Assembly (NCBI RefSeq): GCF_001633105.1
Contig: NZ_LUKZ01000019.1
Span: 62,249-126,248 of the forward strand
DNA length: 64,000 nucleotides
DNA from: Acidovorax sp. GW101-3H11
GTDB lineage: Bacteria > Pseudomonadota > Gammaproteobacteria > Burkholderiales > Burkholderiaceae_C
Direction: 5' to 3'
In this document: positions 1 through 64,000 of the stretch, one piece after another
Numbering within the stretch: position 1 is the stretch's first letter
Layout of the letters: each line of letters begins with the position of its first letter
Program-made: the position numbers and the translations under genes
The notes under the pieces: model-generated
Seen by the model: only the letters and a program-made list of their open reading frames with translations
What the model was told of the DNA's origin: nothing
Database searches by the model: none

Positions 1-171
1 TTTAGGGAAAACGCGAACCCCGAATTATCCCCCGCCGGGCTTGCGCGGTCCTGTCAGGGGCCTTGGGGGGGGGGCTGGCGGGTGCTGGCACGCCGTAGCC
101 TGGGGTGGGTATGCTGCGGTCTGGTGTTTCGTTCCACCCCCCATTCGCTCGCTGAGCGGCAAGGCCCGCCC

Positions 172-1581
172 GTGAAAACTTCCACCCCCGCCCCGACCGC
201 AGTCCGCACCGAAAAAGACACCTTCGGCCCCATCGATGTGCCTGCCGACCGGCTGTGGGGCGCGCAGACGCAGCGCTCGCTGCACCACTTTGCGATCTCG
301 GGCGAGCGCATGGCGCCCGAGCTGATCCGCGCGCTGGCGCAGGTCAAGCGGGCCAGCGCCTATGTGAACCACGCGCTGGGCCTGCTCGATGCGGCCAAGA
401 CCACCGCCATCGTGGCGGCGGCGGACGAGGTGATTGGCGGCGGCCACCTGCAGGAGTTTCCGCTGGTGGTGTGGCAGACCGGATCGGGCACGCAGACCAA
501 CATGAACATGAACGAGGTGCTGGCCAACCGCGCGAGCGAGCTGCTGGGTGGCCCGCGTGGCGAGGCGCGGCTGGTGCACCCGAATGACGAGGTGAACAAA
601 AGCCAGTCGAGCAACGACGTGTTCCCCACCGCCATGCACCTGGCGGCGGTGGACGCGCTGATGCACCGCCTGCTGCCCGCGCTGCACGGCCTGCGCACCA
701 CGCTGGCGGCCAAGGCCCGGGCGTTTGACGGCATCGTGAAGATTGGCCGCACGCATTTGCAGGACGCCACGCCCCTCACGCTGGGCCAGGAGATCTCGGG
801 CTGGGTGGCGCAGCTGCAGCATGGCGAGCAGCATGTGCGCGCCGCGCTGCCCCATCTGGGCGAGCTGGCCCTGGGCGGCACAGCGGTGGGCACGGGGCTC
901 AATGCGCCCGCTGGTTATGCGCAGGCCGTGGCCAAGGAGCTGGCCGACCTGACCGGCCTGCCGCTGGTCACCGCCCCCAACAAGTTCGAAGCGCTTGCGA
1001 GTTGCGACGCGCTGGTGCATGCCCATGGCGCGCTCAAGACCCTGGCGGCCAGCCTGATGAAGATTGCCAACGATGTGCGCTGGCTGGCCAGCGGCCCGCG
1101 CAGCGGGCTGGGCGAGATCGCCATCCCCGAGAACGAGCCGGGCTCGTCCATCATGCCGGGCAAGGTCAACCCCACGCAGTGCGAGGCGCTGACCATGCTG
1201 TGCGCGCAGGTGCTGGGCAACGACGTGGCCATCAACATCGGCGGGGCCTCGGGCAACTTCGAGCTGAATGTGTTCCGGCCCCTGGTCATCCACAACTTCT
1301 TGCAGAGCGTGCGCCTGCTGGCCGACGGCATGACCAGCTTCAACGAGCACTGCGCCGTGGGCATAGCGCCCAACCAGGCACGCATCAACGACCTGGTGGA
1401 GCAGTCGCTGATGCTGGTGACAGCGCTGAACCCGCACATTGGCTACGACAAGGCCGCCTTCATTGCCAAGAAGGCACACAAGGAAGGCACCAGCCTGCGT
1501 GCGGCGGCCGTGGCTTCGGGCCATGTGACGGGCGAGCAGTTTGACCAGTGGGTGGTGCCTGGGCAGATGGTGGGGCGCTGA
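172..1581 (+). CDS. fumC: Fumarate hydratase class II
   Basis: Interconverts fumarate and L-malate in the TCA cycle in the cytoplasm; this is the iron-free, oxygen-stable class. The fumarase/aspartase signature [11 protein letters not shown] is present near residue 323, and the [13 protein letters not shown] and [11 protein letters not shown] active-site segments are visible. I chose the GTG at 172, which gives 469 residues, close to the family length. The frame stays open to an ATG at 82, but the 30 extra residues do not look like fumarase. The gene stands alone, followed by a dispersed repeat and a convergent Crp-family gene. The family assignment is very secure; the start is less so. Confidence 0.95.
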
Positions 1582-1627
1582 TGTCTGCCGGGGGCGCTGC
1601 GCCCCCTGTGTGCCACTGAATTGATGA

Positions 1628-1682
1628 AGAAAAAGGGCGTTTGCGCGCGTCCATCAAACGATGGTTGCTATCAAATTTGATG
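1628..1682 (+). repeat. Dispersed AGCTATC-type repeat, copy 1
   Basis: An intergenic copy of a short imperfect-palindromic element found about nine times in this window. The shared core is a purine-rich left end, a GGGC/GCGCGC central block and a right end containing GCTATCAAA. It lies between fumC and the convergent Crp-family gene. Confidence 0.55.
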
Positions 1683-1746
1683 TTTTGAGGTGCGCTGGGT
1701 GTGACGAACGGTTGCTTTGACGGCAGAGGTTCCCGCTCTGCCAGGC

Positions 1747-2565
1747 TCAAGGCGCCGAGCCACCCTGGCTACCGCCCTGCGTCTCGGCCCGGGCGTCCGA
1801 CACCTCCTGCTGCGCCAGCGCTTCGAGCTGGTCCTGCTGGTAGACCACGATGCTGCGCTGGTGGATGCCGATGATGCCCTCGCGCTCCATCCACTTGAGT
1901 TCCACATTGATGCGCTGGCGCGAGCCGCCCAGCAGCTGCGCCAGCTCGTCCTGCACCAGCGACAGCCCGATGGCGCCGCGCTGGCCCGGCATGGCGGCGC
2001 GTTCGCCAAAGCGGCGCAGCACATGCAGCAGCTGCTTTGCCAGCCGCGCGCGCAGGGGCAGGGTGGCCATGTCTTCCATCATCCAGTACAGGTAGCGCAT
2101 GCGGCGCGCCTGTAGCGTGAGCAGGGCTTCGCCAAACTCGGGGTGCGCACGCAGCAGCTGGCGGAACACGCCCTCGGCCAGGCTGAGCACCGTGGTGGGG
2201 CCGTGGGCATGCCCGTCGTAGGTGTTGGGCCCGCCGTGCAGCACCTCGGCTTCGCCCACCCAGATGCCGGGCTCCACATAGGCCAGCGTCACCTGTTTGC
2301 CTGCGGGTGTGGTGCGCCGAAAGCGGATGGCGCCGCTGGCGCAGGCAAACCAGTCCTGGGCGGGTTCGCCCTGCTCCACGATCATCTGGCCGTGCGCATA
2401 GCGGGTGACGCGGCCCAGCCGGAAGATGTCGTGCCGCAGCGAGGGCGTGAGCGCCGCAAACCAGCGGCCCCGGTTGATGGCTTCGCGCTCCTGCGGGCTC
2501 AAGAAGGGCCGCTGCAGGGGGTGCTCAAGGCTGGCGGCGGGCTCGGTCAGAGTGGTGGCGGGCAT
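1747..2565 (-). CDS. Crp/Fnr family transcriptional regulator
   Basis: A 272-residue regulator with an N-terminal cyclic-nucleotide-binding-like beta roll (about residues 35-150) and a C-terminal winged helix (about 185-250) with the recognition-helix segment LLGGSRQRINVELK. The N-terminal Cys cluster of oxygen-sensing FNR proteins is absent, so it is not the anaerobic FNR encoded at 34.8 kb. The ligand and targets cannot be read from the sequence. It lies downstream of, and on the same strand as, the two-component system, separated by about 157 bases, so co-transcription is uncertain. Confidence 0.85.
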   Translation of the reverse strand: MPATTLTEPAASLEHPLQRPFLSPQEREAINRGRWFAALTPSLRHDIFRLGRVTRYAHGQMIVEQGEPAQDWFACASGAIRFRRTTPAGKQVTLAYVEPGIWVGEAEVLHGGPNTYDGHAHGPTTVLSLAEGVFRQLLRAHPEFGEALLTLQARRMRYLYWMMEDMATLPLRARLAKQLLHVLRRFGERAAMPGQRGAIGLSLVQDELAQLLGGSRQRINVELKWMEREGIIGIHQRSIVVYQQDQLEALAQQEVSDARAETQGGSQGGSAP

Positions 2566-2722
2566 GGGCGGGCTCTCGGTGCACAGGGCTGGTGGACCTC
2601 TGCGCTGTGCAGGGCGGACAGGGCGGGCGGGGGCGGACGCGCCAGTTTAGCGGCGGCCCCCGGCCGGTCGGGCTGCGTGGCTGCACCTGCGCGACACTGC
2701 CGTGTGCCGATGGCGCGCAGGC

Positions 2723-3415
2723 TCAGTTCGACGCGGCCGGGTCGAGCGCAAAGCCCACGCCGTACACCGAGCGGATCCAGTCGGTGTCGTCGCCGCTGGC
2801 GGCCTTGAGTTTCTTGCGCAGGTTCTTGATGTGGCTGTCGATGGCGCGCTCGTTCACGTCCAGCGTGTCGTCATAGGCCTGGTCGAGCAGCTGGGCGCGC
2901 GAGAAGATGCGGCCCCGCTGGCGCGCCAGCACCTGCAGCAGCTTGAATTCGCGGCGCGTGAGGTGGAGCGGCGTGCCGTGCAGCGTGGCTTGCCACAGGG
3001 CTTCGTCCAGCACCAGGGCTGTTGCCACGCCTACCAGCGGTGGCGCGCCGGGCGCCGCGCGGCGCAGCACGGCCTTGACGCGGGCCACCACCTCGCGCGG
3101 CGAAAACGGTTTGCAGATGTAGTCGTCCGCGCCCAGTTCCAGGCCAATCAGGCGATCCACCTCTTCCACGCGGGCGGTGAGCATGATGATCGGGTGCTGC
3201 GTGTGGCGCCGCGCCTGGCGCAGGATGTCGAGGCCATCCATGCCGGGCAGCATGATGTCCAGCAGCGTGAGGTCGGGCGGTGTGGTGATGAGGCTTGCGA
3301 GGGCTGCACGGCCCTCGGCCTGGTGCTCCACCGTGTAGCCCGCGTGGCGCAGGTAGTCCACCACGATGGCGGCGATGTCGGGTTCGTCTTCGACGACGAG
3401 GATGCGTGGGCTCAT
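2723..3415 (-). CDS. baeR: OmpR-family response regulator, BaeR-like
   Basis: A two-component response regulator of 230 residues: receiver domain (residues 1-120) with acidic EDEPD near the N-terminus, a phosphoacceptor Asp in LLDIMLPGMDG, and KPFSPREVVARVK after the conserved Lys. A winged-helix DNA-binding domain follows (about 130-225). The receiver resembles E. coli BaeR, particularly in the stretch VEEVDRLIGLELGADDY. The start overlaps the stop of the upstream kinase gene by four bases (ATGA), indicating translational coupling. BaeR-like proteins act in envelope stress and efflux control; the targets here are unknown. Confidence 0.88.
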   Translation of the reverse strand: MSPRILVVEDEPDIAAIVVDYLRHAGYTVEHQAEGRAALASLITTPPDLTLLDIMLPGMDGLDILRQARRHTQHPIIMLTARVEEVDRLIGLELGADDYICKPFSPREVVARVKAVLRRAAPGAPPLVGVATALVLDEALWQATLHGTPLHLTRREFKLLQVLARQRGRIFSRAQLLDQAYDDTLDVNERAIDSHIKNLRKKLKAASGDDTDWIRSVYGVGFALDPAASN

Positions 3416-4967
3416 GGGGTGGTGTTGTCCAGAAGGGGCAGGGTCAGCGTGATGCGCAGCCCGCCCAGGGGCGATCCCTCGGCCACCAGCGTGCCGCCAT
3501 GTGCGAGCACGATGGCGCGGCAGATCGCCAGGCCCAGGCCCGAGCCGCCATGGTCGCGGTTGCGCGAGGTCTCGGCGCGGTACAGGCGCTCGAAGATGCG
3601 CGGCAGCTCGTGCGCGGGCACACCGGGCGCGCTGTCGTCCAGTTGCACCTGCAGCACCTGCGGGTGGGCCGCGCCGCTGGGCGCCGCCACTTCGCGCGCC
3701 GAAATCTGCAGCCGGCCGCCTGCATCGGTGTAGCGCAGGCTGTTCTCCAGCAGGTTCAAGAACACCTGGTGCAGCTGCTGCGCGTCGCCCAGCACCAGCG
3801 GCGCGGGCACTTGCTTGGCCAGGGCGTCCAGGCCTGCGGTGTCTACGCCAATGCCCGCCTGCGCCAGGCGTGGGCGCATGGACGCCAGTGCCTCGCCCAG
3901 CAGCGACAGCGGGTGCACGGGCACCTGGGCCGAGGGCGCGCTGGTGCCCGCCGCGTCCAGGCTGGCGCGCAGGTCGCCCACCAGCTGGATCAGGCGCATC
4001 ACCTGCCGGTGCAGGCGCAGCGCGGTCTTGTCGTCAAAGGGGCGGATGCCGTCCTGCACGGCCTCGATCTCGGCGCGCATGGCGGCCAGGGGGGTGCGCA
4101 GTTCGTGGGCCACGTCGCCCAGCCACTGGCGGCGGCTGGCCTCGATGCTGCTCAGTTGTTCGGCCATGGTGTTGAAGGTGCGGGCCAACTGGGCCAGTTC
4201 GTCGTTGCCGTGCACGGGCACGCGGGTGTGCAGGGCGCCTTGCGCAATGCCACGTGCGCCGGTGGCCAGGGCCTCGACGGGGCCCAGCCAGCGCCGCGCC
4301 AGCCAGCCCGACAGCAGCAGCGCCAGCGCCAGCCCGGCCAGGCCGGTCCAGGCCACAAAGCCCAGGTGCTGGGCCAGAAAGGTCTGGTCGGCCTCGCTGC
4401 GCACCCCCTGGGGCGGCGCCAGCACCAGGTGGCCGATGGTCTGGCCATCGGTGCCGCGCAGCGCCAGTCGTGCGCCGCCGGGCTGGGGCGCGGTGCCCAC
4501 CACCAGGCGCTCCTGCGCGTCGAGCAGGCCCAGGCGGGGGTAGATGTCATCGCGGTGGCGCTGGGGGGGTGGGCCGCTGCCCGGGCCCTGGCTGCGCTGG
4601 TCGTCGGGCGGTGGGGGCGGGGGGCCGAGTCCGTCTGGCCCGGGGGCGTGCCGGGGCGTGTGTCGGGCGCACTGCCGGGGTTGCCCGAGGGCGGTGCGCC
4701 GGGGCGGCGCGGGCCGCCGCCGGGGTGGCTGAGGCGGCCCCACAGCGTGGACTGGCTGCGCAGGCTGTCCCATCCGCCCGCCTGGGTGTGGTGGGCCTGC
4801 AGGCGCTCGGCCAGCCAGTCCATGCGCGCCAGCTCGATCTCGGCCACATACGGCCCCAGGCCCCGCTGCAGGCCCAGGCGCGAGAAGCCCGCGAAGATCA
4901 GCAGCAGGGCCACCAACAGGGCGGCCAGGGCGATGAAGGCTTTGCGGTGCAGCGTCAGGTGGGGCAT
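3412..4967 (-). pseudogene. baeS: BaeS-like sensor histidine kinase, reading frame broken
   Basis: Membrane sensor kinase partner of the downstream regulator. The N-terminus starts with the ATG ending at 4967: a TM helix (about residues 10-28) and a periplasmic sensor region beginning QRGLGPYVAEIELARMDW. The remainder lies in another frame: TM2, HAMP, the H-box DVAHELRTPLAAM, the N-box LLENSLRYT and the G2 box GGSGLGLAI. Joining them needs a -1 shift (equivalent to one missing base) between about 4560 and 4680, where G-runs occur at 4613-4617, 4619-4624 and 4642-4646. Everything outside this junction is intact. It may be a recent mutation, a phase-variable tract or a sequencing/assembly error. 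I am confident of the kinase identity but not of its functional status. Confidence 0.8.
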
Positions 4968-4990
4968 GGGGCTGGGGTGGCGGTCAGCGA

Positions 4991-5278
4991 TCAGCGGGCA
5001 GGTGGTGGGCCGCCTGCGCCGCCGGGGCCACCGGGCCCGCCTGCGGGCATGGCCACCAAGGTGCCGTTCATTGTGCGGCATGTGCCTGTCAGGGTTTTGC
5101 CGTCCGGCATGGTCAGCGTGACGGACGCGCCTTCGGCCTTGCCCTTGCAGGCGGCATAGGCCTCGGGCGGTGGTGCAGGCGGCGTGCCGCCACGCTCCGG
5201 CTGGGCCCAGGCGGTGAGGGTGGTGGCGCCCAGGGCCAGAAGGGCCAGGCGGGCGAGAGAGCTGCGAATCACGGACAT
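4991..5278 (-). CDS. Small exported Gly/Pro-rich protein, unknown function
   Basis: A 95-residue protein with a clear Sec signal peptide (hydrophobic core about residues 8-20, cleavage probably after AWA) and a small mature domain with two Cys (AACKGK and GTCRTM) that could form a disulfide. The C-terminus is a Gly/Pro/Ala tail. I do not recognise the family. It sits 23 bases upstream of the kinase start and 32 bases downstream of the dioxygenase-like gene on the same strand. It is therefore probably co-transcribed with the BaeSR-like pair and could be its periplasmic accessory or target. Confidence 0.65.
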   Translation of the reverse strand: MSVIRSSLARLALLALGATTLTAWAQPERGGTPPAPPPEAYAACKGKAEGASVTLTMPDGKTLTGTCRTMNGTLVAMPAGGPGGPGGAGGPPPAR

Positions 5279-5310
5279 GGGGGTTGCCTTGTGGAAGAGA
5301 GAGATGGGGA

Positions 5311-6234
5311 TCAGGCGGCGATCGAGATCGTGATGTTGGCGGCATAGCCACCGCCGGTGTTGGCCTGCATGCTGGTCATCTCCAGCGTGGTGCCGTCGCT
5401 GAACACGTTGTCGGTGGCAAAGGTGATGGACGCGAGGTTGCGCACGCTGGCGCTGTAGCCCGCATTGCTGCTGTAGATGCTGCTGAGCAGCGCGGTGGGG
5501 AAGGCCAGCTGCGTGGTCTTGACCTTGTTGCGGGCGTTGCTGGCGGCGGCGAGGCTGGGGTACACCTCCAGGTGCATGTGGGGCATGCGGCCCGCGTAGC
5601 AGCCGGGCACGATGGTGGTGAAGGTGACGGTGCCATTGGCATCGGTGGCCTGCACGCCGCGCAGGTAGTTGTCGGCGATGTTGTTGGAGGTGTAGACCGA
5701 GTAGTTGCCGTCCTGCGTGCAGTGCCACAGGTAGATGGCGTAGCCCGCCAGCGGGGCGCAGCTGGCCTGGGTGTTGGTCAGCGTGATGGTGATGGTGAGT
5801 GGCACGCCCCCGACCTGGGTGGACGAGCCGATGGAGCTGCGGATGTCCGAGCGCACGATGCCGCTGAGCGCCAGCACGTTGTAGGTGTTGTTGCTGGCCG
5901 TGGAGCCGTCGGCGGGGTAGGGGCCGGCGGTTTCCTCGGGCACGACCGAGCAAGTGGTGGTGGTGCCTGTACCCGTCCCGGTGCCTGTGCCGGTACCGGT
6001 TCCTGTCCCGGTCCCGGTCCCGGTCCCGGTCCCGGTCCCAGTGCCCGTTCCCGTGCCCGATGTATCGGTGGTGTCCGTGGCGGCTGTATCGCTGCCCCCG
6101 CCGCAACCCCACAGGGTGGCCACGCCCAGCGAGCCCAGGGCGCTCAGGGCAAATCGGCGGTTGGCAGAGGCCTGCGCGGCAGGGTGGATGGGAGCGGGGG
6201 TGAGGGGGCTGTGGTCCATGGATTTCTCCTGCAA
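5311..6234 (-). CDS. Exported intradiol ring-cleavage dioxygenase-like lipoprotein
   Basis: A 307-residue protein of the protocatechuate 3,4-dioxygenase/catechol 1,2-dioxygenase fold. The family elements ETAGPYPADG, LWHCTQDGNYSVY and PGCYAGRMPHMHLEV are present, giving the expected Tyr, Tyr, His, His iron ligands. The N-terminus carries twin arginines (ANRRFALSALGSLG) followed by a lipobox ending in LWGC, so it is probably a Tat-exported lipoprotein. Between the lipobox and the enzyme domain lies a linker of about 16 Gly-Thr dipeptides encoded by a 6-bp tandem repeat. The gene heads a same-strand group with the small exported protein and the BaeSR-like pair. Its substrate is unknown. Confidence 0.85.
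   Translation of the reverse strand: MQEKSMDHSPLTPAPIHPAAQASANRRFALSALGSLGVATLWGCGGGSDTAATDTTDTSGTGTGTGTGTGTGTGTGTGTGTGTGTGTGTGTTTTCSVVPEETAGPYPADGSTASNNTYNVLALSGIVRSDIRSSIGSSTQVGGVPLTITITLTNTQASCAPLAGYAIYLWHCTQDGNYSVYTSNNIADNYLRGVQATDANGTVTFTTIVPGCYAGRMPHMHLEVYPSLAAASNARNKVKTTQLAFPTALLSSIYSSNAGYSASVRNLASITFATDNVFSDGTTLEMTSMQANTGGGYAANITISIAA
5962..6057. repeat. 6-bp tandem repeat encoding a (Gly-Thr)n linker
   Basis: Sixteen imperfect copies of a hexamer (GGTCCC on the plus strand), with five perfect consecutive units in the middle. They lie in frame within the dioxygenase-like gene and encode alternating Gly and Thr. Gain or loss of a unit keeps the frame and only changes linker length. 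Confidence 0.9.
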
Positions 6235-6308
6235 GTGGGAACAGTGGGGGGATGGCCTGCACTGTGCCGCCCGATTGGGGAGAAATCTGGGAGCGGGAGG
6301 GTGGGGTG

Positions 6309-6385
6309 TAAATGCTATATTTTTGATAGCTATCAGGGCATGACTGTTGCGCGGTAAGCCCTGTTTTTATTCAAAATTTTTGTCC
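6309..6385 (-). repeat. Dispersed AGCTATC-type repeat, copy 2
   Basis: An intergenic copy in reverse orientation, between the dioxygenase-like gene and the RDD gene. Read on the minus strand it has TTTTGAATAAAAACAGGGC, a CCGCGC block, and GATAGCTATCAAAAAT at the other end. Confidence 0.7.
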
Positions 6386-6437
6386 CTGCGCCGTTCAACA
6401 GCGCCATGCACCGGGCCCGGGCCGGGCCATGGCCGCC

Positions 6438-7580
6438 CTACGGCGCCGCACGGGTAGAGGTGTGGCGGCACTGGAACGGGCGGTCGCTGCGCGCAATGTC
6501 GTCGCTGCCACATTGCCACTGGCGGATGTCGGTCTGCTGTTGGCGGGTGCGCAGCAGCGGGGTGTAGACCAGGTGCTTGCCCGCCAGGGCTGCGCCCTCG
6601 GTGCCGCCCACGCCCTCGGCAATCGTCAGCCGCACCACGCCGCTGGCGGGGTCGATGCTCAGGGCCTGGAAGCCCGCAGGCAGGCGTTCGGACGGGCCGG
6701 ACGGCCCCAGGCCGATGGCGGCTGCACTGGGCGGAAACCTGCCTGTGCTGCGGTAGTGGTTCTCCACCAGTTTCAGCACCACCCGCGCCGCGCCATCGAG
6801 CTGGCGCACGGTATCGCGCTGCGGGTTGGCGGGCTCACTGCGGGGGCTCCACAGCACCAGCGCGACCACCACGGCCAGGCCCAGCACCGCCATGCCGCCC
6901 AGCACCACCAGCCCCTTGAGGAACCAGCCGGGCCCCGGGGCGTTGGCAATCGCCTCGCGGACGGCGGCGTCGTCGGCATCGCGCGCAACCACAAAGGTGC
7001 CCGTCATGGAGCTGTGCAGGCCGCGCTCGCCAAACAGCGCCGTGAGCAGGCGGTGCAGCAAAAACGGCACGGCCAGCGTGAGGCCGAGGGTGATCGAATA
7101 TTTCAGGAAGTGCCGAAGCGCCGAACGCGCCGCGCCCGGCCGCTCGCCCGTGTGGGTGACCACCCGCAGGCCCAGCGCCCGCTTGCCGAAAGAGCCCGCG
7201 CCCAGCGCATCCATCAGCCCCGGCAGGAACAGTCCCAGGGCGCCCAGCGCCAGGGCGGCGGCCAGCAGGGGGCCGGGTAGAGCGCTATCGAGGGCGCCGC
7301 TGGCCAGCGCCCAGGCGGTCAGCAGGGCCGCCGGGACGGCCACCATGGCCAGGCCATCGATCAGCGTGGCGCCCAGGCGCGCCAGCATGCTGGGGAACAC
7401 GGCCGCCTGCGTGTGCTGCGCTGGGGTGGGGGAGGGCTTTGAACGAGGGTGTGCCTTGCCAGGGGCTGCCCCTGCAGCGCGTGGTCCGGGCCCCTCACCC
7501 GCTGCGGCCAGGGGCGCGTTGCAGCTGAAACAGTGGGTGTACGAGGCCGGGTTCTGCCAGTTGCACTGCGGGCATTGCAT
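6438..7580 (-). CDS. Zinc-ribbon/RDD membrane protein with pilin-like C-terminal region
   Basis: A 380-residue fusion. The N-terminus is a zinc ribbon (CPQC near residue 3 and CFSC near residue 17), followed by a Pro-rich linker. An RDD-type membrane domain (about residues 65-200) opens with ARLGATLIDGLAM, whose Arg and Asp are family hallmarks. Another TM helix lies near 225-245. The C-terminal part (about 255-350) resembles the globular region of type IV pilin-like proteins (VENHYRSTGRFPPSAAAIGL). It lies 22 bases downstream of the YqhA-like gene on the same strand, so the two are probably an operon. RDD proteins are mostly of unknown function; some are proposed transporters. Confidence 0.75.
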   Translation of the reverse strand: MQCPQCNWQNPASYTHCFSCNAPLAAAGEGPGPRAAGAAPGKAHPRSKPSPTPAQHTQAAVFPSMLARLGATLIDGLAMVAVPAALLTAWALASGALDSALPGPLLAAALALGALGLFLPGLMDALGAGSFGKRALGLRVVTHTGERPGAARSALRHFLKYSITLGLTLAVPFLLHRLLTALFGERGLHSSMTGTFVVARDADDAAVREAIANAPGPGWFLKGLVVLGGMAVLGLAVVVALVLWSPRSEPANPQRDTVRQLDGAARVVLKLVENHYRSTGRFPPSAAAIGLGPSGPSERLPAGFQALSIDPASGVVRLTIAEGVGGTEGAALAGKHLVYTPLLRTRQQQTDIRQWQCGSDDIARSDRPFQCRHTSTRAAP

Positions 7581-7602
7581 GGCGCTGCGGCGGCCGGGGG
7601 GC

Positions 7603-8214
7603 TCAGTGGTGGTTGGCTGCGGGGGCCGTGTGCGACATCAGGCGGTCGGTCAGCGCAATCGCCAGCGCGCTGAGCAGGAACACGGTGTGGATGATGGTCT
7701 GCCACATCAGCACCTTGACGTCGTAGTTGGCGGCGTTGATGAAGGTCTTGAGCAGGTGGATGGAGCTGATGCCGATGATGGCGGTGGCCAGCTTGACCTT
7801 GAGCACCGAGGCGTTCACGTGGCTCAGCCATTCGGGCTGGTCGGGGTGGTCTTCGAGGTGCAGGCGCGACACAAAGGTTTCGTAGCCGCCCACGATCACC
7901 ATGATCAGCAGGTTGGAGATCATGACCACGTCGATCAGCGCCAGCACCACCAGCATGATGATGGTCTCATTGAGCGCGGTGACCTCGAAATCGCTCTTGT
8001 AGCCAATGCTGGAGACCAGGCTCTTGAGCGCCGCCGAGTTGCCAAAGGCGGCTTCGATCAGGTGCACCAGCTCCACCCAGAAGTGGAAGACATACACCGC
8101 CTGCGCCAGGATCAGGCCCAGGTACAGGGGCAGCTGCAGCCAGCGGCTCGCAAAGATCAGCGAGGGCAGGGGGCGCATCGGCAAGGGAGAGGCGGAGTTT
8201 TTGGGCTGCGTCAT
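7603..8214 (-). CDS. YqhA/UPF0114 family (TIGR00645) membrane protein
   Basis: A 203-residue inner-membrane protein with four predicted TM segments (about residues 25-45, 80-105, 140-160 and 170-190). The conserved stretches [20 protein letters not shown] and [20 protein letters not shown] match the UPF0114/YqhA family, whose function is unknown. The gene precedes the RDD gene and is divergent from acetyl-CoA synthetase across a 195-base gap. Confidence 0.88.
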
Positions 8215-8409
8215 AGGGAAAGGGAAAGGTTGGAGGGGCTTGGGTCGCGCGATTTTAGGGGCGTGGCGTGACAGCCCTTCCCCCCAGCGGCCATCCCGGC
8301 CCGGCGCAGGGTGTAGATTCTGTAAGCTTCGCGCCAGTCAGTGGCTTGTAAGTGCTGCGCCCGACAGTACCGCCCAATTTCAATTCCATCAAAACCAGGA
8401 GACAACACC

Positions 8410-10404
8410 ATGAGTGCGCCCACATCCGCGATCGAGTCCGTTTTGGTCGAGAACCGCGTGTTCCCGCCGTCCGATGCGGTCGTCAAGGCCGCCCGCGTGT
8501 CCGGCATGGCGGGCTACGACGCACTGTGTGCCGAGGCCGACAAGGACTTCGAAGGCTTCTGGGCCCGCCTGGCGCGCGAGAACGTGAACTGGACCAAGCC
8601 TTTCAACCGCACGCTGGACACGTCGAATGCCCCGTTCTTCAAATGGTTTGACGATGGCGAGCTGAACGCATCGGCCAACTGCCTGGACCGCCACATCGGC
8701 ACCCCCACCGAGAACAAGACCGCCATCGTCTTCGAAGCCGACGACGGCACGGTCACCAGGATCACCTACAAGGAACTGCTGGCCCGCGTCAGCCAGTTTG
8801 CCAACGCGCTCAAGGCCCACGGCGTGACCAAGGGCGACCGCGTGCTGATCTACATGCCCATGACCATCGAGGGCGTGATCGCCATGCAGGCCTGCGCGCG
8901 CATCGGCGCCACGCACAGCGTGGTGTTCGGCGGCTTCAGCGCCAAGGCGGTGCAGGAGCGCATCATCGACGCGGGTGCCGTGGCTGTGATCACCGCCAAC
9001 TACCAGATGCGTGGCGGCAAGGAGCTGCCGCTCAAGGCCATCATCGACGAAGCCCTGGCCATGGGCGGCTGCGACACCATCCGCAACGTCTTCGTCTACC
9101 AGCGCACGGCCACGGCCTGCAACATGGTGGCGGGCCGCGACAAGACCTTTGGCGAGATGCTGGCCGGGCAAAGCACCGAATGCGCCCCCGTGCCCGTGGG
9201 CGCCGAGCACCCACTGTTCATCCTGTACACCAGCGGCTCCACCGGCAAGCCCAAGGGCGTGCAGCACGCTACCGGCGGCTACCTGCTGTGGGCCAAGCTC
9301 ACCATGGACTGGACGTTCGACCTGCGGGCCGACGACGTGTTCTGGTGCACCGCCGACATCGGCTGGATCACCGGCCACACCTATGTGGCCTACGGCCCGC
9401 TGGCAGCGGGCGCCACGCAGATCATTTTTGAAGGCGTCCCCACCTTCCCCAACGCTGGCCGCTTCTGGCAGATGATCGAAAAGCACAAGTGCACGATCTT
9501 CTACACCGCGCCCACCGCCATCCGCTCGCTCATCAAGGCGGCCGAGGGTGACGCTGCGGTGCACCCCGCGCGCTCGGATTTGTCGAGCCTGCGCATCCTG
9601 GGCAGCGTGGGCGAGCCCATCAACCCCGAAGCCTGGATGTGGTACCACAAGAACGTGGGCGGCGAGCGCTGCCCCATCGTGGACACCTTCTGGCAGACCG
9701 AGACCGGCGGCCACGTCATCACCCCGCTGCCCGGCGCCACACCGCTGGTGCCCGGCAGCTGCACGCTGCCGCTGCCCGGCATCTCGGCCGCCATCGTGGA
9801 CGAGATGGGCAACGACGTCGCCAACGGCGCGGGCGGCATCCTGGTCATCAAGAAGCCCTGGCCCAGCATGATCCGCACCATTTGGAACGACCCCGAGCGC
9901 TTCAAGAAGGCCTACTTCCCCGAAGAACTCAAGGGCTACTACCTGGCCGGTGACGGCGCCGTGCGCAGTGCCGACCGGGGCTACTTCCGCATCACCGGGC
10001 GCATCGACGACGTGCTCAACGTCTCGGGCCACCGCATGGGCACGATGGAGATCGAATCGGCATTGGTCTCCAAGACCGACCTGGTGGCCGAAGCCGCCGT
10101 GGTGGGCCGCCCCGACGACGTGACCGGCGAGGCCATCTGCGCGTTTGTTGTGCTCAAGCGCTCGCGCCCCACGGGCGAAGAGGCCAAGCAGATCGCCAAC
10201 GAACTGCGCAACTGGGTCGCCAAGGAAATCGGCCCCATTGCCAAGCCCAAGGACATCCGCTTTGGCGACAACCTGCCCAAGACCCGCAGCGGCAAGATCA
10301 TGCGCCGCCTGCTGCGCAGCATTGCTAAGGGCGAGGCCATCACGCAGGACACCTCGACGTTGGAAAACCCCGCAATCCTGGATCAATTGGCCAAGGCCAA
10401 CTGA
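8410..10404 (+). CDS. acs: Acetyl-CoA synthetase (acetate-CoA ligase)
   Basis: Activates acetate to acetyl-CoA through an acetyl-AMP intermediate. It has 664 residues, near the family length. The AMP-binding P-loop [18 protein letters not shown] is near residue 271, the motif [10 protein letters not shown] is near 430, and the C-terminal Lys in [13 protein letters not shown], which Pat/CobB-type acetylation controls in other bacteria, is near 625. I chose ATG 8410 because CAGGAGACAAC stands just upstream; the frame extends to 8341 without family similarity. The gene ends in one of two 46-bp direct repeats and is followed by a bidirectional terminator. Confidence 0.96.
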
Positions 10405-10443
10405 TCGAGAAGGGCGCCGCAGGCGCCCGCGCATAGCGCTTGC
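10398..10443. repeat. 46-bp direct repeat, copy A, overlapping the acs stop codon
   Basis: About 42 of 46 bases match a second copy 134 bases downstream. It contains the inverted repeat GGGCGCC-GCA-GGCGCCC. This copy includes the acs stop codon. Confidence 0.85.
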
Positions 10444-10531
10444 AGGGTTCGTGGACACTCATATCGCGCAGCGATGTGACGTGGCCACAGAATCCGGGTC
10501 GATCATCCCCCGACGGTGATCGAAGCCGCTG

Positions 10532-10577
10532 CAATTGATCGAGAAGGGCGCCGCAGGCGCCTGCGCGCAGCGCTTGC
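10532..10577. repeat. 46-bp direct repeat, copy B
   Basis: Second copy of the repeat at the acs 3' end, in the acs-cytochrome gap. It keeps the hairpin-forming GGCGCCGCAGGCGCC core. Confidence 0.85.
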
Positions 10578-10589
10578 GATCACCCCCCA

Positions 10590-10635
10590 AAACAAAAGCC
10601 GCGTCACATACCCTGTGGCGCGGCTTTTTTGTTGC
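10590..10635. terminator. Bidirectional Rho-independent terminator between acs and cytochrome c
   Basis: A stem of AAAAGCCGCGTCACA with TGTGGCGCGGCTTTTTT around a short loop, A-rich on the left and T-rich on the right, so it can serve both convergent genes. Confidence 0.88.
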
Positions 10636-10682
10636 GGATTTGGGGCGTTACACCCCAGAGCCGCAGTGGCTTGAAGAGTGTT

Positions 10683-10988
10683 TTACTTCTGCGTCAGCAC
10701 CCAAGCGGCCAGCTTCTTGGCGTCTGCGTCGTTGACCTGTGCGTTGGCAGGCATGGGAACGGGGCCCCACACGCCAGAGCCGCCCTTGACGATCTTGGCG
10801 GCCAGCTTGTCCACGGCGTCTTTCTGGCCTGCGTACTTGGCAGCCACGTCCTTGTACGACGGGCCCACCAGCTTCTTGTCCACTGCGTGGCAGGCCATGC
10901 AGTTCTTCGATGTCGCCAGGGCCATGTCGGCCATTGCGGGTGCCGCAACCGACAGCGTCATGGCAAGAGTGATCAGGGTACGCTTCAT
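10683..10988 (-). CDS. Small monoheme c-type cytochrome (c551/c552-like)
   Basis: A 101-residue periplasmic electron carrier. It has an N-terminal Sec signal peptide with likely cleavage after APAMA, one heme-binding CMACH motif near residue 30, and a distal Met ligand candidate in PVPMPANAQV. Size and motifs match class I cytochromes of the c551/c552 type, which donate electrons to terminal oxidases or nitrite reductases. The gene is monocistronic and convergent with acs. Confidence 0.9.
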   Translation of the reverse strand: MKRTLITLAMTLSVAAPAMADMALATSKNCMACHAVDKKLVGPSYKDVAAKYAGQKDAVDKLAAKIVKGGSGVWGPVPMPANAQVNDADAKKLAAWVLTQK

Positions 10989-11103
10989 GGTGGGATTTCC
11001 TGTGGTTGAGTTACAGTGCTTTTAATGCGATTGTAGTGACTTGGGTTGACAGGCCCTTGTCCCTCATCAATCAGGCCTGTGATGGCGTTTTCTGGAGATT
11101 GCG

Positions 11104-11346
11104 ATGTATCTGCTGGGTCTTTCCCTTCTCATACTGGCACTGAAATATTTTGAAATCGGCCCCGTGGCGGCCTGGTCCTGGTGGTGGGTGCTGGCGCCTT
11201 TCGGGGCCACAGCGCTGTGGTGGGCCTGGGCCGATTCCACAGGCTACACCAAGCGCAAGGCCATGGAAAAAATGGACCAGCGCAAACAGGACCGCATCAA
11301 CAAGCACAAGGAAGCCCTGGGCATCCAGCCGCGCAAGCCGCGCTGA
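11104..11346 (+). CDS. Small Trp-rich membrane protein (TIGR04438-type)
   Basis: An 80-residue protein with two hydrophobic segments (about residues 3-20 and 22-42), the Trp-rich stretch AWSWWWVLAPFG and ALWWAWAD, and a basic C-terminal tail (YTKRKAMEKMDQRKQDR). This matches the small Trp-rich family common in Burkholderiales. Its function is unknown. It is divergent from the cytochrome gene and has its own terminator. Confidence 0.8.
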   Translation: MYLLGLSLLILALKYFEIGPVAAWSWWWVLAPFGATALWWAWADSTGYTKRKAMEKMDQRKQDRINKHKEALGIQPRKPR

Positions 11347-11378
11347 ATGCAGCGCTGGTGTGCTTTGCCCGCCGACAA

Positions 11379-11418
11379 CAAAAAACGCCCGGAGCAATGC
11401 TTCCGGGCGTTTTTTTGT
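11379..11418. terminator. Bidirectional terminator between the Trp-rich gene and ilvD
   Basis: The stem AACGCCCGGA / TCCGGGCGTT has flanking A- and T-runs (AAAAAACGCCC ... GGGCGTTTTTTT), so it suits both convergent genes. Confidence 0.88.
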
Positions 11419-11483
11419 CTGGAGCGCGGCAGGGGGGGATCGCTCCCCGAACTCTCCCTGCTGCTAGATCTTCCAAAGCCTCT

Positions 11484-13187
<1,704 letters not shown>

Positions 13188-13433
13188 CGTGGGGCGTCCT
13201 GGTGTCGGGGTTGGGGGGCTGGAGCGGAATGGATCATTCTGCCAGCGCCGTCGCAGCGCGTGGGGGTAGTCCCCGCCATCCCCAATGCCGCCGCCCCGGC
13301 GGGCCCAAAGGGCTGGGCGATAATTGACAGGTTTGCCCCCGGCACGGCTCAAGAGGTTGGTTGCACGGGTGCGCGAGGGGCCAATATTCCGGCGGCCCGC
13401 TTCCTTTTCAGCGATTTTCCAGAAGCCAGCACG

Positions 13434-15293
13434 ATGCCCATCTACCGTTCCAAAACCTCCACCGCCGGTCGCAACATGGCAGGCGCGCGCTCCCTGTGGC
13501 GCGCCACCGGCATGAAAGACGATGACTTCAGCAAGCCGATCATCGCGGTGGTCAATTCGTTCACCCAGTTTGTGCCCGGCCACGTGCACTTGAAGGACCT
13601 GGGCCAGCTGGTGGCCCGCGAGATCGAAGCCGCTGGCGGCGTGGCCAAGGAGTTCAACACCATTGCCGTGGACGACGGCATCGCCATGGGTCACGACGGC
13701 ATGCTGTATTCGCTGCCCAGCCGCGACATCATTGCCGACTCGGTCGAATACATGGTCAACGCGCACTGCGCCGACGCCATGGTCTGCATCTCCAACTGCG
13801 ACAAGATCACCCCCGGCATGCTGATGGCCGCGATGCGCCTGAACATCCCGGTGATCTTCGTCTCGGGCGGCCCGATGGAAGCAGGCAAGACCCGCCTGGC
13901 CAACCCGGTCACCAAGGTCATGGAGTTCAAGAAGCTCGACCTGGTGGACGCGATGGTGATTGCCGCCGACAGCAACTACTCCGACGCCGACGTGGCCGAG
14001 GTGGAGCGCTCGGCCTGTCCCACCTGTGGTTCGTGCTCGGGCATGTTCACCGCCAATTCGATGAACTGCCTGACCGAGGCGCTGGGCTTGTCGCTGCCCG
14101 GCAATGGCACGGTGGTGGCTACCCATGCCGACCGCGAACAGCTCTTCAAGCGCGCAGGTCGCCGCATTGTGGACCTGGCCAAGCAGTACTACGAGCAGGA
14201 CGACGAACGCGTGCTGCCCCGCTCAGTGGGCTTCAAGGCGTTTGAAAACGCCATGACGCTGGACATCGCCATGGGCGGCTCCACCAACACCATCCTGCAC
14301 CTGCTGGCGATTGCGAGCGAGGCGGAAATCCCCTTCACCATGGCCGACATCGACCGCCTCTCGCGTGTCGTGCCGCAGCTGTGCAAGGTAGCGCCCAACA
14401 CCAACAAGTACCACATCGAAGACGTGCACCGCGCGGGCGGCATCATGGCCATCCTGGGCGAGCTGGACCGTGCGGGCAAGCTGCACACCGACGTGCCCAC
14501 CGTGCACACCGCCACGCTGAAAGACGCGCTGGACCAGTGGGACATCGTGCGCACGCAAGACGAAGCCGTGCGTACTTTCTACATGGCAGGCCCGGCTGGC
14601 GTGCCCACGCAGGTGGCGTTCAGCCAGGCCACCCGCTGGCCCAGCCTGGACCTGGACCGCGCCGAGGGCTGCATCCGTTCGTACGACCACGCTTTCAGCA
14701 AGGAAGGCGGCCTGGCCGTGCTGACGGGCAACATCGCGGTGGACGGCTGCGTGGTCAAGTCCGCTGGTGTGGACGAAAGCATTTTGGTGTTCGAAGGCAC
14801 AGCCCATGTCACCGAGTCGCAGGACGAGGCCGTGGCCAACATCCTGGCCGATAAGGTCCAAGCCGGTGACGTGGTCATCGTGCGCTACGAAGGCCCCAAG
14901 GGCGGCCCCGGCATGCAAGAGATGCTCTACCCCACGAGCTACATCAAGTCCAAGGGCCTGGGCAAGGCCTGCGCGCTGCTGACGGATGGTCGCTTCTCGG
15001 GCGGCACCTCGGGCCTGTCGATTGGCCACTGCTCGCCCGAGGCCGCTGCGGGCGGTGCCATCGGCCTGGTGCAGAACGGCGACCGCATCCGCATCGACAT
15101 CCCCAACCGCACGATCAATGTGCTGGTGAGCGATGAAGAACTGGCCAAGCGCCGCGAAGCGCAGAACGCCAAGGGCTGGAAGCCCGCCCAGCCCCGCCCG
15201 CGCAAGGTCTCGGCCGCGCTCAAGGCCTATGCCAAGCTGGTGATGTCGGCCGACAAGGGCGCCGTGCGCGACCTGTCGCTGCTGGAAGACTGA
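13434..15293 (+). CDS. ilvD: Dihydroxy-acid dehydratase, E. coli IlvD type
   Basis: Same reaction as the divergent neighbour. It has 619 residues from [12 protein letters not shown], matching the length of enterobacterial IlvD. Motifs include [33 protein letters not shown] (extra Cys residues compared with the short paralogue) and [19 protein letters not shown]. The open frame begins at 13260, but the family similarity starts at 13434. The E. coli enzyme carries an oxygen-sensitive [4Fe-4S] cluster. Having both types could give activity under different oxygen or iron regimes (inference). Confidence 0.93.
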
Positions 15294-15328
15294 CCTGCCG
15301 CAGGGCAGGGGCGGCGCCCCTTCACCCA

Positions 15329-15366
15329 CAAAAAAAGCCGCATCCCGAGGGTGCGGCTTTTTTATG
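15329..15366. terminator. Bidirectional terminator between ilvD and bacterioferritin
   Basis: The stem AAGCCGCATCC / GGGTGCGGCTT is flanked by an A-run on the left and a T-run on the right, between convergent genes. Confidence 0.88.
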
Positions 15367-15367
15367 G

Positions 15368-15440
15368 GCTTTTGCTTCTATTTTTATAGCGTACTAAGCA
15401 TACTGGTCGCGCGCAGAAGCCGATTTCCTTCTGAAATTCT
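15368..15440 (-). repeat. Dispersed AGCTATC-type repeat, copy 3
   Basis: A reverse-oriented, more diverged copy directly after the ilvD terminator. On the minus strand it shows ATTTCAGAAGGAAATCGGC, a CTGCGCGCGACCAG block and CGCTATAAAAATAG. Confidence 0.5.
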
Positions 15441-15452
15441 GAGGTGAATGGC

Positions 15453-15932
15453 TTACACCGCCGCGCTGCCCATCTGCGACTGCAGGTAGTTGGGCAGGCC
15501 GATCTTGTCGATCAGGCCCAGCTGCTTTTCAAGCCAGTAGGCGTGGTCTTCCTCGGTGTCGCGCAGCTGGGCCAGCAGCAGGTCGCGGCTCACGTAGTCG
15601 CCCACGCTCTCGCACAGGGCCATGCCTTTTTGCAGGGCGGCGCGCACCTCGTATTCGGTGGCCAGGTCCTTTTGCAGCATCTCGGGCACGGTCTCGCCCG
15701 AGGTGAAGGGGTTGGGGCGCATGTCGGGGCGGCCGCCCAGAAAGAGGATGCGGCGCAGCAGCGCGTCGGCGTGCTGGGTTTCTTCCTGCATCTCGTGGTC
15801 CAGGCGCGTGTAGAGCTTGATGAAGCCCAGATCCTCATAGGTGCGCGAGTGCACGAAATACTGGTCGCGCGCAGCCAGCTCGCCGCGCAGCAGTTCCTTG
15901 AAATACTCGATGACTTGTGGGTTTCCCTGCAT
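15453..15932 (-). CDS. bfr: Bacterioferritin
   Basis: A 159-residue iron-storage ferritin that assembles into a 24-mer with heme between subunits. It keeps the heme-ligating Met (residue 48, in [12 protein letters not shown]), the ferroxidase Glu/His residues ([20 protein letters not shown]), and the late helix residues in [15 protein letters not shown]. The start is set by the family N-terminus [15 protein letters not shown]; the frame is open further upstream. It stands alone and convergent with ilvD. No Fur box was confidently seen. Confidence 0.95.
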
Positions 15933-16116
15933 GTTGTTGTCCTTTGCTTCTGGGCGGCGAGTATCGCGCGGACGCAGGCGGGCCGGAGGCAATGCCCCCG
16001 CATTCGCGCTCTGCATGCGTACGGTGATCAGACGCGTTCGCATTGGGCGGGTGGATGGCGCGGATTGGGCGCGCGGCGCCCGGGCCATTCGATGCGCGGG
16101 CACAATACCGCCCACC

Positions 16117-16944
16117 ATGCTGACCTACCCCCATATCGACCCCGTTGCCCTGCAGATCGGCCCGCTGGCCATTCACTGGTACGGCCTCACCTATCTGGTG
16201 GCCTTTGGCCTGTTCATGCTGCTGGGCATCCGGCGCCTGCGGCACGAGCCCTTTGCCTCCATCACCGGCCCGGCCGCCTGGACGCGCAAGGACGTGGAGG
16301 ACATCCTCTTCCTGGGCGTGGCCGGTGTGGTCATCGGCGGGCGGCTGGGCTACTGCCTGTTCTACAAACCCGGCTATTACCTCAGCCACCCGCTGGAGAT
16401 TTTTGCGGTGTGGCAGGGCGGCATGGCCTTCCATGGCGGCTTGCTGGGCGTGGTGGTGGCCATGCTGTGGTTCGCCCATTCGCGCCAGCGCCCCTGGCTG
16501 CAGGTGGCCGACTTTGTGGCGCCCTGTGTGCCCACGGGCCTGGCGGCCGGGCGGGTGGGCAATTTCATCAACGGCGAGCTGTGGGGCCGTTTTGCCAGCC
16601 CCGACCTGCCCTGGGGCATGGTGTTTGCACACAGTGGCTCGATGCAGCCGCGCCACCCCTCGCAGGTCTACCAGTTCCTGATGGAAGGGCTGCTGCTGTT
16701 CATCCTGCTGTGGCTGTATGCGCGCAAGGAGCGCCGCCCGGGCCAGGTGGCTGCCGCCTTCCTGTTCGGCTACGGCGTGTTCCGCTTTATCGCCGAATAC
16801 TTCCGCGAGCCCGATGCCTTCCTGGGCATCCTGTCGCTGGGTATGAGCATGGGGCAGTGGCTGTGTGTGCCGATGATCGTGGGTGGCATCGTGCTGTGGT
16901 TGTGGGCGCAGCGCCAACCCACCTTGGCGCTCGGATCACGGTGA
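16117..16944 (+). CDS. lgt: Prolipoprotein diacylglyceryl transferase
   Basis: Transfers diacylglycerol from phosphatidylglycerol to the lipobox Cys of prolipoproteins, in the inner membrane. It has 275 residues with about seven TM segments. The Lgt signature [13 protein letters not shown], the HGGLLG loop and the early Tyr-rich [12 protein letters not shown] are all present. I chose ATG 16117 ([17 protein letters not shown]), the usual family start; the frame runs open from 15841, overlapping the bfr promoter. It is convergent with the EamA transporter behind a terminator. Confidence 0.96.
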
Positions 16945-17003
16945 AATTGGCTGCTACCGCGCGATGGATATGCCCTGGTAGCTATTAGAAATATAGTGAT
17001 TGA
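16942..17003 (+). repeat. Dispersed AGCTATC-type repeat, copy 4
   Basis: A forward copy overlapping the lgt stop codon and running to the terminator: GAAATTGGCTGC, a CCGCGCG block, and GGTAGCTATTAGAAATATAG. Confidence 0.65.
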
Positions 17004-17040
17004 AAGCCGCTGGCACTGCAGGGTGCCAGCGGCTTTTTTG
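17004..17040. terminator. Terminator between lgt and the EamA transporter
   Basis: The stem AGCCGCTGGCAC / GTGCCAGCGGCT with a short loop is followed by a T-run; the left side has GAAAG, so it is strongest for lgt. Confidence 0.88.
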
Positions 17041-17133
17041 TGGCGCCTGCGGTGCTGTGGGTTGCTCCGCCGCACCATGCGCGCCGTCGCCAAGGTGCTG
17101 CTGCCCGGTATGGGCGGCAGCAGCATCTCGTCG

Positions 17134-18096
17134 TTAGCTGGATGCGCTTTCCGCAGCCGTGTGTGCAGATCCCGGAGGCGATGGGCTCCGCCGTGCCATG
17201 GTCCACAGCGCTGCCCCCACAATCAGCGCGCCCCCCAGCCAGGCGGTGGGGCTGAGCTGCTCGCCCAGCCAGAACACTGCGAACAGCGCGCCAAACGCGG
17301 GCTCGCTGCCCATGAGCAAGCCCACGCGGGTGGGCGGGCTGTGGCGCAGGGCCCAGTTCTGCACCACAAATGCAAACACCGTGCAGCCCAGCACCAGGTA
17401 GATGCAAGCCAGCCAGAAGGCGCCGCCATCGGTGAGCGAGGGCAGGGGCGGCAATTTGCCCGGCAGGGCCAGCGCCAGCAGCAGGCTGCCCAGGCCGATC
17501 ACGCCCGCCTGCACGGCGGTGAGCGCCAGCACGGGCGCGTTGCGGCGGCGGGTGAGCCGGGTGGTCTGGCACACGGTGATGGCGCGCAGCACGGCGGCGA
17601 CCAGCATCAGTGCGTCGCCCCAGCCCCATTGGGCCGAGCCGCCTGAATAGCCGCCGCTCAGCAGCGCAGCCCCCAGCAGCGAGACTGCTGCAAACACAAA
17701 CATCGCGCGGCCGGGCCGCAGGCGCAGCAGCCACCACTCGGCAAACGGGGTGAACACCACACACAGGCTGATCAAAAAGGCCGCATTGCTGGCCTGCGTC
17801 AGCGCCAGCCCAAAGGTTTCGCACAGAAAAATGCCCAGCATCAGTGCGCCCAGCGGCAGGCCCGCCGCCAGGGCATCGCGCCGCTCTGGCGCCGGGGCGC
17901 GCAGCAGCGCAGGCAGCAACAGCGCAAAGGTCAACAAAAAGCGCACGGCCAGAAACCCCAGCACCGGGTAGAACACCAGCGCGCCCTTGGCCACGCCATA
18001 GCTCGTGCCCCACACCACGGCCACCAGCAGCAAGGCCAGGTCAGAGAGGCGCGGGGCCAGAGGAGAGGTGGGGGCGAGCGGCAGGGTGGGGTGCAT
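17134..18096 (-). CDS. DMT-superfamily EamA-type transporter
   Basis: A 320-residue inner-membrane protein with ten predicted TM helices in two EamA repeats (about residues 20-150 and 165-300). The first repeat begins LLLVAVVWGTSYGVAKGAL, a typical EamA start, and the second contains FAVFWLGEQLSPTAWLGGAL. Such proteins export amino acids or other metabolites; the substrate is not readable. I used the ATG at 18096 because residues further upstream are Pro-rich and unlike the family. It is divergent from a LysR regulator across about 128 bases, which suggests regulation by it. Confidence 0.87.
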   Translation of the reverse strand: MHPTLPLAPTSPLAPRLSDLALLLVAVVWGTSYGVAKGALVFYPVLGFLAVRFLLTFALLLPALLRAPAPERRDALAAGLPLGALMLGIFLCETFGLALTQASNAAFLISLCVVFTPFAEWWLLRLRPGRAMFVFAAVSLLGAALLSGGYSGGSAQWGWGDALMLVAAVLRAITVCQTTRLTRRRNAPVLALTAVQAGVIGLGSLLLALALPGKLPPLPSLTDGGAFWLACIYLVLGCTVFAFVVQNWALRHSPPTRVGLLMGSEPAFGALFAVFWLGEQLSPTAWLGGALIVGAALWTMARRSPSPPGSAHTAAESASS

Positions 18097-18224
18097 GGGG
18101 AAGGGTGGGCGGGCCGGTGGGTGGAGGGAGGGAGGGGGCTCTGCGGCAGTTTTGCAGGGCACTGAAATTATCGATTTGCGCGTGCATGGTGATAATCGCC
18201 ATCCAAGAACAGCACTTGTGCGCA

Positions 18225-19142
18225 ATGAGCATCAATCAACCCCTCGACAGCCTGCCCGACATGGCGGTGTTTGCGCGCGTGGTGGACGCGGGCAGCTTTT
18301 CGGAGGCTGCGCGGCAGCTGGGCATCACCCCGTCGGCCGTGAGCCGCCAGGTGGCGCGGCTGGAAGGCACGCTGCGTGTGCGCCTGCTGGAGCGCACCAC
18401 CCGCAAGCTCAAGCTCACCGACGCCGGGTCCGCCGCCTACAGCCGCTGCCAGGCCATGGTGGCCGCCGCGCGCGAGGTGTGGGCGCTGAGCGACACTCAC
18501 TCTGCCGCGCCCTCGGGCTTGGTGCGCATGAGCATGCCCAAGGCCGTGGGGCGCCAGCTGGTGCACCCGCTGGTGCTACCGTTTTTGCAAAAGTACCCCG
18601 AGGTGGATGTGCAGCTGCTCATCACCGACCGCACGGTGGACCTGTTCGAGGAATCCATCGATCTGGCCCTGCGCGTGACCGACACCCCGCCCCCCGGCCT
18701 GGCGGGGCGGCCGCTGGCCAGCTTGCACCACTGCATCTGCGCCAGCCCCCAATACCTGGCGGAGCGCGGCCACCCCCAGCACCCGCGCGATCTGGAGCAG
18801 CACGCCTGCATCACCCTGGGCGAGGACGAGCGCGACCGGCACTGGCGGTTTGAGCGCGCGGGTGAAGCAGCCACCGTGGCCGTGCGTGGCCGCTATGTGG
18901 CCAACCACAGTGAGGTGCGGCTGGAGGCGGCTTTGAGCCACCTGGGCATTGCCAGCCTGCCCGGCTTTGCTGCGCGCGCGGCGCTGGAGCGGTGTGATCT
19001 GGTGGCCGTGTTGCCGGACTGGCAGCACAAAACCTCGTATGCAGGCACGGCCTGGCTGCTGTACCCGCCCAATCGGTTTTTGCCCGCCAAGCTGCGGGTG
19101 TGGATTGATCACCTGGTGGTGGGGTTTGCGGAGGTGGAGTAG
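18225..19142 (+). CDS. LysR-type transcriptional regulator
   Basis: A 305-residue regulator with an N-terminal winged HTH (about residues 10-70; MAVFARVVDAGSFSEAARQL and SAVSRQVARLEGTL) and a C-terminal co-inducer-binding domain (about 95-295). It is closest to the CrgA/YafC-like LysR subgroup by its SGLVRMSMPKAVGRQLVHP linker. I chose ATG 18225; an in-frame ATG lies a little upstream. It is divergently arranged with the EamA transporter, its probable target. Confidence 0.9.
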   Translation: MSINQPLDSLPDMAVFARVVDAGSFSEAARQLGITPSAVSRQVARLEGTLRVRLLERTTRKLKLTDAGSAAYSRCQAMVAAAREVWALSDTHSAAPSGLVRMSMPKAVGRQLVHPLVLPFLQKYPEVDVQLLITDRTVDLFEESIDLALRVTDTPPPGLAGRPLASLHHCICASPQYLAERGHPQHPRDLEQHACITLGEDERDRHWRFERAGEAATVAVRGRYVANHSEVRLEAALSHLGIASLPGFAARAALERCDLVAVLPDWQHKTSYAGTAWLLYPPNRFLPAKLRVWIDHLVVGFAEVE

Positions 19143-19272
19143 GTTGGTTCGGACTGCGGGTTTTGAAAATTCTCCGAGGTCCCTCGCAGATACGCGGCGT
19201 CTGCCTGACCGGACGGTTGCTGCACCGGGGCCCCGTCACTGCCCCACGGCACTTAGTCAGCCCCCATGCGCA

Positions 19273-19623
19273 TCACTCGCAGAAGGGCCTTTGGGGATTC
19301 AGGCAACTGACCACCATCTCGACCCTGATGTTTTTGGGGCTTGGTGGTTCTGCAACGGGCTGGCGTGCGCCCTGCGCGCGCATACAAATGTTGGAAGCGG
19401 GAACGCCCAGGCCGACCACAAGCCGACTGATGTAGTCCGCCCGAGCCTGCGACAACTGCTCTGCCTGCTGTGTGCTTGCTTCCCTCGGATCGGCATGGAC
19501 TGACAGGGCAACCCGCCGGAAGCCGCTGTCATCGCACCAGGTCGTGCGGACGAGGCAAAGTGAGGCATATGTCACGCTTCGCAGCCTGCGATCTTTGTTG
19601 TCTGGCAATTGCGGCCATACCAT
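19273..19623 (-). CDS. OmpA C-terminal-domain-like small protein or gene remnant
   Basis: An open frame of 116 codons. Its middle resembles the peptidoglycan-binding OmpA domain: VALSVHADPRE, then LSQARADYISRLVVGLGVPA and GARQPVAEPPSPKNIRVEM line up with the usual helix-strand order. No signal peptide or membrane part is visible, and base composition is lower in GC than neighbouring genes. I think it is a degraded or truncated OmpA-family gene. It is the only coding-like feature in the 965-base gap between the LysR gene and the GntR gene. Confidence 0.4.
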   Translation of the reverse strand: MVWPQLPDNKDRRLRSVTYASLCLVRTTWCDDSGFRRVALSVHADPREASTQQAEQLSQARADYISRLVVGLGVPASNICMRAQGARQPVAEPPSPKNIRVEMVVSCLNPQRPFCE

Positions 19624-19670
19624 CTCGATGCCGTTAATTCTGACGGTTCGATCCCACGAAGCATCGAGAT
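19622..19670. repeat. Perfect 10-bp inverted repeat (hairpin)
   Basis: ATCTCGATGC at 19622-19631 and its exact complement GCATCGAGAT at 19661-19670 enclose a 29-base loop. It stands just before a Rho-independent terminator, so the two could be the 3' half of a small transcript. Confidence 0.6.
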
Positions 19671-19680
19671 ATGCAAAATT

Positions 19681-19708
19681 TAGCCCGCCCAGTGCGGGCT
19701 ATTTTTTT
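19681..19708 (+). terminator. Rho-independent terminator with no obvious upstream gene
   Basis: The stem TAGCCCGC / GCGGGCTA with a five-base loop is followed by seven Ts. No plus-strand gene precedes it within 500 bases, which raises the possibility of a small RNA. Confidence 0.75.
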
Positions 19709-20107
19709 GCGCAACGCTGGATGATGCCTGCCGTCAGCAGACTGGGGCGCGATGAGGTGGGGGTCAGTCCTGTCACTGGATCGGAGCGCTGTGATTGGCG
19801 TTTTTTGGGCGTCCAGCTCCGCCCAGCCCGCACCCCCACGTTGCTCCGCCGCCGCAATCCCCCACTTTTGTGTAACCGAACCCTTCAATCCGCAGTTTTC
19901 TCTTGTTATTTTGCATAATTATGAGAAATTACGTGCATGGCGAAGTGATGCACCCGGTAGCCAGCATTTAACGGTGTGTTGCGAGCAGTAAAGGTGGGGC
20001 AAGCCGTTGGGTGTCTGCGGTGGCTTCTTCCGGTCTGTATGCGCCAGAGGAATCAAGCGATCAACCGAGTACCCCAGTGGGTCGATGACCCTGGAGCCCA
20101 GCCTACC

Positions 20108-20776
20108 ATGCGTCCCGTTCCGAATTCCCTGCACGATGAAGTCGCCTCGCGGCTGCGGGATCAGATTTTTGCGGGGGACCTGCGGCCCGGTAGTTTTCTG
20201 GACGAGGCCGCACTGTGCGAGCGGCTTGAAATCTCGCGCACGCCGCTGCGCGAGGCGCTCAAGGTGCTGGTGGCCGAGGGGCTGCTGCGCCACGAGCCGC
20301 GCCGGGGCTGCTTTGTGGCCGAGATCACTGACAAGGACCTGGACGACCTGTTCCCGGTGATTGCGCTGCTGGAAGGCCGCGCGGCGCATGAGGCCACGCA
20401 CAAGGCGAGCGGGGCCGATGTGGCGGCGCTGGAGCTGCTGCACCAGCGGCTGCAGCAGTGCGCGGCCGAAGGTCGCATCACCGATTACTACGAGGCCAAC
20501 TACGCCATCCACGAGGCCTTCATCACGCTGGCCGACAACCGCTGGCTGGCCCAGGTGATTGGCGACCTGCGCAAGATCCTGCGCCTGGCGCGCCACCAGA
20601 CGCTGCATGCCCCGGGCCGCCTGCAGCAAAGCCTGGCCGAACACCTGGCCGTGTTTGCCGCCCTCAAGGCGCGTGACTCGGAAGCCGCCGAAGAGGCCAT
20701 GCGCACCCATCTGTTGCGCCAGCGCGATGCGCTGCGCGACATCGCCCGCAATCAGCAATCGAGGTTGACACCATGA
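20108..20776 (+). CDS. GntR-family (FadR/FCD subgroup) regulator of the malonate operon
   Basis: A 222-residue repressor-type protein: N-terminal winged HTH (about residues 5-70, LCERLEISRTPLREALKVL) and a C-terminal FCD all-helical ligand-binding domain (about 80-210) with metal-binding His candidates in YAIHEAF and LAEHLAVF. Its stop overlaps the start of malonyl-CoA decarboxylase (ATGA), and the operon encodes malonate use, so it is probably the MatR-like regulator responding to malonate or malonyl-CoA. I chose ATG 20108; the frame is open to 19976. Confidence 0.88.
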   Translation: MRPVPNSLHDEVASRLRDQIFAGDLRPGSFLDEAALCERLEISRTPLREALKVLVAEGLLRHEPRRGCFVAEITDKDLDDLFPVIALLEGRAAHEATHKASGADVAALELLHQRLQQCAAEGRITDYYEANYAIHEAFITLADNRWLAQVIGDLRKILRLARHQTLHAPGRLQQSLAEHLAVFAALKARDSEAAEEAMRTHLLRQRDALRDIARNQQSRLTP

Positions 20777-22260
20777 TGAACAGCACCCCCGAATGGATCA
20801 CCCGCAGCGTGTCGCGCCTGCGCACCAGTGCCCCCGCCGCCGACAAGGGCGGTGACAAGCTGGCCAAGTCGGCCCTCGACAAATCCGTGACCGATGTGGT
20901 GGCCAAGGTGGCCGTGCCACGCTCTACCAACGAGCGGCTGCAGGCCACGCTGCGCCGGGGGCAGGAGGCGCTGTCGCCCCGCGCGCTGCGCCGTCTGCTG
21001 GCCGATCTGCAGGAGGTGGTGGCCCCGCAGGTGAGCGAGATCGAAGGCGGGCGCCGCGCGCAGGCCGTGGCCGATTGGTATGCCAAGGCCGAGCTGGAGG
21101 AGCGGCGCGACATGTGGCTGCTGATGTGCGAGCAGTTCGCGCCCGATGCCACGCGCTTCAAGTCGGCCCGCCAGCGCTATGAGGCGGCGGCGGGCACGGC
21201 CGAGGAGGGCCAGGCCGAGATCAGCCTGCGCCGCGCGCTGGTGTCGCCGCGCACGCGGCTGCTGCAGCGGTTCTCGGCGTTCCCCGAAGGCATGCGGTTT
21301 CTGGTGGACATGCGCGCCGAGATCCTGCCGCTGCTCAAGGCCGACAAGCGCTTGCTGGCGCTCGATGCCGAGCTGGAGCACCTGTTCTCGACCTGGTTCG
21401 ATGTGGCCTTTCTGGAGCTGCGCAGCCTGTCGTGGGATTCGCCCGCGTCGCTGCTCGAAAAGCTCATCAAGTACGAGGCGGTGCACGACATCCGCAGCTG
21501 GGCCGACCTGAAGAACCGCCTGGACAGCGACCGCCGCTGCTACGGCTTCTTCCACCCCCGCCTGCCCAACGAGCCGCTGATTTTTGTGGAGGTGGCGCTG
21601 GTGGACAAGATCTCGGCCAGCATCACGCCCCTGCTGGACGAGGCCGCTGCGCCGGTGGACATCACCCGCGCCACCACGGCCATCTTCTATTCGATCAGCA
21701 ACACGCAGACGGGCCTGCGCGGCGTGAGCTTTGGCGACTCGCTCATCAAGCATGTGGTGGAGACACTCACGGCCGAGTTTCCGCGCCTGCGCACCTTTGC
21801 CACGCTGTCGCCCATCCCGGGTTTCCGCGCCTGGCTTTCCAAACATGCGGGCACCATGCTGGAGCGCCTGGACGACAAGCGCCGAGCCGAGCTGGGCCGC
21901 GCCGTGGGTTTTGAGCCGCCGCAGGCCACGCACTTGCTGGGCGCCATCGACAAGGCGCTGGAGCTGGATGCCAAGTCGCCCGTCCGCCAGATGCTGCTGG
22001 AATGCGCCGCGTACTATCTGGGCCGCGAGATGCAGGAGGGCAAGCCGGTGGATCCGGTGGCCCGCTTCCACCTGGGCAACGGTGCACGGGTAGAGCGCCT
22101 CAACTGGGCGGGTGATCCGTCGTCCAAGGGGCAGAAGCAGTCGTACGGGCTGATGGTGAATTACCTGTATGACTTGAAGCGCATCGACAAGCACCGCAGC
22201 CTGCTGGCGCAGGGCAAGGTGCCGGTGTCGGGCGACATCGACAGCCTGTGCCGCGACTGA
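20773..22260 (+). CDS. matA: Malonyl-CoA decarboxylase
   Basis: Decarboxylates malonyl-CoA to acetyl-CoA and CO2. It has 495 residues, with the N-terminal helical domain (about 40-180) and the C-terminal GNAT-like catalytic domain, in which family segments such as YSISNTQTGLRGVSFGDSLI and ATLSPIPGFRAWL are clear. ATG codons at 20773 and 20776 both fit; the first overlaps the GntR stop. With the malonyl-CoA synthetase at the end of the operon it forms the usual two-step malonate degradation route. Confidence 0.93.
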   Translation: MMNSTPEWITRSVSRLRTSAPAADKGGDKLAKSALDKSVTDVVAKVAVPRSTNERLQATLRRGQEALSPRALRRLLADLQEVVAPQVSEIEGGRRAQAVADWYAKAELEERRDMWLLMCEQFAPDATRFKSARQRYEAAAGTAEEGQAEISLRRALVSPRTRLLQRFSAFPEGMRFLVDMRAEILPLLKADKRLLALDAELEHLFSTWFDVAFLELRSLSWDSPASLLEKLIKYEAVHDIRSWADLKNRLDSDRRCYGFFHPRLPNEPLIFVEVALVDKISASITPLLDEAAAPVDITRATTAIFYSISNTQTGLRGVSFGDSLIKHVVETLTAEFPRLRTFATLSPIPGFRAWLSKHAGTMLERLDDKRRAELGRAVGFEPPQATHLLGAIDKALELDAKSPVRQMLLECAAYYLGREMQEGKPVDPVARFHLGNGARVERLNWAGDPSSKGQKQSYGLMVNYLYDLKRIDKHRSLLAQGKVPVSGDIDSLCRD

Positions 22261-22423
22261 GTGAGTGCACAGGGTGGCCAAGAGTTTGAGTGAGTTGTGA
22301 GTTGATCGGTAAGTGCGTGAGCAGGTGAGTGAGTGAAGGAATGGCAGAGCGCGGACCGGTGCGCCACATGGCGCCCGGCCTGCGTTGCCGACAATGATTT
22401 TTACAACGACAGGAGACAAGCGA

Positions 22424-23425
22424 ATGAATAGAAACCCATCGCGAATTCAACGCCGGGATGTGCTGCTGGGCGCGGCGGCTGCGGGCCTCGGCCTGGCCAG
22501 CGGTAGCAGCTGGGCGCAGGTCTCGGCCTGGCCCGCCAAGCCGGTGAACCTGGTGGTGCCGTTTCCGGCCGGGGGTGGCACCGACACGTTTGCGCGCCCG
22601 CTGGCAGCGCAGTTTGCCAAGACCACCGGCAAGACGCTGGTGATCGACAACCGGGGCGGCGCGGGCGGTAACGTGGGCGCCAGTTTTGCCGCCAAGGCGC
22701 CGGGCGACGGCTACACGCTGTTCATGGGCGGCGCGCACCACGTGATTGCGCCCTCCGTCTACCCCAAGCTCGACTACGACCTGGAGAAAGACTTCGTTCC
22801 GCTGGCCCTGCTGGCCAGCGTGCCCCAGGTGCTGGTGGTCAACCCCAAGAACATGCCGGTCAAGGACTTCCGCGAGTTTCTGGCCCTGGTGCGTGCCAAC
22901 CCGGCCAAGTTCAACTACGGCTCGGCGGGTTCGGGCAGCTCGCACCATCTGGCGGGGGAGCTGTTCAAGATCCAGTCCAAGACCTTCATCACCCACATCC
23001 CTTACCGGGGTGCGGGCCCGGCGCTGGCGGATCTGGTGGGCGGGCAGGTGGACATGATGTTTGACGGCCTGGGCTCGTCCGCCGGGCACATCAAGGGCGG
23101 GCGCATCAAGGCGCTGATGGTGGCGGGCGCCAAGCGCAACCCGGCCTTCCCCGATGTGCCTTGTGCTGCCGAGGTGGGGCTGCCCGATTACACGGTCACC
23201 ACCTGGTATGGCCTGTGGACGCCCAAGGGCACACCCGCCGACGTGCAGGCGCGCATCGTGGAAGAGGTGCGCAAGCTTGGCCAGTCGGAAGAAATCAAGA
23301 CCATCTGGGCGGGCAATGGCGCCGAGTTCGGCACGCAGAGCCCGCAGGACTTCGGCAAGATGGTCAGCGGCGAGGTCAAACGCTGGGCGCAGGTGGTGAA
23401 GGCCGCCGGCGTCAAGCTGGACTGA
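22424..23425 (+). CDS. Bug-family tripartite tricarboxylate transporter receptor
   Basis: A 333-residue periplasmic binding protein of the Bug/TctC family, very expanded in Burkholderiales. It has a twin-arginine-like signal (QRRDVLLGAAAAGLGLAS, cleavage after SWA), then WPAKPVNLVVPFPAGGGTDTFARPLA and the later YRGAGPALADLVGGQVDMMF, both family hallmarks. A good ribosome-binding site (AGGAGACAAG) sets ATG 22424. No membrane TctA/TctB subunits are nearby, as is common for orphan Bug proteins. Malonate as ligand is an inference from the operon. Confidence 0.93.
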   Translation: MNRNPSRIQRRDVLLGAAAAGLGLASGSSWAQVSAWPAKPVNLVVPFPAGGGTDTFARPLAAQFAKTTGKTLVIDNRGGAGGNVGASFAAKAPGDGYTLFMGGAHHVIAPSVYPKLDYDLEKDFVPLALLASVPQVLVVNPKNMPVKDFREFLALVRANPAKFNYGSAGSGSSHHLAGELFKIQSKTFITHIPYRGAGPALADLVGGQVDMMFDGLGSSAGHIKGGRIKALMVAGAKRNPAFPDVPCAAEVGLPDYTVTTWYGLWTPKGTPADVQARIVEEVRKLGQSEEIKTIWAGNGAEFGTQSPQDFGKMVSGEVKRWAQVVKAAGVKLD

Positions 23426-23433
23426 GGGGCGCC

Positions 23434-24237
23434 ATGCCAGGTGAAGTCACGGCCCGCCAGGGCGAGGGGGGCGTGGTGCATGTTGTGCTGCGCCACGAGG
23501 GGCGGCTCAACGCCATGTCGCGCGCCATGTGGCGCGAGTTGCGCGCTGTGTTTGAGGGTGTTCAGCGCAGTGCGGACGCACGCTGTGTGCTCATCGAGGG
23601 CGATGGCGGCGCGTTCTGCGCGGGCGGGGATATCTCTGAATATCCCGCCTTCCGTTTTGACGCCGCCGCCTTGCGTGACTTCCATGAAAACGACGTGTGG
23701 GGCGGGCTCCACGCCATGCTGGCCTGCGATGTGCCCATCGTGGCCAGCATCCGCGGGGCCTGCATGGGCGCGGGGGTAGAGATTGCGAGCTGCTGCGACA
23801 TCCGCATTGCGGGCAGCGCTGCCCGTTTTGGTGCCCCCATCGCCAAGCTCGGCTTTCCCATGGCCCCGCGCGAGGCGCAGCTGGTGGCAGGCGCGGTGGG
23901 CGAGGTGGTGGCGCGCCAGATGCTGCTGGAGGCCGCCACCTTCAGCGCCCCCGACATGCTGGCGCGTGGTTTTCTGAGCCGGGTGGTGGCCGACGACATG
24001 GTGGCCACCGACGCCCTGGGCAGTGCGCAGCGGGTGGCGGCGCTCGCCCCGCAGGCCGCGCGCATGAACAAACAGACATTCAGGGCATTAAAAACGCCCT
24101 CTGCGCGCAACAGTAAAGAGTTTTCAGCTATCGAAAGCATAGTGAACGGTGTGCCCGACCCCTATGGCTATGCGAACAGCGCCGAGCACCGCGAGGGCAT
24201 CACCGCATTCCTGGACAAGCGCCCGCCGGTGTTTTGA
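23434..24237 (+). CDS. Enoyl-CoA hydratase/isomerase family protein
   Basis: A 267-residue crotonase-fold protein. The oxyanion-hole segments GGAFCAGGDISEYP and IRGACMGAGVEIASCCDIR are conserved. The Glu pair of classical enoyl-CoA hydratases is only partly recognisable (MAPREAQ), so the reaction (hydratase, isomerase or hydrolase) is open. Near the C-terminus about 23 residues (from FRALKTPSARNSKEFSAIES) are encoded by a dispersed repeat that also occurs between genes. It lies in the malonate operon between the Bug receptor and malonyl-CoA synthetase. Confidence 0.87.
   Translation: MPGEVTARQGEGGVVHVVLRHEGRLNAMSRAMWRELRAVFEGVQRSADARCVLIEGDGGAFCAGGDISEYPAFRFDAAALRDFHENDVWGGLHAMLACDVPIVASIRGACMGAGVEIASCCDIRIAGSAARFGAPIAKLGFPMAPREAQLVAGAVGEVVARQMLLEAATFSAPDMLARGFLSRVVADDMVATDALGSAQRVAALAPQAARMNKQTFRALKTPSARNSKEFSAIESIVNGVPDPYGYANSAEHREGITAFLDKRPPVF
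24076..24143 (+). repeat. Dispersed AGCTATC-type repeat, copy 5, inside the enoyl-CoA hydratase gene
   Basis: An in-frame intragenic copy: CATTCAGGGCATTAAAAACG, CTCTGCGCGCAACAG, then TTTCAGCTATCGAAAGCATA. It keeps the reading frame open across its full length. Confidence 0.75.
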
Positions 24238-24300
24238 CTGGACCGCCGCGGGCCCTGTCTTTCGTCTTCTTCCTTGTTTCAAAAAAGCCAAGCCCAAGCC

Positions 24301-25854
24301 ATGAGCCAACAGAACCTCTTCAGCGCCCTGCGCGCAGCCTTCCCTGCCGACCTGTCGAGCACCGCCGTGGAGACCACGGCGCCCGATGGCTCACCCCTGT
24401 TCTACACCTGGGGCGACCTGGACCGCGCCAGCGCCCGCATGGCCAACCTGCTGGCGTCGCTGAAGCTGCCCGAGGGCAGCCGCGTGGCCGTGCAGGTGGA
24501 GAAATCGGTCGAGGCCATGGTGCTGTACCTGGCCACGTTGCGCGCGGGCTATGTGTTTTTGCCGCTCAACACCGCCTACCAGAGCGCCGAGATCGAATAC
24601 TTCATCGGCAACGCGGAGCCGGGCGTGGTGGTGTGCACCCCGGGCAACTTTGGCTGGGTGAGCAAGATCGCCTTCACCCAGGGCACGGGCCATGTGTTCA
24701 CGCTGGGCGATGACCGCACGGGCAGCCTGCTGGAGCGCGCGGCGCACCACAGCGACGTGCACACGCCGGTGCAGAAGTCGGCCGACGACCTGGCCGCCAT
24801 CCTCTACACCAGCGGCACCACGGGCCGCAGCAAGGGCGCGATGCTCACGCACGGCAACCTGCTCAGCAATGCGGTGACCTTGAAGGACTACTGGGGGTGG
24901 AAGGCTGGTGATGTGCTGATCCACGCGCTGCCGATCTTCCACGTGCACGGCCTGTTCGTGGCCATCCACGGTGCGCTCATCAACGGCAGCAAGATGATCT
25001 GGTTCGCCAAGTTCGACCCCAAGGCCGTGCTGGCCGCCATGCCGCGCGCCACGGTCTTCATGGGCGTGCCCACGCTGTATGTGCGCCTGCTGGCCGAGGC
25101 CGGGCTTACCAAGGAGGCGGCCAAGAACATGCGCCTGTTCATTGCGGGTTCCGCGCCACTGCTGATCGAGACTTTCACCGAATGGCAGCAGCGCACCGGC
25201 CACACCATCCTGGAGCGCTACGGCATGAGCGAGACCATCATGCTCACCTCCAACCCCTACGCGGCCGACAAGCGCCACGCGGGGCAGACCGAGCGGCGCG
25301 GCGCCACCGTGGGCTTCCCTCTGCCGGGCGTAGGCCTGCGTGTGGTGGACGACGCGAACAAGCCGCTGCCCGTGGGCGAGATCGGCTCTATCCAAGTCAA
25401 GGGCCCCAACGTGTTCAAGGGCTACTGGCGCATGCCTGAGAAGACAGCTGAAGAGTTCACCCAGGACGGCTGGTTCAAGACCGGCGACGTGGGCAAGGTG
25501 GACGCGCGCGACTACGTGAGCATCGTGGGCCGCAGCAAGGACCTGATCATCAGCGGCGGCTACAACGTCTACCCCGCCGAGATCGAGGGCTACATCAACG
25601 ACATGCCCGGCGTGGCCGAGAGTGCGCTGGTGGGCGTGCCCCACCCCGACTTTGGCGAGGTGGGCGTGGCGGTGGTGATTGCCAAGCCCGGCGCCAGCCT
25701 GAACCCCGATGCCATCGTGGCGCAGCTCAAGTCGCAGCTGGCCAACTTCAAGATTCCCAAGAAGTGTTTTGTGGTGCCCGAGCTGCCGCGCAACACCATG
25801 GGCAAGGTGCAGAAGAACCTGCTGCGCGAGCAGCACAAGGGGCTGTTTGCCTGA
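24301..25854 (+). CDS. matB: Malonyl-CoA synthetase (malonate-CoA ligase)
   Basis: Ligates malonate to CoA using ATP, supplying malonyl-CoA to the decarboxylase in the same operon. It has 517 residues of the ANL adenylating superfamily: the AMP-binding motif YTSGTTGRSKGAMLTHGN near residue 178, YGMSETIMLTSNPY near 313, and the C-terminal Lys in NTMGKVQKNLLRE near 505. The MSETIMLTSNP stretch is characteristic of MatB rather than acyl-CoA ligases. I chose ATG 24301 over one nine codons upstream. It is the last gene of the operon, followed by a terminator. Confidence 0.93.
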   Translation: MSQQNLFSALRAAFPADLSSTAVETTAPDGSPLFYTWGDLDRASARMANLLASLKLPEGSRVAVQVEKSVEAMVLYLATLRAGYVFLPLNTAYQSAEIEYFIGNAEPGVVVCTPGNFGWVSKIAFTQGTGHVFTLGDDRTGSLLERAAHHSDVHTPVQKSADDLAAILYTSGTTGRSKGAMLTHGNLLSNAVTLKDYWGWKAGDVLIHALPIFHVHGLFVAIHGALINGSKMIWFAKFDPKAVLAAMPRATVFMGVPTLYVRLLAEAGLTKEAAKNMRLFIAGSAPLLIETFTEWQQRTGHTILERYGMSETIMLTSNPYAADKRHAGQTERRGATVGFPLPGVGLRVVDDANKPLPVGEIGSIQVKGPNVFKGYWRMPEKTAEEFTQDGWFKTGDVGKVDARDYVSIVGRSKDLIISGGYNVYPAEIEGYINDMPGVAESALVGVPHPDFGEVGVAVVIAKPGASLNPDAIVAQLKSQLANFKIPKKCFVVPELPRNTMGKVQKNLLREQHKGLFA

Positions 25855-25896
25855 TGGCCAGACGGCTGGATGGCTAGACGGCCGGTGGCAAGACAA

Positions 25897-25930
25897 AAAC
25901 AAATGGGGCCACGCAGGCCCCATTTGTTTT
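25897..25930. terminator. Bidirectional terminator after matB
   Basis: The stem AAACAAATGGGGCC / GGCCCCATTTGTTTT around ACGCA is A-rich left and T-rich right, between convergent matB and the universal stress protein gene. Confidence 0.9.
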
Positions 25931-25931
25931 G

Positions 25932-25996
25932 CTCATATTTTGATAGCTTCTACCGCTTTGTGGGTGCGCGGTAGGGCCTGTTTTTGCTCAAATTTT
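25932..25996 (-). repeat. Dispersed AGCTATC-type repeat, copy 6
   Basis: A reverse copy between the matB terminator and the usp stop codon. On the minus strand: AATTTGAGCAAAAACAGGCC, a CCGCGC...GCGG core, and GAAGCTATCAAAATATGAGC. It is the closest match to the copy inside cobU. Confidence 0.8.
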
Positions 25997-25997
25997 C

Positions 25998-26441
25998 TTA
26001 CCGCAGCACCAGCACCGGGATGTGCGAGTGCGTCAGCACATGCTGCGTCTCGCTGCCCAGCAGCAGGCGCTTGAGGCCCTTGCGGCCGTGTGATGCCATC
26101 ACGATCACGTCGCACTTGTGCTTCTTGGCGGCGGAGATGATGGCCTCGGCCACCAGGTCGGACTTGGCGATGACGGGCTTGACCGACACGCCCTGGGCCT
26201 CGCCCTGGGCCTTCACGCCATCGACCATGGCCTGGGCCGCATCGCCCCACTGGGATTCGATGCGTTTGACATCGTTCACATCCACTGGCATGCCACCTTC
26301 AAAGTAGCTGCGGGGGTAGCGGGGCACCACCTTGAGGGCCACCGCAGAGGCGCCGGTGAGGGCGGCCAGCGACAGCCCGTGTTCCACGGCCTTGTCCGAG
26401 AGGGGGGAGCCGTCCGTTGCGATCAGGATGCGTTTGTACAT
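25998..26441 (-). CDS. Universal stress protein, UspA family
   Basis: A 147-residue cytoplasmic USP-fold protein starting MYKRILIATDGSPLSDKA. The ATP-binding type glycine motif GRKGLKRLLLGSETQHVL is present near the C-terminus. The start is set by GAGGAGACC just upstream. It is divergent from ccoI, and a perfect-spacing FNR-type box lies between them, centred about 61 bases upstream of this start. USP proteins of this kind are often induced by low oxygen in betaproteobacteria; the box supports that here. Confidence 0.93.
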   Translation of the reverse strand: MYKRILIATDGSPLSDKAVEHGLSLAALTGASAVALKVVPRYPRSYFEGGMPVDVNDVKRIESQWGDAAQAMVDGVKAQGEAQGVSVKPVIAKSDLVAEAIISAAKKHKCDVIVMASHGRKGLKRLLLGSETQHVLTHSHIPVLVLR

Positions 26442-26494
26442 AAAGGTCTCCTCAAAACGATGGATCAAGCTTAGGATGAATCATGTTCCGGGAC

Positions 26495-26508
26495 TTGATG
26501 CAGGTCAA
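26495..26508. promoter_or_regulatory. FNR-type box between usp and ccoI
   Basis: TTGATGCAGGTCAA matches TTGAT-N4-ATCAA with one change. If activated as a class II promoter (-41.5), transcription toward usp would start near 26460, leaving a short leader with a good ribosome-binding site. Toward ccoI it would start at about 26543, the A of the ccoI ATG. Confidence 0.75.
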
Positions 26509-26542
26509 TGTACCTGTCATGGCCCAACGATAGGCTTGAACC

Positions 26543-29095
26543 ATGTCAATGTTTCGACCCGATGCGTCGGTGGCTTCCCCGGCGCATCTGCCTGATGGCA
26601 TGGCGGATTCATCGCCCGCCGCGCCCACCCAGTTGCTGGACGACCCGCAGGAATGGCTGGCGTTTGGCCGCCCCTGCACCCCTGCAGGCAGCCCCTTGCC
26701 CGCCCACGCCTTGGAGGCGGTGCAAGCCTGCCCCGAGGCCAGCACCTGGGATTCGCATGTGGTGCTGGAGGGCATGCACTGCGCCGCCTGCGCCCTCACC
26801 ATCGAAGACGCCCTGCGCGCCGTGCCTGGCGTGCTGCAGGCCGACGTGAGTGCGGCCACGCGCCGTGCCCGCGTGGTGTGGCAGCCGGGCAGGGTGCTGC
26901 CCTCGCAGTGGATGAAAGCCGTGCAGAACGCGGGCTACCGCGCCATGCCCGCCATGGATGCGTTTGCCCGCGCGCAGCGCCAGCGCGAAAGCCGCCGTGC
27001 CCTGTGGCGCTGGCTGGTGGCGGGCTTTTGCATGATGCAGGTGATGATGTACGCGTGGCCCGCGTATGTGGCGCAGCCCGGCGACCTGTCGGGCGAGATG
27101 GAGCAGCTGTTGCGCTGGGCGTCCTGGGTCATCACGCTGCCCATGGTGGTGTTCTCGTGTGGCCCCTTCTTTGCCAGCGCACTGCGCGATGTGCGGCTGC
27201 GCCGCGTGAGCATGGACCTGCCGGTGGCGCTGGGCATGGCAATCACTTTTGTGGTCAGCACGGCGGGCACGTTCGACCCGAGCGGCATCTTTGGCAAGGA
27301 GGTGTACTACGACTCCCTGACCATGTTCGTGTTCTTCCTGCTCACCGGCCGCTGGCTGGAGCTGCGCCTGCGCGACCGCACGGCCGGTGCGCTGGAGGCC
27401 GTGATGAACCGCCTGCCCGACAGCGTGGAGCGGCGTGATAACGCCACGGGCACCTTCGCCCGCGTGGCCACGCGCCGCCTGGTGGTGGGCGACACCATCC
27501 GTGTGCTGCCGGGCGAGGCTTTTCCGGCCGACGGGTGCATCACCGCAGGCAATACACATGCCGACGAGGCACTGCTGACCGGCGAATCCACCCCCGTGGC
27601 ACGCCCGCTGGGCAGCCATGTCACGGCGGGCAGCTACAACCTGCAGTCACCCGTCGAAGTGCGGGTGGAGGGCACGGGCGGGCAGACCCGGTTTGCGCAG
27701 ATCGTGGCGCTGATGGAAAGCGCATCGCTGCAAAAACCCCGACTGGCCTTGCTGGCCGACCGCATTGCGCGGCCGTTTCTGGTGGCCGTGCTGCTGGCAG
27801 CGGGGCTGGCCGCCGCGTGGTGGTGGCCGTCGGACCCCGGGCATGCGCTCATGGTGGCGGTGGCCGTGCTCATCGTGACCTGCCCCTGTGCGCTGTCGCT
27901 GGCCACGCCGGTGGCCATGCTCACCGCAGCGGGCACGCTGGCGCGCCACGGGGTGCTGGTGCGCAACCTGCAGGGGCTGGAGGCCCTGGCCCAGGTGGAC
28001 ACCCTGGTGTTTGACAAGACCGGCACCCTGACCCGCGACGGCATGGCGCTGCAGGCCGTGCATACCGCGCGGGGCTGGGCTGCCGATGACGTGCTGGGCC
28101 TGGCGGCCGCGCTGGCGCGCCACTCCATGCACCCCGCATCGCGTGCGGTGGTGGCTGCTGCCTCGGCATCGGTGCCAGCGCCGCAGGGGCGCTGGCGCGT
28201 TGCCAACCTGCAAGAGGACGCGGGCCTGGGCCTGAGCGCTGCCGTGTCAGACAACACGGGCGTTGTGCCCGATTGCAAGGTCTGGCTGGGCTCGGCCCGC
28301 CACGCTGGGGTGGCAGCGCAGCAGGGCACCGCCGCGCTGCAGGTGGTGCTGTCGGCGCAAGGGGTTGAGCAAGGGCTTGAGCAAGAGTCCGAGGGCGCCC
28401 TGCTGGAGCTGGCCCGGTTTGATCTGGTGGAAGACCTGCGCAGCGAGGCCCCGGCCGTGGTCGCCACGCTGCAGCAAGAAGGCGTGGCGGTGCAGCTGCT
28501 GTCTGGCGACCGCCTGGGGGCCGTGCAGCGTGTGGCCGCGCAGGCGGGCATTGCGCAGGTGCAGGGCGAATGTTCACCCCATGGCAAGCTGGAGGCGCTG
28601 CGGGCGCTGCAGGCGGGTGGGCACCAGGTGGCCATGGTGGGCGACGGCCTCAACGACGGCCCGGTGCTGGCTGGGGCCCATGTGTCGTTTGCGTTTGGCC
28701 GTGCCGTGCCGCTGGCGCAGTCGCGGGCGGATTTTGTGGTGCTGGGCGACAGCCTGGCGCTGGTGCCGCAGACCGTGTTGCTGGCGCGCCGCACGCTGCG
28801 GGTGGTGCGCCAGAACCTGTGGTGGGCTGCGGGCTACAACGCACTGTGTGTGCCGCTGGCCGTGGCGGGCTGGATGCCCGCCTGGCTGGCCGGGCTGGGC
28901 ATGGCGCTGAGTTCGCTGCTGGTGGTGCTCAACGCCGCGCGGCTGGCGCGCGGCCTGCCTGTGCTGCCCGCCCTGGCCGGTGTTGATGCGGGTGCAGATG
29001 CTGGTATGGATGCCGAGGCCCTCGCTGCGGGCAAGGCGCAACAAGCGCCCCTGCCTCTTCCCAACCTTCCCAAGACAACCCTGGAGCCCGTCTGA
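26543..29095 (+). CDS. ccoI: CcoI-type copper-translocating P-type ATPase
   Basis: Moves copper across the inner membrane for assembly of the cbb3 oxidase CuB site. It has 850 residues: an unusual 70-residue N-terminal extension, a heavy-metal-associated domain with GMHCAAC (near residue 76), TM helices, the ion-channel motif CPCALSLATP, the phosphorylation motif DKTGTLT (near 491), the SMHPAS nucleotide-binding element, and the MVGDGLNDGP hinge. The TM CPC and the position ahead of ccoS and ccoNOQP identify CcoI/FixI rather than the CopA detoxification pump. There is no strong ribosome-binding site before the ATG. Confidence 0.92.
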   Translation: MSMFRPDASVASPAHLPDGMADSSPAAPTQLLDDPQEWLAFGRPCTPAGSPLPAHALEAVQACPEASTWDSHVVLEGMHCAACALTIEDALRAVPGVLQADVSAATRRARVVWQPGRVLPSQWMKAVQNAGYRAMPAMDAFARAQRQRESRRALWRWLVAGFCMMQVMMYAWPAYVAQPGDLSGEMEQLLRWASWVITLPMVVFSCGPFFASALRDVRLRRVSMDLPVALGMAITFVVSTAGTFDPSGIFGKEVYYDSLTMFVFFLLTGRWLELRLRDRTAGALEAVMNRLPDSVERRDNATGTFARVATRRLVVGDTIRVLPGEAFPADGCITAGNTHADEALLTGESTPVARPLGSHVTAGSYNLQSPVEVRVEGTGGQTRFAQIVALMESASLQKPRLALLADRIARPFLVAVLLAAGLAAAWWWPSDPGHALMVAVAVLIVTCPCALSLATPVAMLTAAGTLARHGVLVRNLQGLEALAQVDTLVFDKTGTLTRDGMALQAVHTARGWAADDVLGLAAALARHSMHPASRAVVAAASASVPAPQGRWRVANLQEDAGLGLSAAVSDNTGVVPDCKVWLGSARHAGVAAQQGTAALQVVLSAQGVEQGLEQESEGALLELARFDLVEDLRSEAPAVVATLQQEGVAVQLLSGDRLGAVQRVAAQAGIAQVQGECSPHGKLEALRALQAGGHQVAMVGDGLNDGPVLAGAHVSFAFGRAVPLAQSRADFVVLGDSLALVPQTVLLARRTLRVVRQNLWWAAGYNALCVPLAVAGWMPAWLAGLGMALSSLLVVLNAARLARGLPVLPALAGVDAGADAGMDAEALAAGKAQQAPLPLPNLPKTTLEPV

Positions 29096-29232
29096 TGGAC
29101 ATCCTTTATCTCCTGATCCCGCTGTCTGTGCTGCTCGTGCTTCTGATCCTGGGCGGGCTGTGGTGGGCGGTCTACCACGGCCAGTTCGAGAGCGTGGAGC
29201 AAGAAGGGGAGCGCATTCTCAGAAGCGATTGA
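29095..29232 (+). CDS. ccoS: cbb3-type cytochrome oxidase assembly protein CcoS
   Basis: A 45-residue membrane protein (MDILYLLIPLSVLLVLLILG) with one N-terminal TM helix, the Trp pair and the acidic FESVEQEGERIL tail typical of CcoS. It is needed for cofactor insertion into the cbb3 catalytic subunit in other bacteria. The start overlaps the ccoI stop by one base (TGATG). The stop codon lies within the FNR-type box of the ccoN promoter. Confidence 0.93.
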   Translation: MDILYLLIPLSVLLVLLILGGLWWAVYHGQFESVEQEGERILRSD

Positions 29233-29242
29233 CATGTGTCAA
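29229..29242. promoter_or_regulatory. FNR-type box upstream of ccoN
   Basis: TTGACATGTGTCAA is a perfect 14-bp palindrome of the FNR/ANR type. Its centre is about 61 bases before the ccoN ATG, which fits a class II promoter with a roughly 20-base leader. Confidence 0.88.
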
Positions 29243-29296
29243 TGTCGGAAATGATGCTCTGCAACAAACTCTTACTGCAATACAAAGAGGTGCCCG

Positions 29297-30736
29297 ATGG
29301 ATTCTCAAAAAACTATGACTGCGCACTACAACGATACGGTCGTGCGGCAGTTTTCTATCTTGGCCGTGGTTGTGGGGGTGGTTGGCATGCTGGTGGGGGT
29401 TGTCATCGCCGCCCAGCTGGCCTGGCCAGAACTCAACTTTGGCATTCCCTGGCTCAGTTATGGGCGCTTGCGCCCCTTGCACACCAATGCGGTGATCTTC
29501 GGTTTTGGCGGCAGTGCCCTGTTCGCCACCAGCTACTACGTGGTACAGCGCACCTGCCAGGTCCGGCTGTTTGCCGGGCCGTTGGCCGCTTTCACTTTCT
29601 GGGGCTGGGTGCTGGTCATCGCGGCCGCTGTGGTCAGCTTGCCGATGGGCTACACCCAAGGCAAGGAATATGCCGAACTCGAATGGCCCATTGACGTCCT
29701 GATCACGCTGGTCTGGGTGTCCTACGCCATCGTGTTTTTTGGAACCGTCGGTACCCGCAAGGTCAAGCACATCTATGTGGCCAACTGGTTCTTTGGCGCG
29801 TTCATCCTGGCCGTGGCCTTGTTGCACCTGGTGAACAGTGCAGCGATTCCTGCGGGCTTCATGAAGAGCTACTCGGCCTATGCTGGTGTGCAGGATGCCA
29901 TGGTGCAGTGGTGGTACGGCCACAACGCCGTGGGCTTCTTCCTCACCGCAGGCTTCCTGGGGATGATGTATTACTTCATCCCCAAGCAGGCTGGCCGCCC
30001 CGTGTATTCGTATCGCCTGTCGATCGTGCACTTCTGGGCGCTGATCTTCACTTACATGTGGGCGGGCCCCCACCACCTGCACTACACAGCGCTGCCCGAC
30101 TGGACGCAATCGGTGGGCATGGTGTTCTCGCTCATCCTGCTGGCACCCAGCTGGGGCGGCATGATCAACGGGGTCATGACCCTGTCGGGCGCATGGCACA
30201 AGCTGCGTGACGACCCCATCCTGCGCTTCCTGATCGTGTCGCTGTCGTTCTACGGCATGTCCACGTTCGAAGGCCCGATGATGTCCATCAAGACCGTCAA
30301 CGCCCTGAGCCACTACACCGACTGGACCGTGGGCCACGTGCACTCTGGTGCGCTGGGCTGGGTGGGCCTGATCTCCATGGGTTCGCTGTACTACCTGGTG
30401 CCGCGCCTGTTCGGCCGCGACAAGATGCACTCCATCAAGGCGATCGAGCTGCACTTCTGGATGGCCACCATCGGCATCGTGCTGTACATCGCCGCCATGT
30501 GGATTGCCGGTGTGATGCAGGGCCTGATGTGGCGCGCCATCAACCCCGACGGCACGCTGACCTACACCTTTGTCGAGAGCGTGAAGGCGACCTATCCGTT
30601 CTACGTGATCCGTGTGGCCGGTGGCCTGCTGTACCTGGGAGGCATGGTCATCATGGCCTGGAACGTGTGGATGACCGCGATCTCTGGCCGTTCGGTCAAG
30701 GTGGCCATTCCTGCCGTGAATGCCGCCCACGCCTGA
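29297..30736 (+). CDS. ccoN: cbb3-type cytochrome c oxidase subunit I
   Basis: Catalytic heme-copper subunit of the high-affinity oxygen reductase. It has 479 residues with 12 TM helices. Metal-ligand His residues are seen in [45 protein letters not shown] and [12 protein letters not shown], matching heme b, CuB and heme b3 ligands. A ribosome-binding site AAGAGG precedes ATG 29297. It is the first gene of ccoNOQP and lies behind the FNR-type box. Confidence 0.97.
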
Positions 30737-30753
30737 GCCGAAGGAGTCAATTC

Positions 30754-31386
30754 ATGTCCAACAACAATTCATCTTCCTCCACCGGCTTCTCGCACGAGAA
30801 GGTCGAGACCAACAACTTCCTGATGATCGTGCTGATCCTGCTGGTGATCGCCATTGGCGGCCTGGTGGAGATCGTGCCCCTGTTCTTCCAGAAGTCCACC
30901 ACCGAGGCTGTGAAGGGTGTCGAGCCCTACACCGCCACCCAGCTGGTGGGGCGCGATGTGTATATCCGCGAGGGTTGCTACAACTGCCACTCGCAGATGA
31001 TCCGCCCCTTCCGCGCCGAGACGCTGCGCTACGGCCACTACTCGGTGGCAGGCGAGTTTGTGTACGACCACCCCTTCCAGTGGGGCAGCAAGCGCACGGG
31101 CCCCGACCTGCACCGCGTGGGCGGCAAGTACAGCGACGAATGGCACCGCATTCACCTGAACAACCCGCGTGACGTGGTGCCCGAGTCCAACATGCCCGCC
31201 TATCCCTGGCTGGAGAAGAGCGTGGTGGACCCCGCCAGCGTGGCGCCCCGTATGAAGGCGCTGCGCACGGTGGGCGTGCCTTACACCGACGAGCAGATCA
31301 CTGCCGCTGCAGCCGAGGTGAAGGGCAAGACCGAAATGGACGCCCTCATCGCCTACCTGCAAGTCATGGGCCGCGCGCTCAAGTAA
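30754..31386 (+). CDS. ccoO: cbb3-type cytochrome c oxidase subunit II
   Basis: A membrane-anchored monoheme cytochrome c subunit of 210 residues. It has one N-terminal TM helix (about residues 22-43), then the CYNCH heme motif in [17 protein letters not shown], and a distal Met in [10 protein letters not shown]. It passes electrons from CcoP to CcoN. AAGGAG stands before ATG 30754; the frame extends upstream inside ccoN and is not used. Confidence 0.97.
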
Positions 31387-31398
31387 AGGAGATTGGCC

Positions 31399-31536
31399 AT
31401 GGACATCACGACCATGCGCATCGTCGCCACCCTGGCATCGATGGCCTGCTTCATTGGCATTTGGGTCTGGGCCTACCGGGGCCGCAACAAGTCCCGGTTT
31501 GACGAGGCAGCACAACTGCCCTTCGAACAAGATTGA
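31399..31536 (+). CDS. ccoQ: cbb3-type oxidase small subunit CcoQ
   Basis: A 45-residue protein, MDITTMRIVATLASMACFIG onward, with one TM helix and a charged tail containing YRGRNKSRFDEAAQLPFEQD. Size, the YRG motif after the helix and the position between ccoO and ccoP identify CcoQ, which stabilises the complex. AAAGGAG precedes the ATG. Confidence 0.95.
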   Translation: MDITTMRIVATLASMACFIGIWVWAYRGRNKSRFDEAAQLPFEQD

Positions 31537-31560
31537 CCCTCACCAGAACGAGAACATCCC

Positions 31561-32481
31561 ATGAGTGACTTCACCAGCAATTTCTGGTCGGTCTTTGTGA
31601 CCGCGCTGACACTGGTCGGCATCATCGCCTGCGGCATCCTGCTTTGGATGGCGGGCCGCAAGAAGGTGATGGCCACGGCCGACAACACCACGGGCCATGT
31701 CTGGGACGAGGACCTGGTCGAAATGAACAACCCCCTGCCACGGTGGTGGGTGTGGCTGTTTGTCATCACCATCGTCTTCGGCCTTGGCTACCTGGCGGCC
31801 TACCCGGGCCTGGGCAGTTTCACTGGCAAGCTGAACTGGACCCAGAAGGGCGAGTACGAGGCCGAAATGGCCAAGGCCAAGACCGAGTTGGAGCCGCTGT
31901 ATGCCCGTTTTGCCTCGATGAAGCCCGAGGACATGGCCAAGGACCCTCAGGCCCATGCGATTGGCGAGCGCCTGTTCATGAACAACTGCGCGCAGTGCCA
32001 TGGCTCGGATGCGCGTGGCAGCAAGGGCTTCCCCAACCTGGCGGACGGTGACTGGCTGCATGGCGGTGCCCCCGAGAAGATCCGCGAGACCCTGGAAAAG
32101 GGCCGTATCGGCAACATGCCACCCATGGCCGCGGCTGTGGGCTCGCCAGAAGATGTGCGCAATCTGTCGCACTACGTGCTGAGCCTGTCGGGCAGCCCGC
32201 ACGACTCGCTGCGTGCTTCGCTGGGCAAGTCCAAGTTCACGGCGTGTGCTGCGTGCCATGGCATGGACGGCAAGGGCAACCAGGCCCTGGGCGCCCCCAA
32301 CCTCACGGACGATATCTGGCTGCATGGCTGGGGCGAGGCGGCGATCACCGCGATGATCAACAACGGCAAGGTCAACCAGATGCCTGCGCAGGCCGATAAG
32401 CTGACGGAAGCCCAGATCGGGGTCCTGTCGGCCTATGTCTGGGGTTTGTCGAACGGCAAGCAGGCGGCTGCCGCGCGTTGA
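31561..32481 (+). CDS. ccoP: cbb3-type cytochrome c oxidase subunit III, diheme
   Basis: A 306-residue diheme cytochrome c. It has two N-terminal hydrophobic segments (about residues 10-30 and 60-82; WWVWLFVITIVFGLGYLAAY) and two periplasmic heme motifs, CAQCH near residue 143 and CAACH near 231. Distal Met candidates lie in GNMPPMAA and VNQMPAQA. It is the entry point for electrons from soluble cytochromes. A hairpin with a T-rich tail after the gene may separate ccoNOQP from ccoG. Confidence 0.97.
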   Translation: MSDFTSNFWSVFVTALTLVGIIACGILLWMAGRKKVMATADNTTGHVWDEDLVEMNNPLPRWWVWLFVITIVFGLGYLAAYPGLGSFTGKLNWTQKGEYEAEMAKAKTELEPLYARFASMKPEDMAKDPQAHAIGERLFMNNCAQCHGSDARGSKGFPNLADGDWLHGGAPEKIRETLEKGRIGNMPPMAAAVGSPEDVRNLSHYVLSLSGSPHDSLRASLGKSKFTACAACHGMDGKGNQALGAPNLTDDIWLHGWGEAAITAMINNGKVNQMPAQADKLTEAQIGVLSAYVWGLSNGKQAAAAR

Positions 32482-32489
32482 TCGATGCT

Positions 32490-32536
32490 GCCAGGCAGCC
32501 CGCATCTGGCGGTGGTTGCCTGGCTTCTTTGTTGTT
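32490..32536 (+). terminator. Probable terminator or attenuator between ccoP and ccoG
   Basis: GCCAGGCA (32490-32497) pairs with TGCCTGGC (32517-32524) and is followed by TTCTTTGTTGTT. The imperfect T-run suggests partial termination, so ccoG and ccoH would be made at lower levels than the oxidase subunits. Confidence 0.6.
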
Positions 32537-32570
32537 AGGCTGTTTACCTCCTTGTGAGTAGATCGACACC

Positions 32571-34016
32571 ATGAAGCCCCCCAGCGAGCCTGCTCGCAAG
32601 GTCATTCCCATCGCACCCGTGGCGTCCGAGCCGTCTGCCCAGGGCGAGATCGTCTCGCTGTACGAAGCGCAGAAAAAGATCTATCCACGCTCCATCAGTG
32701 GCCTGTTTGCGCGCTGGCGCTGGGGCATGGTGCTGCTCACGCAGATCGTGTTTTATGGGCTGCCCTGGTTTGAATGGGGACAGCGCCAGATGGTGCTGTT
32801 TGACCTGGGCGCGCGCCGCTTCTACATCTTTGGGTTGGTGCTGTACCCGCAGGACTTCATCTACCTCACGGGGCTGCTGATCATTTCGGCGTTGTCGCTG
32901 TTCCTCTTCACGGCGGTGGCCGGGCGTTTGTGGTGTGGCTTTGCCTGCCCGCAGACGGTCTACACCGAGATGTTCATGTGGATCGAGCACAAGATCGAAG
33001 GCGATCGCAGTGCGCGGCTGCGGCTGGACAACGGGCCCTGGACCTTCGAGAAGATCCGCAAGAAGTTCTTCAAGCAGGTGGTGTGGGTGGCGGTGGCCTT
33101 GTGGACCGGATTCACCTTTGTGGGGTACTTTGTGCCCATTCGCGAGCTGGGCAGCGAGTTGCTGGCGCTGCAGGGGGGCTGGCAGATTTTCTGGGTGCTG
33201 TTCTACGGCTTTGCCACCTATGGCAACGCGGGCTACATGCGTGAGCAGGTCTGCAAGTACATGTGCCCATACGCACGCTTCCAGAGCGCCATGTTCGACA
33301 AGGACACGCTGATCGTGACCTACGACCCCGAGCGGGGTGAGCAGCGTGGCCCGCGCAAGAAGAACACCGACTACAAGGCGCAGGGGTTGGGTGACTGCAT
33401 TGACTGCTCGCTGTGTGTGCAGGTCTGCCCCGTGGGCATCGACATTCGCAAGGGGCTGCAGTACGAGTGCATCGGCTGTGGCCTGTGTGTGGACGCCTGC
33501 AACACGGTCATGGACAAGATGCAGTACCCCCGGGGCCTGATCCGCTACTCCACCCAGAACGGCGTAGCCCAGCGGTGGACCCAGTCGCAGATGCTGCGGC
33601 GTGTGCTGCGGCCCCGGGTGCTGATTTACAGCACGGTGCTGGTGGCTTTGTGCGTAGCCATGCTGGCCAGCTTGGTCGTGCGCACCCCGCTCAAGGTTGA
33701 TGTGGTGCGGGACCGTGCGGCGCTTTCGCGCATCGTGGCTGGGGGCAAGCTGGAAAACATCTACCGTCTGCAGATCATGAATGCGACGGAAGGTGAACAG
33801 CGCTATCGCATCAGCGCACGGGGGCTGGAGGGGCTGGAGGTGTCCTCGGACGCCGAGGTGGACATCGGCCCCGCAGAGTCGCGCTGGGTGGCTGTGCGTT
33901 TGCAGATCCCGTATGGTTCGGCAAACCCGGGCTCCCATGCCGTTCAGTTCGATGTGCAGGCCATCGGTGCCGCCGCCCATGTGTCAGAAAAATCGGTGTT
34001 CCTGGTGCCGCGCTGA
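32571..34016 (+). CDS. ccoG: Cytochrome oxidase accessory protein CcoG (polyferredoxin)
   Basis: A 481-residue membrane protein with about five TM helices. Conserved Cys pairs occur in CGFACPQTVYTEMF and CKYMCPYARF. Two [4Fe-4S] ferredoxin clusters lie near residues 275-315 (CIDCSLCVQVCPVGIDI and CIGCGLCVDACNTVMD), and the C-terminus is an Ig-like periplasmic domain (about 375-470). CcoG is a cupric reductase that helps copper delivery to the cbb3 oxidase in other bacteria. It follows ccoP by 90 bases. Confidence 0.95.
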   Translation: MKPPSEPARKVIPIAPVASEPSAQGEIVSLYEAQKKIYPRSISGLFARWRWGMVLLTQIVFYGLPWFEWGQRQMVLFDLGARRFYIFGLVLYPQDFIYLTGLLIISALSLFLFTAVAGRLWCGFACPQTVYTEMFMWIEHKIEGDRSARLRLDNGPWTFEKIRKKFFKQVVWVAVALWTGFTFVGYFVPIRELGSELLALQGGWQIFWVLFYGFATYGNAGYMREQVCKYMCPYARFQSAMFDKDTLIVTYDPERGEQRGPRKKNTDYKAQGLGDCIDCSLCVQVCPVGIDIRKGLQYECIGCGLCVDACNTVMDKMQYPRGLIRYSTQNGVAQRWTQSQMLRRVLRPRVLIYSTVLVALCVAMLASLVVRTPLKVDVVRDRAALSRIVAGGKLENIYRLQIMNATEGEQRYRISARGLEGLEVSSDAEVDIGPAESRWVAVRLQIPYGSANPGSHAVQFDVQAIGAAAHVSEKSVFLVPR

Positions 34017-34085
34017 GCGGCCCCTTGGTGCAAGGCCTCGCATGGCCTTGTGTTGATTGAGATGAATGTGAAGGAGTAAATCGCC

Positions 34086-34361
34086 ATGTCTTCAAACCCT
34101 GCCATTGCCCCCGCTGCGTCAGCACCCTGGTGGAAATTCGGCCATGTCTGGCTGGTGATTGCTGGCCCGGCCATTGTGATCGTCGCGGGTTTTGTGACCT
34201 TGTGGCTGGCGGTGTCCCGGCCCGACCCTGTGGTGGCAGAGGATTACTACCGCAAGGGGATCGAGATCAACAAGACGCTGGAAGCCCCCGAGAAGAGCCT
34301 GGCGCCTGCCATGAAGGGACGCAACCATGCGGTCACCCCCGTGCAGGACCAGCCGCGTTGA
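34086..34361 (+). CDS. ccoH: FixH/CcoH family oxidase assembly protein
   Basis: A 91-residue protein with one TM helix (about residues 18-42) followed by the FixH hallmark DPVVAEDYYRKGIEINK. It is much shorter than the full FixH (about 150-170 residues), keeping the membrane and YYRKG region but lacking most of the periplasmic beta domain; this short form occurs in betaproteobacteria. AAGGAG is placed well before the ATG. Confidence 0.87.
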   Translation: MSSNPAIAPAASAPWWKFGHVWLVIAGPAIVIVAGFVTLWLAVSRPDPVVAEDYYRKGIEINKTLEAPEKSLAPAMKGRNHAVTPVQDQPR

Positions 34362-34435
34362 AACCGCGCAAGCATGTGGCTCGTCAGTGATGCCAGCTTG
34401 CCACCACTGAGCCCCCAGGAGACAGGAACAACGAT

Positions 34436-34729
34436 ATGTGGACGCAACGCCTGATGTGGATTGCATGGCCCGCCTTCTTGATGGCCGGGGTGCTGGAGAT
34501 GCTGGTTTTTGCCATGGTGGACCCCCTGGATCTGCACTGGTTCGGGCAGCCCCTGGCGCTGTCGCGGCAGGGGGTCTATACGCTCGCGTTTTTTGCGTTC
34601 TGGATCATCACCATGGCAAGCAGTGCGTTGACTACGCTGCTTGCGATGTCACCCTTTGAGTTGAACCGCTGTCCGGTCCCCGAGGGCGAGCGGCCGGACG
34701 ACTGCCGCAAGACATCGTCCTGCTCCTGA
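34436..34729 (+). CDS. Small two-TM membrane protein in the cco cluster
   Basis: A 97-residue protein with two TM segments (about residues 8-28 and 45-67), a short loop containing DLHWFGQPLALSRQGVYTLA, and a Cys-bearing tail (NRCPVPEGERPDDC, then TSSCS). I do not recognise a named family. It has a clear AGGAGACAGG ribosome-binding site and lies in line between ccoH and fnr, so it is likely co-expressed with the oxidase cluster. The Cys-containing tail could bind metal, but this is speculative. Confidence 0.7.
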   Translation: MWTQRLMWIAWPAFLMAGVLEMLVFAMVDPLDLHWFGQPLALSRQGVYTLAFFAFWIITMASSALTTLLAMSPFELNRCPVPEGERPDDCRKTSSCS

Positions 34730-34785
34730 GCAAAGAGGAGGGCGTTTTGGCCTGCCAGTGAAGGCCGACCGGGATGGCTGCCAGA

Positions 34786-35508
34786 TCAGTGGCAGGCTTG
34801 CTGGCTGTTGACGATGCGCTTGAGGGCATCCGTGTCCAGGATACGAACATGGCGCTGCTTGACTTCCACAATGCCTTCTTCCACAAATTTGGAGAAGGTG
34901 CGGCTCACGGTTTCGAGCTTCAGGCCCAGGTAGCTGCCGATTTCTTCGCGGGTCATGCGCAGCACCAGTTCGGACTGCGAGAAGCCGCGGGCATGCAGGC
35001 GTTGCACCAGGTTCAGCAGGAAGGCTGCCAGGCGTTCTTCGGCGCGCATGCTGCCCAGCAGCAGCATCACGCCGTGTTCGCGCACGATCTCGCGGCTCAT
35101 GATCTTGTGCACATGGTGCTGCAGGGCCGTGACCTCGCGCGAGAGTTCCTCGATGCGGTCGAAGGGCATCACGCAGACCTCGGCGTCTTCCAGGGCCACG
35201 GCGTCACAGGTGTGGTGGTCGTTCACGATGCCGTCGAGACCAATGATCTCGCCCGCCATCTGAAAACCGGTGACCTGGTCGCGGCCATCTTCGGTAGCCA
35301 CGCAAGTTTTGAAGAAACCGGTGCGGATGGCGTAGAGCGAGGTGAAGGATTCGCCGTTGCGGAACAGCGTGCCGCCGCGTTTGACTTTGCGGCGAACGGC
35401 AACGACTTCATCGATGCGCTGCAGTTGCTCTTCGTTCAGGCCCACGGGCATGCACAGCTCGCGCAGATTGCAGTTGGAGCAGGCGACTTTGATGGTGAGC
35501 GGGTTCAT
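34786..35508 (-). CDS. fnr: FNR-type oxygen-sensing transcriptional regulator
   Basis: Senses oxygen by a [4Fe-4S] cluster and activates microaerobic and anaerobic genes. From ATG 35508 it has 240 residues; a GTG two codons upstream is also possible. The N-terminal Cys cluster (CSNCNLRELC) and a fourth Cys in FFKTCVATEDG supply the cluster ligands. The C-terminal HTH MTREEIGSYLGLKLETVSR carries the E--SR contact of FNR. Putative FNR boxes stand before ccoN, before hemN, between usp and ccoI, and a weaker one lies on its own side of the fnr-hemN gap. Confidence 0.95.
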   Translation of the reverse strand: MNPLTIKVACSNCNLRELCMPVGLNEEQLQRIDEVVAVRRKVKRGGTLFRNGESFTSLYAIRTGFFKTCVATEDGRDQVTGFQMAGEIIGLDGIVNDHHTCDAVALEDAEVCVMPFDRIEELSREVTALQHHVHKIMSREIVREHGVMLLLGSMRAEERLAAFLLNLVQRLHARGFSQSELVLRMTREEIGSYLGLKLETVSRTFSKFVEEGIVEVKQRHVRILDTDALKRIVNSQQACH

Positions 35509-35590
35509 AGGCACGTGAGCTAGGGGTTAGGTGTCGAGCATATCGCGCCCGATACGAAAAGCTGGGAAGGTCTCCGTAGCGTCCGAGCGA

Positions 35591-35604
35591 CTGACATGCA
35601 TCAA
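35591..35604. promoter_or_regulatory. Weak FNR-type box in the fnr-hemN gap (fnr side)
   Basis: CTGACATGCATCAA differs from the TTGAY-N4-RTCAA pattern at the first base. It lies about 90 bases upstream of fnr and could mediate autoregulation. Confidence 0.45.
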
Positions 35605-35632
35605 ATTGTCGCTCGTCGGCTCGGTCGTTCAC

Positions 35633-35646
35633 TTGATGCAAGTCAA
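35633..35646. promoter_or_regulatory. FNR-type box upstream of hemN
   Basis: TTGATGCAAGTCAA matches the FNR consensus with one change. Its centre is about 61 bases before the hemN ATG, the same spacing as the ccoN box. Confidence 0.82.
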
Positions 35647-35700
35647 GGACATGTTCCAGAGGGTACGGCACAGTCAGGGTGTACGCAAGGATATTCCCCC

Positions 35701-37083
35701 ATGACCGCTGTTTCGCCCGATCTCCTGCGCCGTTTTGACGTGCCGGGACCCCGCTACACCTCCTATCCGACAGCCGACCGGTTTGTCGAAGCGTTCGGGC
35801 AGGAAGACTACATCCTGGCACTGGAGCAGCGCCGGACAGGCTCGGTGGCCAAGGCCTTGCCCCTGTCCTTGTACGTGCACATTCCGTTCTGCGAATCGCT
35901 GTGCTACTACTGCGCCTGCAACAAGATCATTACCAAGCACCATGACCGCGCTGAAGTCTATCTGCGCTATCTGAGCCGCGAGATTGACTTGCACACCGCA
36001 CACTGCGGAGTGGGCCAGGTGGTGAGCCAGCTGCACCTGGGGGGTGGCACGCCCACGTTCCTGTCGGATGCGGGCTTGCGTGAGCTGATGGCCATGCTCA
36101 AGCGCAGCTTTACCTTGGCGCCTGGCGGTGAGTACTCCATCGAGGTGGACCCCCGCACCGTGAACGCCGACAGGCTGGCGTTGCTGGCTGAGCTGGGCTT
36201 CAACCGGCTCAGTTTTGGTGTACAGGATTTTGATGCCGAGGTGCAGAAGGCTGTGCACCGCATCCAGCCTGCCGAACAGGTGTTTGCACTGGTGGAGTCG
36301 GCACGCTCGCTGGGTTTTGACTCGGTGAACGTGGACTTGATCTATGGCCTGCCGCGCCAGACCCCCGAGTCATTCGACCGTACCCTGGCGCAGGTCGCTC
36401 AGCTGCGGCCTGACCGCATTGCGCTGTATGCCTACGCGCACCTGCCCGAACGTTTCAAGCCCCAGCGCCGCATCGTGCCGGCTGAGCTGCCCACGGCGTC
36501 AAGCAAGCTGTCCATGCTCTCGCGCTCGCTCGATGCGTTCATGGACGCGGGTTATGTCTATGTGGGCATGGACCACTTTGCGCTGCCCTCGGATGCCTTG
36601 GCTGTGGCCAAACGCCAAGGGCGGTTGCATCGCAACTTCCAAGGCTACAGCACACAGCCCGACTGCGATCTGATCGGATTGGGCGTATCGGCCATCGGCC
36701 GCGTGGGTGCGACCTACAGCCAGAACTCCAAGACGCTGGAAGAGTATTACGACTTTCTCGACCAGGGGCGCCTGCCGGTGGTGCGTGGCCTGGCCCTCAC
36801 GCGCGACGATCTCGTGCGCCGTGCCGCCATCATGGCCCTGATGTGCCAGGGCGAGTTGCTCTATGAATCCATGGAGCAGGCCTGGTTGATCGATGTGCGT
36901 CAGTACTTTGCAGCCGAGATTGCCCAGCTCGAAGGCATGGCCGAGCAGGGGCTGGTGCGGGTGGGGCCCGAAGGGATCGAAGTGACGGCCATGGGGTGGT
37001 TCTTTGTGCGGGGCATTGCCATGGTGTTTGACCGTTATCTGCAGGCAGACCGCAACCGCGCCCGGTTTTCGCGCATCATCTGA
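35701..37083 (+). CDS. hemN: Oxygen-independent coproporphyrinogen III dehydrogenase
   Basis: Radical-SAM enzyme that makes protoporphyrinogen IX without oxygen, supplying heme under microaerobic growth. It has 460 residues from MTAVSPDLLRRFDVPGPRYT. The cluster motif is HIPFCESLCYYCACNKI, with the HemN-specific fourth Cys of CxxxCxxCxC. The SAM-binding GGGTPTFL and the C-terminal HemN domain follow. It is divergent from fnr and has an FNR-type box at a standard distance. Confidence 0.96.
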   Translation: MTAVSPDLLRRFDVPGPRYTSYPTADRFVEAFGQEDYILALEQRRTGSVAKALPLSLYVHIPFCESLCYYCACNKIITKHHDRAEVYLRYLSREIDLHTAHCGVGQVVSQLHLGGGTPTFLSDAGLRELMAMLKRSFTLAPGGEYSIEVDPRTVNADRLALLAELGFNRLSFGVQDFDAEVQKAVHRIQPAEQVFALVESARSLGFDSVNVDLIYGLPRQTPESFDRTLAQVAQLRPDRIALYAYAHLPERFKPQRRIVPAELPTASSKLSMLSRSLDAFMDAGYVYVGMDHFALPSDALAVAKRQGRLHRNFQGYSTQPDCDLIGLGVSAIGRVGATYSQNSKTLEEYYDFLDQGRLPVVRGLALTRDDLVRRAAIMALMCQGELLYESMEQAWLIDVRQYFAAEIAQLEGMAEQGLVRVGPEGIEVTAMGWFFVRGIAMVFDRYLQADRNRARFSRII

Positions 37084-37088
37084 AACCT

Positions 37089-37832
37089 ATGCTCGCAACC
37101 GTGGCCTGGACGGCTTTGCTCATGGGACTCGCAGGTGGGTCCCATTGCCTGGCCATGTGCGCTGCGCCCTGTGGTGCCCTGGTGGGGCGGGCTGCGGCCG
37201 CAGAAGGCACGGGCAGTCTGGCGCAAGAAGGCACTGCGGAGCAGGTTGTGCAATGGGTGCCACGGGGTGGTGTGGTTTTGCGCACCCTGGCGTTCCATGG
37301 CGGGCGGCTGGTGGGCTACGCGGCCGCAGGTGCCCTGGCTGCCCTGGCCATGGACAGCCTGGCCTGGCTTACCCAGCAGACCACGGCCCTGCGCCCGGTG
37401 TGGACCCTGATGCATGTGGCCGTCATGGCATGGGGCCTGATGATGATGGTCCAGTCGCGCCAGCCCGCCTGGGTGGAGCAGGCCGGGCGGGCCGTGTGGG
37501 GGCGCGTGCGGCCACTGGTGGGGGCACCCTCTGGCGTGCTGGCGGCAGGTGCCCTGTGGGCCTTGATGCCCTGTGGCTTGCTGTACTCGGCCCTGCTGGT
37601 CGCCGCTTTGAGTGGTGGGGCATTGGAGGGAGCTCTGACCATGGTGCTGTTTGCCATGGGCAGTGGGGTGTGGCTGCTGGGTGGCCCGTGGGTGTGGAGC
37701 CGACTGCGAAGCCGTCTCAATCGGGTGCGTGCCGAGTGGGGCACCCGGGTTGCAGGAGGCCTGCTGTGTGCGGTGGCGGCCTGGGCACTCTGGATGGACC
37801 TGATCTACAAACCTTCACTCTGGTGCCGCTGA
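37089..37832 (+). CDS. TauE/SafE (UreH-like) family membrane protein
   Basis: A 247-residue protein with about six TM helices. Its N-terminus has the Cys-rich GGSHCLAMCAAPCGALVG motif typical of the sulfite-exporter/UreH-like proteins encoded with cbb3 oxidase and hemN genes, where a role in copper or cytochrome maturation is suspected. It starts six bases after the hemN stop, so the two are co-transcribed. Substrate unknown. Confidence 0.82.
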   Translation: MLATVAWTALLMGLAGGSHCLAMCAAPCGALVGRAAAAEGTGSLAQEGTAEQVVQWVPRGGVVLRTLAFHGGRLVGYAAAGALAALAMDSLAWLTQQTTALRPVWTLMHVAVMAWGLMMMVQSRQPAWVEQAGRAVWGRVRPLVGAPSGVLAAGALWALMPCGLLYSALLVAALSGGALEGALTMVLFAMGSGVWLLGGPWVWSRLRSRLNRVRAEWGTRVAGGLLCAVAAWALWMDLIYKPSLWCR

Positions 37833-38079
37833 GGCCTGGGGCTGCCCGAGGCGGGGCGGCATCGGGCCCAGCGAAGGCTGGCAGGTCTCAGGACACTTCG
37901 CCCATGGCCCCATGTTTTGGGCCACCTGTCACGGTCCAGACACTTTGGGGGCAAGTGTTGCCCAAGTGTTGCCGTATCGCCGCGATGGGGTTGTGCTCCT
38001 TAGACAAGCCTCTGTAACTGGTGATAATCTGCGTAACTATTGGTGGCATTGATGTCTCCATGTTTCGCGTGCGCCTGAA

Positions 38080-39378
38080 GTGAACTCTTCCATCCTCATC
38101 GACATCAGCCAACTGCGGGTCGGCATGTACATCCAGCTTGATGTGGGCTGGATGCATCATCCATTCCCGACCAGCAGCTTCCGGGTGGCGTCTGCCGAGC
38201 AGATCGCCACTTTGCGGGGGCTGGGGTTGACCGAGGTGCGCTACCTGCCCAAGAAAAGCGACCCGGCACTCAAGGAGCTGGTGCCTGCCGCCTGGAGCGT
38301 GCCCGAAATGGTCCCGCCCCCCGCCAATGGCCTGGAGGCCCCGGGGGTTCCCGCAGCGGTAGACACCGAAGCCCTGCGGCGGCGCCAGTTGCTGGAAGCA
38401 CAGAACAAGGCGCTGGCCGCCTGCAACCAGCGGTTCGCCGAGGCCACCCGGCAGTACCAGGCGCTGGAGCGGGCCGTGTCTGATCACCCCGACCAGGCGC
38501 GCGACAAAGGCGTGGCGCTGGTGTCCGGATGTGTTTCCGAGCTGCTCGAAAACGGTGACTCGGTGATCCGGTTGTTGTCGGAAGGTGTGGGCGAACGCAA
38601 CGCCTTGCACCCTATCAACGTGATGGTTATTTCGCTCTTGCTGGGCCGTGCCTTGGGCATGAAAAGCGAAGAGCTGCAGGGCCTGGGAGTGGCGGCGCTG
38701 ATTCACGACCTGGGCAAGCTCAAGCTGCCGCCGAACCTGCGGCAGCCCACGCCGTCCATGCCCCTGATGGAGCGGTCGCGGTATGAAACCCATGTGGCGG
38801 AATCCGTGGCAATGGCCAAGCGCATGGGGTTTTCTGAGGCCGTGGTGCTGGCGGTGGCCCGGCACCATGAAATGGCCGATGGCAGCGGGTTTCCGCAGCG
38901 GCTCACCGGGGTGGACCTGGGGCGGGCGAGCCAGGTGCTTGCGCTTGTCAACCGGTACGACCGGATGTGCAACCCTACGGTGGGTGTGGATGCCCTCACG
39001 CCCCATGAGGCGCTCTCGGTCATCTTTGCCCAGCTCAAGGCGAAATTCGATTCCGTGGTGCTGGGCGCTTTCATCCGCATGATGGGGGTGTATCCCCCGG
39101 GCTCCATCGTCCAGCTGGTCAACGACCGTTATGCGATCGTTGCCTCGGTAAATTCTTCGCGCCCGTTGCGGCCCAAGGTCATCGTCCACGACTCCAGGGT
39201 GCCCAAGGATGAGGCGCCTATCCTGGACCTGGAAACGGTTCCCGAGCTGGGCATACGCCGCAGCCTCAAACCGGCACAGCTGCCGCGCGACGCGCTGGAC
39301 TACCTGTCGCCCCGGCAGCGCATCTGTTACTTTTTTGAGCGAGCGGTCAGTCCCGGCCCTGAAGAGGCGGATACGTGA
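38080..39378 (+). CDS. HD-GYP domain cyclic-di-GMP phosphodiesterase
   Basis: A 432-residue protein: an N-terminal DUF3391-type domain (about residues 1-75; LRVGMYIQLDVGWMHHPF), a helical linker, and an HD-GYP domain (about 150-350) with IHDLGKLKLP and HHEMADGSGFP (GFP in place of GYP). It would hydrolyse c-di-GMP. The GTG start at 38080 fits the domain start. Its last four bases overlap the GGDEF-EAL gene (GTGA), which encodes opposing or related activities, so the pair is probably translationally coupled. Confidence 0.9.
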   Translation: MNSSILIDISQLRVGMYIQLDVGWMHHPFPTSSFRVASAEQIATLRGLGLTEVRYLPKKSDPALKELVPAAWSVPEMVPPPANGLEAPGVPAAVDTEALRRRQLLEAQNKALAACNQRFAEATRQYQALERAVSDHPDQARDKGVALVSGCVSELLENGDSVIRLLSEGVGERNALHPINVMVISLLLGRALGMKSEELQGLGVAALIHDLGKLKLPPNLRQPTPSMPLMERSRYETHVAESVAMAKRMGFSEAVVLAVARHHEMADGSGFPQRLTGVDLGRASQVLALVNRYDRMCNPTVGVDALTPHEALSVIFAQLKAKFDSVVLGAFIRMMGVYPPGSIVQLVNDRYAIVASVNSSRPLRPKVIVHDSRVPKDEAPILDLETVPELGIRRSLKPAQLPRDALDYLSPRQRICYFFERAVSPGPEEADT

Positions 39379-41819
39379 CCGATTTGCAATCGCAGGGCTG
39401 GCTGGATGGGCTGCAAGAAGCCGTCTGGCTGGTCGATGAGGCGCACCACCTCATCCTGCACGCCAATTCCGCCGCCGAGCGTCTGGTGGGCATGCCTGCA
39501 GCCGACATGGCGGGCAAGCCCGTGCTGGGCCTTGCAGCCACTCCGCAAGACCAGGCCTTCTGGGCCGAACCCCCGGAGGTGATTGCAGCAGGAATCCACT
39601 CGCACACCAGCCTGGTGCGTGCCAATGGCCAGCTGGTGCCTGTGGAGCGCCATGTGGTGCGTGTGCCCTGGGGGCCGGATGGGCGCACGGTCTTCATGCT
39701 GACCATGCTCGACCGCAGCGCCCAGGAGGCGACGGAGCGTGAGCTGGAAACCTTGTTGTCCGAGTTGCGTGCGACGCTGGATTCAGCGGCCGACGGCATG
39801 CTCGTCTGCGGGCTGGACCGCAGTGTGCGCGCCTTCAACCAGAGGCTGGCCCAGCTCTGGGGTTTGCCGCGCCAGTTGCTGGTGGAGCGCGACGATGCGG
39901 CCGTCTATGCCTTCATGGCCAGCCAGGTGGCAGATGCCCGCGCCTACGCCGAGCGCATGGTTGCCATTGAGCGCGAACCCATGCAGGAGAGCACGGACAT
40001 CCTGGAGCTGCGCAGCGGCGTGGTGCTGGAAATGCGGACCGTGCCGCAGTTTCGCCAGGGGCGGGCGGTGGGGCGTGTCTACTCGTACCGGGACATCACC
40101 CGGCAGACCGAAATCCAGGCCAGCCTGCGCTTGGCGGCACGCGTGTTCGAGTCCAGCCTGGATGCCATTTTTATTGCCGACAGCCAGCACCGCATCATGC
40201 GCATGAACCCGGGCTGTGAGCGCCTGGTGGGGCCCGCTGCCAAAGCCTTTGAGGGCTGCATGGCGGCTTCTCTGTTTGGTGGCGGCTCGGATGCAGCCTT
40301 CATGGAGCGGGTGCAGCAGGGCTGGTCGCGTGATGGTTTTTGGGAGGGGGAGCTTTGGCTGCCCCGTGATAACGGGGCCTACTGTGCCGTGCAGCTGTCC
40401 TGGGTGGCGCTGCGCGACGACGAAGGGCGGCTGGTGCAGAGCATTGGCTTCATGCGGGACCTCACGCTGCAGCATGCTGCACAGAAGCGCATCGAGGAAC
40501 TGGCTTACAGCGACGTGCTCACCGGCCTGCCGAACCGGCTGCTGCTGTCGCAGCGGGTGGACACCGCGATCCAGGGTGCGCGCCAGAGCGATACCGGGTT
40601 TGCCATCCTCTTTCTGGATCTGGACCGTTTCAAGATCATCAACGACTCCCTGGGGCACCCTTTTGGCGACCGGGTGTTGCAACTGGTGGCCGAGCGCCTG
40701 CAGACCTGCCTGCGGCAGACCGACATGCTGTGCCGGTTGGGGGGGGATGAGTTCGTCATTTATCTGCACGGTGGTGACGCGCAGGTGGCCGAAAGCGTGG
40801 CGCGCCGCATCCTGGACGACATGCTCAAGCCTTTCATGCTCGACAGCATGGGGTTCTCCATCCAGTGCAGCATTGGCATTGCCCTGTATCCGCAGGACGG
40901 GGCGACGCTGGACGACCTGATCAAGCAGTCCGACACCGCGATGTACCGGGTCAAGGAGCGTGGGCGCGGCAGCTACGGCTTCTACCAGCCGCAGATGAAT
41001 GCCAACCTGCTGGCCCGCATGCAGATGGAGCATGCCATGCGGCAGGCACTGGGCCTGCAGCGCATGGCTGTGCACTACCAGCCGCAGGTCAACATGGCCA
41101 CGGGGCGCATCACCGGGGCCGAGGCATTGATCCGCTGGACCGATCCCGAGTTCGGAGCGGTCTCACCAGGTGTCTTCATTCCTCTGGCGGAGGAGTCGGG
41201 CTACATCGTGACCCTGGGCGCCTGGGTGATGGAGCAGGCAGTGCGTGAGGCAGCGGTGTGGATGCACAGCGGCATGCCGATCATGATTTCCGTGAACGTG
41301 TCCGCGCTGGAGTTCCGCCAGCCCGATTTTGTGGACCGGATCACGCGCCTGCTGGCCGTGCACCAGCTGCCGCCGACCTTGCTGGAGCTGGAGCTGACCG
41401 AAACCATCCTGCTGCAGGATGCGCAAGAGATGGAGCAGCGCCTGCGGGTGCTGGCCGACCTGGGCATTGGCCTGGCCATTGATGACTTTGGCACGGGTTA
41501 TTCCAGCCTGGCCTACCTCAAGAAGTTGCCGATCCACAAGCTCAAGATCGACCAGTCCTTTGTGCGCGGCCTGCCCGATGACGATGGCGACCGGGCCATC
41601 GTGAGTGCCATCATCAGCATGGGCCGCGCCATGCACATCGAGGTGGTGGCAGAAGGCGTGGAAACCGAAACCCAGCAGGCCGTGCTGCAGCAGATGCTGT
41701 GCGAGCACTACCAGGGTTTTCTGTGCGCCCCCGGGCTTCCGGCCGACAAGTTCCGCGCCATGCTGCGCGAGCCCTTGCCGCTGAAGGCGCAGGGCAAACA
41801 CCGGCCGATCATTTCGTAA
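39375..41819 (+). CDS. PAS-GGDEF-EAL cyclic-di-GMP turnover protein
   Basis: An 814-residue cytoplasmic signalling protein with no TM segments. Three PAS-like domains (about residues 10-115, 130-250 and 255-370) precede a GGDEF domain with intact RLGGDEFVIYL near 455 and an EAL domain with GAEALIRW near 583 and DDFGTGYSSLAYLKKLPI. Both active sites look complete, so it may make or break c-di-GMP depending on PAS input. A GTG start overlaps the stop of the HD-GYP gene. Confidence 0.92.
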   Translation: MTDLQSQGWLDGLQEAVWLVDEAHHLILHANSAAERLVGMPAADMAGKPVLGLAATPQDQAFWAEPPEVIAAGIHSHTSLVRANGQLVPVERHVVRVPWGPDGRTVFMLTMLDRSAQEATERELETLLSELRATLDSAADGMLVCGLDRSVRAFNQRLAQLWGLPRQLLVERDDAAVYAFMASQVADARAYAERMVAIEREPMQESTDILELRSGVVLEMRTVPQFRQGRAVGRVYSYRDITRQTEIQASLRLAARVFESSLDAIFIADSQHRIMRMNPGCERLVGPAAKAFEGCMAASLFGGGSDAAFMERVQQGWSRDGFWEGELWLPRDNGAYCAVQLSWVALRDDEGRLVQSIGFMRDLTLQHAAQKRIEELAYSDVLTGLPNRLLLSQRVDTAIQGARQSDTGFAILFLDLDRFKIINDSLGHPFGDRVLQLVAERLQTCLRQTDMLCRLGGDEFVIYLHGGDAQVAESVARRILDDMLKPFMLDSMGFSIQCSIGIALYPQDGATLDDLIKQSDTAMYRVKERGRGSYGFYQPQMNANLLARMQMEHAMRQALGLQRMAVHYQPQVNMATGRITGAEALIRWTDPEFGAVSPGVFIPLAEESGYIVTLGAWVMEQAVREAAVWMHSGMPIMISVNVSALEFRQPDFVDRITRLLAVHQLPPTLLELELTETILLQDAQEMEQRLRVLADLGIGLAIDDFGTGYSSLAYLKKLPIHKLKIDQSFVRGLPDDDGDRAIVSAIISMGRAMHIEVVAEGVETETQQAVLQQMLCEHYQGFLCAPGLPADKFRAMLREPLPLKAQGKHRPIIS

Positions 41820-41882
41820 CCCCTCGTTGGGGGAAGGGCCTGCATCAGCAGGACTGCCAGAGCGCGCGGTTGCGCCGTGGCC

Positions 41883-42698
41883 TCAAAGGGCTGCCAAGCC
41901 CTTCCACAGCATGTAGGCCGCCAGGCCAAACAGCAGGGATGCAAAAACGCGCTTGAGCTGCTTCACGGGCAGGCTGTGCGCGGCCTTGGCGCCCAGTGGC
42001 GCCGTCAGCACGCTGCAGGTGGCGATCACCGCGAGCGCGGGCAGCCAGACATAGCCCAGGGATGCCGTGGGCAAGCCCGCCACGTTCTGCCCGCCCACCA
42101 CGTAGCCGACTACGTTGGCCAGCGCAATCGGAAAACCGAGCGCTGCACTGGTGGCCACAGCGTTGTGGATGGGCACATTGCACCAGGTCATGAACGGCAC
42201 GCTCACAAAGCCACCACCAGCCCCCACCAGGCCGGACAGGAATCCGATCACGCCGCCAGCGGCCACCTGGCCTGCGCCACCAGGCATCTGGCGTGTGGGC
42301 GCGGGTTTTTTGTCCAGGAACATCTGCGTGGCGGAGAAGCTCACGAACAGCGCAAAGAAGATGGCGAGGAAGGAGCCCTTGAGCAGCGCAAACACCCCGA
42401 GGCTTGCCACAAACCCGCCCAGCACGATGCCGGGGGCCAGGCGCTTGACGATGTCCCAGCGCACCGCTCCGCGTTTGTGGTGGGCCCGCACGCTAGAGAT
42501 CGATGTGAACATGATGGTGGCCATCGACGTGGCAATCGCCATCTTCACGGCCAGGTCTGGCGCAACTTTTTGTGCTCCCAGGATGTAGGTCAGAAACGGC
42601 ACCAGCAACATGCCGCCACCAATGCCCAGCAGGCCGGCGAGAAAGCCGGTGGCCAGGCCCAACACACCGAGTTCAACAATCAGGAGAGGGTCCAGCAT
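41883..42698 (-). CDS. TauE/SafE family sulfite/organic anion exporter-like protein
   Basis: A 271-residue inner-membrane protein with about eight TM helices and the duplicated family motif: GLLGIGGGMLLVPFLTYILG near residue 25 and GLVGAGGGFVSVPFMTW near 160. The start MLDPLLIVELGVLG is chosen over an upstream open extension of Pro-rich sequence. The substrate is unknown; members export sulfite, sulfoacetate or related anions. It lies next to the 6S RNA gene without operon partners. Confidence 0.88.
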   Translation of the reverse strand: MLDPLLIVELGVLGLATGFLAGLLGIGGGMLLVPFLTYILGAQKVAPDLAVKMAIATSMATIMFTSISSVRAHHKRGAVRWDIVKRLAPGIVLGGFVASLGVFALLKGSFLAIFFALFVSFSATQMFLDKKPAPTRQMPGGAGQVAAGGVIGFLSGLVGAGGGFVSVPFMTWCNVPIHNAVATSAALGFPIALANVVGYVVGGQNVAGLPTASLGYVWLPALAVIATCSVLTAPLGAKAAHSLPVKQLKRVFASLLFGLAAYMLWKGLAAL

Positions 42699-42810
42699 GG
42701 CGCAATGAGAAGAAATGAAAGAGCGGGCCGTGGCCCCGGGGAGAGGGGGCAATGCCCTGCCTGGAGGGGGCAGCGGTGGCGTGCGATGGCAGGGGCATGG
42801 GGAAGAGGGT

Positions 42811-42981
42811 GTCTGCGAATGCCACCGGACTCTCATCCTGAACCGGGGGTTCAGGTGGGCGAGGGCAGCCAAGCGTTGGGTTCATCTGACGCGAGATGAT
42901 CACGCTCACCGGGCGATGTACCAAGCCCGAGCTCGTTGAGCATTGGTTCAAGGAAATATAAAGCCCGGCGGCTTCGCAGAC
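42811..42981 (-). ncRNA. ssrS: 6S RNA
   Basis: Regulator of sigma-70 RNA polymerase. It lies directly downstream of zapA on the same strand, the conserved place in many Proteobacteria. The predicted ends form a long closing stem: GTCTGCGAAGCCGCC at 42981-42967 pairs with GGTGGCATTCGCAGAC at 42826-42811 (nine perfect pairs, one bulged A, then six pairs including one G-U). A good -10 box TACAAT (42993-42988) sits seven bases upstream of the 5' end. Its length of about 171 nt fits. No protein-coding gene is credible in this interval. Confidence 0.85.
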
Positions 42982-43082
42982 CCGACCATTGTAGGCGCTT
43001 GCAACAGGTGCGGAGAGTGGAGCAAAGGAAAAGCCCGCAGGCTTGCTGGAGCATGGCCTGCGGTGACCTTTGCGCCGGGGCG

Positions 43083-43451
43083 TCAGAGCAGGCGGCCGTC
43101 GTCGCCCAGGGCCTGGTCCAGGCGTTGCACCAGGGTCTGCAGGCGTTGGTTCTCGTCTTCGGGCAGCAGGGATTCTTGTTGCCCTGCCGCTGATGCGGGC
43201 GCTGCTGGGGGTGCCGCTTTGGCGGCAGAACCCGCCGCCAGGTCGGCGGCTTCACGGTCTGCAATTTCGAAGGCCAGGTTCAGGGCGGCCAGCACGGCGA
43301 TGCGTTCGCGGGCGCGCACCTTGCCTGCATCGCGGATGCGGGTCATGGCGGTGTCCACGCGCTCTACAGCGTCCAGCAGGCGGCTCTCTCGGCCCTCGGG
43401 GCAGGTCAGCAGGTAGCTTTGCTGCAGGATCTGCACCTCGATTTGCTTCAT
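43083..43451 (-). CDS. zapA: Cell division protein ZapA
   Basis: A 122-residue FtsZ-associated protein. The N-terminal ZapA domain (MKQIEVQILQQSYLLTCPEG to about residue 75, with RERIAVLAALNLAFEI) is followed by an Ala/Pro linker and a C-terminal coiled coil (ENQRLQTLVQRLDQAL). The start overlaps the stop of the ZapB-like gene by four bases. It is followed by 6S RNA. Confidence 0.93.
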   Translation of the reverse strand: MKQIEVQILQQSYLLTCPEGRESRLLDAVERVDTAMTRIRDAGKVRARERIAVLAALNLAFEIADREAADLAAGSAAKAAPPAAPASAAGQQESLLPEDENQRLQTLVQRLDQALGDDGRLL

Positions 43452-43672
43452 TCGGCTTCTTTCGTGAGCGGCACGGCGGCGGGAAGGCGTTCGAGCAGGG
43501 CATCCACACGGGCACGCGCTGCACTCAGGCGGGATTTGAGCGAGTCCCGCTCCTGGGTGAGGGCGGCCACCTGGTCCGTCAGCAAGGCGTTGGTGCGTTG
43601 CAGTTCCGCGTGGCGCAGCAGCAGGCGCTCTACGCGGTCGGCGATCTGGTCGGTGGGGGACGGTGTTGCCAT
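43448..43672 (-). CDS. ZapB-like small coiled-coil protein (TIGR02449 type)
   Basis: A 74-residue, almost wholly helical protein (IADRVERLLLRHAELQRTN, then LLTDQVAALTQERDSLKSRL). Size, coiled coil and position immediately before zapA match the small ZapB-like family of beta- and gammaproteobacteria. It probably works with ZapA at the Z-ring. The ATG at 43672 is chosen by family length; the frame is open further upstream. Confidence 0.85.
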   Translation of the reverse strand: MATPSPTDQIADRVERLLLRHAELQRTNALLTDQVAALTQERDSLKSRLSAARARVDALLERLPAAVPLTKEAE

Positions 43673-43723
43673 ACAGCCAGCGATTGTAGGGTTGCGCGTT
43701 GTAAACGGTCGTAAAATCCCGCC

Positions 43724-43940
43724 GTTGGTGCTCGCGGTGTGGTTCGCATGCCGCAGTTCAACGGGAAGCAGGGAGGTGCCGCCACACATGGCGCGCCCAG
43801 CCTGCGCTGCCCCCGCAACGGTCAGCGGACGAATCTTCGATTCTCTCTCCATCCATAAGCCACTGGGCGCCTTGAACAAGCGCCTGGGAAGGCATTGGGG
43901 GGTGCTCCGCCAGCCCGGATACCGGCCAACACGGTGGCTG
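43724..43940 (+). promoter_or_regulatory. Cobalamin (B12) riboswitch
   Basis: The core elements appear in order: GGGAAGCAGGGAGGTGCC, CTGCCCCCGCAACGGT, AAGCCACTGGGCGCC, CTGGGAAGGC and the B12 box AGCCCGGATACCGGCC (43912-43927). It precedes btuB and would lower expression of the cobalamin locus when coenzyme B12 is plentiful. A hairpin, GCGCCC-TTTTTT-GGGCGC at 43944-43961, follows and may take part in switching. Confidence 0.93.
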
Positions 43941-44028
43941 CGTGCGCCCTTTTTTGGGCGCTGCGCGGCTGTATCACCCACATGCTGGCGGGAGGCCGGC
44001 CCCGGGTTGTTTGTTGACGATGATCCCC

Positions 44029-45912
44029 ATGAAAATCCGTACTCTTCGTGCGCGCCCTGTGGCGTCGCTGCGCGTGCCCGCCCAACGCCTTGCGCTGGTG
44101 GCCCTGGCGGTTGGCAGTGCCTGCAGCGCCCTGGCCCAGGCCGCGCCCGGCGCAGGTGAACTGCTGGCCCAGAACCTGCGCGCGCCCCAGCTCGGCGAGA
44201 CCGTGGTGGCTGCCACACGCACGCCGCAGCCGCTCACCGACCTGATTGCCGACGTGTCCATCGTGGACCGCGAAACCATCGAAACCAGCGGCGCCACCGG
44301 CCTGGCCGACCTGCTGGCGCGCCTGCCAGGGGTGGAGTTCTCGCGCAATGGCGGCCCGGGCACAACCACCGGCGTGTTCCTGCGCGGCGCCGAGTCGCGC
44401 TTCACTGCGGTGTACATCGACGGCGTGCGCATCGACTCGCAGTCCACCGGCGGTGCGCCCTGGGAGAGCATTCCGCTCGGCCTGATTGACCGCATCGAAG
44501 TGCTGCGCGGCCCGGCTGGGGCGGTGTATGGCTCGGACGCCATGGGCGGCGTGGTGCAGATCTTCACCAAACGCGGCGAGAACGGCACGGCGCCTTATGT
44601 GGGCGTGGGGCTGGGCAGCCATGGCACCTCCAAACTGGAGGCCGGTATCAGCGGTGCCAGCGGTACCCTGGACTACGCACTGGGCCTGTCCCGCGAAAAC
44701 AGCAAGGGCTTCAACGCCCGCACTGTCGCCACGCAGAACCCTGACCGCGACGGCTACCGCAACACGGCGGGCCATGCCCGCGTGGGCCTGCAGGTGGATG
44801 CCGTGCACCGCCTCGAAGGCACGCTGATGGTCAACGACACCAACAGCGGCTACGACAACGGCCTGGGCAAGGACGACCGCAACCTGCACACCATGCACGC
44901 GCTGGGGCTGAACTGGAATGCGCAGTGGAGCAGCGCCTACAAGACGCGCTTGTCCATCACCGACTCGCGCGATGAGTACGAGACCCGTCCCTCGCCCTAC
45001 CTCAGCGACACACGCCTGCGTGGCTACTACTTCCAGAACGAGTACCGCCAGGGCGCGCACCTGGTCACCGCTGCGCTGGAGCGCCGCGAAGACCGCCTGG
45101 AGAACCAACCCATCGACGCCAAACGCTCGCAGGATGCGCTGGCCCTGGGCTATGGCTACAACGCCGCAGGCCATACCGTGCAGCTCAACCTGCGCCATGA
45201 CTCCGACAGCGAGTTTGGCGGCAAGAGCACCGGCAGCGCGGCCTATGGCTATGCCATCACCCCGCAGTGGCGCGCCACGGCATCGGTGGGCACGGCCTTC
45301 CGCGCGCCCACGCTGTACCACCGCTTCAGCGAATACGGCGTGGCCACACTGCGCCCCGAAAGCAGCCGCAATGCCGAAGTGGCACTGCGCTACGCCCAAG
45401 GCAGCAGCACCTTCTCGGCCACGCTGTTCCGCAACCGCGTGATCAACCTGATCTCCTTCGGCGGCGCGGGCACCTGTGCTTCGAGCTTTGGCTGCTACGC
45501 CAACACGGCTCGGGCTGAATACAAGGGCGTGACGTTTGCGGGCTCGCACCGCGTGGGCGACGTGCAACTGCACGGCTCCATCGACCTGCAGCGCCCGCGC
45601 GACCTGGACACCGGCAAGCAGCTGGCGCGCCGTGCCAAGCAGCACGCCACCTTCGGCGCCGACACGCGCCTGGCGGGCTGGACCGTGGGCGCCGAAGTGC
45701 AGGCCTCGGGCCGCCGCTTCGATACCGTGGCCAACACCAACGTGCTGGGCGGTTATGCCCTGGTCAACCTGTACGCCAGCACCCGCATTGCACGCGACTA
45801 CACGCTGATCGCCCGCATCGACAACCTGGCCGACAAGGACTACCAACTGGCCCGCACCTACGCCACTGCGGGCCGCGTGGCCTATGTGGGGGTGAAGTGG
45901 GCGCCTCAATGA
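44029..45912 (+). CDS. btuB: TonB-dependent cobalamin receptor BtuB
   Basis: Outer-membrane beta-barrel that takes up corrinoids with energy from TonB. From ATG 44029 it has 627 residues: signal peptide (cleavage after ALA near residue 34), TonB-box region (LGETVVAATRTPQP), plug domain (to about 165, with SIVDRETIE and IEVLRGPAGAVYGSDAMGG), then the barrel, ending in VAYVGVKWAPQ. The B12 riboswitch just upstream and the following cob/btu genes support corrinoids as substrate. A second ATG at 44020 is equally possible; neither has a strong ribosome-binding site. Confidence 0.93.
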   Translation: MKIRTLRARPVASLRVPAQRLALVALAVGSACSALAQAAPGAGELLAQNLRAPQLGETVVAATRTPQPLTDLIADVSIVDRETIETSGATGLADLLARLPGVEFSRNGGPGTTTGVFLRGAESRFTAVYIDGVRIDSQSTGGAPWESIPLGLIDRIEVLRGPAGAVYGSDAMGGVVQIFTKRGENGTAPYVGVGLGSHGTSKLEAGISGASGTLDYALGLSRENSKGFNARTVATQNPDRDGYRNTAGHARVGLQVDAVHRLEGTLMVNDTNSGYDNGLGKDDRNLHTMHALGLNWNAQWSSAYKTRLSITDSRDEYETRPSPYLSDTRLRGYYFQNEYRQGAHLVTAALERREDRLENQPIDAKRSQDALALGYGYNAAGHTVQLNLRHDSDSEFGGKSTGSAAYGYAITPQWRATASVGTAFRAPTLYHRFSEYGVATLRPESSRNAEVALRYAQGSSTFSATLFRNRVINLISFGGAGTCASSFGCYANTARAEYKGVTFAGSHRVGDVQLHGSIDLQRPRDLDTGKQLARRAKQHATFGADTRLAGWTVGAEVQASGRRFDTVANTNVLGGYALVNLYASTRIARDYTLIARIDNLADKDYQLARTYATAGRVAYVGVKWAPQ

Positions 45913-46030
45913 AGCCCCCCCTGAGTCGCTGCGCGCCTTCCCCCCGGAGGGGGGACGCCACCCGTGGCCTGGCGGAGCCAGTTCCACGGTGGCACTGGCT
46001 TGGGGCGCGCCAGTTTCGTCGGCCGCTGGG
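45905..46030. repeat. GC-rich Comamonadaceae-type intergenic repeat
   Basis: CCCCCCTGAGTCGCTGCGCG, CTTCCCCCCGGAGGGGGG and GGCACTGGCTTGGGGCGCGC form a GC-rich, palindrome-bearing unit that I recall as common between genes in Acidovorax and relatives. It separates btuB from cobB and may fold into strong hairpins in the mRNA. Confidence 0.4.
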
Positions 46031-46054
46031 TGAGTACCGCACTGGGGGTGGGGT

Positions 46055-47416
46055 GTGACACGCTGTCCCGCGCTGCTGATCGCCGCCCCGGCTTCGGGCC
46101 AGGGCAAGACCACCGTCACCGCCGCCCTGGCGCGCTTGCATGCGCGCCAGGGGCGGCGCGTGCGGGTCTTCAAGTGCGGGCCGGATTTTCTGGACCCGCA
46201 CTGGCACCAGCTGGCCAGCGGTGCGCCCGTGCACCAGCTCGACCTGTGGATGAATGGCGCGGCGGACTGCGCGCAGCGCCTGCATGAGGCTGCGGGTGAT
46301 GCGGACCTGATCCTCATCGAAGGCGTGATGGGTCTGTTTGATGGCAGCCCCAGCGCGGCCGACCTGGCCCGGCACTTTGGCGTGCCCGTGCTGGCCGTGG
46401 TCGATGCCTCGGCCATGGCGGGCACGTTTGGTGCGCTGGCGTTTGGCCTGCGCCACTACCGTCCCGGCCTGCCCTGGGCGGGTGTGTTGGCCAACCGCGT
46501 GGGCAGCGCACGCCACGCCGACATGCTGCGGGACGGCCTGCAGGATGCCGACGACTGGATGGGCGCACTGATGCGGGTGCAGGCCACCGGCAATGCGCCC
46601 GCTGCCGCCAAGGCGGCTGCCGCATTGCTGCCCGAGCGCCACCTGGGCCTGGTCGCCGCGCACGAGCTGGACGACAGCCTGCAGCGGCTGGACGCTGCCG
46701 CCGACGCTCTGGCCGCCACGCCGCTGGGCCAGATGGACCTGGACGACCTGCAGTGCTGGGCGGTGGACTTCCCGGCGCCCGCATCAGCGCCCGCCGTGCC
46801 ACGCCTGCTGGCAGGCCGCACGGTGGCCGTGGGGCGCGATGCGGCGTTCTGCTTCATCTACGCCGCTAACGTGCAGTGCCTGGAGCAGATGGGAGCGCGC
46901 GTGGAGTTCTTCTCGCCACTGCACGATGCCGCGCTGCCCGATTGCGATGCGGTGTGGCTGCCCGGCGGCTACCCCGAGCTGCACACCGCACAGATAGCGG
47001 TCAACACCGGCATGCAAACTAGCCTGCGCGCCCATGCGGCCGCAGGCAAGCCCCTGTGGGCCGAGTGTGGCGGCATGATGGCGTTGTTTGAATCCATCAC
47101 CCTGGCCGACGGCAACACAGCCCCGCTGTGGGGGCTGTTGCCAGGCCATGTGACCATGCAAAAGCGCCTGGCGGCGCTGGGCCCGCAGCAACTGGCGGTG
47201 GCGGGGCACATGTTGCGCGGCCACACCTTTCACTATTCGACCAGCGACAGCAGCGCCCCCGTGGTGGCCCGCACGGCGCGCCCGAACGAGGCGGTTGCGC
47301 CGGATGCGGGCGAGGCGCTGTACCGGCAGGGCAGCATCCATGCCAGCTACTTCCATGCGTGGTTCCCGTCCAGCCCCGAAGCCGTGGCGCATTTGCTGGG
47401 GGGCGCATCGGTATGA
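46055..47416 (+). CDS. cobB: Cobyrinate a,c-diamide synthase
   Basis: Amidates cobyrinate at the a and c side chains with ATP and glutamine. It has 453 residues: an N-terminal dethiobiotin-synthetase-like ATPase domain (APASGQGKTTVTAALARLH, residues 10-28; VMGLFDGSPSAADLARH) and a C-terminal type-3 glutamine amidotransferase domain with nucleophile Cys in WAECGGMMALFE and the WLPGGYPELH strand. It starts with GTG. The stop overlaps cobU (ATGA). Confidence 0.94.
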   Translation: MTRCPALLIAAPASGQGKTTVTAALARLHARQGRRVRVFKCGPDFLDPHWHQLASGAPVHQLDLWMNGAADCAQRLHEAAGDADLILIEGVMGLFDGSPSAADLARHFGVPVLAVVDASAMAGTFGALAFGLRHYRPGLPWAGVLANRVGSARHADMLRDGLQDADDWMGALMRVQATGNAPAAAKAAAALLPERHLGLVAAHELDDSLQRLDAAADALAATPLGQMDLDDLQCWAVDFPAPASAPAVPRLLAGRTVAVGRDAAFCFIYAANVQCLEQMGARVEFFSPLHDAALPDCDAVWLPGGYPELHTAQIAVNTGMQTSLRAHAAAGKPLWAECGGMMALFESITLADGNTAPLWGLLPGHVTMQKRLAALGPQQLAVAGHMLRGHTFHYSTSDSSAPVVARTARPNEAVAPDAGEALYRQGSIHASYFHAWFPSSPEAVAHLLGGASV

Positions 47417-48000
47417 CCATCACCACCGAGCTGATCCTGGGCGGCCAGAAAAGCGGCAAGTCCCGCCGTGCCGAGCTGCTGGCGCGCGACTGGCTGGCGC
47501 AGTCCGCCGATCACCGCGCGGTGCTGATCGCCACCGGTGAAGCCTGGGACGACGAAATGCGCGAGCGCATCGCCCGCCACCAGCGCGACCGCGCCGAGCG
47601 CGTGCCCGGCCTGCAGACGGTTGAAGAGCCGCACGACGTGGCCGCAGCGATCACGCGGCTCAGCACACCGCAGACCCTGCTGGTGGTGGACTGCCTGACG
47701 CTGTGGCTCACCCACTGGAGCATGCCCCTGGGTGTGGAAGCCATGAATTTTGAACAAAAACAGGCCCTTGCGCGCGACTGGCAAGCGCAAGCAGCTATGT
47801 TTTTAGGAGCGGTTCGGAAATCCCCCGGCCCCGTTGTTCTGGTGGGCAACGAAATTGGCCTGGGGGTCATCCCGATGGGGCGCGAGGTGCGCGCCTTTGT
47901 GGATGCGCTGGGCACGCTCAACCAGCAGGTGGCCCAGGCCTGCCCCCGCGTCACGCTCATGGCCGCCGGGCTGCCCCTCACTTTGAAAGAAACTCGCTGA
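47413..48000 (+). CDS. cobU: Adenosylcobinamide kinase / guanylyltransferase
   Basis: Phosphorylates adenosylcobinamide and transfers GMP, preparing it for the lower ligand. It has 195 residues: P-loop GGQKSGKSRRAELL near residue 10, the guanylylated His in RIARHQRDRAERVP, and VDCLTLWLTHW. Between residues about 110 and 132 a stretch (NFEQKQALARDWQAQAAMFL) is encoded by a dispersed repeat that also occurs between genes; it lies in a variable loop, so activity is probably kept. Overlaps on both sides place it in the operon. Confidence 0.93.
   Translation: MTITTELILGGQKSGKSRRAELLARDWLAQSADHRAVLIATGEAWDDEMRERIARHQRDRAERVPGLQTVEEPHDVAAAITRLSTPQTLLVVDCLTLWLTHWSMPLGVEAMNFEQKQALARDWQAQAAMFLGAVRKSPGPVVLVGNEIGLGVIPMGREVRAFVDALGTLNQQVAQACPRVTLMAAGLPLTLKETR
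47744..47807 (+). repeat. Dispersed AGCTATC-type repeat, copy 7, inside cobU
   Basis: An in-frame intragenic copy: AATTTTGAACAAAAACAGGC, CTTGCGCGCGACTGG, and GCAAGCAGCTATGTTTTTAG. It closely matches the intergenic copy near 25.95 kb. Confidence 0.8.
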
Positions 48001-48902
48001 TGAAACCCACCCCCGTGCGCCGCATCCTGTGGGTGATCGCCATCCTGGTGCTGCTGGGCCTGCTCATGGCCGGGCTGGCGCGTGCGCAGCCCGTGCACAT
48101 CAAGGATGACAAGGGCCGCGAGGTCTCGCTGCCCCGCCCCCCGCAGCGCATCGTGAGTCTGCTGCCCTCGCTGACCGAAAGCGTGTGCGAGCTGGAGCAA
48201 TGCCATCGCCTGGTGGGGGTGGACCGCTATTCCAACTGGCCCGAGGCCGTGATCGGCAAGCTGCCCAAGGTGGGCGGCGGCATCGACCCGAGCATCGAGG
48301 CCATCGTGGCGCTCAAGCCCGATGTGGTGCTGATGTCCGTCAGCTCGCGCGCCAGCGACCGGCTGGAGGCGCTGGGCCTCACCGTGGTGCAGCTGGAGCC
48401 CAAGACCCATGCCGATGTGCGCCGCGTGCTGGGCACCGTGAGCGACCTGCTGGGCGTGCCCCGCGCACAGGGCGCTGAACGCCTCTGGCGCGTGATCGAC
48501 GCGGGCGTGCTGGCGGCGGCCCAGTCCCTGCCGCCCAAGGCGAAAAATGCGCGCGTGTACTTCGAGGTGAGCCGGGGGCCGTATGCGGCGGGCGAGGCCT
48601 CGTTCATCGGCGAATCGCTCACCCGGCTGGGCGTGCGCAACGTGGTGCCCGCGTCGCTGGGCCCGTTTCCGCGCCTGAACCCCGAGTTTGTGGTGCGCGC
48701 CAATCCCGACATCATCATGATCGGCAACCGCAGCATGCAGGCCATGGTGCCGTACCCCGGCTGGGCCACGATGCGCGCCATCCGTGAGAACCGGCTGTGT
48801 GTGTTTGGCCCCGGCGATTCCGACGTGGTGGTGCGCCCCGGCCCGCGCATGGCCGAAGCCGCGCGCATCATGGCGCGCTGCCTGGTGGACAAGGCCCCAT
48901 GA
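48000..48902 (+). CDS. btuF: Periplasmic cobalamin-binding protein, BtuF-like
   Basis: A 300-residue substrate-binding protein of the class III (vitamin B12/iron-siderophore) type. It has a signal peptide (hydrophobic core residues 9-26, cleavage after ARA), the PQRIVSLLPSLTESVCEL motif typical of BtuF, and a second lobe from about residue 165. It delivers corrinoids to the permease encoded next. The start overlaps the cobU stop (TGATG). The ligand is inferred from the operon. Confidence 0.9.
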   Translation: MKPTPVRRILWVIAILVLLGLLMAGLARAQPVHIKDDKGREVSLPRPPQRIVSLLPSLTESVCELEQCHRLVGVDRYSNWPEAVIGKLPKVGGGIDPSIEAIVALKPDVVLMSVSSRASDRLEALGLTVVQLEPKTHADVRRVLGTVSDLLGVPRAQGAERLWRVIDAGVLAAAQSLPPKAKNARVYFEVSRGPYAAGEASFIGESLTRLGVRNVVPASLGPFPRLNPEFVVRANPDIIMIGNRSMQAMVPYPGWATMRAIRENRLCVFGPGDSDVVVRPGPRMAEAARIMARCLVDKAP

Positions 48903-49933
48903 CCAGCGTTCCCGTGGACCTGCCCACTGGCTCCGCCACCCGCCGCGCCGCATGGTGCGCTGCCTGGCTGCTGCTGGCCAGCGCCGTGCTGACCGTGTGT
49001 GGCGCCAGCGTGGGCAGCACGGGTTTTGACAGCGTGCTGCGCATGCACGGCGACCCCGTGGCCTGGCAGATCGTGTGGGACATCCGTTTGCCGCGCACGC
49101 TGGGCGCGTGGCTGGCGGGTGCGCTGCTGGGCCTGTCGGGCGCGGTGGCGCAGGGGCTGTTCCGCAACCCGCTGGCCGACCCGTACCTGCTGGGCAGCGC
49201 CTCCGGCGCCGCGCTGGGCGGGGCGGTGGCCATGGCGATGTTCGGCGTGTCACCGGTGGCCGCGCAGTGGCTGGCGCGCATCGGTATCACGGGCATGGCC
49301 TTTCTGGGCGCGGCGGGGGCTGTGGTGCTCACGCTGATCCTGGCCCGGGGCGTGCAGCACACGCTGCGCCTGCTGCTGGCGGGCGTGATCGTGGGCGTGG
49401 TGCTGGGCGCTATGCGCGATCTGGTGGAGCTGGCCTCGCCCGACATCCTGCAGGCCATGCAGGCCTTTGTGCTGGGCAGCACGGCCTTTGTGGGCTGGAT
49501 GGCCTGTGTGCTCATGGCCGTGGCCTGGGGGCTGTGCTCGGCGGTCGCCTGGATGCTGGCGCGTGCGCTCGACGGCCTCACGCTGGGCGAGGCCACGGCC
49601 GCCAGCCTGGGCCTGCCGCTGTTGCCCATGCGCGCCGGGCTGGTGGCCGCCATGGCGCTGGCCACGGGGGCGGCGGTGGCGCAGACGGGGCTCATCGCCT
49701 TTGTGGGGCTGGCGGCACCCCACCTGGTGCGCTCCATCGTGCGCGTGACGCACGAGCGGCACATCGTGCTCTCCAGCCTGATGGGTGCGGTGCTGCTCAT
49801 GGCAGCCGACATTCTGGCGCGCTGGCTGCTGGCGCCGCAGGAGCTGCCCGTGGGCGTGCTCACGGCGGCGCTGGGCGGCACCTACCTGCTGTGGCTCATG
49901 CACCGGCGCACGGCGCAAGGCGGTGCGCTATGA
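48899..49933 (+). CDS. btuC: FecCD/BtuC-type ABC transporter permease
   Basis: A 344-residue inner-membrane permease with about ten TM helices. Family markers are RLPRTLGAWLAGALLGLSGA, NPLADPYLLGSASGAALGG, and the ATPase-contact and late region FVGLAAPHLVRSIVRVTHER, ending with LPVGVLTAALGGTYLLWL. It overlaps the BtuF-like gene by four bases and the ATPase by four, so the three form one transporter, presumably for corrinoids. Confidence 0.92.
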   Translation: MTSVPVDLPTGSATRRAAWCAAWLLLASAVLTVCGASVGSTGFDSVLRMHGDPVAWQIVWDIRLPRTLGAWLAGALLGLSGAVAQGLFRNPLADPYLLGSASGAALGGAVAMAMFGVSPVAAQWLARIGITGMAFLGAAGAVVLTLILARGVQHTLRLLLAGVIVGVVLGAMRDLVELASPDILQAMQAFVLGSTAFVGWMACVLMAVAWGLCSAVAWMLARALDGLTLGEATAASLGLPLLPMRAGLVAAMALATGAAVAQTGLIAFVGLAAPHLVRSIVRVTHERHIVLSSLMGAVLLMAADILARWLLAPQELPVGVLTAALGGTYLLWLMHRRTAQGGAL

Positions 49934-50724
49934 ATTCAATAGCTATAAAGGCTTTCCAGATAGGCGCAAGCATCGGAAATCGCTTGATATTGCAGGGCAT
50001 TGACCTGCAACTGCCCGCGGGGCGCTGGACCAGCATCGTCGGCCCCAATGGCGCGGGCAAGTCCACCTTGCTCAAGGTGCTGGCGGGCCTGCTGCCGCGC
50101 GCAGCCGTGCAGGGCGAGGTGCAGTTGCTGGGCCGCCCGCTGGCGCAGATCCCCGCGCGCGAACGCGCCCGTCAGCTCGCCTGGCTGGGCCAGAACGAAG
50201 GCTCGGCCGACGACCTCACAAGCTACGACGTGGCCATGCTCGGCCGCCTGCCGCACCAGGCCTGGCTGGCCCCGCCCGGCGCGGCCGACCACGCAGCCGT
50301 GGAGCAGGCGCTGCGCACCACGCAGGCCTGGGACTGGCGCCACCGCCCGCTGTCGCAACTGTCGGGCGGCGAGCGCCAGCGCGTGCTGCTGGCCCGCGCG
50401 CTGGCCGTGCAGGCGCAGGTGCTGCTGATGGACGAACCCCTGGCCAACCTCGACCCCCCGCACCAGACCGACTGGCTGCACACCATGCGTGCGCTGGTCG
50501 AAGCGGGCGGCACAGTGGTCAGCGTGCTGCATGAGGTGTCGCTCGCGCTGCAGGCCGACGACATGGTGGTGATGGCGAATGGCCGCGTGCTGCACCAGGG
50601 CGCGTGCGGCGCACCCGCCACCCACGCGGCGCTGGAAGAGGTGTTTGACCACCGCATCCAGGTGCGGCACCTCGATGGCCTGTGGATGGCGCTGCCATCG
50701 CTGCAACGCCAGAACAAACAATGA
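49930..50724 (+). CDS. btuD: BtuD/FecE-type ABC transporter ATPase
   Basis: A 264-residue ATPase: Walker A GPNGAGKSTLLK near residue 38, signature LSGGERQRVLLARAL near 142, Walker B VLLMDEPLANLD, and the switch His in VLHEVSLAL. It powers the adjacent permease. The first 20 or so residues (MNSIAIKAFQIGASIGNRL) are encoded by a copy of the dispersed repeat, which has apparently replaced the normal first strand. Confidence 0.93.
   Translation: MNSIAIKAFQIGASIGNRLILQGIDLQLPAGRWTSIVGPNGAGKSTLLKVLAGLLPRAAVQGEVQLLGRPLAQIPARERARQLAWLGQNEGSADDLTSYDVAMLGRLPHQAWLAPPGAADHAAVEQALRTTQAWDWRHRPLSQLSGGERQRVLLARALAVQAQVLLMDEPLANLDPPHQTDWLHTMRALVEAGGTVVSVLHEVSLALQADDMVVMANGRVLHQGACGAPATHAALEEVFDHRIQVRHLDGLWMALPSLQRQNKQ
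49931..49990 (-). repeat. Dispersed AGCTATC-type repeat, copy 8, at the 5' end of the btuD-like gene
   Basis: A reverse copy covering the start of the gene: TTCAATAGCTATAAAGGC, GGCGCAAGCATCGG, and CGCTTGATATTGCAG. It is more diverged than copies 6 and 7. Confidence 0.5.
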
Positions 50725-50753
50725 AACAACCCATGAATTGAGGGAGTGAAAGC

Positions 50754-51221
50754 ATGAACATTGAATCGGGTTTTGCGCAGGTCGCGCAGTCGCTGCTCTG
50801 GCCGGTGCTGGTGCTGGTGGGGCTGGCGTTTGTCTACGCGCTGTGGGCGGGTGGTGCCACGCTGATGGAAGCATGGCAGCGCTGGCGCCAGCCGCAGTAC
50901 CGCTCGCTGCGCGTGCTGCCTGGGCTGTCGATGGAAGAGCTGGAGCTGCAGCTGGTGCGCCAGGTCGAGCCCGTGCGCCTGCTCAGCCGCCTGTCGCCCA
51001 TGCTGGGGCTGATCGCCACGATGATCCCGCTCGGCCCCGCGCTGCAGAGCGTGGCGGCTGGCAACGGTCAGCAGGCGCTGGCCGTGTTCAGCGGCGCGTT
51101 TGCAGGGGTGGTGCTGGCGCTGGCGGCCGCGTCGGTGGGCCTGGTGGTGTATTCGGTGCGCCGTCGCTGGCTGCTGGCCGAACTGCTGGTGGTGCGCAAG
51201 GAGCGCGGGGTGGCGCAATGA
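50754..51221 (+). CDS. MotA/TolQ/ExbB-like proton channel protein
   Basis: A 155-residue inner-membrane protein with three TM helices (about residues 12-33, 85-103 and 112-135). It matches the ExbB/TolQ core: the helix pair around LLSRLSPMLGLIATMIPLG and FSGAFAGVVLALAAASVGL. It is shorter than ExbB (about 240) and lacks the long cytoplasmic domains. It is followed by a DUF2149 gene with a four-base overlap and then a CobN-like gene, so it is likely the channel half of a proton motor serving that protein (inference). Confidence 0.83.
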   Translation: MNIESGFAQVAQSLLWPVLVLVGLAFVYALWAGGATLMEAWQRWRQPQYRSLRVLPGLSMEELELQLVRQVEPVRLLSRLSPMLGLIATMIPLGPALQSVAAGNGQQALAVFSGAFAGVVLALAAASVGLVVYSVRRRWLLAELLVVRKERGVAQ

Positions 51222-51586
51222 CTTTGAAGCACCTGAATGTGCTGGCCGAGGACGACGACGACCCGATGCTGTCCGCCGTGAACCTGGTGGATGTGTTCCT
51301 GGTGCTCGTGGTGGCGCTGCTCACGGCCGTGGCGGTGCAGACCCAGACCAGCGCCAATGAAAGCGTCACCATCATCCGCAACGCGGGCCAGCCCGACATG
51401 GAGGTGGTGGTGCGCGAGCAGGGCAAGGAGGTGCGCTTCAAAGGCGCGGGCAGCGCAGCGCAAGGGCAGGGCGTGCGTGCAGGCGTGGCCTACAAGCTCG
51501 AAGACGGCAACATCGTCTACATCCCCGAAACCGGTGTGGCGCCTGCAGACGCGGGCGCTGGCGCGGCCGACCCCGCCAAGCCATGA
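51218..51586 (+). CDS. DUF2149 family protein, ExbD-like
   Basis: A 122-residue protein with one TM helix (about residues 18-38). NLVDVFLVLVVALL parallels the ExbD/TolR helix with its proton-carrying Asp. A periplasmic domain (about 50-105) follows: DMEVVVREQGKEVRFKG, then YKLEDGNIVYIPE. DUF2149 proteins are found with ExbB-like and CobN-like genes in other prokaryotes. By layout and by the Asp in the helix I read it as the ExbD partner of the preceding protein. It overlaps the CobN-like start by four bases. Confidence 0.82.
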   Translation: MTLKHLNVLAEDDDDPMLSAVNLVDVFLVLVVALLTAVAVQTQTSANESVTIIRNAGQPDMEVVVREQGKEVRFKGAGSAAQGQGVRAGVAYKLEDGNIVYIPETGVAPADAGAGAADPAKP

Positions 51587-54500
51587 AGGCGCTGATTCTG
51601 CGCACGGCACTGTGGTGCCTGCTGCTGGCCGCGCCACTGGTGCACGCAGCTCAGTCTGCGCCCGTGCTGCTCTGGCTCACCTCCGACATCACCACCGCCC
51701 CGCGCACCGCCATGGTGCAGCGTTTGGCCGCCGAGGCGGGCCTGGGTTTTGCGCACATCGACTATCCGCTGGGTGGCCCAGCGGTGCTGGACGTGGCCCA
51801 GGCCCAGAAGCTGGAGCGCGCGCTGGCGGGTGCCGCCATGGTGTGGGTGGATGCGCCGCATGCGAGCGTGGAGGCACGCCTGCGCCGCATGGCGGGGCCG
51901 CAGCTCGATGCGCGGGCTGCGCGCACCCCTGGTCGCGTGGTCTGGGTGCCTGCGGGCACGCCCGCAGTTGACCTGTCTGCGCTGGACGCTTCCGCCCGCA
52001 TGGTGGCCTATCTGCAGGCGGGCGGCCCGCGCAATCTGAAGAACGCCATCGTCCTGGCGCGCGCCACGGTGGCGGGTGTTGCGATGCCGACCTTGCCTGC
52101 ACCCGACATCCTGCCCCCCCGGGGCATCTACCACCCCGACGCGCCCCGCCTGCTGCCCAACGCCGCCGCGCTGGAGGCCTGGCGCCAGGGCCAGCCCGCG
52201 CTGCGCAGCCTGCCCGCCGTGGCCGTGCTGGTGCACCGCCACCATTTCATCGACGGCAGCACCGAATGGCTCGATGCCTGGCTGCGCACTTTCCGCCAGC
52301 AGGGCCTGTTCGCCTATGCCGCCTTTGGCCAGCAGGTCACGGCGCAGACGCTGGCCGAGGTGCTGGAGCTGCCCGCTGAACCAGGCACTGGCCCCGGCCG
52401 CCTGCATGCCTCCGCCCTGATGCTGCACCAGCTCGTGCCCCAGGCCGCCGCGCTGCAGCCGCTGCTGGCGCGCTGGGGCGTGCCGCTGCTGGGCACGCAG
52501 CCTTACCGCGCGGGCGATGCGGCAGCGTGGGAGGCCAGCGACACGGGCCTGTCGCTGTCCGACGTGCCGTTCTACCTGGCGCAGCCCGAGGCGGCGGGTG
52601 CCATCGACCCGGTCCTGGTCGTTGCCCATGGTGCAGAGGGCAAGGACTTCCGCCTCATCGACCGCCAGGCCCAGGCCGTGGCCGCCAAGGCGCGGCGCCT
52701 GATAGCGCTGCAGACGAAGCCCGCTGCCGAAAAGCGCCTGGTGGCCATGGTCTACAACTACCCGCCGGGCGGCACCAATTTCGGTGCATCGTTCCTCAAC
52801 GTGCCGCGCAGCCTGGAGCAGGTGTCCGGCGGCCTGGCCCAGGCGGGCTACCGCACGCAGCAGGTGCCCGAGCAGGGCTGGATCGATGGGCTCAAGCCGC
52901 TGCTGGCTGCCTATTACCCCGGCGCCGATGTGCGCGCGCTGCTGCAAAGCGGCCAAGCCGCCGCGCTGCCGCTGGCGCGCTACGAGCAGCACCTGGCCAC
53001 CTTGCCCCAGGCCGTGCGCGACCGCATGAACGCGCATTGGGGCCCGCCCGCAAAGAGCCGCTACGTGGTCGATTGGCAGGGCGAAAAAGTGTTCGCCATC
53101 CCGCGCTTGCAGGTGGGACAGCTGGCCGTGCTGCCCCAGCCCCCACGCGAGGAAACGCTGCGCCTGGGCCAGAACCCGTTCATGCACAAGAGCAAGGCGC
53201 CGCTGTCGCACCACTACCTGGCGGTGTACCTGTGGGCGCAATTGGAGGCCGACGCGCTCATCCACTTTGGCACCCACGGCACGCAGGAATGGGCCGGTGG
53301 CAAGGCGCGCGCGCTGGATGTGCACGACGACGCGCTGCTGCCGCTCGGCGATCTGCCGGTGGTCTACCCCTACATCGTGGACAACCTGGGCGAGGCCCTC
53401 ACGGCCAAGCGCCGGGGCCGCGCCGTGCTGGTGAGCCACCGCACGCCGGTGTTCGCCCCGGCGGGCTTCGAGGCGCGCATGGCCCACATGCACGAGGTGA
53501 TGCACGAGTGGGAAACCGTGGACGAAGGCCCCACGCGCCGTGCACTCGAAAAGCAGCTGGTGGCGCAGTTTGTGGAGCACCAGCTGCACCGCGACCTGGG
53601 CTGGAGCGCCGCGCGCATCGCGGCCGACTTCAGCGGTTTCCTCGAAATCCTGCACCCCTACCTGGACCAGCTCGCACAAAGCTCGCAGCCCAAGGGTCTG
53701 GCCGTGTTCGGCCGCGTGCCCGCGCCCGAGCAGCGGCGAGAGACCATCCTGCAGGCGCTGCGCAAGCCGCTCATAGAGGCGCTGGGTGAAGACATCGACG
53801 AAGCCTTCCTCATCAAGCACGATGCCGTGCTGGCCGCACGCCCCGCGCGCTGGCTGGAAGTGGCATTGAAGGACGCCGAGGCCGCAAGCAGGCTGGACCT
53901 GCGCCCCGCGCTGCCCGCGCAGGCAGCAACGCCGGGCACGGCGGGGGCATCCGACGTGGTGCGTGCCGAAGACCATGTGCCCAACCGTGCCGCGCGCAAA
54001 CCCATCGACACCCCCGCGCTGCTGAAACTCGCGCAGCGCGCGCAGGAGCTGGAGCGCCTGCTGGCCACGGAGGGCGAGATGCCCGGCCTGCTGGCGGGGC
54101 TGGAGGGCCGCTACCTGCCCGCAGCCTACGGCGGCGACCCCATCCGCAACCCCGACAGCCTGCCCACGGGCCGCAACCTTACAGGCCTGGACCCCAGCCG
54201 CCTGCCCACACGCCAGGCCTATGCCGTGGCGCAGACGCTGTTCAACGACTGGTTCAAGGACTACCAGGCGCGCCATGGTGGCCAGGCGCCAGAGCGCATG
54301 GCGCTGTCGCTGTGGGCGGGTGAAACGCTGCGCCACCAGGGCATCATGGAAGCCCAGGCGCTGGTGGCGCTGGGCATGCGCCCGGTGTGGGACGACGCGG
54401 GCCGCCCGGTGCGCGTGGAGACCATTGCCGCCGATGAACTCAAGCGCCCGCGTGTCGATGTGCTCATGAGCATCACCGGCTCGTACCGCGACCAGTTCCC

Positions 54501-55773
54501 CGCTTTGATGGCGCTGCTCGACCGCGCGGTGGCCCAGGCTGCCACGGCCGATCCCGGCAACGCGATTGCGCGCAACACCGCGCAGATTGGCCAGGAGTTG
54601 CGCAAGCAGGGCGTGCCCCGCGCGCAGGCCGAGCAGCTGGCGCGCGTGCGCGCCTTCGGCAACGCGGTGGGCGACTACGGCACCGGCCTGTCGGACGCGG
54701 TGCAAAGCGACGGCCTGCAAACCAACGATGCGCGCTTGGGCCAGATGTTCCTCGAACGCATGAGCCAGCCTTACCTGGATGGCGAACCCGTGACGGGCGT
54801 GGCGGGCGGCACGGCGGCGAAGGCGCTGGGTGCCCACCTGCGCCGCACCGACGCGGCCATCCTCTCGCGCAGCTCGCACCTGTACGCCATGGTCAGCTCG
54901 GACGACCCGTTCCAGTACCTGGGCGGCCTGTCGGCGGCCGCCCGTGTGGCTGGGCGCAAGCAGGGGCTGGAGCTGCATGTGGCCCAGTTGCAGGACGTGG
55001 GCGAGCCCACCACGGAGACCGCGCAACGCGCCATTGCGCTGGAAATGCAGTCACGCTACCTGCACCCCGGCTGGCTGCAGGCCCAGAAGGCCGAGGGCTA
55101 TTCGGGCACGCTGCAGGTGCTCAAGGCCGTGCAGTTCGCCTGGGGCTGGCAGGCCGTGGCGCCGGACACGGTGCGCAGCGACCACTGGCAAAGTTTTTAC
55201 GACGTGCTGGTGCGCGACAAGCACCAGCTGGGCCTGCCTGAGTGGCTCAAGGAACACCCGCAGGCCTACGCCCAGTCGCTGGAGCGCCTGGTGCAGGCGC
55301 AGCGCCAGGGCTACTGGCAGGCCGATGCCGACACGCAAAAGCAGCTTGCGCAGATGTACCAGGAACTCACACGCGCTGCGCCCCTGGCGGCCGAGCTGCC
55401 GGTCGTGCGCCGCTGGGTGGAGCAGGCTGCGCAGGGCACCCCGGCGGCAGACGCCGCACCCGTGGGCCTGGCCGTGGCCACGCCGCAGTCACCCGCGCTG
55501 CCGCTGCCCGCACCGCCAGCCGCCGACCTGCCTGCACCGCCACCGCAGGCTGAAGCCCCGCCTGCTTTGCCCGCCGTGCCTGCCATGGGTGTGCTGCTGG
55601 AGCGCCAGCCTGAGCGCGAAGCACCCGACGCTGCCCAAGAGCCCAGCCCCGTGGAGCGCATGGCCCACATCGTGGCCCTGCTGGTGATGGCCCTGGTGGT
55701 GCTGGCGGGCGCTGCGTGGCAGGCGCGTCGTCCGTTTTCACTCTCCGCTGCGCCCGGCCTGGCCCGCGCTTGA
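51583..55773 (+). CDS. cobN: Exported, membrane-anchored CobN-like chelatase family protein
   Basis: A 1396-residue protein of the CobN/BchH/HmuS superfamily. Unlike cytoplasmic CobN it begins with a Sec signal peptide ([20 protein letters not shown], cleavage after HAA or VHA) and ends with a Pro-rich stretch (about residues 1305-1345) and one TM helix ([20 protein letters not shown]) plus a short basic tail. The large domain should therefore be periplasmic. The metal-site segment [19 protein letters not shown] is near residue 563. No CobS or CobT AAA+ partners are present; instead ExbB-like and ExbD-like genes precede it. It may insert or remove metal in tetrapyrroles, or process bound cobamides; the reaction is not readable. 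Confidence 0.88.
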
Positions 55774-55802
55774 ATCCACCATTCTTGAAAGCACCCCCAA
55801 CC

Positions 55803-56372
55803 ATGCAGATCGAAACCCCACCCACCGAGAAGCGCTACGAAAAGCCCGAGGGCGAGCGCCGGGGCATCGTCATCGTCAACACCGGCGACGGCAAGGGCAA
55901 AAGCACGGCGGCCTTTGGCCTGGCGCTGCGCGCCCACGGCCGGGGCAAGGCCGTGAAGATTTACCAGTTCATGAAGGTGCCCACGGCGCGGTTTGGCGAA
56001 CACCGCATGTTCGAGCAGATCGGCCTGCCCATCGAGGGCCTGGGCGATGGCTTCAGCTGGAAGAGCAAGGACCTGGAGCACTCGGCCCAGCTCGCGCGCG
56101 ATGGCTGGGAGAAGGCGCGCGCCGCCATCCTGTCGGGTGAGCATTTCCTGGTGGTGTTGGACGAGATCACCTACCCGCTGATCTACGGCTGGCTGCCGCT
56201 CGATGGCGTGCTGCAGACGCTGCGCGATCGGCCCAAGGACGTGCATGTGTGCCTCACCGGCCGCCGCTGCCCGCCCGAGATCATCGAGCTGGCCGACACC
56301 GTGACCGAGATGCAGCTCGTCAAGCACGCGTTCAAGGCGGGCATTCCTGCCCAGCGCGGCATCGAGGACTAG
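55803..56372 (+). CDS. cobO: Cob(I)yrinic acid a,c-diamide adenosyltransferase
   Basis: Transfers the adenosyl group from ATP to the cobalt of corrinoids, making coenzyme forms. It has 189 residues of the CobA/CobO/BtuR family, with the reversed P-loop [20 protein letters not shown] near residue 25, [13 protein letters not shown], and the C-terminal [19 protein letters not shown]. It starts 30 bases after the CobN-like gene. The adenosylated product feeds the assembly genes that follow. Confidence 0.95.
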
Positions 56373-56378
56373 GCCGCC

Positions 56379-57386
56379 GTGTCTGACCACTGGTTTTTGC
56401 TGATCACACCCGCCGGGGGCTGGCCCTTTTTAGCGGTGTGGCTGGGGGTGCCGCTGCTGGCCTTGGCGGTGGACTGGTGGCTGGGCGAGCCACCTGTGGC
56501 CTGGCACCCCGTGGTCTGGATGGGCCAGGCGCTGCAGTGGTCGGGCGACCGGCTGGCGCCCAGCAGCCCCGTGGCCCGGGATTTCAAGGTTTTTTGGCGC
56601 TCTGCGCTTGTCTGGTGTGCCTTGGTAGCTATCGTTTTGATAGTTTCTGGGCTGGCGCAGCACCTGGTGCTGATGCTGCACGGGTTTCTGGCAGCGGCAT
56701 TGCTGGCATTGCTGCTCAAGCCGCTGCTGGCCTGGCGCATGCTGCACGACGAGGTGCTGGCGGTGGAGGTGGCGCTGGGCCAGTCGCTGCCCGCAGGCCG
56801 CGCGCAGCTTGCGCGCCTGGTGAGCCGCGATGTGAGCAGCCTGAGCGCCGTGCAGGTGCGCGAATCTGCCATCGAGTCGCTGGCCGAGAACCTCAACGAC
56901 TCGGTGGTGGCGCCGCTGTTCTGGTTTGCGCTGCTGGGCCTGCCCGGTGCCGCGTTGTACCGCTTTGCCAACACGGCCGACGCCATGTGGGGCTACCCCG
57001 GCATGCGCGGCGGGCGCTACTGGCAGTGGGCGGGCAAGTGGGCGGCGCGGGCGGACGATGTGCTGTCGTGGCTGCCTGCGCGCATCACGGCCCTGCTGCT
57101 GGTGCTGGGCGCCCAGGGCCTGCCGCTGCGCACCCTGGCGCGCCAGGCGCGCAAGACGCCGTCGCCCAACAGCGGCTGGCCCATGGCGGCCATGGCGCTG
57201 GTGCTGGGCGTGCGCCTGGCCAAGCCGGGGGTGTACACGCTGCACGGCAAGGGGCGCAGGGCAGGGCCGCTGGATACGCGGCGGGCCGCGCGGGTGGGCA
57301 CCCGGGTGGTGGTGGCCCTGGTGCCGGTGGTGGCGGCCATCCAGTTGCTGGTGGCCATGGTTTTATCTGCGTGGATGTCCGCATGA
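56379..57386 (+). CDS. cbiB: Adenosylcobinamide-phosphate synthase CbiB/CobD
   Basis: Inner-membrane enzyme joining aminopropanol phosphate to adenosylcobyric acid. It has 335 residues and several TM helices. Family segments include DWWLGEPPVAWHPVVWMG, ESLAENLNDSVVAPLFW and RFANTADAMWGYPGMRGGRY. Residues about 68-91 (FKVFWRSALVWCALVAIVLI) come from a copy of the dispersed repeat, here filling a TM region. GTG start, six bases after cobO. Confidence 0.94.
   Translation: MSDHWFLLITPAGGWPFLAVWLGVPLLALAVDWWLGEPPVAWHPVVWMGQALQWSGDRLAPSSPVARDFKVFWRSALVWCALVAIVLIVSGLAQHLVLMLHGFLAAALLALLLKPLLAWRMLHDEVLAVEVALGQSLPAGRAQLARLVSRDVSSLSAVQVRESAIESLAENLNDSVVAPLFWFALLGLPGAALYRFANTADAMWGYPGMRGGRYWQWAGKWAARADDVLSWLPARITALLLVLGAQGLPLRTLARQARKTPSPNSGWPMAAMALVLGVRLAKPGVYTLHGKGRRAGPLDTRRAARVGTRVVVALVPVVAAIQLLVAMVLSAWMSA
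56580..56648 (+). repeat. Dispersed AGCTATC-type repeat, copy 9, inside cbiB
   Basis: An in-frame copy: GATTTCAAGGTTTTTTGGCG, CTCTGCGCTTGTCTGG, and TGGTAGCTATCGTTTTGATAG. Confidence 0.65.
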
Positions 57387-58483
57387 CAGAGCATGAAATC
57401 ACGCCCGTGTGGGATTCCATTCACGGCGGCCCCGATGCTGCGGGCGTGCCGCTGTTTGATTTTTCAACCAACAGCAACGCCTGTGGCCCCTGTGCGGAAG
57501 CGCGTGAGGCGGTGCAGGCGGCCGACGCCACGCGGTATCCCGATCCGGCGTACACGGCCTTGCGCGAGCGCCTGGCTGCCTTCCACGGCGTGGCACCCGC
57601 CCGCATCGTGCTGGCGGCCAATGCCAGCGAATTCATCCACCGCATCACCGCGCTGGCGGCGCAGCAGGGTGTGGTGCAGGTGGCCCTGCCTGCGCACAGC
57701 TATGGCGACTATGCCCAGGCCGCACAGGTGCGCGGGCTGGGCTTGGTGCGAGGTGGCGATGCGGCGGCGGGCCTGCAGTGGGCGTGTGAACCTTCCAGCC
57801 CCTTGGGCCTGGCCGACCCGGCGGTGCGGGCCTGGCAGCAGCAGGGTGTGGAGTGTGGTGGTGACGATGCAGCCGGTGTGCTGCGGGTGCTTGACTGCGC
57901 CTATGTGCCCCTGCGCCTGGGCCCTGAGGGCGCGTGGACAGGCACGCCGCCTGCGCAATTGCCATCGGCCTGCTGGCAGCTGTGGACCCCCAACAAGGCC
58001 CTGGGGTTGACCGGTGTGCGTGCCGCCTACGCCATTGCGCCCGCTGGCAGCGAGGAGCTGGTGCGCGCGCTGGTGGCCCTGGCGCCGTCGTGGCCGGTGG
58101 GGGCGCATGGCGTGGCCTTGCTGCAGGCCTGGGTGTTGCCCGTGGTGCAGCAATGGCTGGTGTACAGCCTCTCCACCCTGCGCGAGTGGAAGTCGCGCCA
58201 GCAGGCGCTGTGCTTGGACCTGGGCTGGGCGGTGCACGCGGGCAGCCTGGCCAACTACTTTTGCGCGCAGCCTGTCAGCACGTCGTTGCGGAACGACCTG
58301 GCGGCCTTGCGCGCAGCGGGCATCAAGCTGCGCGATACCACCTCGTTCGGGCTGCCGGGCAGCGTGCGCCTGGGGGTGCTGGCGCCCGCAGCGCAGGATG
58401 CGTTGCGGCAGGCCTGGAGGGCTGTCGCAAGCAGCCGTACCATCGCCGACAGCCATTCAACCGGTTCAAAGGACGCCTTGTGA
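57383..58483 (+). CDS. Threonine-phosphate decarboxylase (CobD/CobC-type aminotransferase fold)
   Basis: A 366-residue PLP enzyme of fold type I, expected to make (R)-1-amino-2-propanol phosphate for the cobalamin nucleotide loop. The PLP Lys lies in WTPNKALGLTGVRAAYA near residue 210. The N-terminus FDFSTNSNACGPC and RYPDPAYTALRERLA match the histidinol-phosphate aminotransferase-like family to which CobD/CobC belong. It overlaps cbiB by four bases. I leave the symbol open because Salmonella cobD and Pseudomonas cobC nomenclature conflict. Confidence 0.88.
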   Translation: MTEHEITPVWDSIHGGPDAAGVPLFDFSTNSNACGPCAEAREAVQAADATRYPDPAYTALRERLAAFHGVAPARIVLAANASEFIHRITALAAQQGVVQVALPAHSYGDYAQAAQVRGLGLVRGGDAAAGLQWACEPSSPLGLADPAVRAWQQQGVECGGDDAAGVLRVLDCAYVPLRLGPEGAWTGTPPAQLPSACWQLWTPNKALGLTGVRAAYAIAPAGSEELVRALVALAPSWPVGAHGVALLQAWVLPVVQQWLVYSLSTLREWKSRQQALCLDLGWAVHAGSLANYFCAQPVSTSLRNDLAALRAAGIKLRDTTSFGLPGSVRLGVLAPAAQDALRQAWRAVASSRTIADSHSTGSKDAL

Positions 58484-59274
58484 GAACCATCACTGTCAAC
58501 CGCTACGTCACGCCGCTGCGCGAAGGCGGCTCCATGCCCGCCATCGTCGAGGGCGACGACCTGGGCACCTACGTGCTCAAGTTCCGGGGCGCAGGGCAGG
58601 GCGTGCGCGCCCTGCTGGCCGAAATGATTGCGGGCGGCATCGCCCGTGCGCTGGGCCTGCCTGTGCCCGAGATCGTGCTGGTGCAACTGGACCCCGCCCT
58701 GGCGCAGACCGAGCCCGACCCCGAGATCCAGGACCTGGTGCGCGCCAGCGGCGGGCTGAACGTGGGGCTGGACTACCTCTCGGGCGCGCTGAATTTCGAC
58801 CCGGCGGTGGATGTGGTGACGGATGACTTCGCCTCGCGCCTCGTGTGGTTTGACGCACTGGTGGGCAATGTGGACCGCACCGCGCGCAACACCAACCTGC
58901 TGATGTGGCACCGCCAGCCCTGGCTCATTGACCATGGTGCGGCGCTGACCTTTCACCATGCGTGGAATGGCGCGGTGGCCCTGCCCGCCAAACCCTTTGC
59001 GCCGATTGCCGACCATGTGCTGCTGGCCCGTGCCACGGCGTTGGCGCAGGTGGATGCCGAGCTGGCCGCACGGCTCACGCCCGAGGTGGTTGCGCACATT
59101 GTTGGCGATGTGCCCGATGAGTTTCTGGCACTGGCCGGTGCCGAGCACACCGAGGGCCCGCTGGCGGCGCCCGCAAGCCACCGCCAGGCTTACGTGGATT
59201 ACTTCTGCGCGCGCCTGGCTGGCCGAGCAACGTGGGTGAATGCCTTGAAGGAGGCTGTCGATGCACGCGCCTGA
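58480..59274 (+). CDS. HipA-like kinase family protein
   Basis: A 264-residue protein with a HipA-type kinase core: DALVGNVDRTARNTNLLM near residues 127-145 fits the catalytic loop, and WLIDHGAALTFHH fits the metal-binding site. It lacks the N-terminal couple domain of true HipA toxins and any HipB antitoxin neighbour. A GTG start overlaps the aminotransferase stop (GTGA), so it is part of the cob operon. It shares 14 bases with the DUF3037 gene that follows; the two are known as a recurrent pair. Substrate unknown. Confidence 0.78.
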   Translation: MRTITVNRYVTPLREGGSMPAIVEGDDLGTYVLKFRGAGQGVRALLAEMIAGGIARALGLPVPEIVLVQLDPALAQTEPDPEIQDLVRASGGLNVGLDYLSGALNFDPAVDVVTDDFASRLVWFDALVGNVDRTARNTNLLMWHRQPWLIDHGAALTFHHAWNGAVALPAKPFAPIADHVLLARATALAQVDAELAARLTPEVVAHIVGDVPDEFLALAGAEHTEGPLAAPASHRQAYVDYFCARLAGRATWVNALKEAVDARA

Positions 59275-59653
59275 GGTCTACGACTACGCCATCGTGCGCG
59301 TGGTGCCGCGCGTGGAGCGCGAGGAGTTCATCAACGCGGGCGTGATCCTGTCGTGCCAGCGCAGCGGTTTTCTGCAGGCCGCCATCGCGCTCGACGAAGC
59401 CCGCCTGCTGGCCATGGACCCGCAGGCCGACATCGACACCGTGCGCCGCCACCTGGCCGCCATCGTCGCCATCTGTGCGGGCGACGATGGCTGTGGCCCG
59501 ATTGCCCGCCTGCCTTACCGCCAGCGCTTTCACTGGCTCACTGCCAAGCGCAGCGCCATCATCCAGACATCCCCCGTGCACACGGGCCGCTGCACCGATG
59601 CGGCAGCGGCGCTTGAACACATCATGGACCGCATGGTTCGCCCTCTGCCTTGA
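59261..59653 (+). CDS. DUF3037 family protein
   Basis: A 130-residue protein starting MHAPEVYDYAIVRVVPRVER, the typical opening of DUF3037, with EEFINAGVILSC and LPYRQRFHWLTAKRSAIIQT. AAGGAGG is placed ideally before the ATG even though that lies inside the HipA-like gene. Function unknown; it is the regular partner of small HipA-like kinases. Its stop overlaps the cobQ start. Confidence 0.83.
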   Translation: MHAPEVYDYAIVRVVPRVEREEFINAGVILSCQRSGFLQAAIALDEARLLAMDPQADIDTVRRHLAAIVAICAGDDGCGPIARLPYRQRFHWLTAKRSAIIQTSPVHTGRCTDAAAALEHIMDRMVRPLP

Positions 59654-61167
59654 CTTCCTCCACCTCTCCCAAACGAGCCCGCTGCGTGATGGTGCTGGGT
59701 ACCACCAGCGGCGCGGGCAAAAGCTGGCTGACCACCGCGCTGTGCCGCTACTACAGCAACCTGGGCCTCAAGGTGGCGCCGTTCAAGGCGCAGAACATGA
59801 GCAACAACGCGCGGGTGGTGGCCAGTGAGACGGGCAGTGGCGAGATCGGCTCTGCCCAGTACTTTCAGGCCCTCGCCGCCCGCGCTGAGCCCGAGGTGCG
59901 CATGAACCCGCTGCTGCTCAAGCCCGAGGCCGACACCCATAGCCAGGTGGTACTGATGGGGCAGGTGAGTGCAGAGCTCACGGCCATGCCCTGGCGCGGC
60001 CGCAGCGAAAAGGTGTGGCCGCAGATAGCGGCTGCGCTCGATGCATTGCGTGCCGAAAACGATGTCGTGGTGATCGAAGGCGCAGGCTCGCCCGCCGAGA
60101 TCAACCTGCACGCCAGCGACATCGTCAACATGCGTGTGGCCCGCCATTCTGAAGCCCGCTGCCTGCTGGTGACCGACATCGACCGGGGTGGCGCGTTTGC
60201 CCACCTGTATGGCACCTGGGCGCTGTTGCCCGAGGATGAGCGCGCACTCATCCACGGCTTTGTGCTCAACAAGTTTCGCGGCGACGCCAGCCTGCTGGCG
60301 CCTGCGCCGCAGATGCTGCAGGAGCTGACCGGTGTGCCCACCGTGGCCACCATCCCCATGCACTGGCGCCATGGCCTGCCCGAAGAAGACGGCGTGTTCG
60401 ATGACCGTACCCTGGTGGCGGGCGCCGTGCACACCACGGTGGCCGTGGTGGCCTACCCGCGCATCAGCAACCTCGACGAGTTCCAGCCGCTGAAGAACGT
60501 GCCCGGCGTGCGCTTGCTGTGGGCGCGCAGCCCGGCGGACCTGGGTGGTTTGAAGCCCACAGACTGGGTGGTGCTGCCCGGCTCCAAGGCCACCGCCGCC
60601 GACCTGGCCTGGCTGCGCGCGCAGGGCCTGGACCAGGCGATTGCCCAGCACGCCGGGCAGGGCGGCACGGTGCTGGGTGTGTGTGGTGGCCTGCAGATGC
60701 TGGGCGAGGCGCTGATCGACACCGCAGGCATCGATGGCAATGCGCCCGGCCTGGGGCTGCTGCCCCTGGTCACCACCTTCGAGGTTGCCAAAACCGTGCA
60801 GCGCACGCAGGCGCAGTTTGGCGCAATGTTGGGCGCGTGGGCGGCGCTGGCTGGCGTGCTCGTCACAGGCTATGAAATCCACCACGGCCAGACGGCCCAG
60901 CACCCGGCCATGGCCGCCAAGGGGGATGTGGCGCGCGAAGTGATCCCGGGCATTGCCTGGCAAAACGCTGCGGGAAATGTGCTGGGCGTGTATCTGCATG
61001 GCCTGCTCGAAGACCCCGCTGTGCTGCAGGCCCTGTTTGGCCGTGGGGGCGCGTCCCCCGTTCCCACGCTCGACGCCGTGTTTGACGGCCTGGCCCGCAT
61101 GGCCGAGGCCAGCTTTTCCCCGGGTGCGCTGCAGGCGCTGATCGCGCCAGATTCCACGGCTGCCTGA
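59650..61167 (+). CDS. cobQ: Adenosylcobyric acid synthase
   Basis: Amidates the b, d, e and g side chains of adenosylcobyrinate a,c-diamide. It has 505 residues: the ATPase domain GTTSGAGKSWLTTALCRYY and KAQNMSNNARV near the N-terminus, and a C-terminal glutamine amidotransferase domain with the nucleophile in VLGVCGGLQMLG near residue 342 and the His in YEIHHGQT. A TTG at 59650 overlapping the DUF3037 stop is the likely start; an internal ATG before MVLGTTSGAGKS would cut the N-terminus too short. Confidence 0.94.
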   Translation: MTSSTSPKRARCVMVLGTTSGAGKSWLTTALCRYYSNLGLKVAPFKAQNMSNNARVVASETGSGEIGSAQYFQALAARAEPEVRMNPLLLKPEADTHSQVVLMGQVSAELTAMPWRGRSEKVWPQIAAALDALRAENDVVVIEGAGSPAEINLHASDIVNMRVARHSEARCLLVTDIDRGGAFAHLYGTWALLPEDERALIHGFVLNKFRGDASLLAPAPQMLQELTGVPTVATIPMHWRHGLPEEDGVFDDRTLVAGAVHTTVAVVAYPRISNLDEFQPLKNVPGVRLLWARSPADLGGLKPTDWVVLPGSKATAADLAWLRAQGLDQAIAQHAGQGGTVLGVCGGLQMLGEALIDTAGIDGNAPGLGLLPLVTTFEVAKTVQRTQAQFGAMLGAWAALAGVLVTGYEIHHGQTAQHPAMAAKGDVAREVIPGIAWQNAAGNVLGVYLHGLLEDPAVLQALFGRGGASPVPTLDAVFDGLARMAEASFSPGALQALIAPDSTAA

Positions 61168-61215
61168 GCGCCTGTCCCTCGTTCCATTTCGTTTTCTGCT
61201 TCTTTTCCTCACACC

Positions 61216-62286
61216 ATGCAATCCCTCGCCGCATTCAACGTCCCCGCCATTGCCGACATCTCCGACGCACCATTGACTGCCCGCCTGCAGCACCTGCTTG
61301 ACAACAAGACCAAGCCGTTGGGGTCGCTGGGTCGGCTGGAGGCGTTGGCCTTGCGCATTGGCCAGGTGCTGGGCACCGAGGCCCCCGCGCTGCTGCTGCC
61401 GCAGATGCTGGTGTGCGCGGGCGACCATGGCTTGGCGGCCAAGGGGGTCTCGGCCTTCCCGAGCGACGTGACCTGGCAGATGGTGGAAAACTTTCTGGCC
61501 GGTGGCGCCGCAGTGAGCGTGCTGGCGCGCCAGCACGGGCTGCAGCTCACGGTGGTGGACTGCGGTGTGGCGCGCCCTATTGCACAGCGCGAGACAGCCC
61601 CCGGTGCGCCGCGCCTGCTGGTGCACAAGGTGGCGCCCGGCACGGCCGATGCATCGGTGGGCCCGGCCATGACGGCGGAGCAGTGTGCCCAGGCCATCGC
61701 CAACGGCATGGAGGTAGTGCGTGGCCTGCCGGGCAATGCATTGCTGCTGGGTGAGATGGGCATTGGCAACACCTCGGTGGCATCGCTGCTGCTGGCGCGG
61801 CTGGCTGGGCTGCCGCTGGCCGAGGTGACAGGCGCTGGCACAGGCCTGGACGCAGCAGGCATCGAGCGCAAACGCGCTGTGCTGCAACAGGCGCTGGATG
61901 CCAATGCCGATGCCGCCACGCCGCTGGCCGCCCTGGCTGCGCTGGGGGGTTACGAGGTGGCGACGCTGGTGGGCGCGGTGCTGCAGGCAGCGGCCGAGCG
62001 CCGTGTGATTGTGGTGGACGGCTTCATCACCAGCGCCGCCGTGCTGGTCGCCAGCCGCCTGCAGCCCGCCGTGTTGCAGCGCTGCGTGTTTGCCCACCGC
62101 TCGGGCGAGCGGGGGCACACCCTGATGCTGGCGCAGATGCAGGCCGAGCCGTTGCTGGACCTGGGCCTGCGGCTGGGCGAGGGCTCGGGTGCCGCGTTGG
62201 CCTGGCCGCTGTTGCAGTCGGCTTGCGCGGTGCTGGCCGAAATGGCGAGCTTTGAGTCCGCCGGGGTGGCCACCCAGACGGCCTGA
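61216..62286 (+). CDS. cobT: Nicotinate-nucleotide-dimethylbenzimidazole phosphoribosyltransferase
   Basis: Activates the lower ligand base (such as dimethylbenzimidazole) to its riboside phosphate for the nucleotide loop. It has 356 residues. The N-terminal NKTKPLGSLGRLEALALRI and the catalytic region GEMGIGNTSVASLLLARL with its Glu, plus AGTGLDAAGIERKRAVL, are highly conserved. It ends the cobalamin locus; the next gene is on the opposite strand. The synthase (cobS/cobV) and phosphatase are not seen in this window. Confidence 0.95.
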   Translation: MQSLAAFNVPAIADISDAPLTARLQHLLDNKTKPLGSLGRLEALALRIGQVLGTEAPALLLPQMLVCAGDHGLAAKGVSAFPSDVTWQMVENFLAGGAAVSVLARQHGLQLTVVDCGVARPIAQRETAPGAPRLLVHKVAPGTADASVGPAMTAEQCAQAIANGMEVVRGLPGNALLLGEMGIGNTSVASLLLARLAGLPLAEVTGAGTGLDAAGIERKRAVLQQALDANADAATPLAALAALGGYEVATLVGAVLQAAAERRVIVVDGFITSAAVLVASRLQPAVLQRCVFAHRSGERGHTLMLAQMQAEPLLDLGLRLGEGSGAALAWPLLQSACAVLAEMASFESAGVATQTA

Positions 62287-62299
62287 CACGGCTTTGCGG

Positions 62300-63496
62300 T
62301 CAATCGCAGGCAACTGTTTGGGCCGAGCCTGCCTGCGCCGCGCGTGGCGCCTGAACGGGCTCCGAGGCCACCACGGTCCGGTTGCGCCCTTCGCGCTTGG
62401 CGCGGTACAGCGCCGCGTCGGCGCGTGAGAGCATCGCGTCCAGCGTGTCGTGGGAGCCGGTCCAGCTGGTCAGCCCGATGCTGACCTGGCAATCCAGCGC
62501 ATGGCCGGTGGCCAGCGTGGCGTGGATGCGTTGGGCCACCACCATGGCGGCATCGGCATCGCTGTCGGGCAGCAATACCAGAAACTCCTCGCCCCCGTAG
62601 CGCCCCAGCCTGTCTGCGCGGCGCAGCACCTGGCGCGTGCATTCGGCAAAATGCACCAGCACCGCATCACCATGCTGATGGCCCCGGGTGTCGTTGACGG
62701 CCTTGAAGTTGTCCAGGTCCACCATCATGATCGACGGACCGTGGCCGTAGCGCTGGGCGCGCTCCAGTTCGTCCTCGCAGCGCGCCAGCAGCGCGCGGCG
62801 GTTCAGCGTGTTGGTCAGGGAGTCGTGCGTGGCCAGGTGTTCCAGCTCGGTGCGCAGGCGATCGGTGGCCATCAGCACCGCACCGATGGAGAGCATGAGC
62901 ACCATGAGCACATAGGCGCCGATGTAGAGGGTCTGGAACAGCGAGGGTTCCATCAGGTCGGAGCCGCCCTTGCCGATCAGGATGGACGTCAGGCGCACGG
63001 CCAGCACCAGCGTGTGCACGGCCAGCACCACCTGCACCAGCCGCACCGGGAAGCTGCGATCGCCCTGGCGCAGCATGAAACGCAGCTGCGCCACATAGAT
63101 GCAGCCCATCAGCACCGTGAAAAAGCCCACCCGCAGCGTGTAGCTGGGAAACCAGTAGGTGAGCACCACAAACACCGTGGTGCTGCCCGCCATGATCCAG
63201 CCCCAGAAGCGCCAGTCAAAGCGGTGCCCCAGAAAGTGGCGTGTGCCCATGTAGTAGATCAGGGCACCCAGCACCAGCAACTGGTTGGCAAGCACCAGAC
63301 CCAGCCAGGACGGGATCACACCCCGCGCACTGAAGAGCACGGTGGACACCAACCACAGAAGCGGGGCAACGGCCCAGGCACCGACGCCCCGGATGGAGGG
63401 CGGGTAGTGGCGCCGCATGAAGAGCAGAACGACGGCCATGATGGCGGACATGAAGCCCGCCATGGCAATCATGGAGCGTGGATCGAGGTTCGTCAT
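62300..63496 (-). CDS. Membrane-bound GGDEF diguanylate cyclase
   Basis: A 398-residue protein with six to seven TM helices in the N-terminal 215 residues and a GGDEF domain (about 220-385). The active-site GGEEF in RYGGEEFLVLLPD and the metal site MMVDLDNFKAVND are intact, so it should make c-di-GMP. No inhibitory RxxD site is obvious. The start MTNLDPRSMIAMAGF at 63496 is picked; the frame runs open to 63826 over a Pro-rich, unlikely N-terminus. It is convergent with cobT. Confidence 0.88.
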   Translation of the reverse strand: MTNLDPRSMIAMAGFMSAIMAVVLLFMRRHYPPSIRGVGAWAVAPLLWLVSTVLFSARGVIPSWLGLVLANQLLVLGALIYYMGTRHFLGHRFDWRFWGWIMAGSTTVFVVLTYWFPSYTLRVGFFTVLMGCIYVAQLRFMLRQGDRSFPVRLVQVVLAVHTLVLAVRLTSILIGKGGSDLMEPSLFQTLYIGAYVLMVLMLSIGAVLMATDRLRTELEHLATHDSLTNTLNRRALLARCEDELERAQRYGHGPSIMMVDLDNFKAVNDTRGHQHGDAVLVHFAECTRQVLRRADRLGRYGGEEFLVLLPDSDADAAMVVAQRIHATLATGHALDCQVSIGLTSWTGSHDTLDAMLSRADAALYRAKREGRNRTVVASEPVQAPRAAQAGSAQTVACD

Positions 63497-63702
63497 CCGT
63501 CGTGCGTGGGTGGGGTGGCGCGCCTGCGTAAGCAATTGTTTCTTATGCCTGGGCCCAGTATAGCCACGCGTTGTGGGTGCCTGGTCTGCAAGGCAAGTGC
63601 CCGCCGCCAGACGCCCGTGCACCATGAAGGCCCCGGGTGCGGGCCGGGGATGGTGCATGGCGTGCGCCCCGCTGGGGCGGTTGCGCACGGCGTTGGTGCA
63701 TT

Positions 63703-63759
63703 TTGTATGCAATGTATTAAAAGCATTGTGTACAAAGTTGGCATGGGCTTTGCATACAC
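63703..63759. promoter_or_regulatory. Three TTGTATACAA-like operator sites
   Basis: TTGTATGCAA (63703-63712), TTGTGTACAA (63726-63735) and TTGCATACAC (63750-63759) are spaced 23-24 bases apart, just before the ABC ATPase start. Such sites are typical for FadR/FCD-subgroup GntR repressors. Confidence 0.5.
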
Positions 63760-63767
63760 CCTGGCCC

Positions 63768-64000
63768 ATGCACGCCACCACTTCTGCGCAGGCTCCCGCC
63801 GCCATCGAAATTGTTGCGCTCACCAAGCGCTATGCCAGCGGCAAACCCGCCGTGGATGCGATCAACCTGCGCATCGCCAGCGGCAGCTACTGCTGCTTGC
63901 TGGGCCCCTCGGGCTGCGGCAAGAGCACCACCTTGCGCATGATTGCCGGGCACGAGTCGGTGACCAGTGGCGACATCCTGCTGGAGAACCGCAACATCAC
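63768..64000 (+). CDS. ABC transporter ATP-binding protein, 3' end outside the window
   Basis: The first 77 or so residues of an ATPase: [20 protein letters not shown], then the Walker A motif [18 protein letters not shown] near residue 48 and the following [12 protein letters not shown]. The [16 protein letters not shown] form is that of the PotA/MalK/FbpC group, which import polyamines, sugars, iron or phosphonates. The remaining two thirds and the permease genes lie beyond the end. Operator-like repeats precede it. Confidence 0.88.

Follow-up and report, generated by a model that had tools for sequence, protein, structure and literature searches.

A B12-riboswitch operon of Acidovorax encodes a CobN-class chelatase, predicted to be exported, together with ExbB-like and DUF2149 partners

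The window analyzed here, a stretch of 64,000 nucleotides from Acidovorax sp. GW101-3H11, contains an Acidovorax-type cob/btu operon under a B12 riboswitch that encloses genes for an ExbB-like protein, a DUF2149 protein and a CobN-class chelatase (50754-55773), and these ExbB-like, DUF2149 and tail-anchored CobN proteins constitute a real module. The module itself is already known, from hmuSTUV, PA1922-1925 and a Geobacter plasmid; new here, judged from sequence, are trios controlled by B12 riboswitches, at three places in the CobN tree, and, in the window's CobN, metal-site residues that are cobaltochelatase-like and unlike those of HmuS. As function we tentatively favor a periplasmic corrin chelatase, induced by B12 starvation and coupled to the proton-motive force, that most likely inserts cobalt into salvaged metal-free corrins, a plausible reading that nevertheless falls somewhat short of probable; we infer its coupling, its substrate and the direction of metal movement from the findings below.

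The operon, on the forward strand, is headed by a cobalamin riboswitch (RF00174, 43709-43944; cmscan 77.5 bits, E 2.3e-17), followed by genes for a BtuB-like TonB-dependent receptor (44014-45912, start codon chosen manually; Pfam PF00593 5.8e-31 and PF07715 2.2e-28), the (hydrogeno)cobyrinic acid a,c-diamide synthase CobB (46055-47416; NF002204, 412.5 bits, cut-off 254), a CobU/CobP-like protein (47416-48000; Pfam CobU, 6.9e-46) and a BtuF-BtuC-BtuD-like ABC importer (48000-48902, 48899-49933 and 49930-50724; Pfam Peripla_BP_2, FecCD and ABC_tran), the Btu names being assigned from context. The trio then encodes the ExbB-like protein of 155 amino acids (50754-51221), the DUF2149 protein of 122 amino acids with a single transmembrane (TM) helix (51218-51586; PF09919, 3.3e-23) and the CobN-class protein of 1396 amino acids, predicted to be exported (51583-55773). 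Further downstream lie cobO, for the adenosyltransferase (55803-56372; PF02572, 1e-59), cbiB followed by a cobD/cobC-like aminotransferase gene (56379-58483; TIGR00380, 214.8 bits, cut-off 165.9, the aminotransferase match being under its cut-off), cobQ (59650-61167; TIGR00313, over cut-off) and cobT, for the phosphoribosyltransferase (61216-62286; TIGR03160, over cut-off). Congruent with the original prediction, coordinates and Pfam thus return a three-gene unit with a 4-base overlap at each junction, and the riboswitch and neighboring genes place it in a B12 setting.

The CobN-class protein covers positions 2-1089 of the 1090 in PF02514 (E 8.7e-259), representing a full-length domain, scores 1486 bits with NCBIfam NF004644 'CobN' (cut-off 1248), and carries in HFGTHG the HxGxHG motif of class I tetrapyrrole chelatase large subunits (CobN/ChlH/HmuS). 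Signal and TM calls were made with an in-house hydropathy heuristic rather than a trained predictor. By this measure the protein starts with a positive n-region and a hydrophobic segment, a probable Sec signal peptide (residues 1-22, 51583-51648), and a predicted C-terminal TM helix (residues 1360-1378, 55660-55716) is followed by net positive charge, a feature of 61 of 62 CobN tails examined, agreeing with the proposed export of the CobN-like body. Two other traits once ascribed to this tail do not generalize: a His within the helix is found in the window protein alone (1/62), and the TonB-like Pro-rich linker is not conserved, with 1 to 22 prolines in the 70 residues N-terminal of the helix. 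Both were dropped as coupling elements.

The active-site residues point towards cobaltochelatase. In the conserved segment at residues 561-570 (53263-53292), His565 falls on HmuS His538, the catalytic residue (PMC12583661), and SSDDPFQ (residues 1105-1111, 54895-54915) sets Asp1108 and Gln1111 at the places of HmuS His1209 and Glu1212. Hence the HmuS signature (LSLDHxxEF) is missing, and the Asp..Gln pair is common to the window protein and cytoplasmic CobN, whereas HmuS has His..Glu. Of 25 rows of exported CobN proteins, 24 retain the catalytic His, with L102 as the degenerate exception, and most have the metal-site Asp; Asp..Gln is also seen in exported forms without a riboswitch, and the gammaproteobacterial B12-type group has Asp..Asp. 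The Met-rich insertion of HmuS domain IV is apparently absent as well, as suggested by a gap between two aligned segments of 45 residues against 170 in HmuS 9d26 (phmmer segment ends, not domain borders) and by the presence of just one Met among the 143 residues of the corresponding region. For the HmuS heme site, Met79/His254, the head and neck domains align unreliably.

These differences bear on whether the trio instead strips metal from extracytoplasmic tetrapyrroles, for example wrong Zn, Cu or Ni from corrins. HmuS 9d26 is the nearest solved relative by score, the same gene set occurs as Zur-controlled PA1922-1925 (PMC4542158, PMC9431628) and as iron-controlled hmu (PMC10434189), and a metal-free corrin rapidly binds Cu(II) (PMC12174906), yet the Asp/Gln replacement and the seemingly missing insertion make such a de-chelatase or metal exchanger improbable. 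For cobalt itself, the removal offered as one option in the original prediction is unlikely, because cobalt is hard to remove from corrins without ring destruction (PMC6771967) and free cobalt would give a ring auxotroph no B12.

The DUF2149 partner is, by its sequence, a divergent ExbD. Asp25 (51290-51292) in its TM helix is invariant (30/30), and profile comparison to ExbD with hhalign gave a probability of 78%, E 1.8e-5 and a score of 36.0, which none of 60 shuffles preserving the TM block reached (maximum 25.5), substantiating the ExbD-like Asp helix that had been proposed. Six out-of-frame ORFs drawn in by the iterative DUF2149 search were removed by hand from the non-redundant list before this comparison. 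The single Asp-bearing helix is that of ExbD/TolR, with a putative essential role for Asp25; PF02472 matches two of 30 DUF2149 proteins (best 0.0099), and a profile search of the PDB yielded four weak matches, including TolR at E 0.97. For the part predicted to be periplasmic, the model is all-beta and of low confidence (pLDDT 68.5), a structure search with it gave no ExbD fold match, and fold-based identity was dropped, matches of such a model being meaningless.

For the ExbB-like partner, the window protein matches MotA_ExbB (PF01618) at E=0.0049, under the family cut-off; across the family, E<=0.01 is reached by 27 of 29 proteins (best 8.2e-14), with Thr89 in the GLxxTxxPxG helix invariant (n=29). 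Foldseek returned ExbB/TolQ as top matches, with probability up to 1.00 and a best E of only 0.093, and hhalign against a two-row ExbB alignment gave 92.6%; a profile search of PDB sequences found no match at E<=0.01. Together, the PF01618 matches and the ExbB fold place the family within MotA/TolQ/ExbB.

The three genes travel together. Among 398 Pseudomonadota genomes searched with the Pfam DUF2149 model, all 17 with DUF2149 also hold CobN, against a base rate of 134/398 (hypergeometric p 4.5e-9, relatedness ignored); 17 is a lower bound, as the PF09919 search overlooked one or more genuine DUF2149 genes (G086). Beyond the window, 17 DUF2149 loci were examined, and in each of them DUF2149 adjoins an ExbB-like gene and a CobN with a C-terminal anchor (in L105 located by phmmer), in line with the proposed co-conservation; 14 of these CobN proteins carry a heuristic signal. 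Neither signal nor tail occurs in the 30 best-scoring cytoplasmic CobN loci, drawn from 134 CobN/BchH genomes. Tailless proteins of L191-L193 and L195, which we take to be BchH from their sequence character, were left out of these counts; L191 and L192 adjoin the cytoplasmic CobN clade in the tree, and L193 and L195 are absent from it.

The three places in this tree where B12 riboswitches lie near exported-CobN clusters include L143, with the riboswitch immediately upstream of a bare trio, and two loci with it upstream of zrgA-exbB-DUF2149-cobN (L027 and L029), where zrgA belongs to a zinc-uptake family. A scan for Zur boxes with an ad hoc consensus (at most 2 mismatches) found one site in 10 non-riboswitch clusters (in L103; shuffled sequences average 0.08 per locus) and two in 14 riboswitch-type or related loci, both in L190; it was set aside as evidence on the control of the clusters.

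That the ExbB-like and DUF2149 proteins energize the outer-membrane receptor while CobN acts alone would suit published assignments, in which HmuU/HmuV power the receptor HmuR (EMBO J, PMC12583661) and PA1924 is read as an ExbD serving PA1922 (PMC4542158, PMC9431628). We nonetheless judge this distinctly improbable, as the trios of L143, L027 and L029 have no adjacent receptor, the Geobacter plasmid carries the pair plus a separate exbB-exbD-tonB, the Acidovorax genome has four ExbD matches, and a genus with neither partner at the locus retains the receptor, yet is also without the CobN tail.

This genus emerged among 25 full-length gammaproteobacterial B12-type CobN genes, 23 of which have the tail with ExbB-like and DUF2149 genes nearby (in one, the pair lies ~3 kb off on the opposite strand under its own B12 riboswitch). 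In the other two, from one genus and equal to one evolutionary event, the tail, the ExbB-like gene and DUF2149 are all absent, as judged at the locus, and their joint absence argues that they work together. The locus retains the receptor, BtuFCD, cobB, cobO, cobQ and the CobN gene, with the first His of HxGxH changed to Tyr. Keeping the gene in an uptake operon despite the change of this otherwise conserved His would fit a corrinoid relay without metal chemistry, where exported CobN, as a high-affinity corrin binder, accepts cobamides or their fragments from the receptor side and proton force triggers release to BtuFCD; riboswitch control and the receptor/BtuFCD surroundings suit uptake, and CobN co-purifies with its own substrate (PMC7689651). 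Such a relay is possible but rather unlikely, in view of the widely kept catalytic His and metal-site Asp and of the zinc-uptake zrgA gene within the B12-regulated trio of one clade. The same genus, together with the NADH-dependent heme conversion reported for lone, heterologously expressed HmuS, for which ATP is unnecessary (PMC12583661), disfavors a strict need for proton force.

Gene content is congruent with corrin salvage. The corrin-ring gene CbiC/CobH occurs in 0/17 DUF2149 genomes versus 101 of 117 other CobN/BchH genomes, the latter including G086 and G174, of the exported type and likewise without CbiC; it is present in two of 12 further betaproteobacterial trio genomes. The Acidovorax genome has one CobN, and searches of it found no CbiC, no ATPase partner CobT (PF06213) and nothing beyond weak hits to TIGR02442, the model for ChlI/D-type cobaltochelatases (best 2e-8, far under cut-off), sustaining the proposed lack of a cognate ATPase; the host seems unable to build the B12 ring. 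Many genomes (51, of which only 10 have DUF2149) retain CobB but are without CbiC, so CobB retention has no special link to the module and was dropped as a marker. An ordinary cytoplasmic cobaltochelatase subunit misjudged as exported, as the NCBIfam name might imply, is very remote: the protein has a predicted signal and tail, falls outside the cytoplasmic CobN clade (100% SH-aLRT), and neither the cytoplasmic location nor the CobT or ChlI/ChlD partner of CobNST was recovered.

Aggregated, the Asp..Gln site shared with cytoplasmic CobN, riboswitch control and lack of CbiC in 17/17 favor the corrin chelatase with cobalt insertion. The BtuB-like receptor would take up metal-free corrins, the proposed substrate; cobalt-free corrinoids are produced by some purple sulfur bacteria (PMC6771967). 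ExbB-like subunits and DUF2149 would form a proton channel around the Asp helix, and proton flow may move the CobN tail or DUF2149, driving the cycle of opening and closing for which CobS/CobT or ChlI/ChlD use ATP in the cytoplasm. Periplasmic Co(II) would then be inserted at the periplasmic face of the inner membrane, whereafter BtuFCD would import the product and CobB, CobO, CobQ, CbiB, CobU and CobT finish the cobamide. The stricter form, an extracytoplasmic cobaltochelatase driven by proton-motive force, with an ExbB/ExbD-type motor replacing the AAA+ motor and ring auxotrophs making cobamides from the metal-free corrins of others, is conceivable yet on balance doubtful. If true, it would provide a salvage route for cobalt-lacking corrins and class I chelation powered without an AAA+ motor. 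More generally, the data suggest processing of B12 or its precursors outside the inner membrane without ATP. DUF2149 is placed as a divergent ExbD and tied to the CobN tail through co-presence and joint absence, and two questions become testable, namely proton-force-powered class I chelatases and metal-free corrin salvage by ring auxotrophs; what organisms lacking the matching pathway use their chelatase homologues for has been described as an open question.

Among known systems, the B12-controlled trio joins published iron- and zinc-controlled versions. The Bacteroidota hmu operon (HmuS with HmuT/HmuU/HmuV; BtuS1/BtuS2) likewise encodes a relative of the class I chelatases that is exported and anchored in the membrane, along with a DUF2149 protein, a member of the ExbB family and a TonB-dependent receptor (PMC10434189), in line with the hmu parallel of the original prediction, although it is iron-regulated, heme-specific and removes iron NADH-dependently, and HmuS has the His/Glu pair and Met-rich insertion; HmuT is described as being of unclear function and HmuV as belonging to no known family in the available text. 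PA1922-PA1925 of Pseudomonas aeruginosa combines receptor, CobN-like, ExbB/ExbD-annotated and DUF2149 genes in one operon, but belongs to the zinc-starvation regulon, with no adjacent B12 genes reported in the accessible portions of those studies. On plasmid pSZ77 of Geobacter (Trichlorobacter) lovleyi, the CobN-exbB-exbD-tonB cluster (L142) has CobN-like, ExbB-like and DUF2149 genes adjoining B12 genes and is without CobS/CobT (PMC3403914), and B12 riboswitches lie upstream, but it sits on a distant CobN-tree branch in an organism with corrin-ring genes; the available part of that source assigns no definite role and does not mention export of the CobN-like protein. The aerobic cobaltochelatases CobNST and CobN-ChlID share the homologous large subunit, catalytic His and Asp..Gln residues, but are cytoplasmic, driven by ATP through AAA+ partners and members of a full corrin pathway. 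ExbB-ExbD, TolQ-TolR and MotA-MotB, finally, share the three-helix ExbB-like protein and the single Asp-bearing helix, whereas DUF2149 seems to own a distinct periplasmic domain, and the driven part here would be a chelatase with a C-terminal membrane anchor.

In the window, a cobalamin riboswitch (43709-43944) heads a B12 operon in which a BtuB-like receptor gene, cobB, cobU, btuFCD-like importer genes, the trio, cobO, cbiB, a cobD/cobC-like gene, cobQ and cobT follow in this order. The trio encodes an ExbB-like protein (50754-51221), a DUF2149 protein (51218-51586) and a CobN-class protein predicted to be exported (51583-55773), with four-base overlaps joining neighbouring genes and with the CobN displaying a signal-like N-terminus and, near its C-terminus, a single helix that is here termed the tail. 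The source genome (5.44 Mb, completeness 100) belongs to an Acidovorax, and the nearest of the 45 loci with close relatives of this CobN, recovered in a scan of named genomes, are also from Acidovorax. A HipA-like kinase gene (HipA_2) and a DUF3037 gene are located inside the operon at 58501-59653, between the cobD/cobC-like gene and cobQ.

The original prediction held that the ExbB-like and DUF2149 genes are conserved together with exported CobN homologues, and this is borne out. Searching 398 evenly drawn Pseudomonadota genomes with the Pfam DUF2149 and CobN/BchH profiles, we recovered the former in 17 and the latter in 134, and every DUF2149 genome also had CobN/BchH (17/17, p 4.5e-9). We then read the neighbourhood of every DUF2149 match that lies elsewhere than in the window (17 loci, L095-L111, from 16 genomes): all 17 contain an ExbB-like gene and a CobN-like gene with a hydrophobic C-terminal helix (hydropathy 1.32-2.87), and in 14 the CobN-like protein has a signal peptide according to our heuristic. 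No signal was detected at the 30 best-scoring loci of cytoplasmic CobN, where tail hydropathy values reach at most 1.27; the tail threshold by itself is however not clean, since an exported plasmid protein (L144) scores only 1.26, inside the cytoplasmic range. In 61 of 62 tails the residues C-terminal of the helix have a net positive charge, which fits a periplasmic body of CobN.

Joint presence and absence was further assessed in 312 genomes of one gammaproteobacterial order, where a profile search yielded 25 full-length B12-type CobNs. Twenty-two possess the tail, with the ExbB-like and DUF2149 genes located downstream of cobN at no more than 1.5 kb. In genome G657 the tail is also present and the pair lies some 3 kb off on the opposite strand, with one B12 riboswitch match preceding the pair and another preceding cobN, the latter partial and weak (33.4 bits). 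At locus L190 the pair (3153-4375) is found apart from cobN under its own B12 riboswitch. In genomes G174 and G594, two species of one genus, neither the tail nor an ExbB-like or DUF2149 gene is present in the 19 kb read, which is a single event and not two; their locus retains a signal-like N-terminus (read by eye in G594, the heuristic scoring none), the receptor, BtuFCD, cobB, cobO and cobQ behind a riboswitch, and in both the first His of HxGxH is replaced by Tyr.

Of the ExbB-like family, 27 of 29 members match PF01618, the window protein taken by itself falling below the cut-off. With the predicted model of this protein (pLDDT 94.5), Foldseek ranks chains of ExbB and TolQ highest, at probabilities up to 1.00 and a best E-value of only 0.093. 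In DUF2149, P16, N22, D25, G89 and G97 are invariant (30/30), and the profile match to ExbD spans the Asp helix (probability 78%, E 1.8e-5), its score of 36.0 exceeding the top score of 25.5 from 60 column shuffles with the transmembrane block kept. Considering this match, and that the periplasmic part is predicted, with low confidence, as all-beta, DUF2149 probably combines an ExbD-type helix with a different periplasmic domain.

The trio is strongly tied to the absence of the corrin-ring gene CbiC/CobH, which is found in 0 of the 17 DUF2149 genomes versus 101 of the 117 remaining genomes with CobN/BchH (Fisher p 8e-13, kinship ignored); the link is not absolute, because the gene is present in 2 of 12 additional betaproteobacterial genomes that we came to via their loci. 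CobB exceeds the cut-off in 10 of the 17. Across the 398 genomes, 51 have CobB over the cut-off without CbiC, 37 of these without any CobN, and late corrin amidation is thus widely retained in the absence of ring synthesis.

Riboswitches were detected in the stretch read at 7 of the 17 DUF2149 loci (L095, L105-L108, L110 and L111), with that of L105 standing about 8 kb ahead of the trio in the same orientation, a shared transcript being only putative. The stretches of L096-L104 contain none, nor was one found at L109, where the contig ends just upstream. Riboswitches are furthermore present at six of six betaproteobacterial loci examined in addition, at L027, L029, L033, L036, L143, L158 and L159, at the Geobacter plasmid locus L142 and at L190 and L194; L144 and L042 show none, the stretch of the latter breaking off within cobB. 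In a CobN tree of 48 rows (quick method, midpoint root), cytoplasmic CobN forms one clade with 100% support, and riboswitch-controlled rows occupy three places: one is a betaproteobacterial group that includes the window, another is gammaproteobacterial, and the third joins L095 and L142. These three places do not translate into a count of origins, since the deep branches are weak and the root is a midpoint. In L143 the riboswitch directly precedes a bare trio, and in L027 and L029 it is followed by a ZrgA-family gene (8552-9097 and about 8443-9120, respectively) and then the trio, and the neighbouring genes that were tested include no receptor. This gene would place a relative of a zinc uptake protein under B12 regulation; among the loci examined, homologues are confined to four of the L027/L029 clade, the others being L030 and L043.

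AAA+ ATPases cannot be used by a periplasmic enzyme. We infer a channel function for the ExbB-like and DUF2149 proteins and its coupling to CobN: plausibly, an ExbB/ExbD-type channel bound to the tail would replace the AAA+ ATPase drive. For class I chelatases, ring distortion and proton removal are among the proposals for the ATP need (PMC7689651). Regarding substrate and direction, cobalt is reported not to be readily taken out of corrins unless the ring is destroyed, and some purple sulfur bacteria to produce cobalt-free corrinoids (PMC6771967), and for making B12 a ring auxotroph would have no use for free cobalt. We therefore favor cobalt insertion or a corrin relay over removal.

The active site was compared with that of HmuS, the heme de-chelatase of the Bacteroidota hmu operon, in which the second His of HxGxHG is described as essential (PMC12583661). 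This residue is retained in 24 of 25 exported rows. The exception, L102 (9222-14069, genome G193), adjoins ExbB-like and DUF2149 genes, has lost the motif and sits on a very long branch, and is perhaps a non-catalytic chelatase relative. At the positions of HmuS His1209 and Glu1212, Asp/Gln stands in the window protein, in the two cytoplasmic CobNs and in a further 12 exported rows, whereas L100 has Asp/Glu and the gammaproteobacterial group Asp/Asp. L103, L104, L185 and L186 display His/Glu as in HmuS, rendering these exported proteobacterial proteins candidates, as judged from these residues, for stripping metal from heme or porphyrins outside Bacteroidota.

In the open-access literature, with subscription papers and preprints largely outside, DUF2149 is named in 5 papers, and among the top matches listed we found no description of a proton-driven exported CobN, of DUF2149 as an ExbD relative, or of the B12-riboswitch exported-CobN trio in ring auxotrophs. 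The same gene set has been described for hmu (PMC10434189, PMC13227078), for the Zur-controlled PA1922-PA1925 (PMC4542158, PMC9431628, PMC13083405) and for a Geobacter plasmid (PMC3403914), and related BtuS proteins for Bacteroides (PMC6460266). The Met-rich insertion of HmuS seems absent from the window CobN; HmuS is nevertheless the solved structure closest to it by score, with 298.7 bits versus 279.1 for ChlH and 276.4 for CobN.
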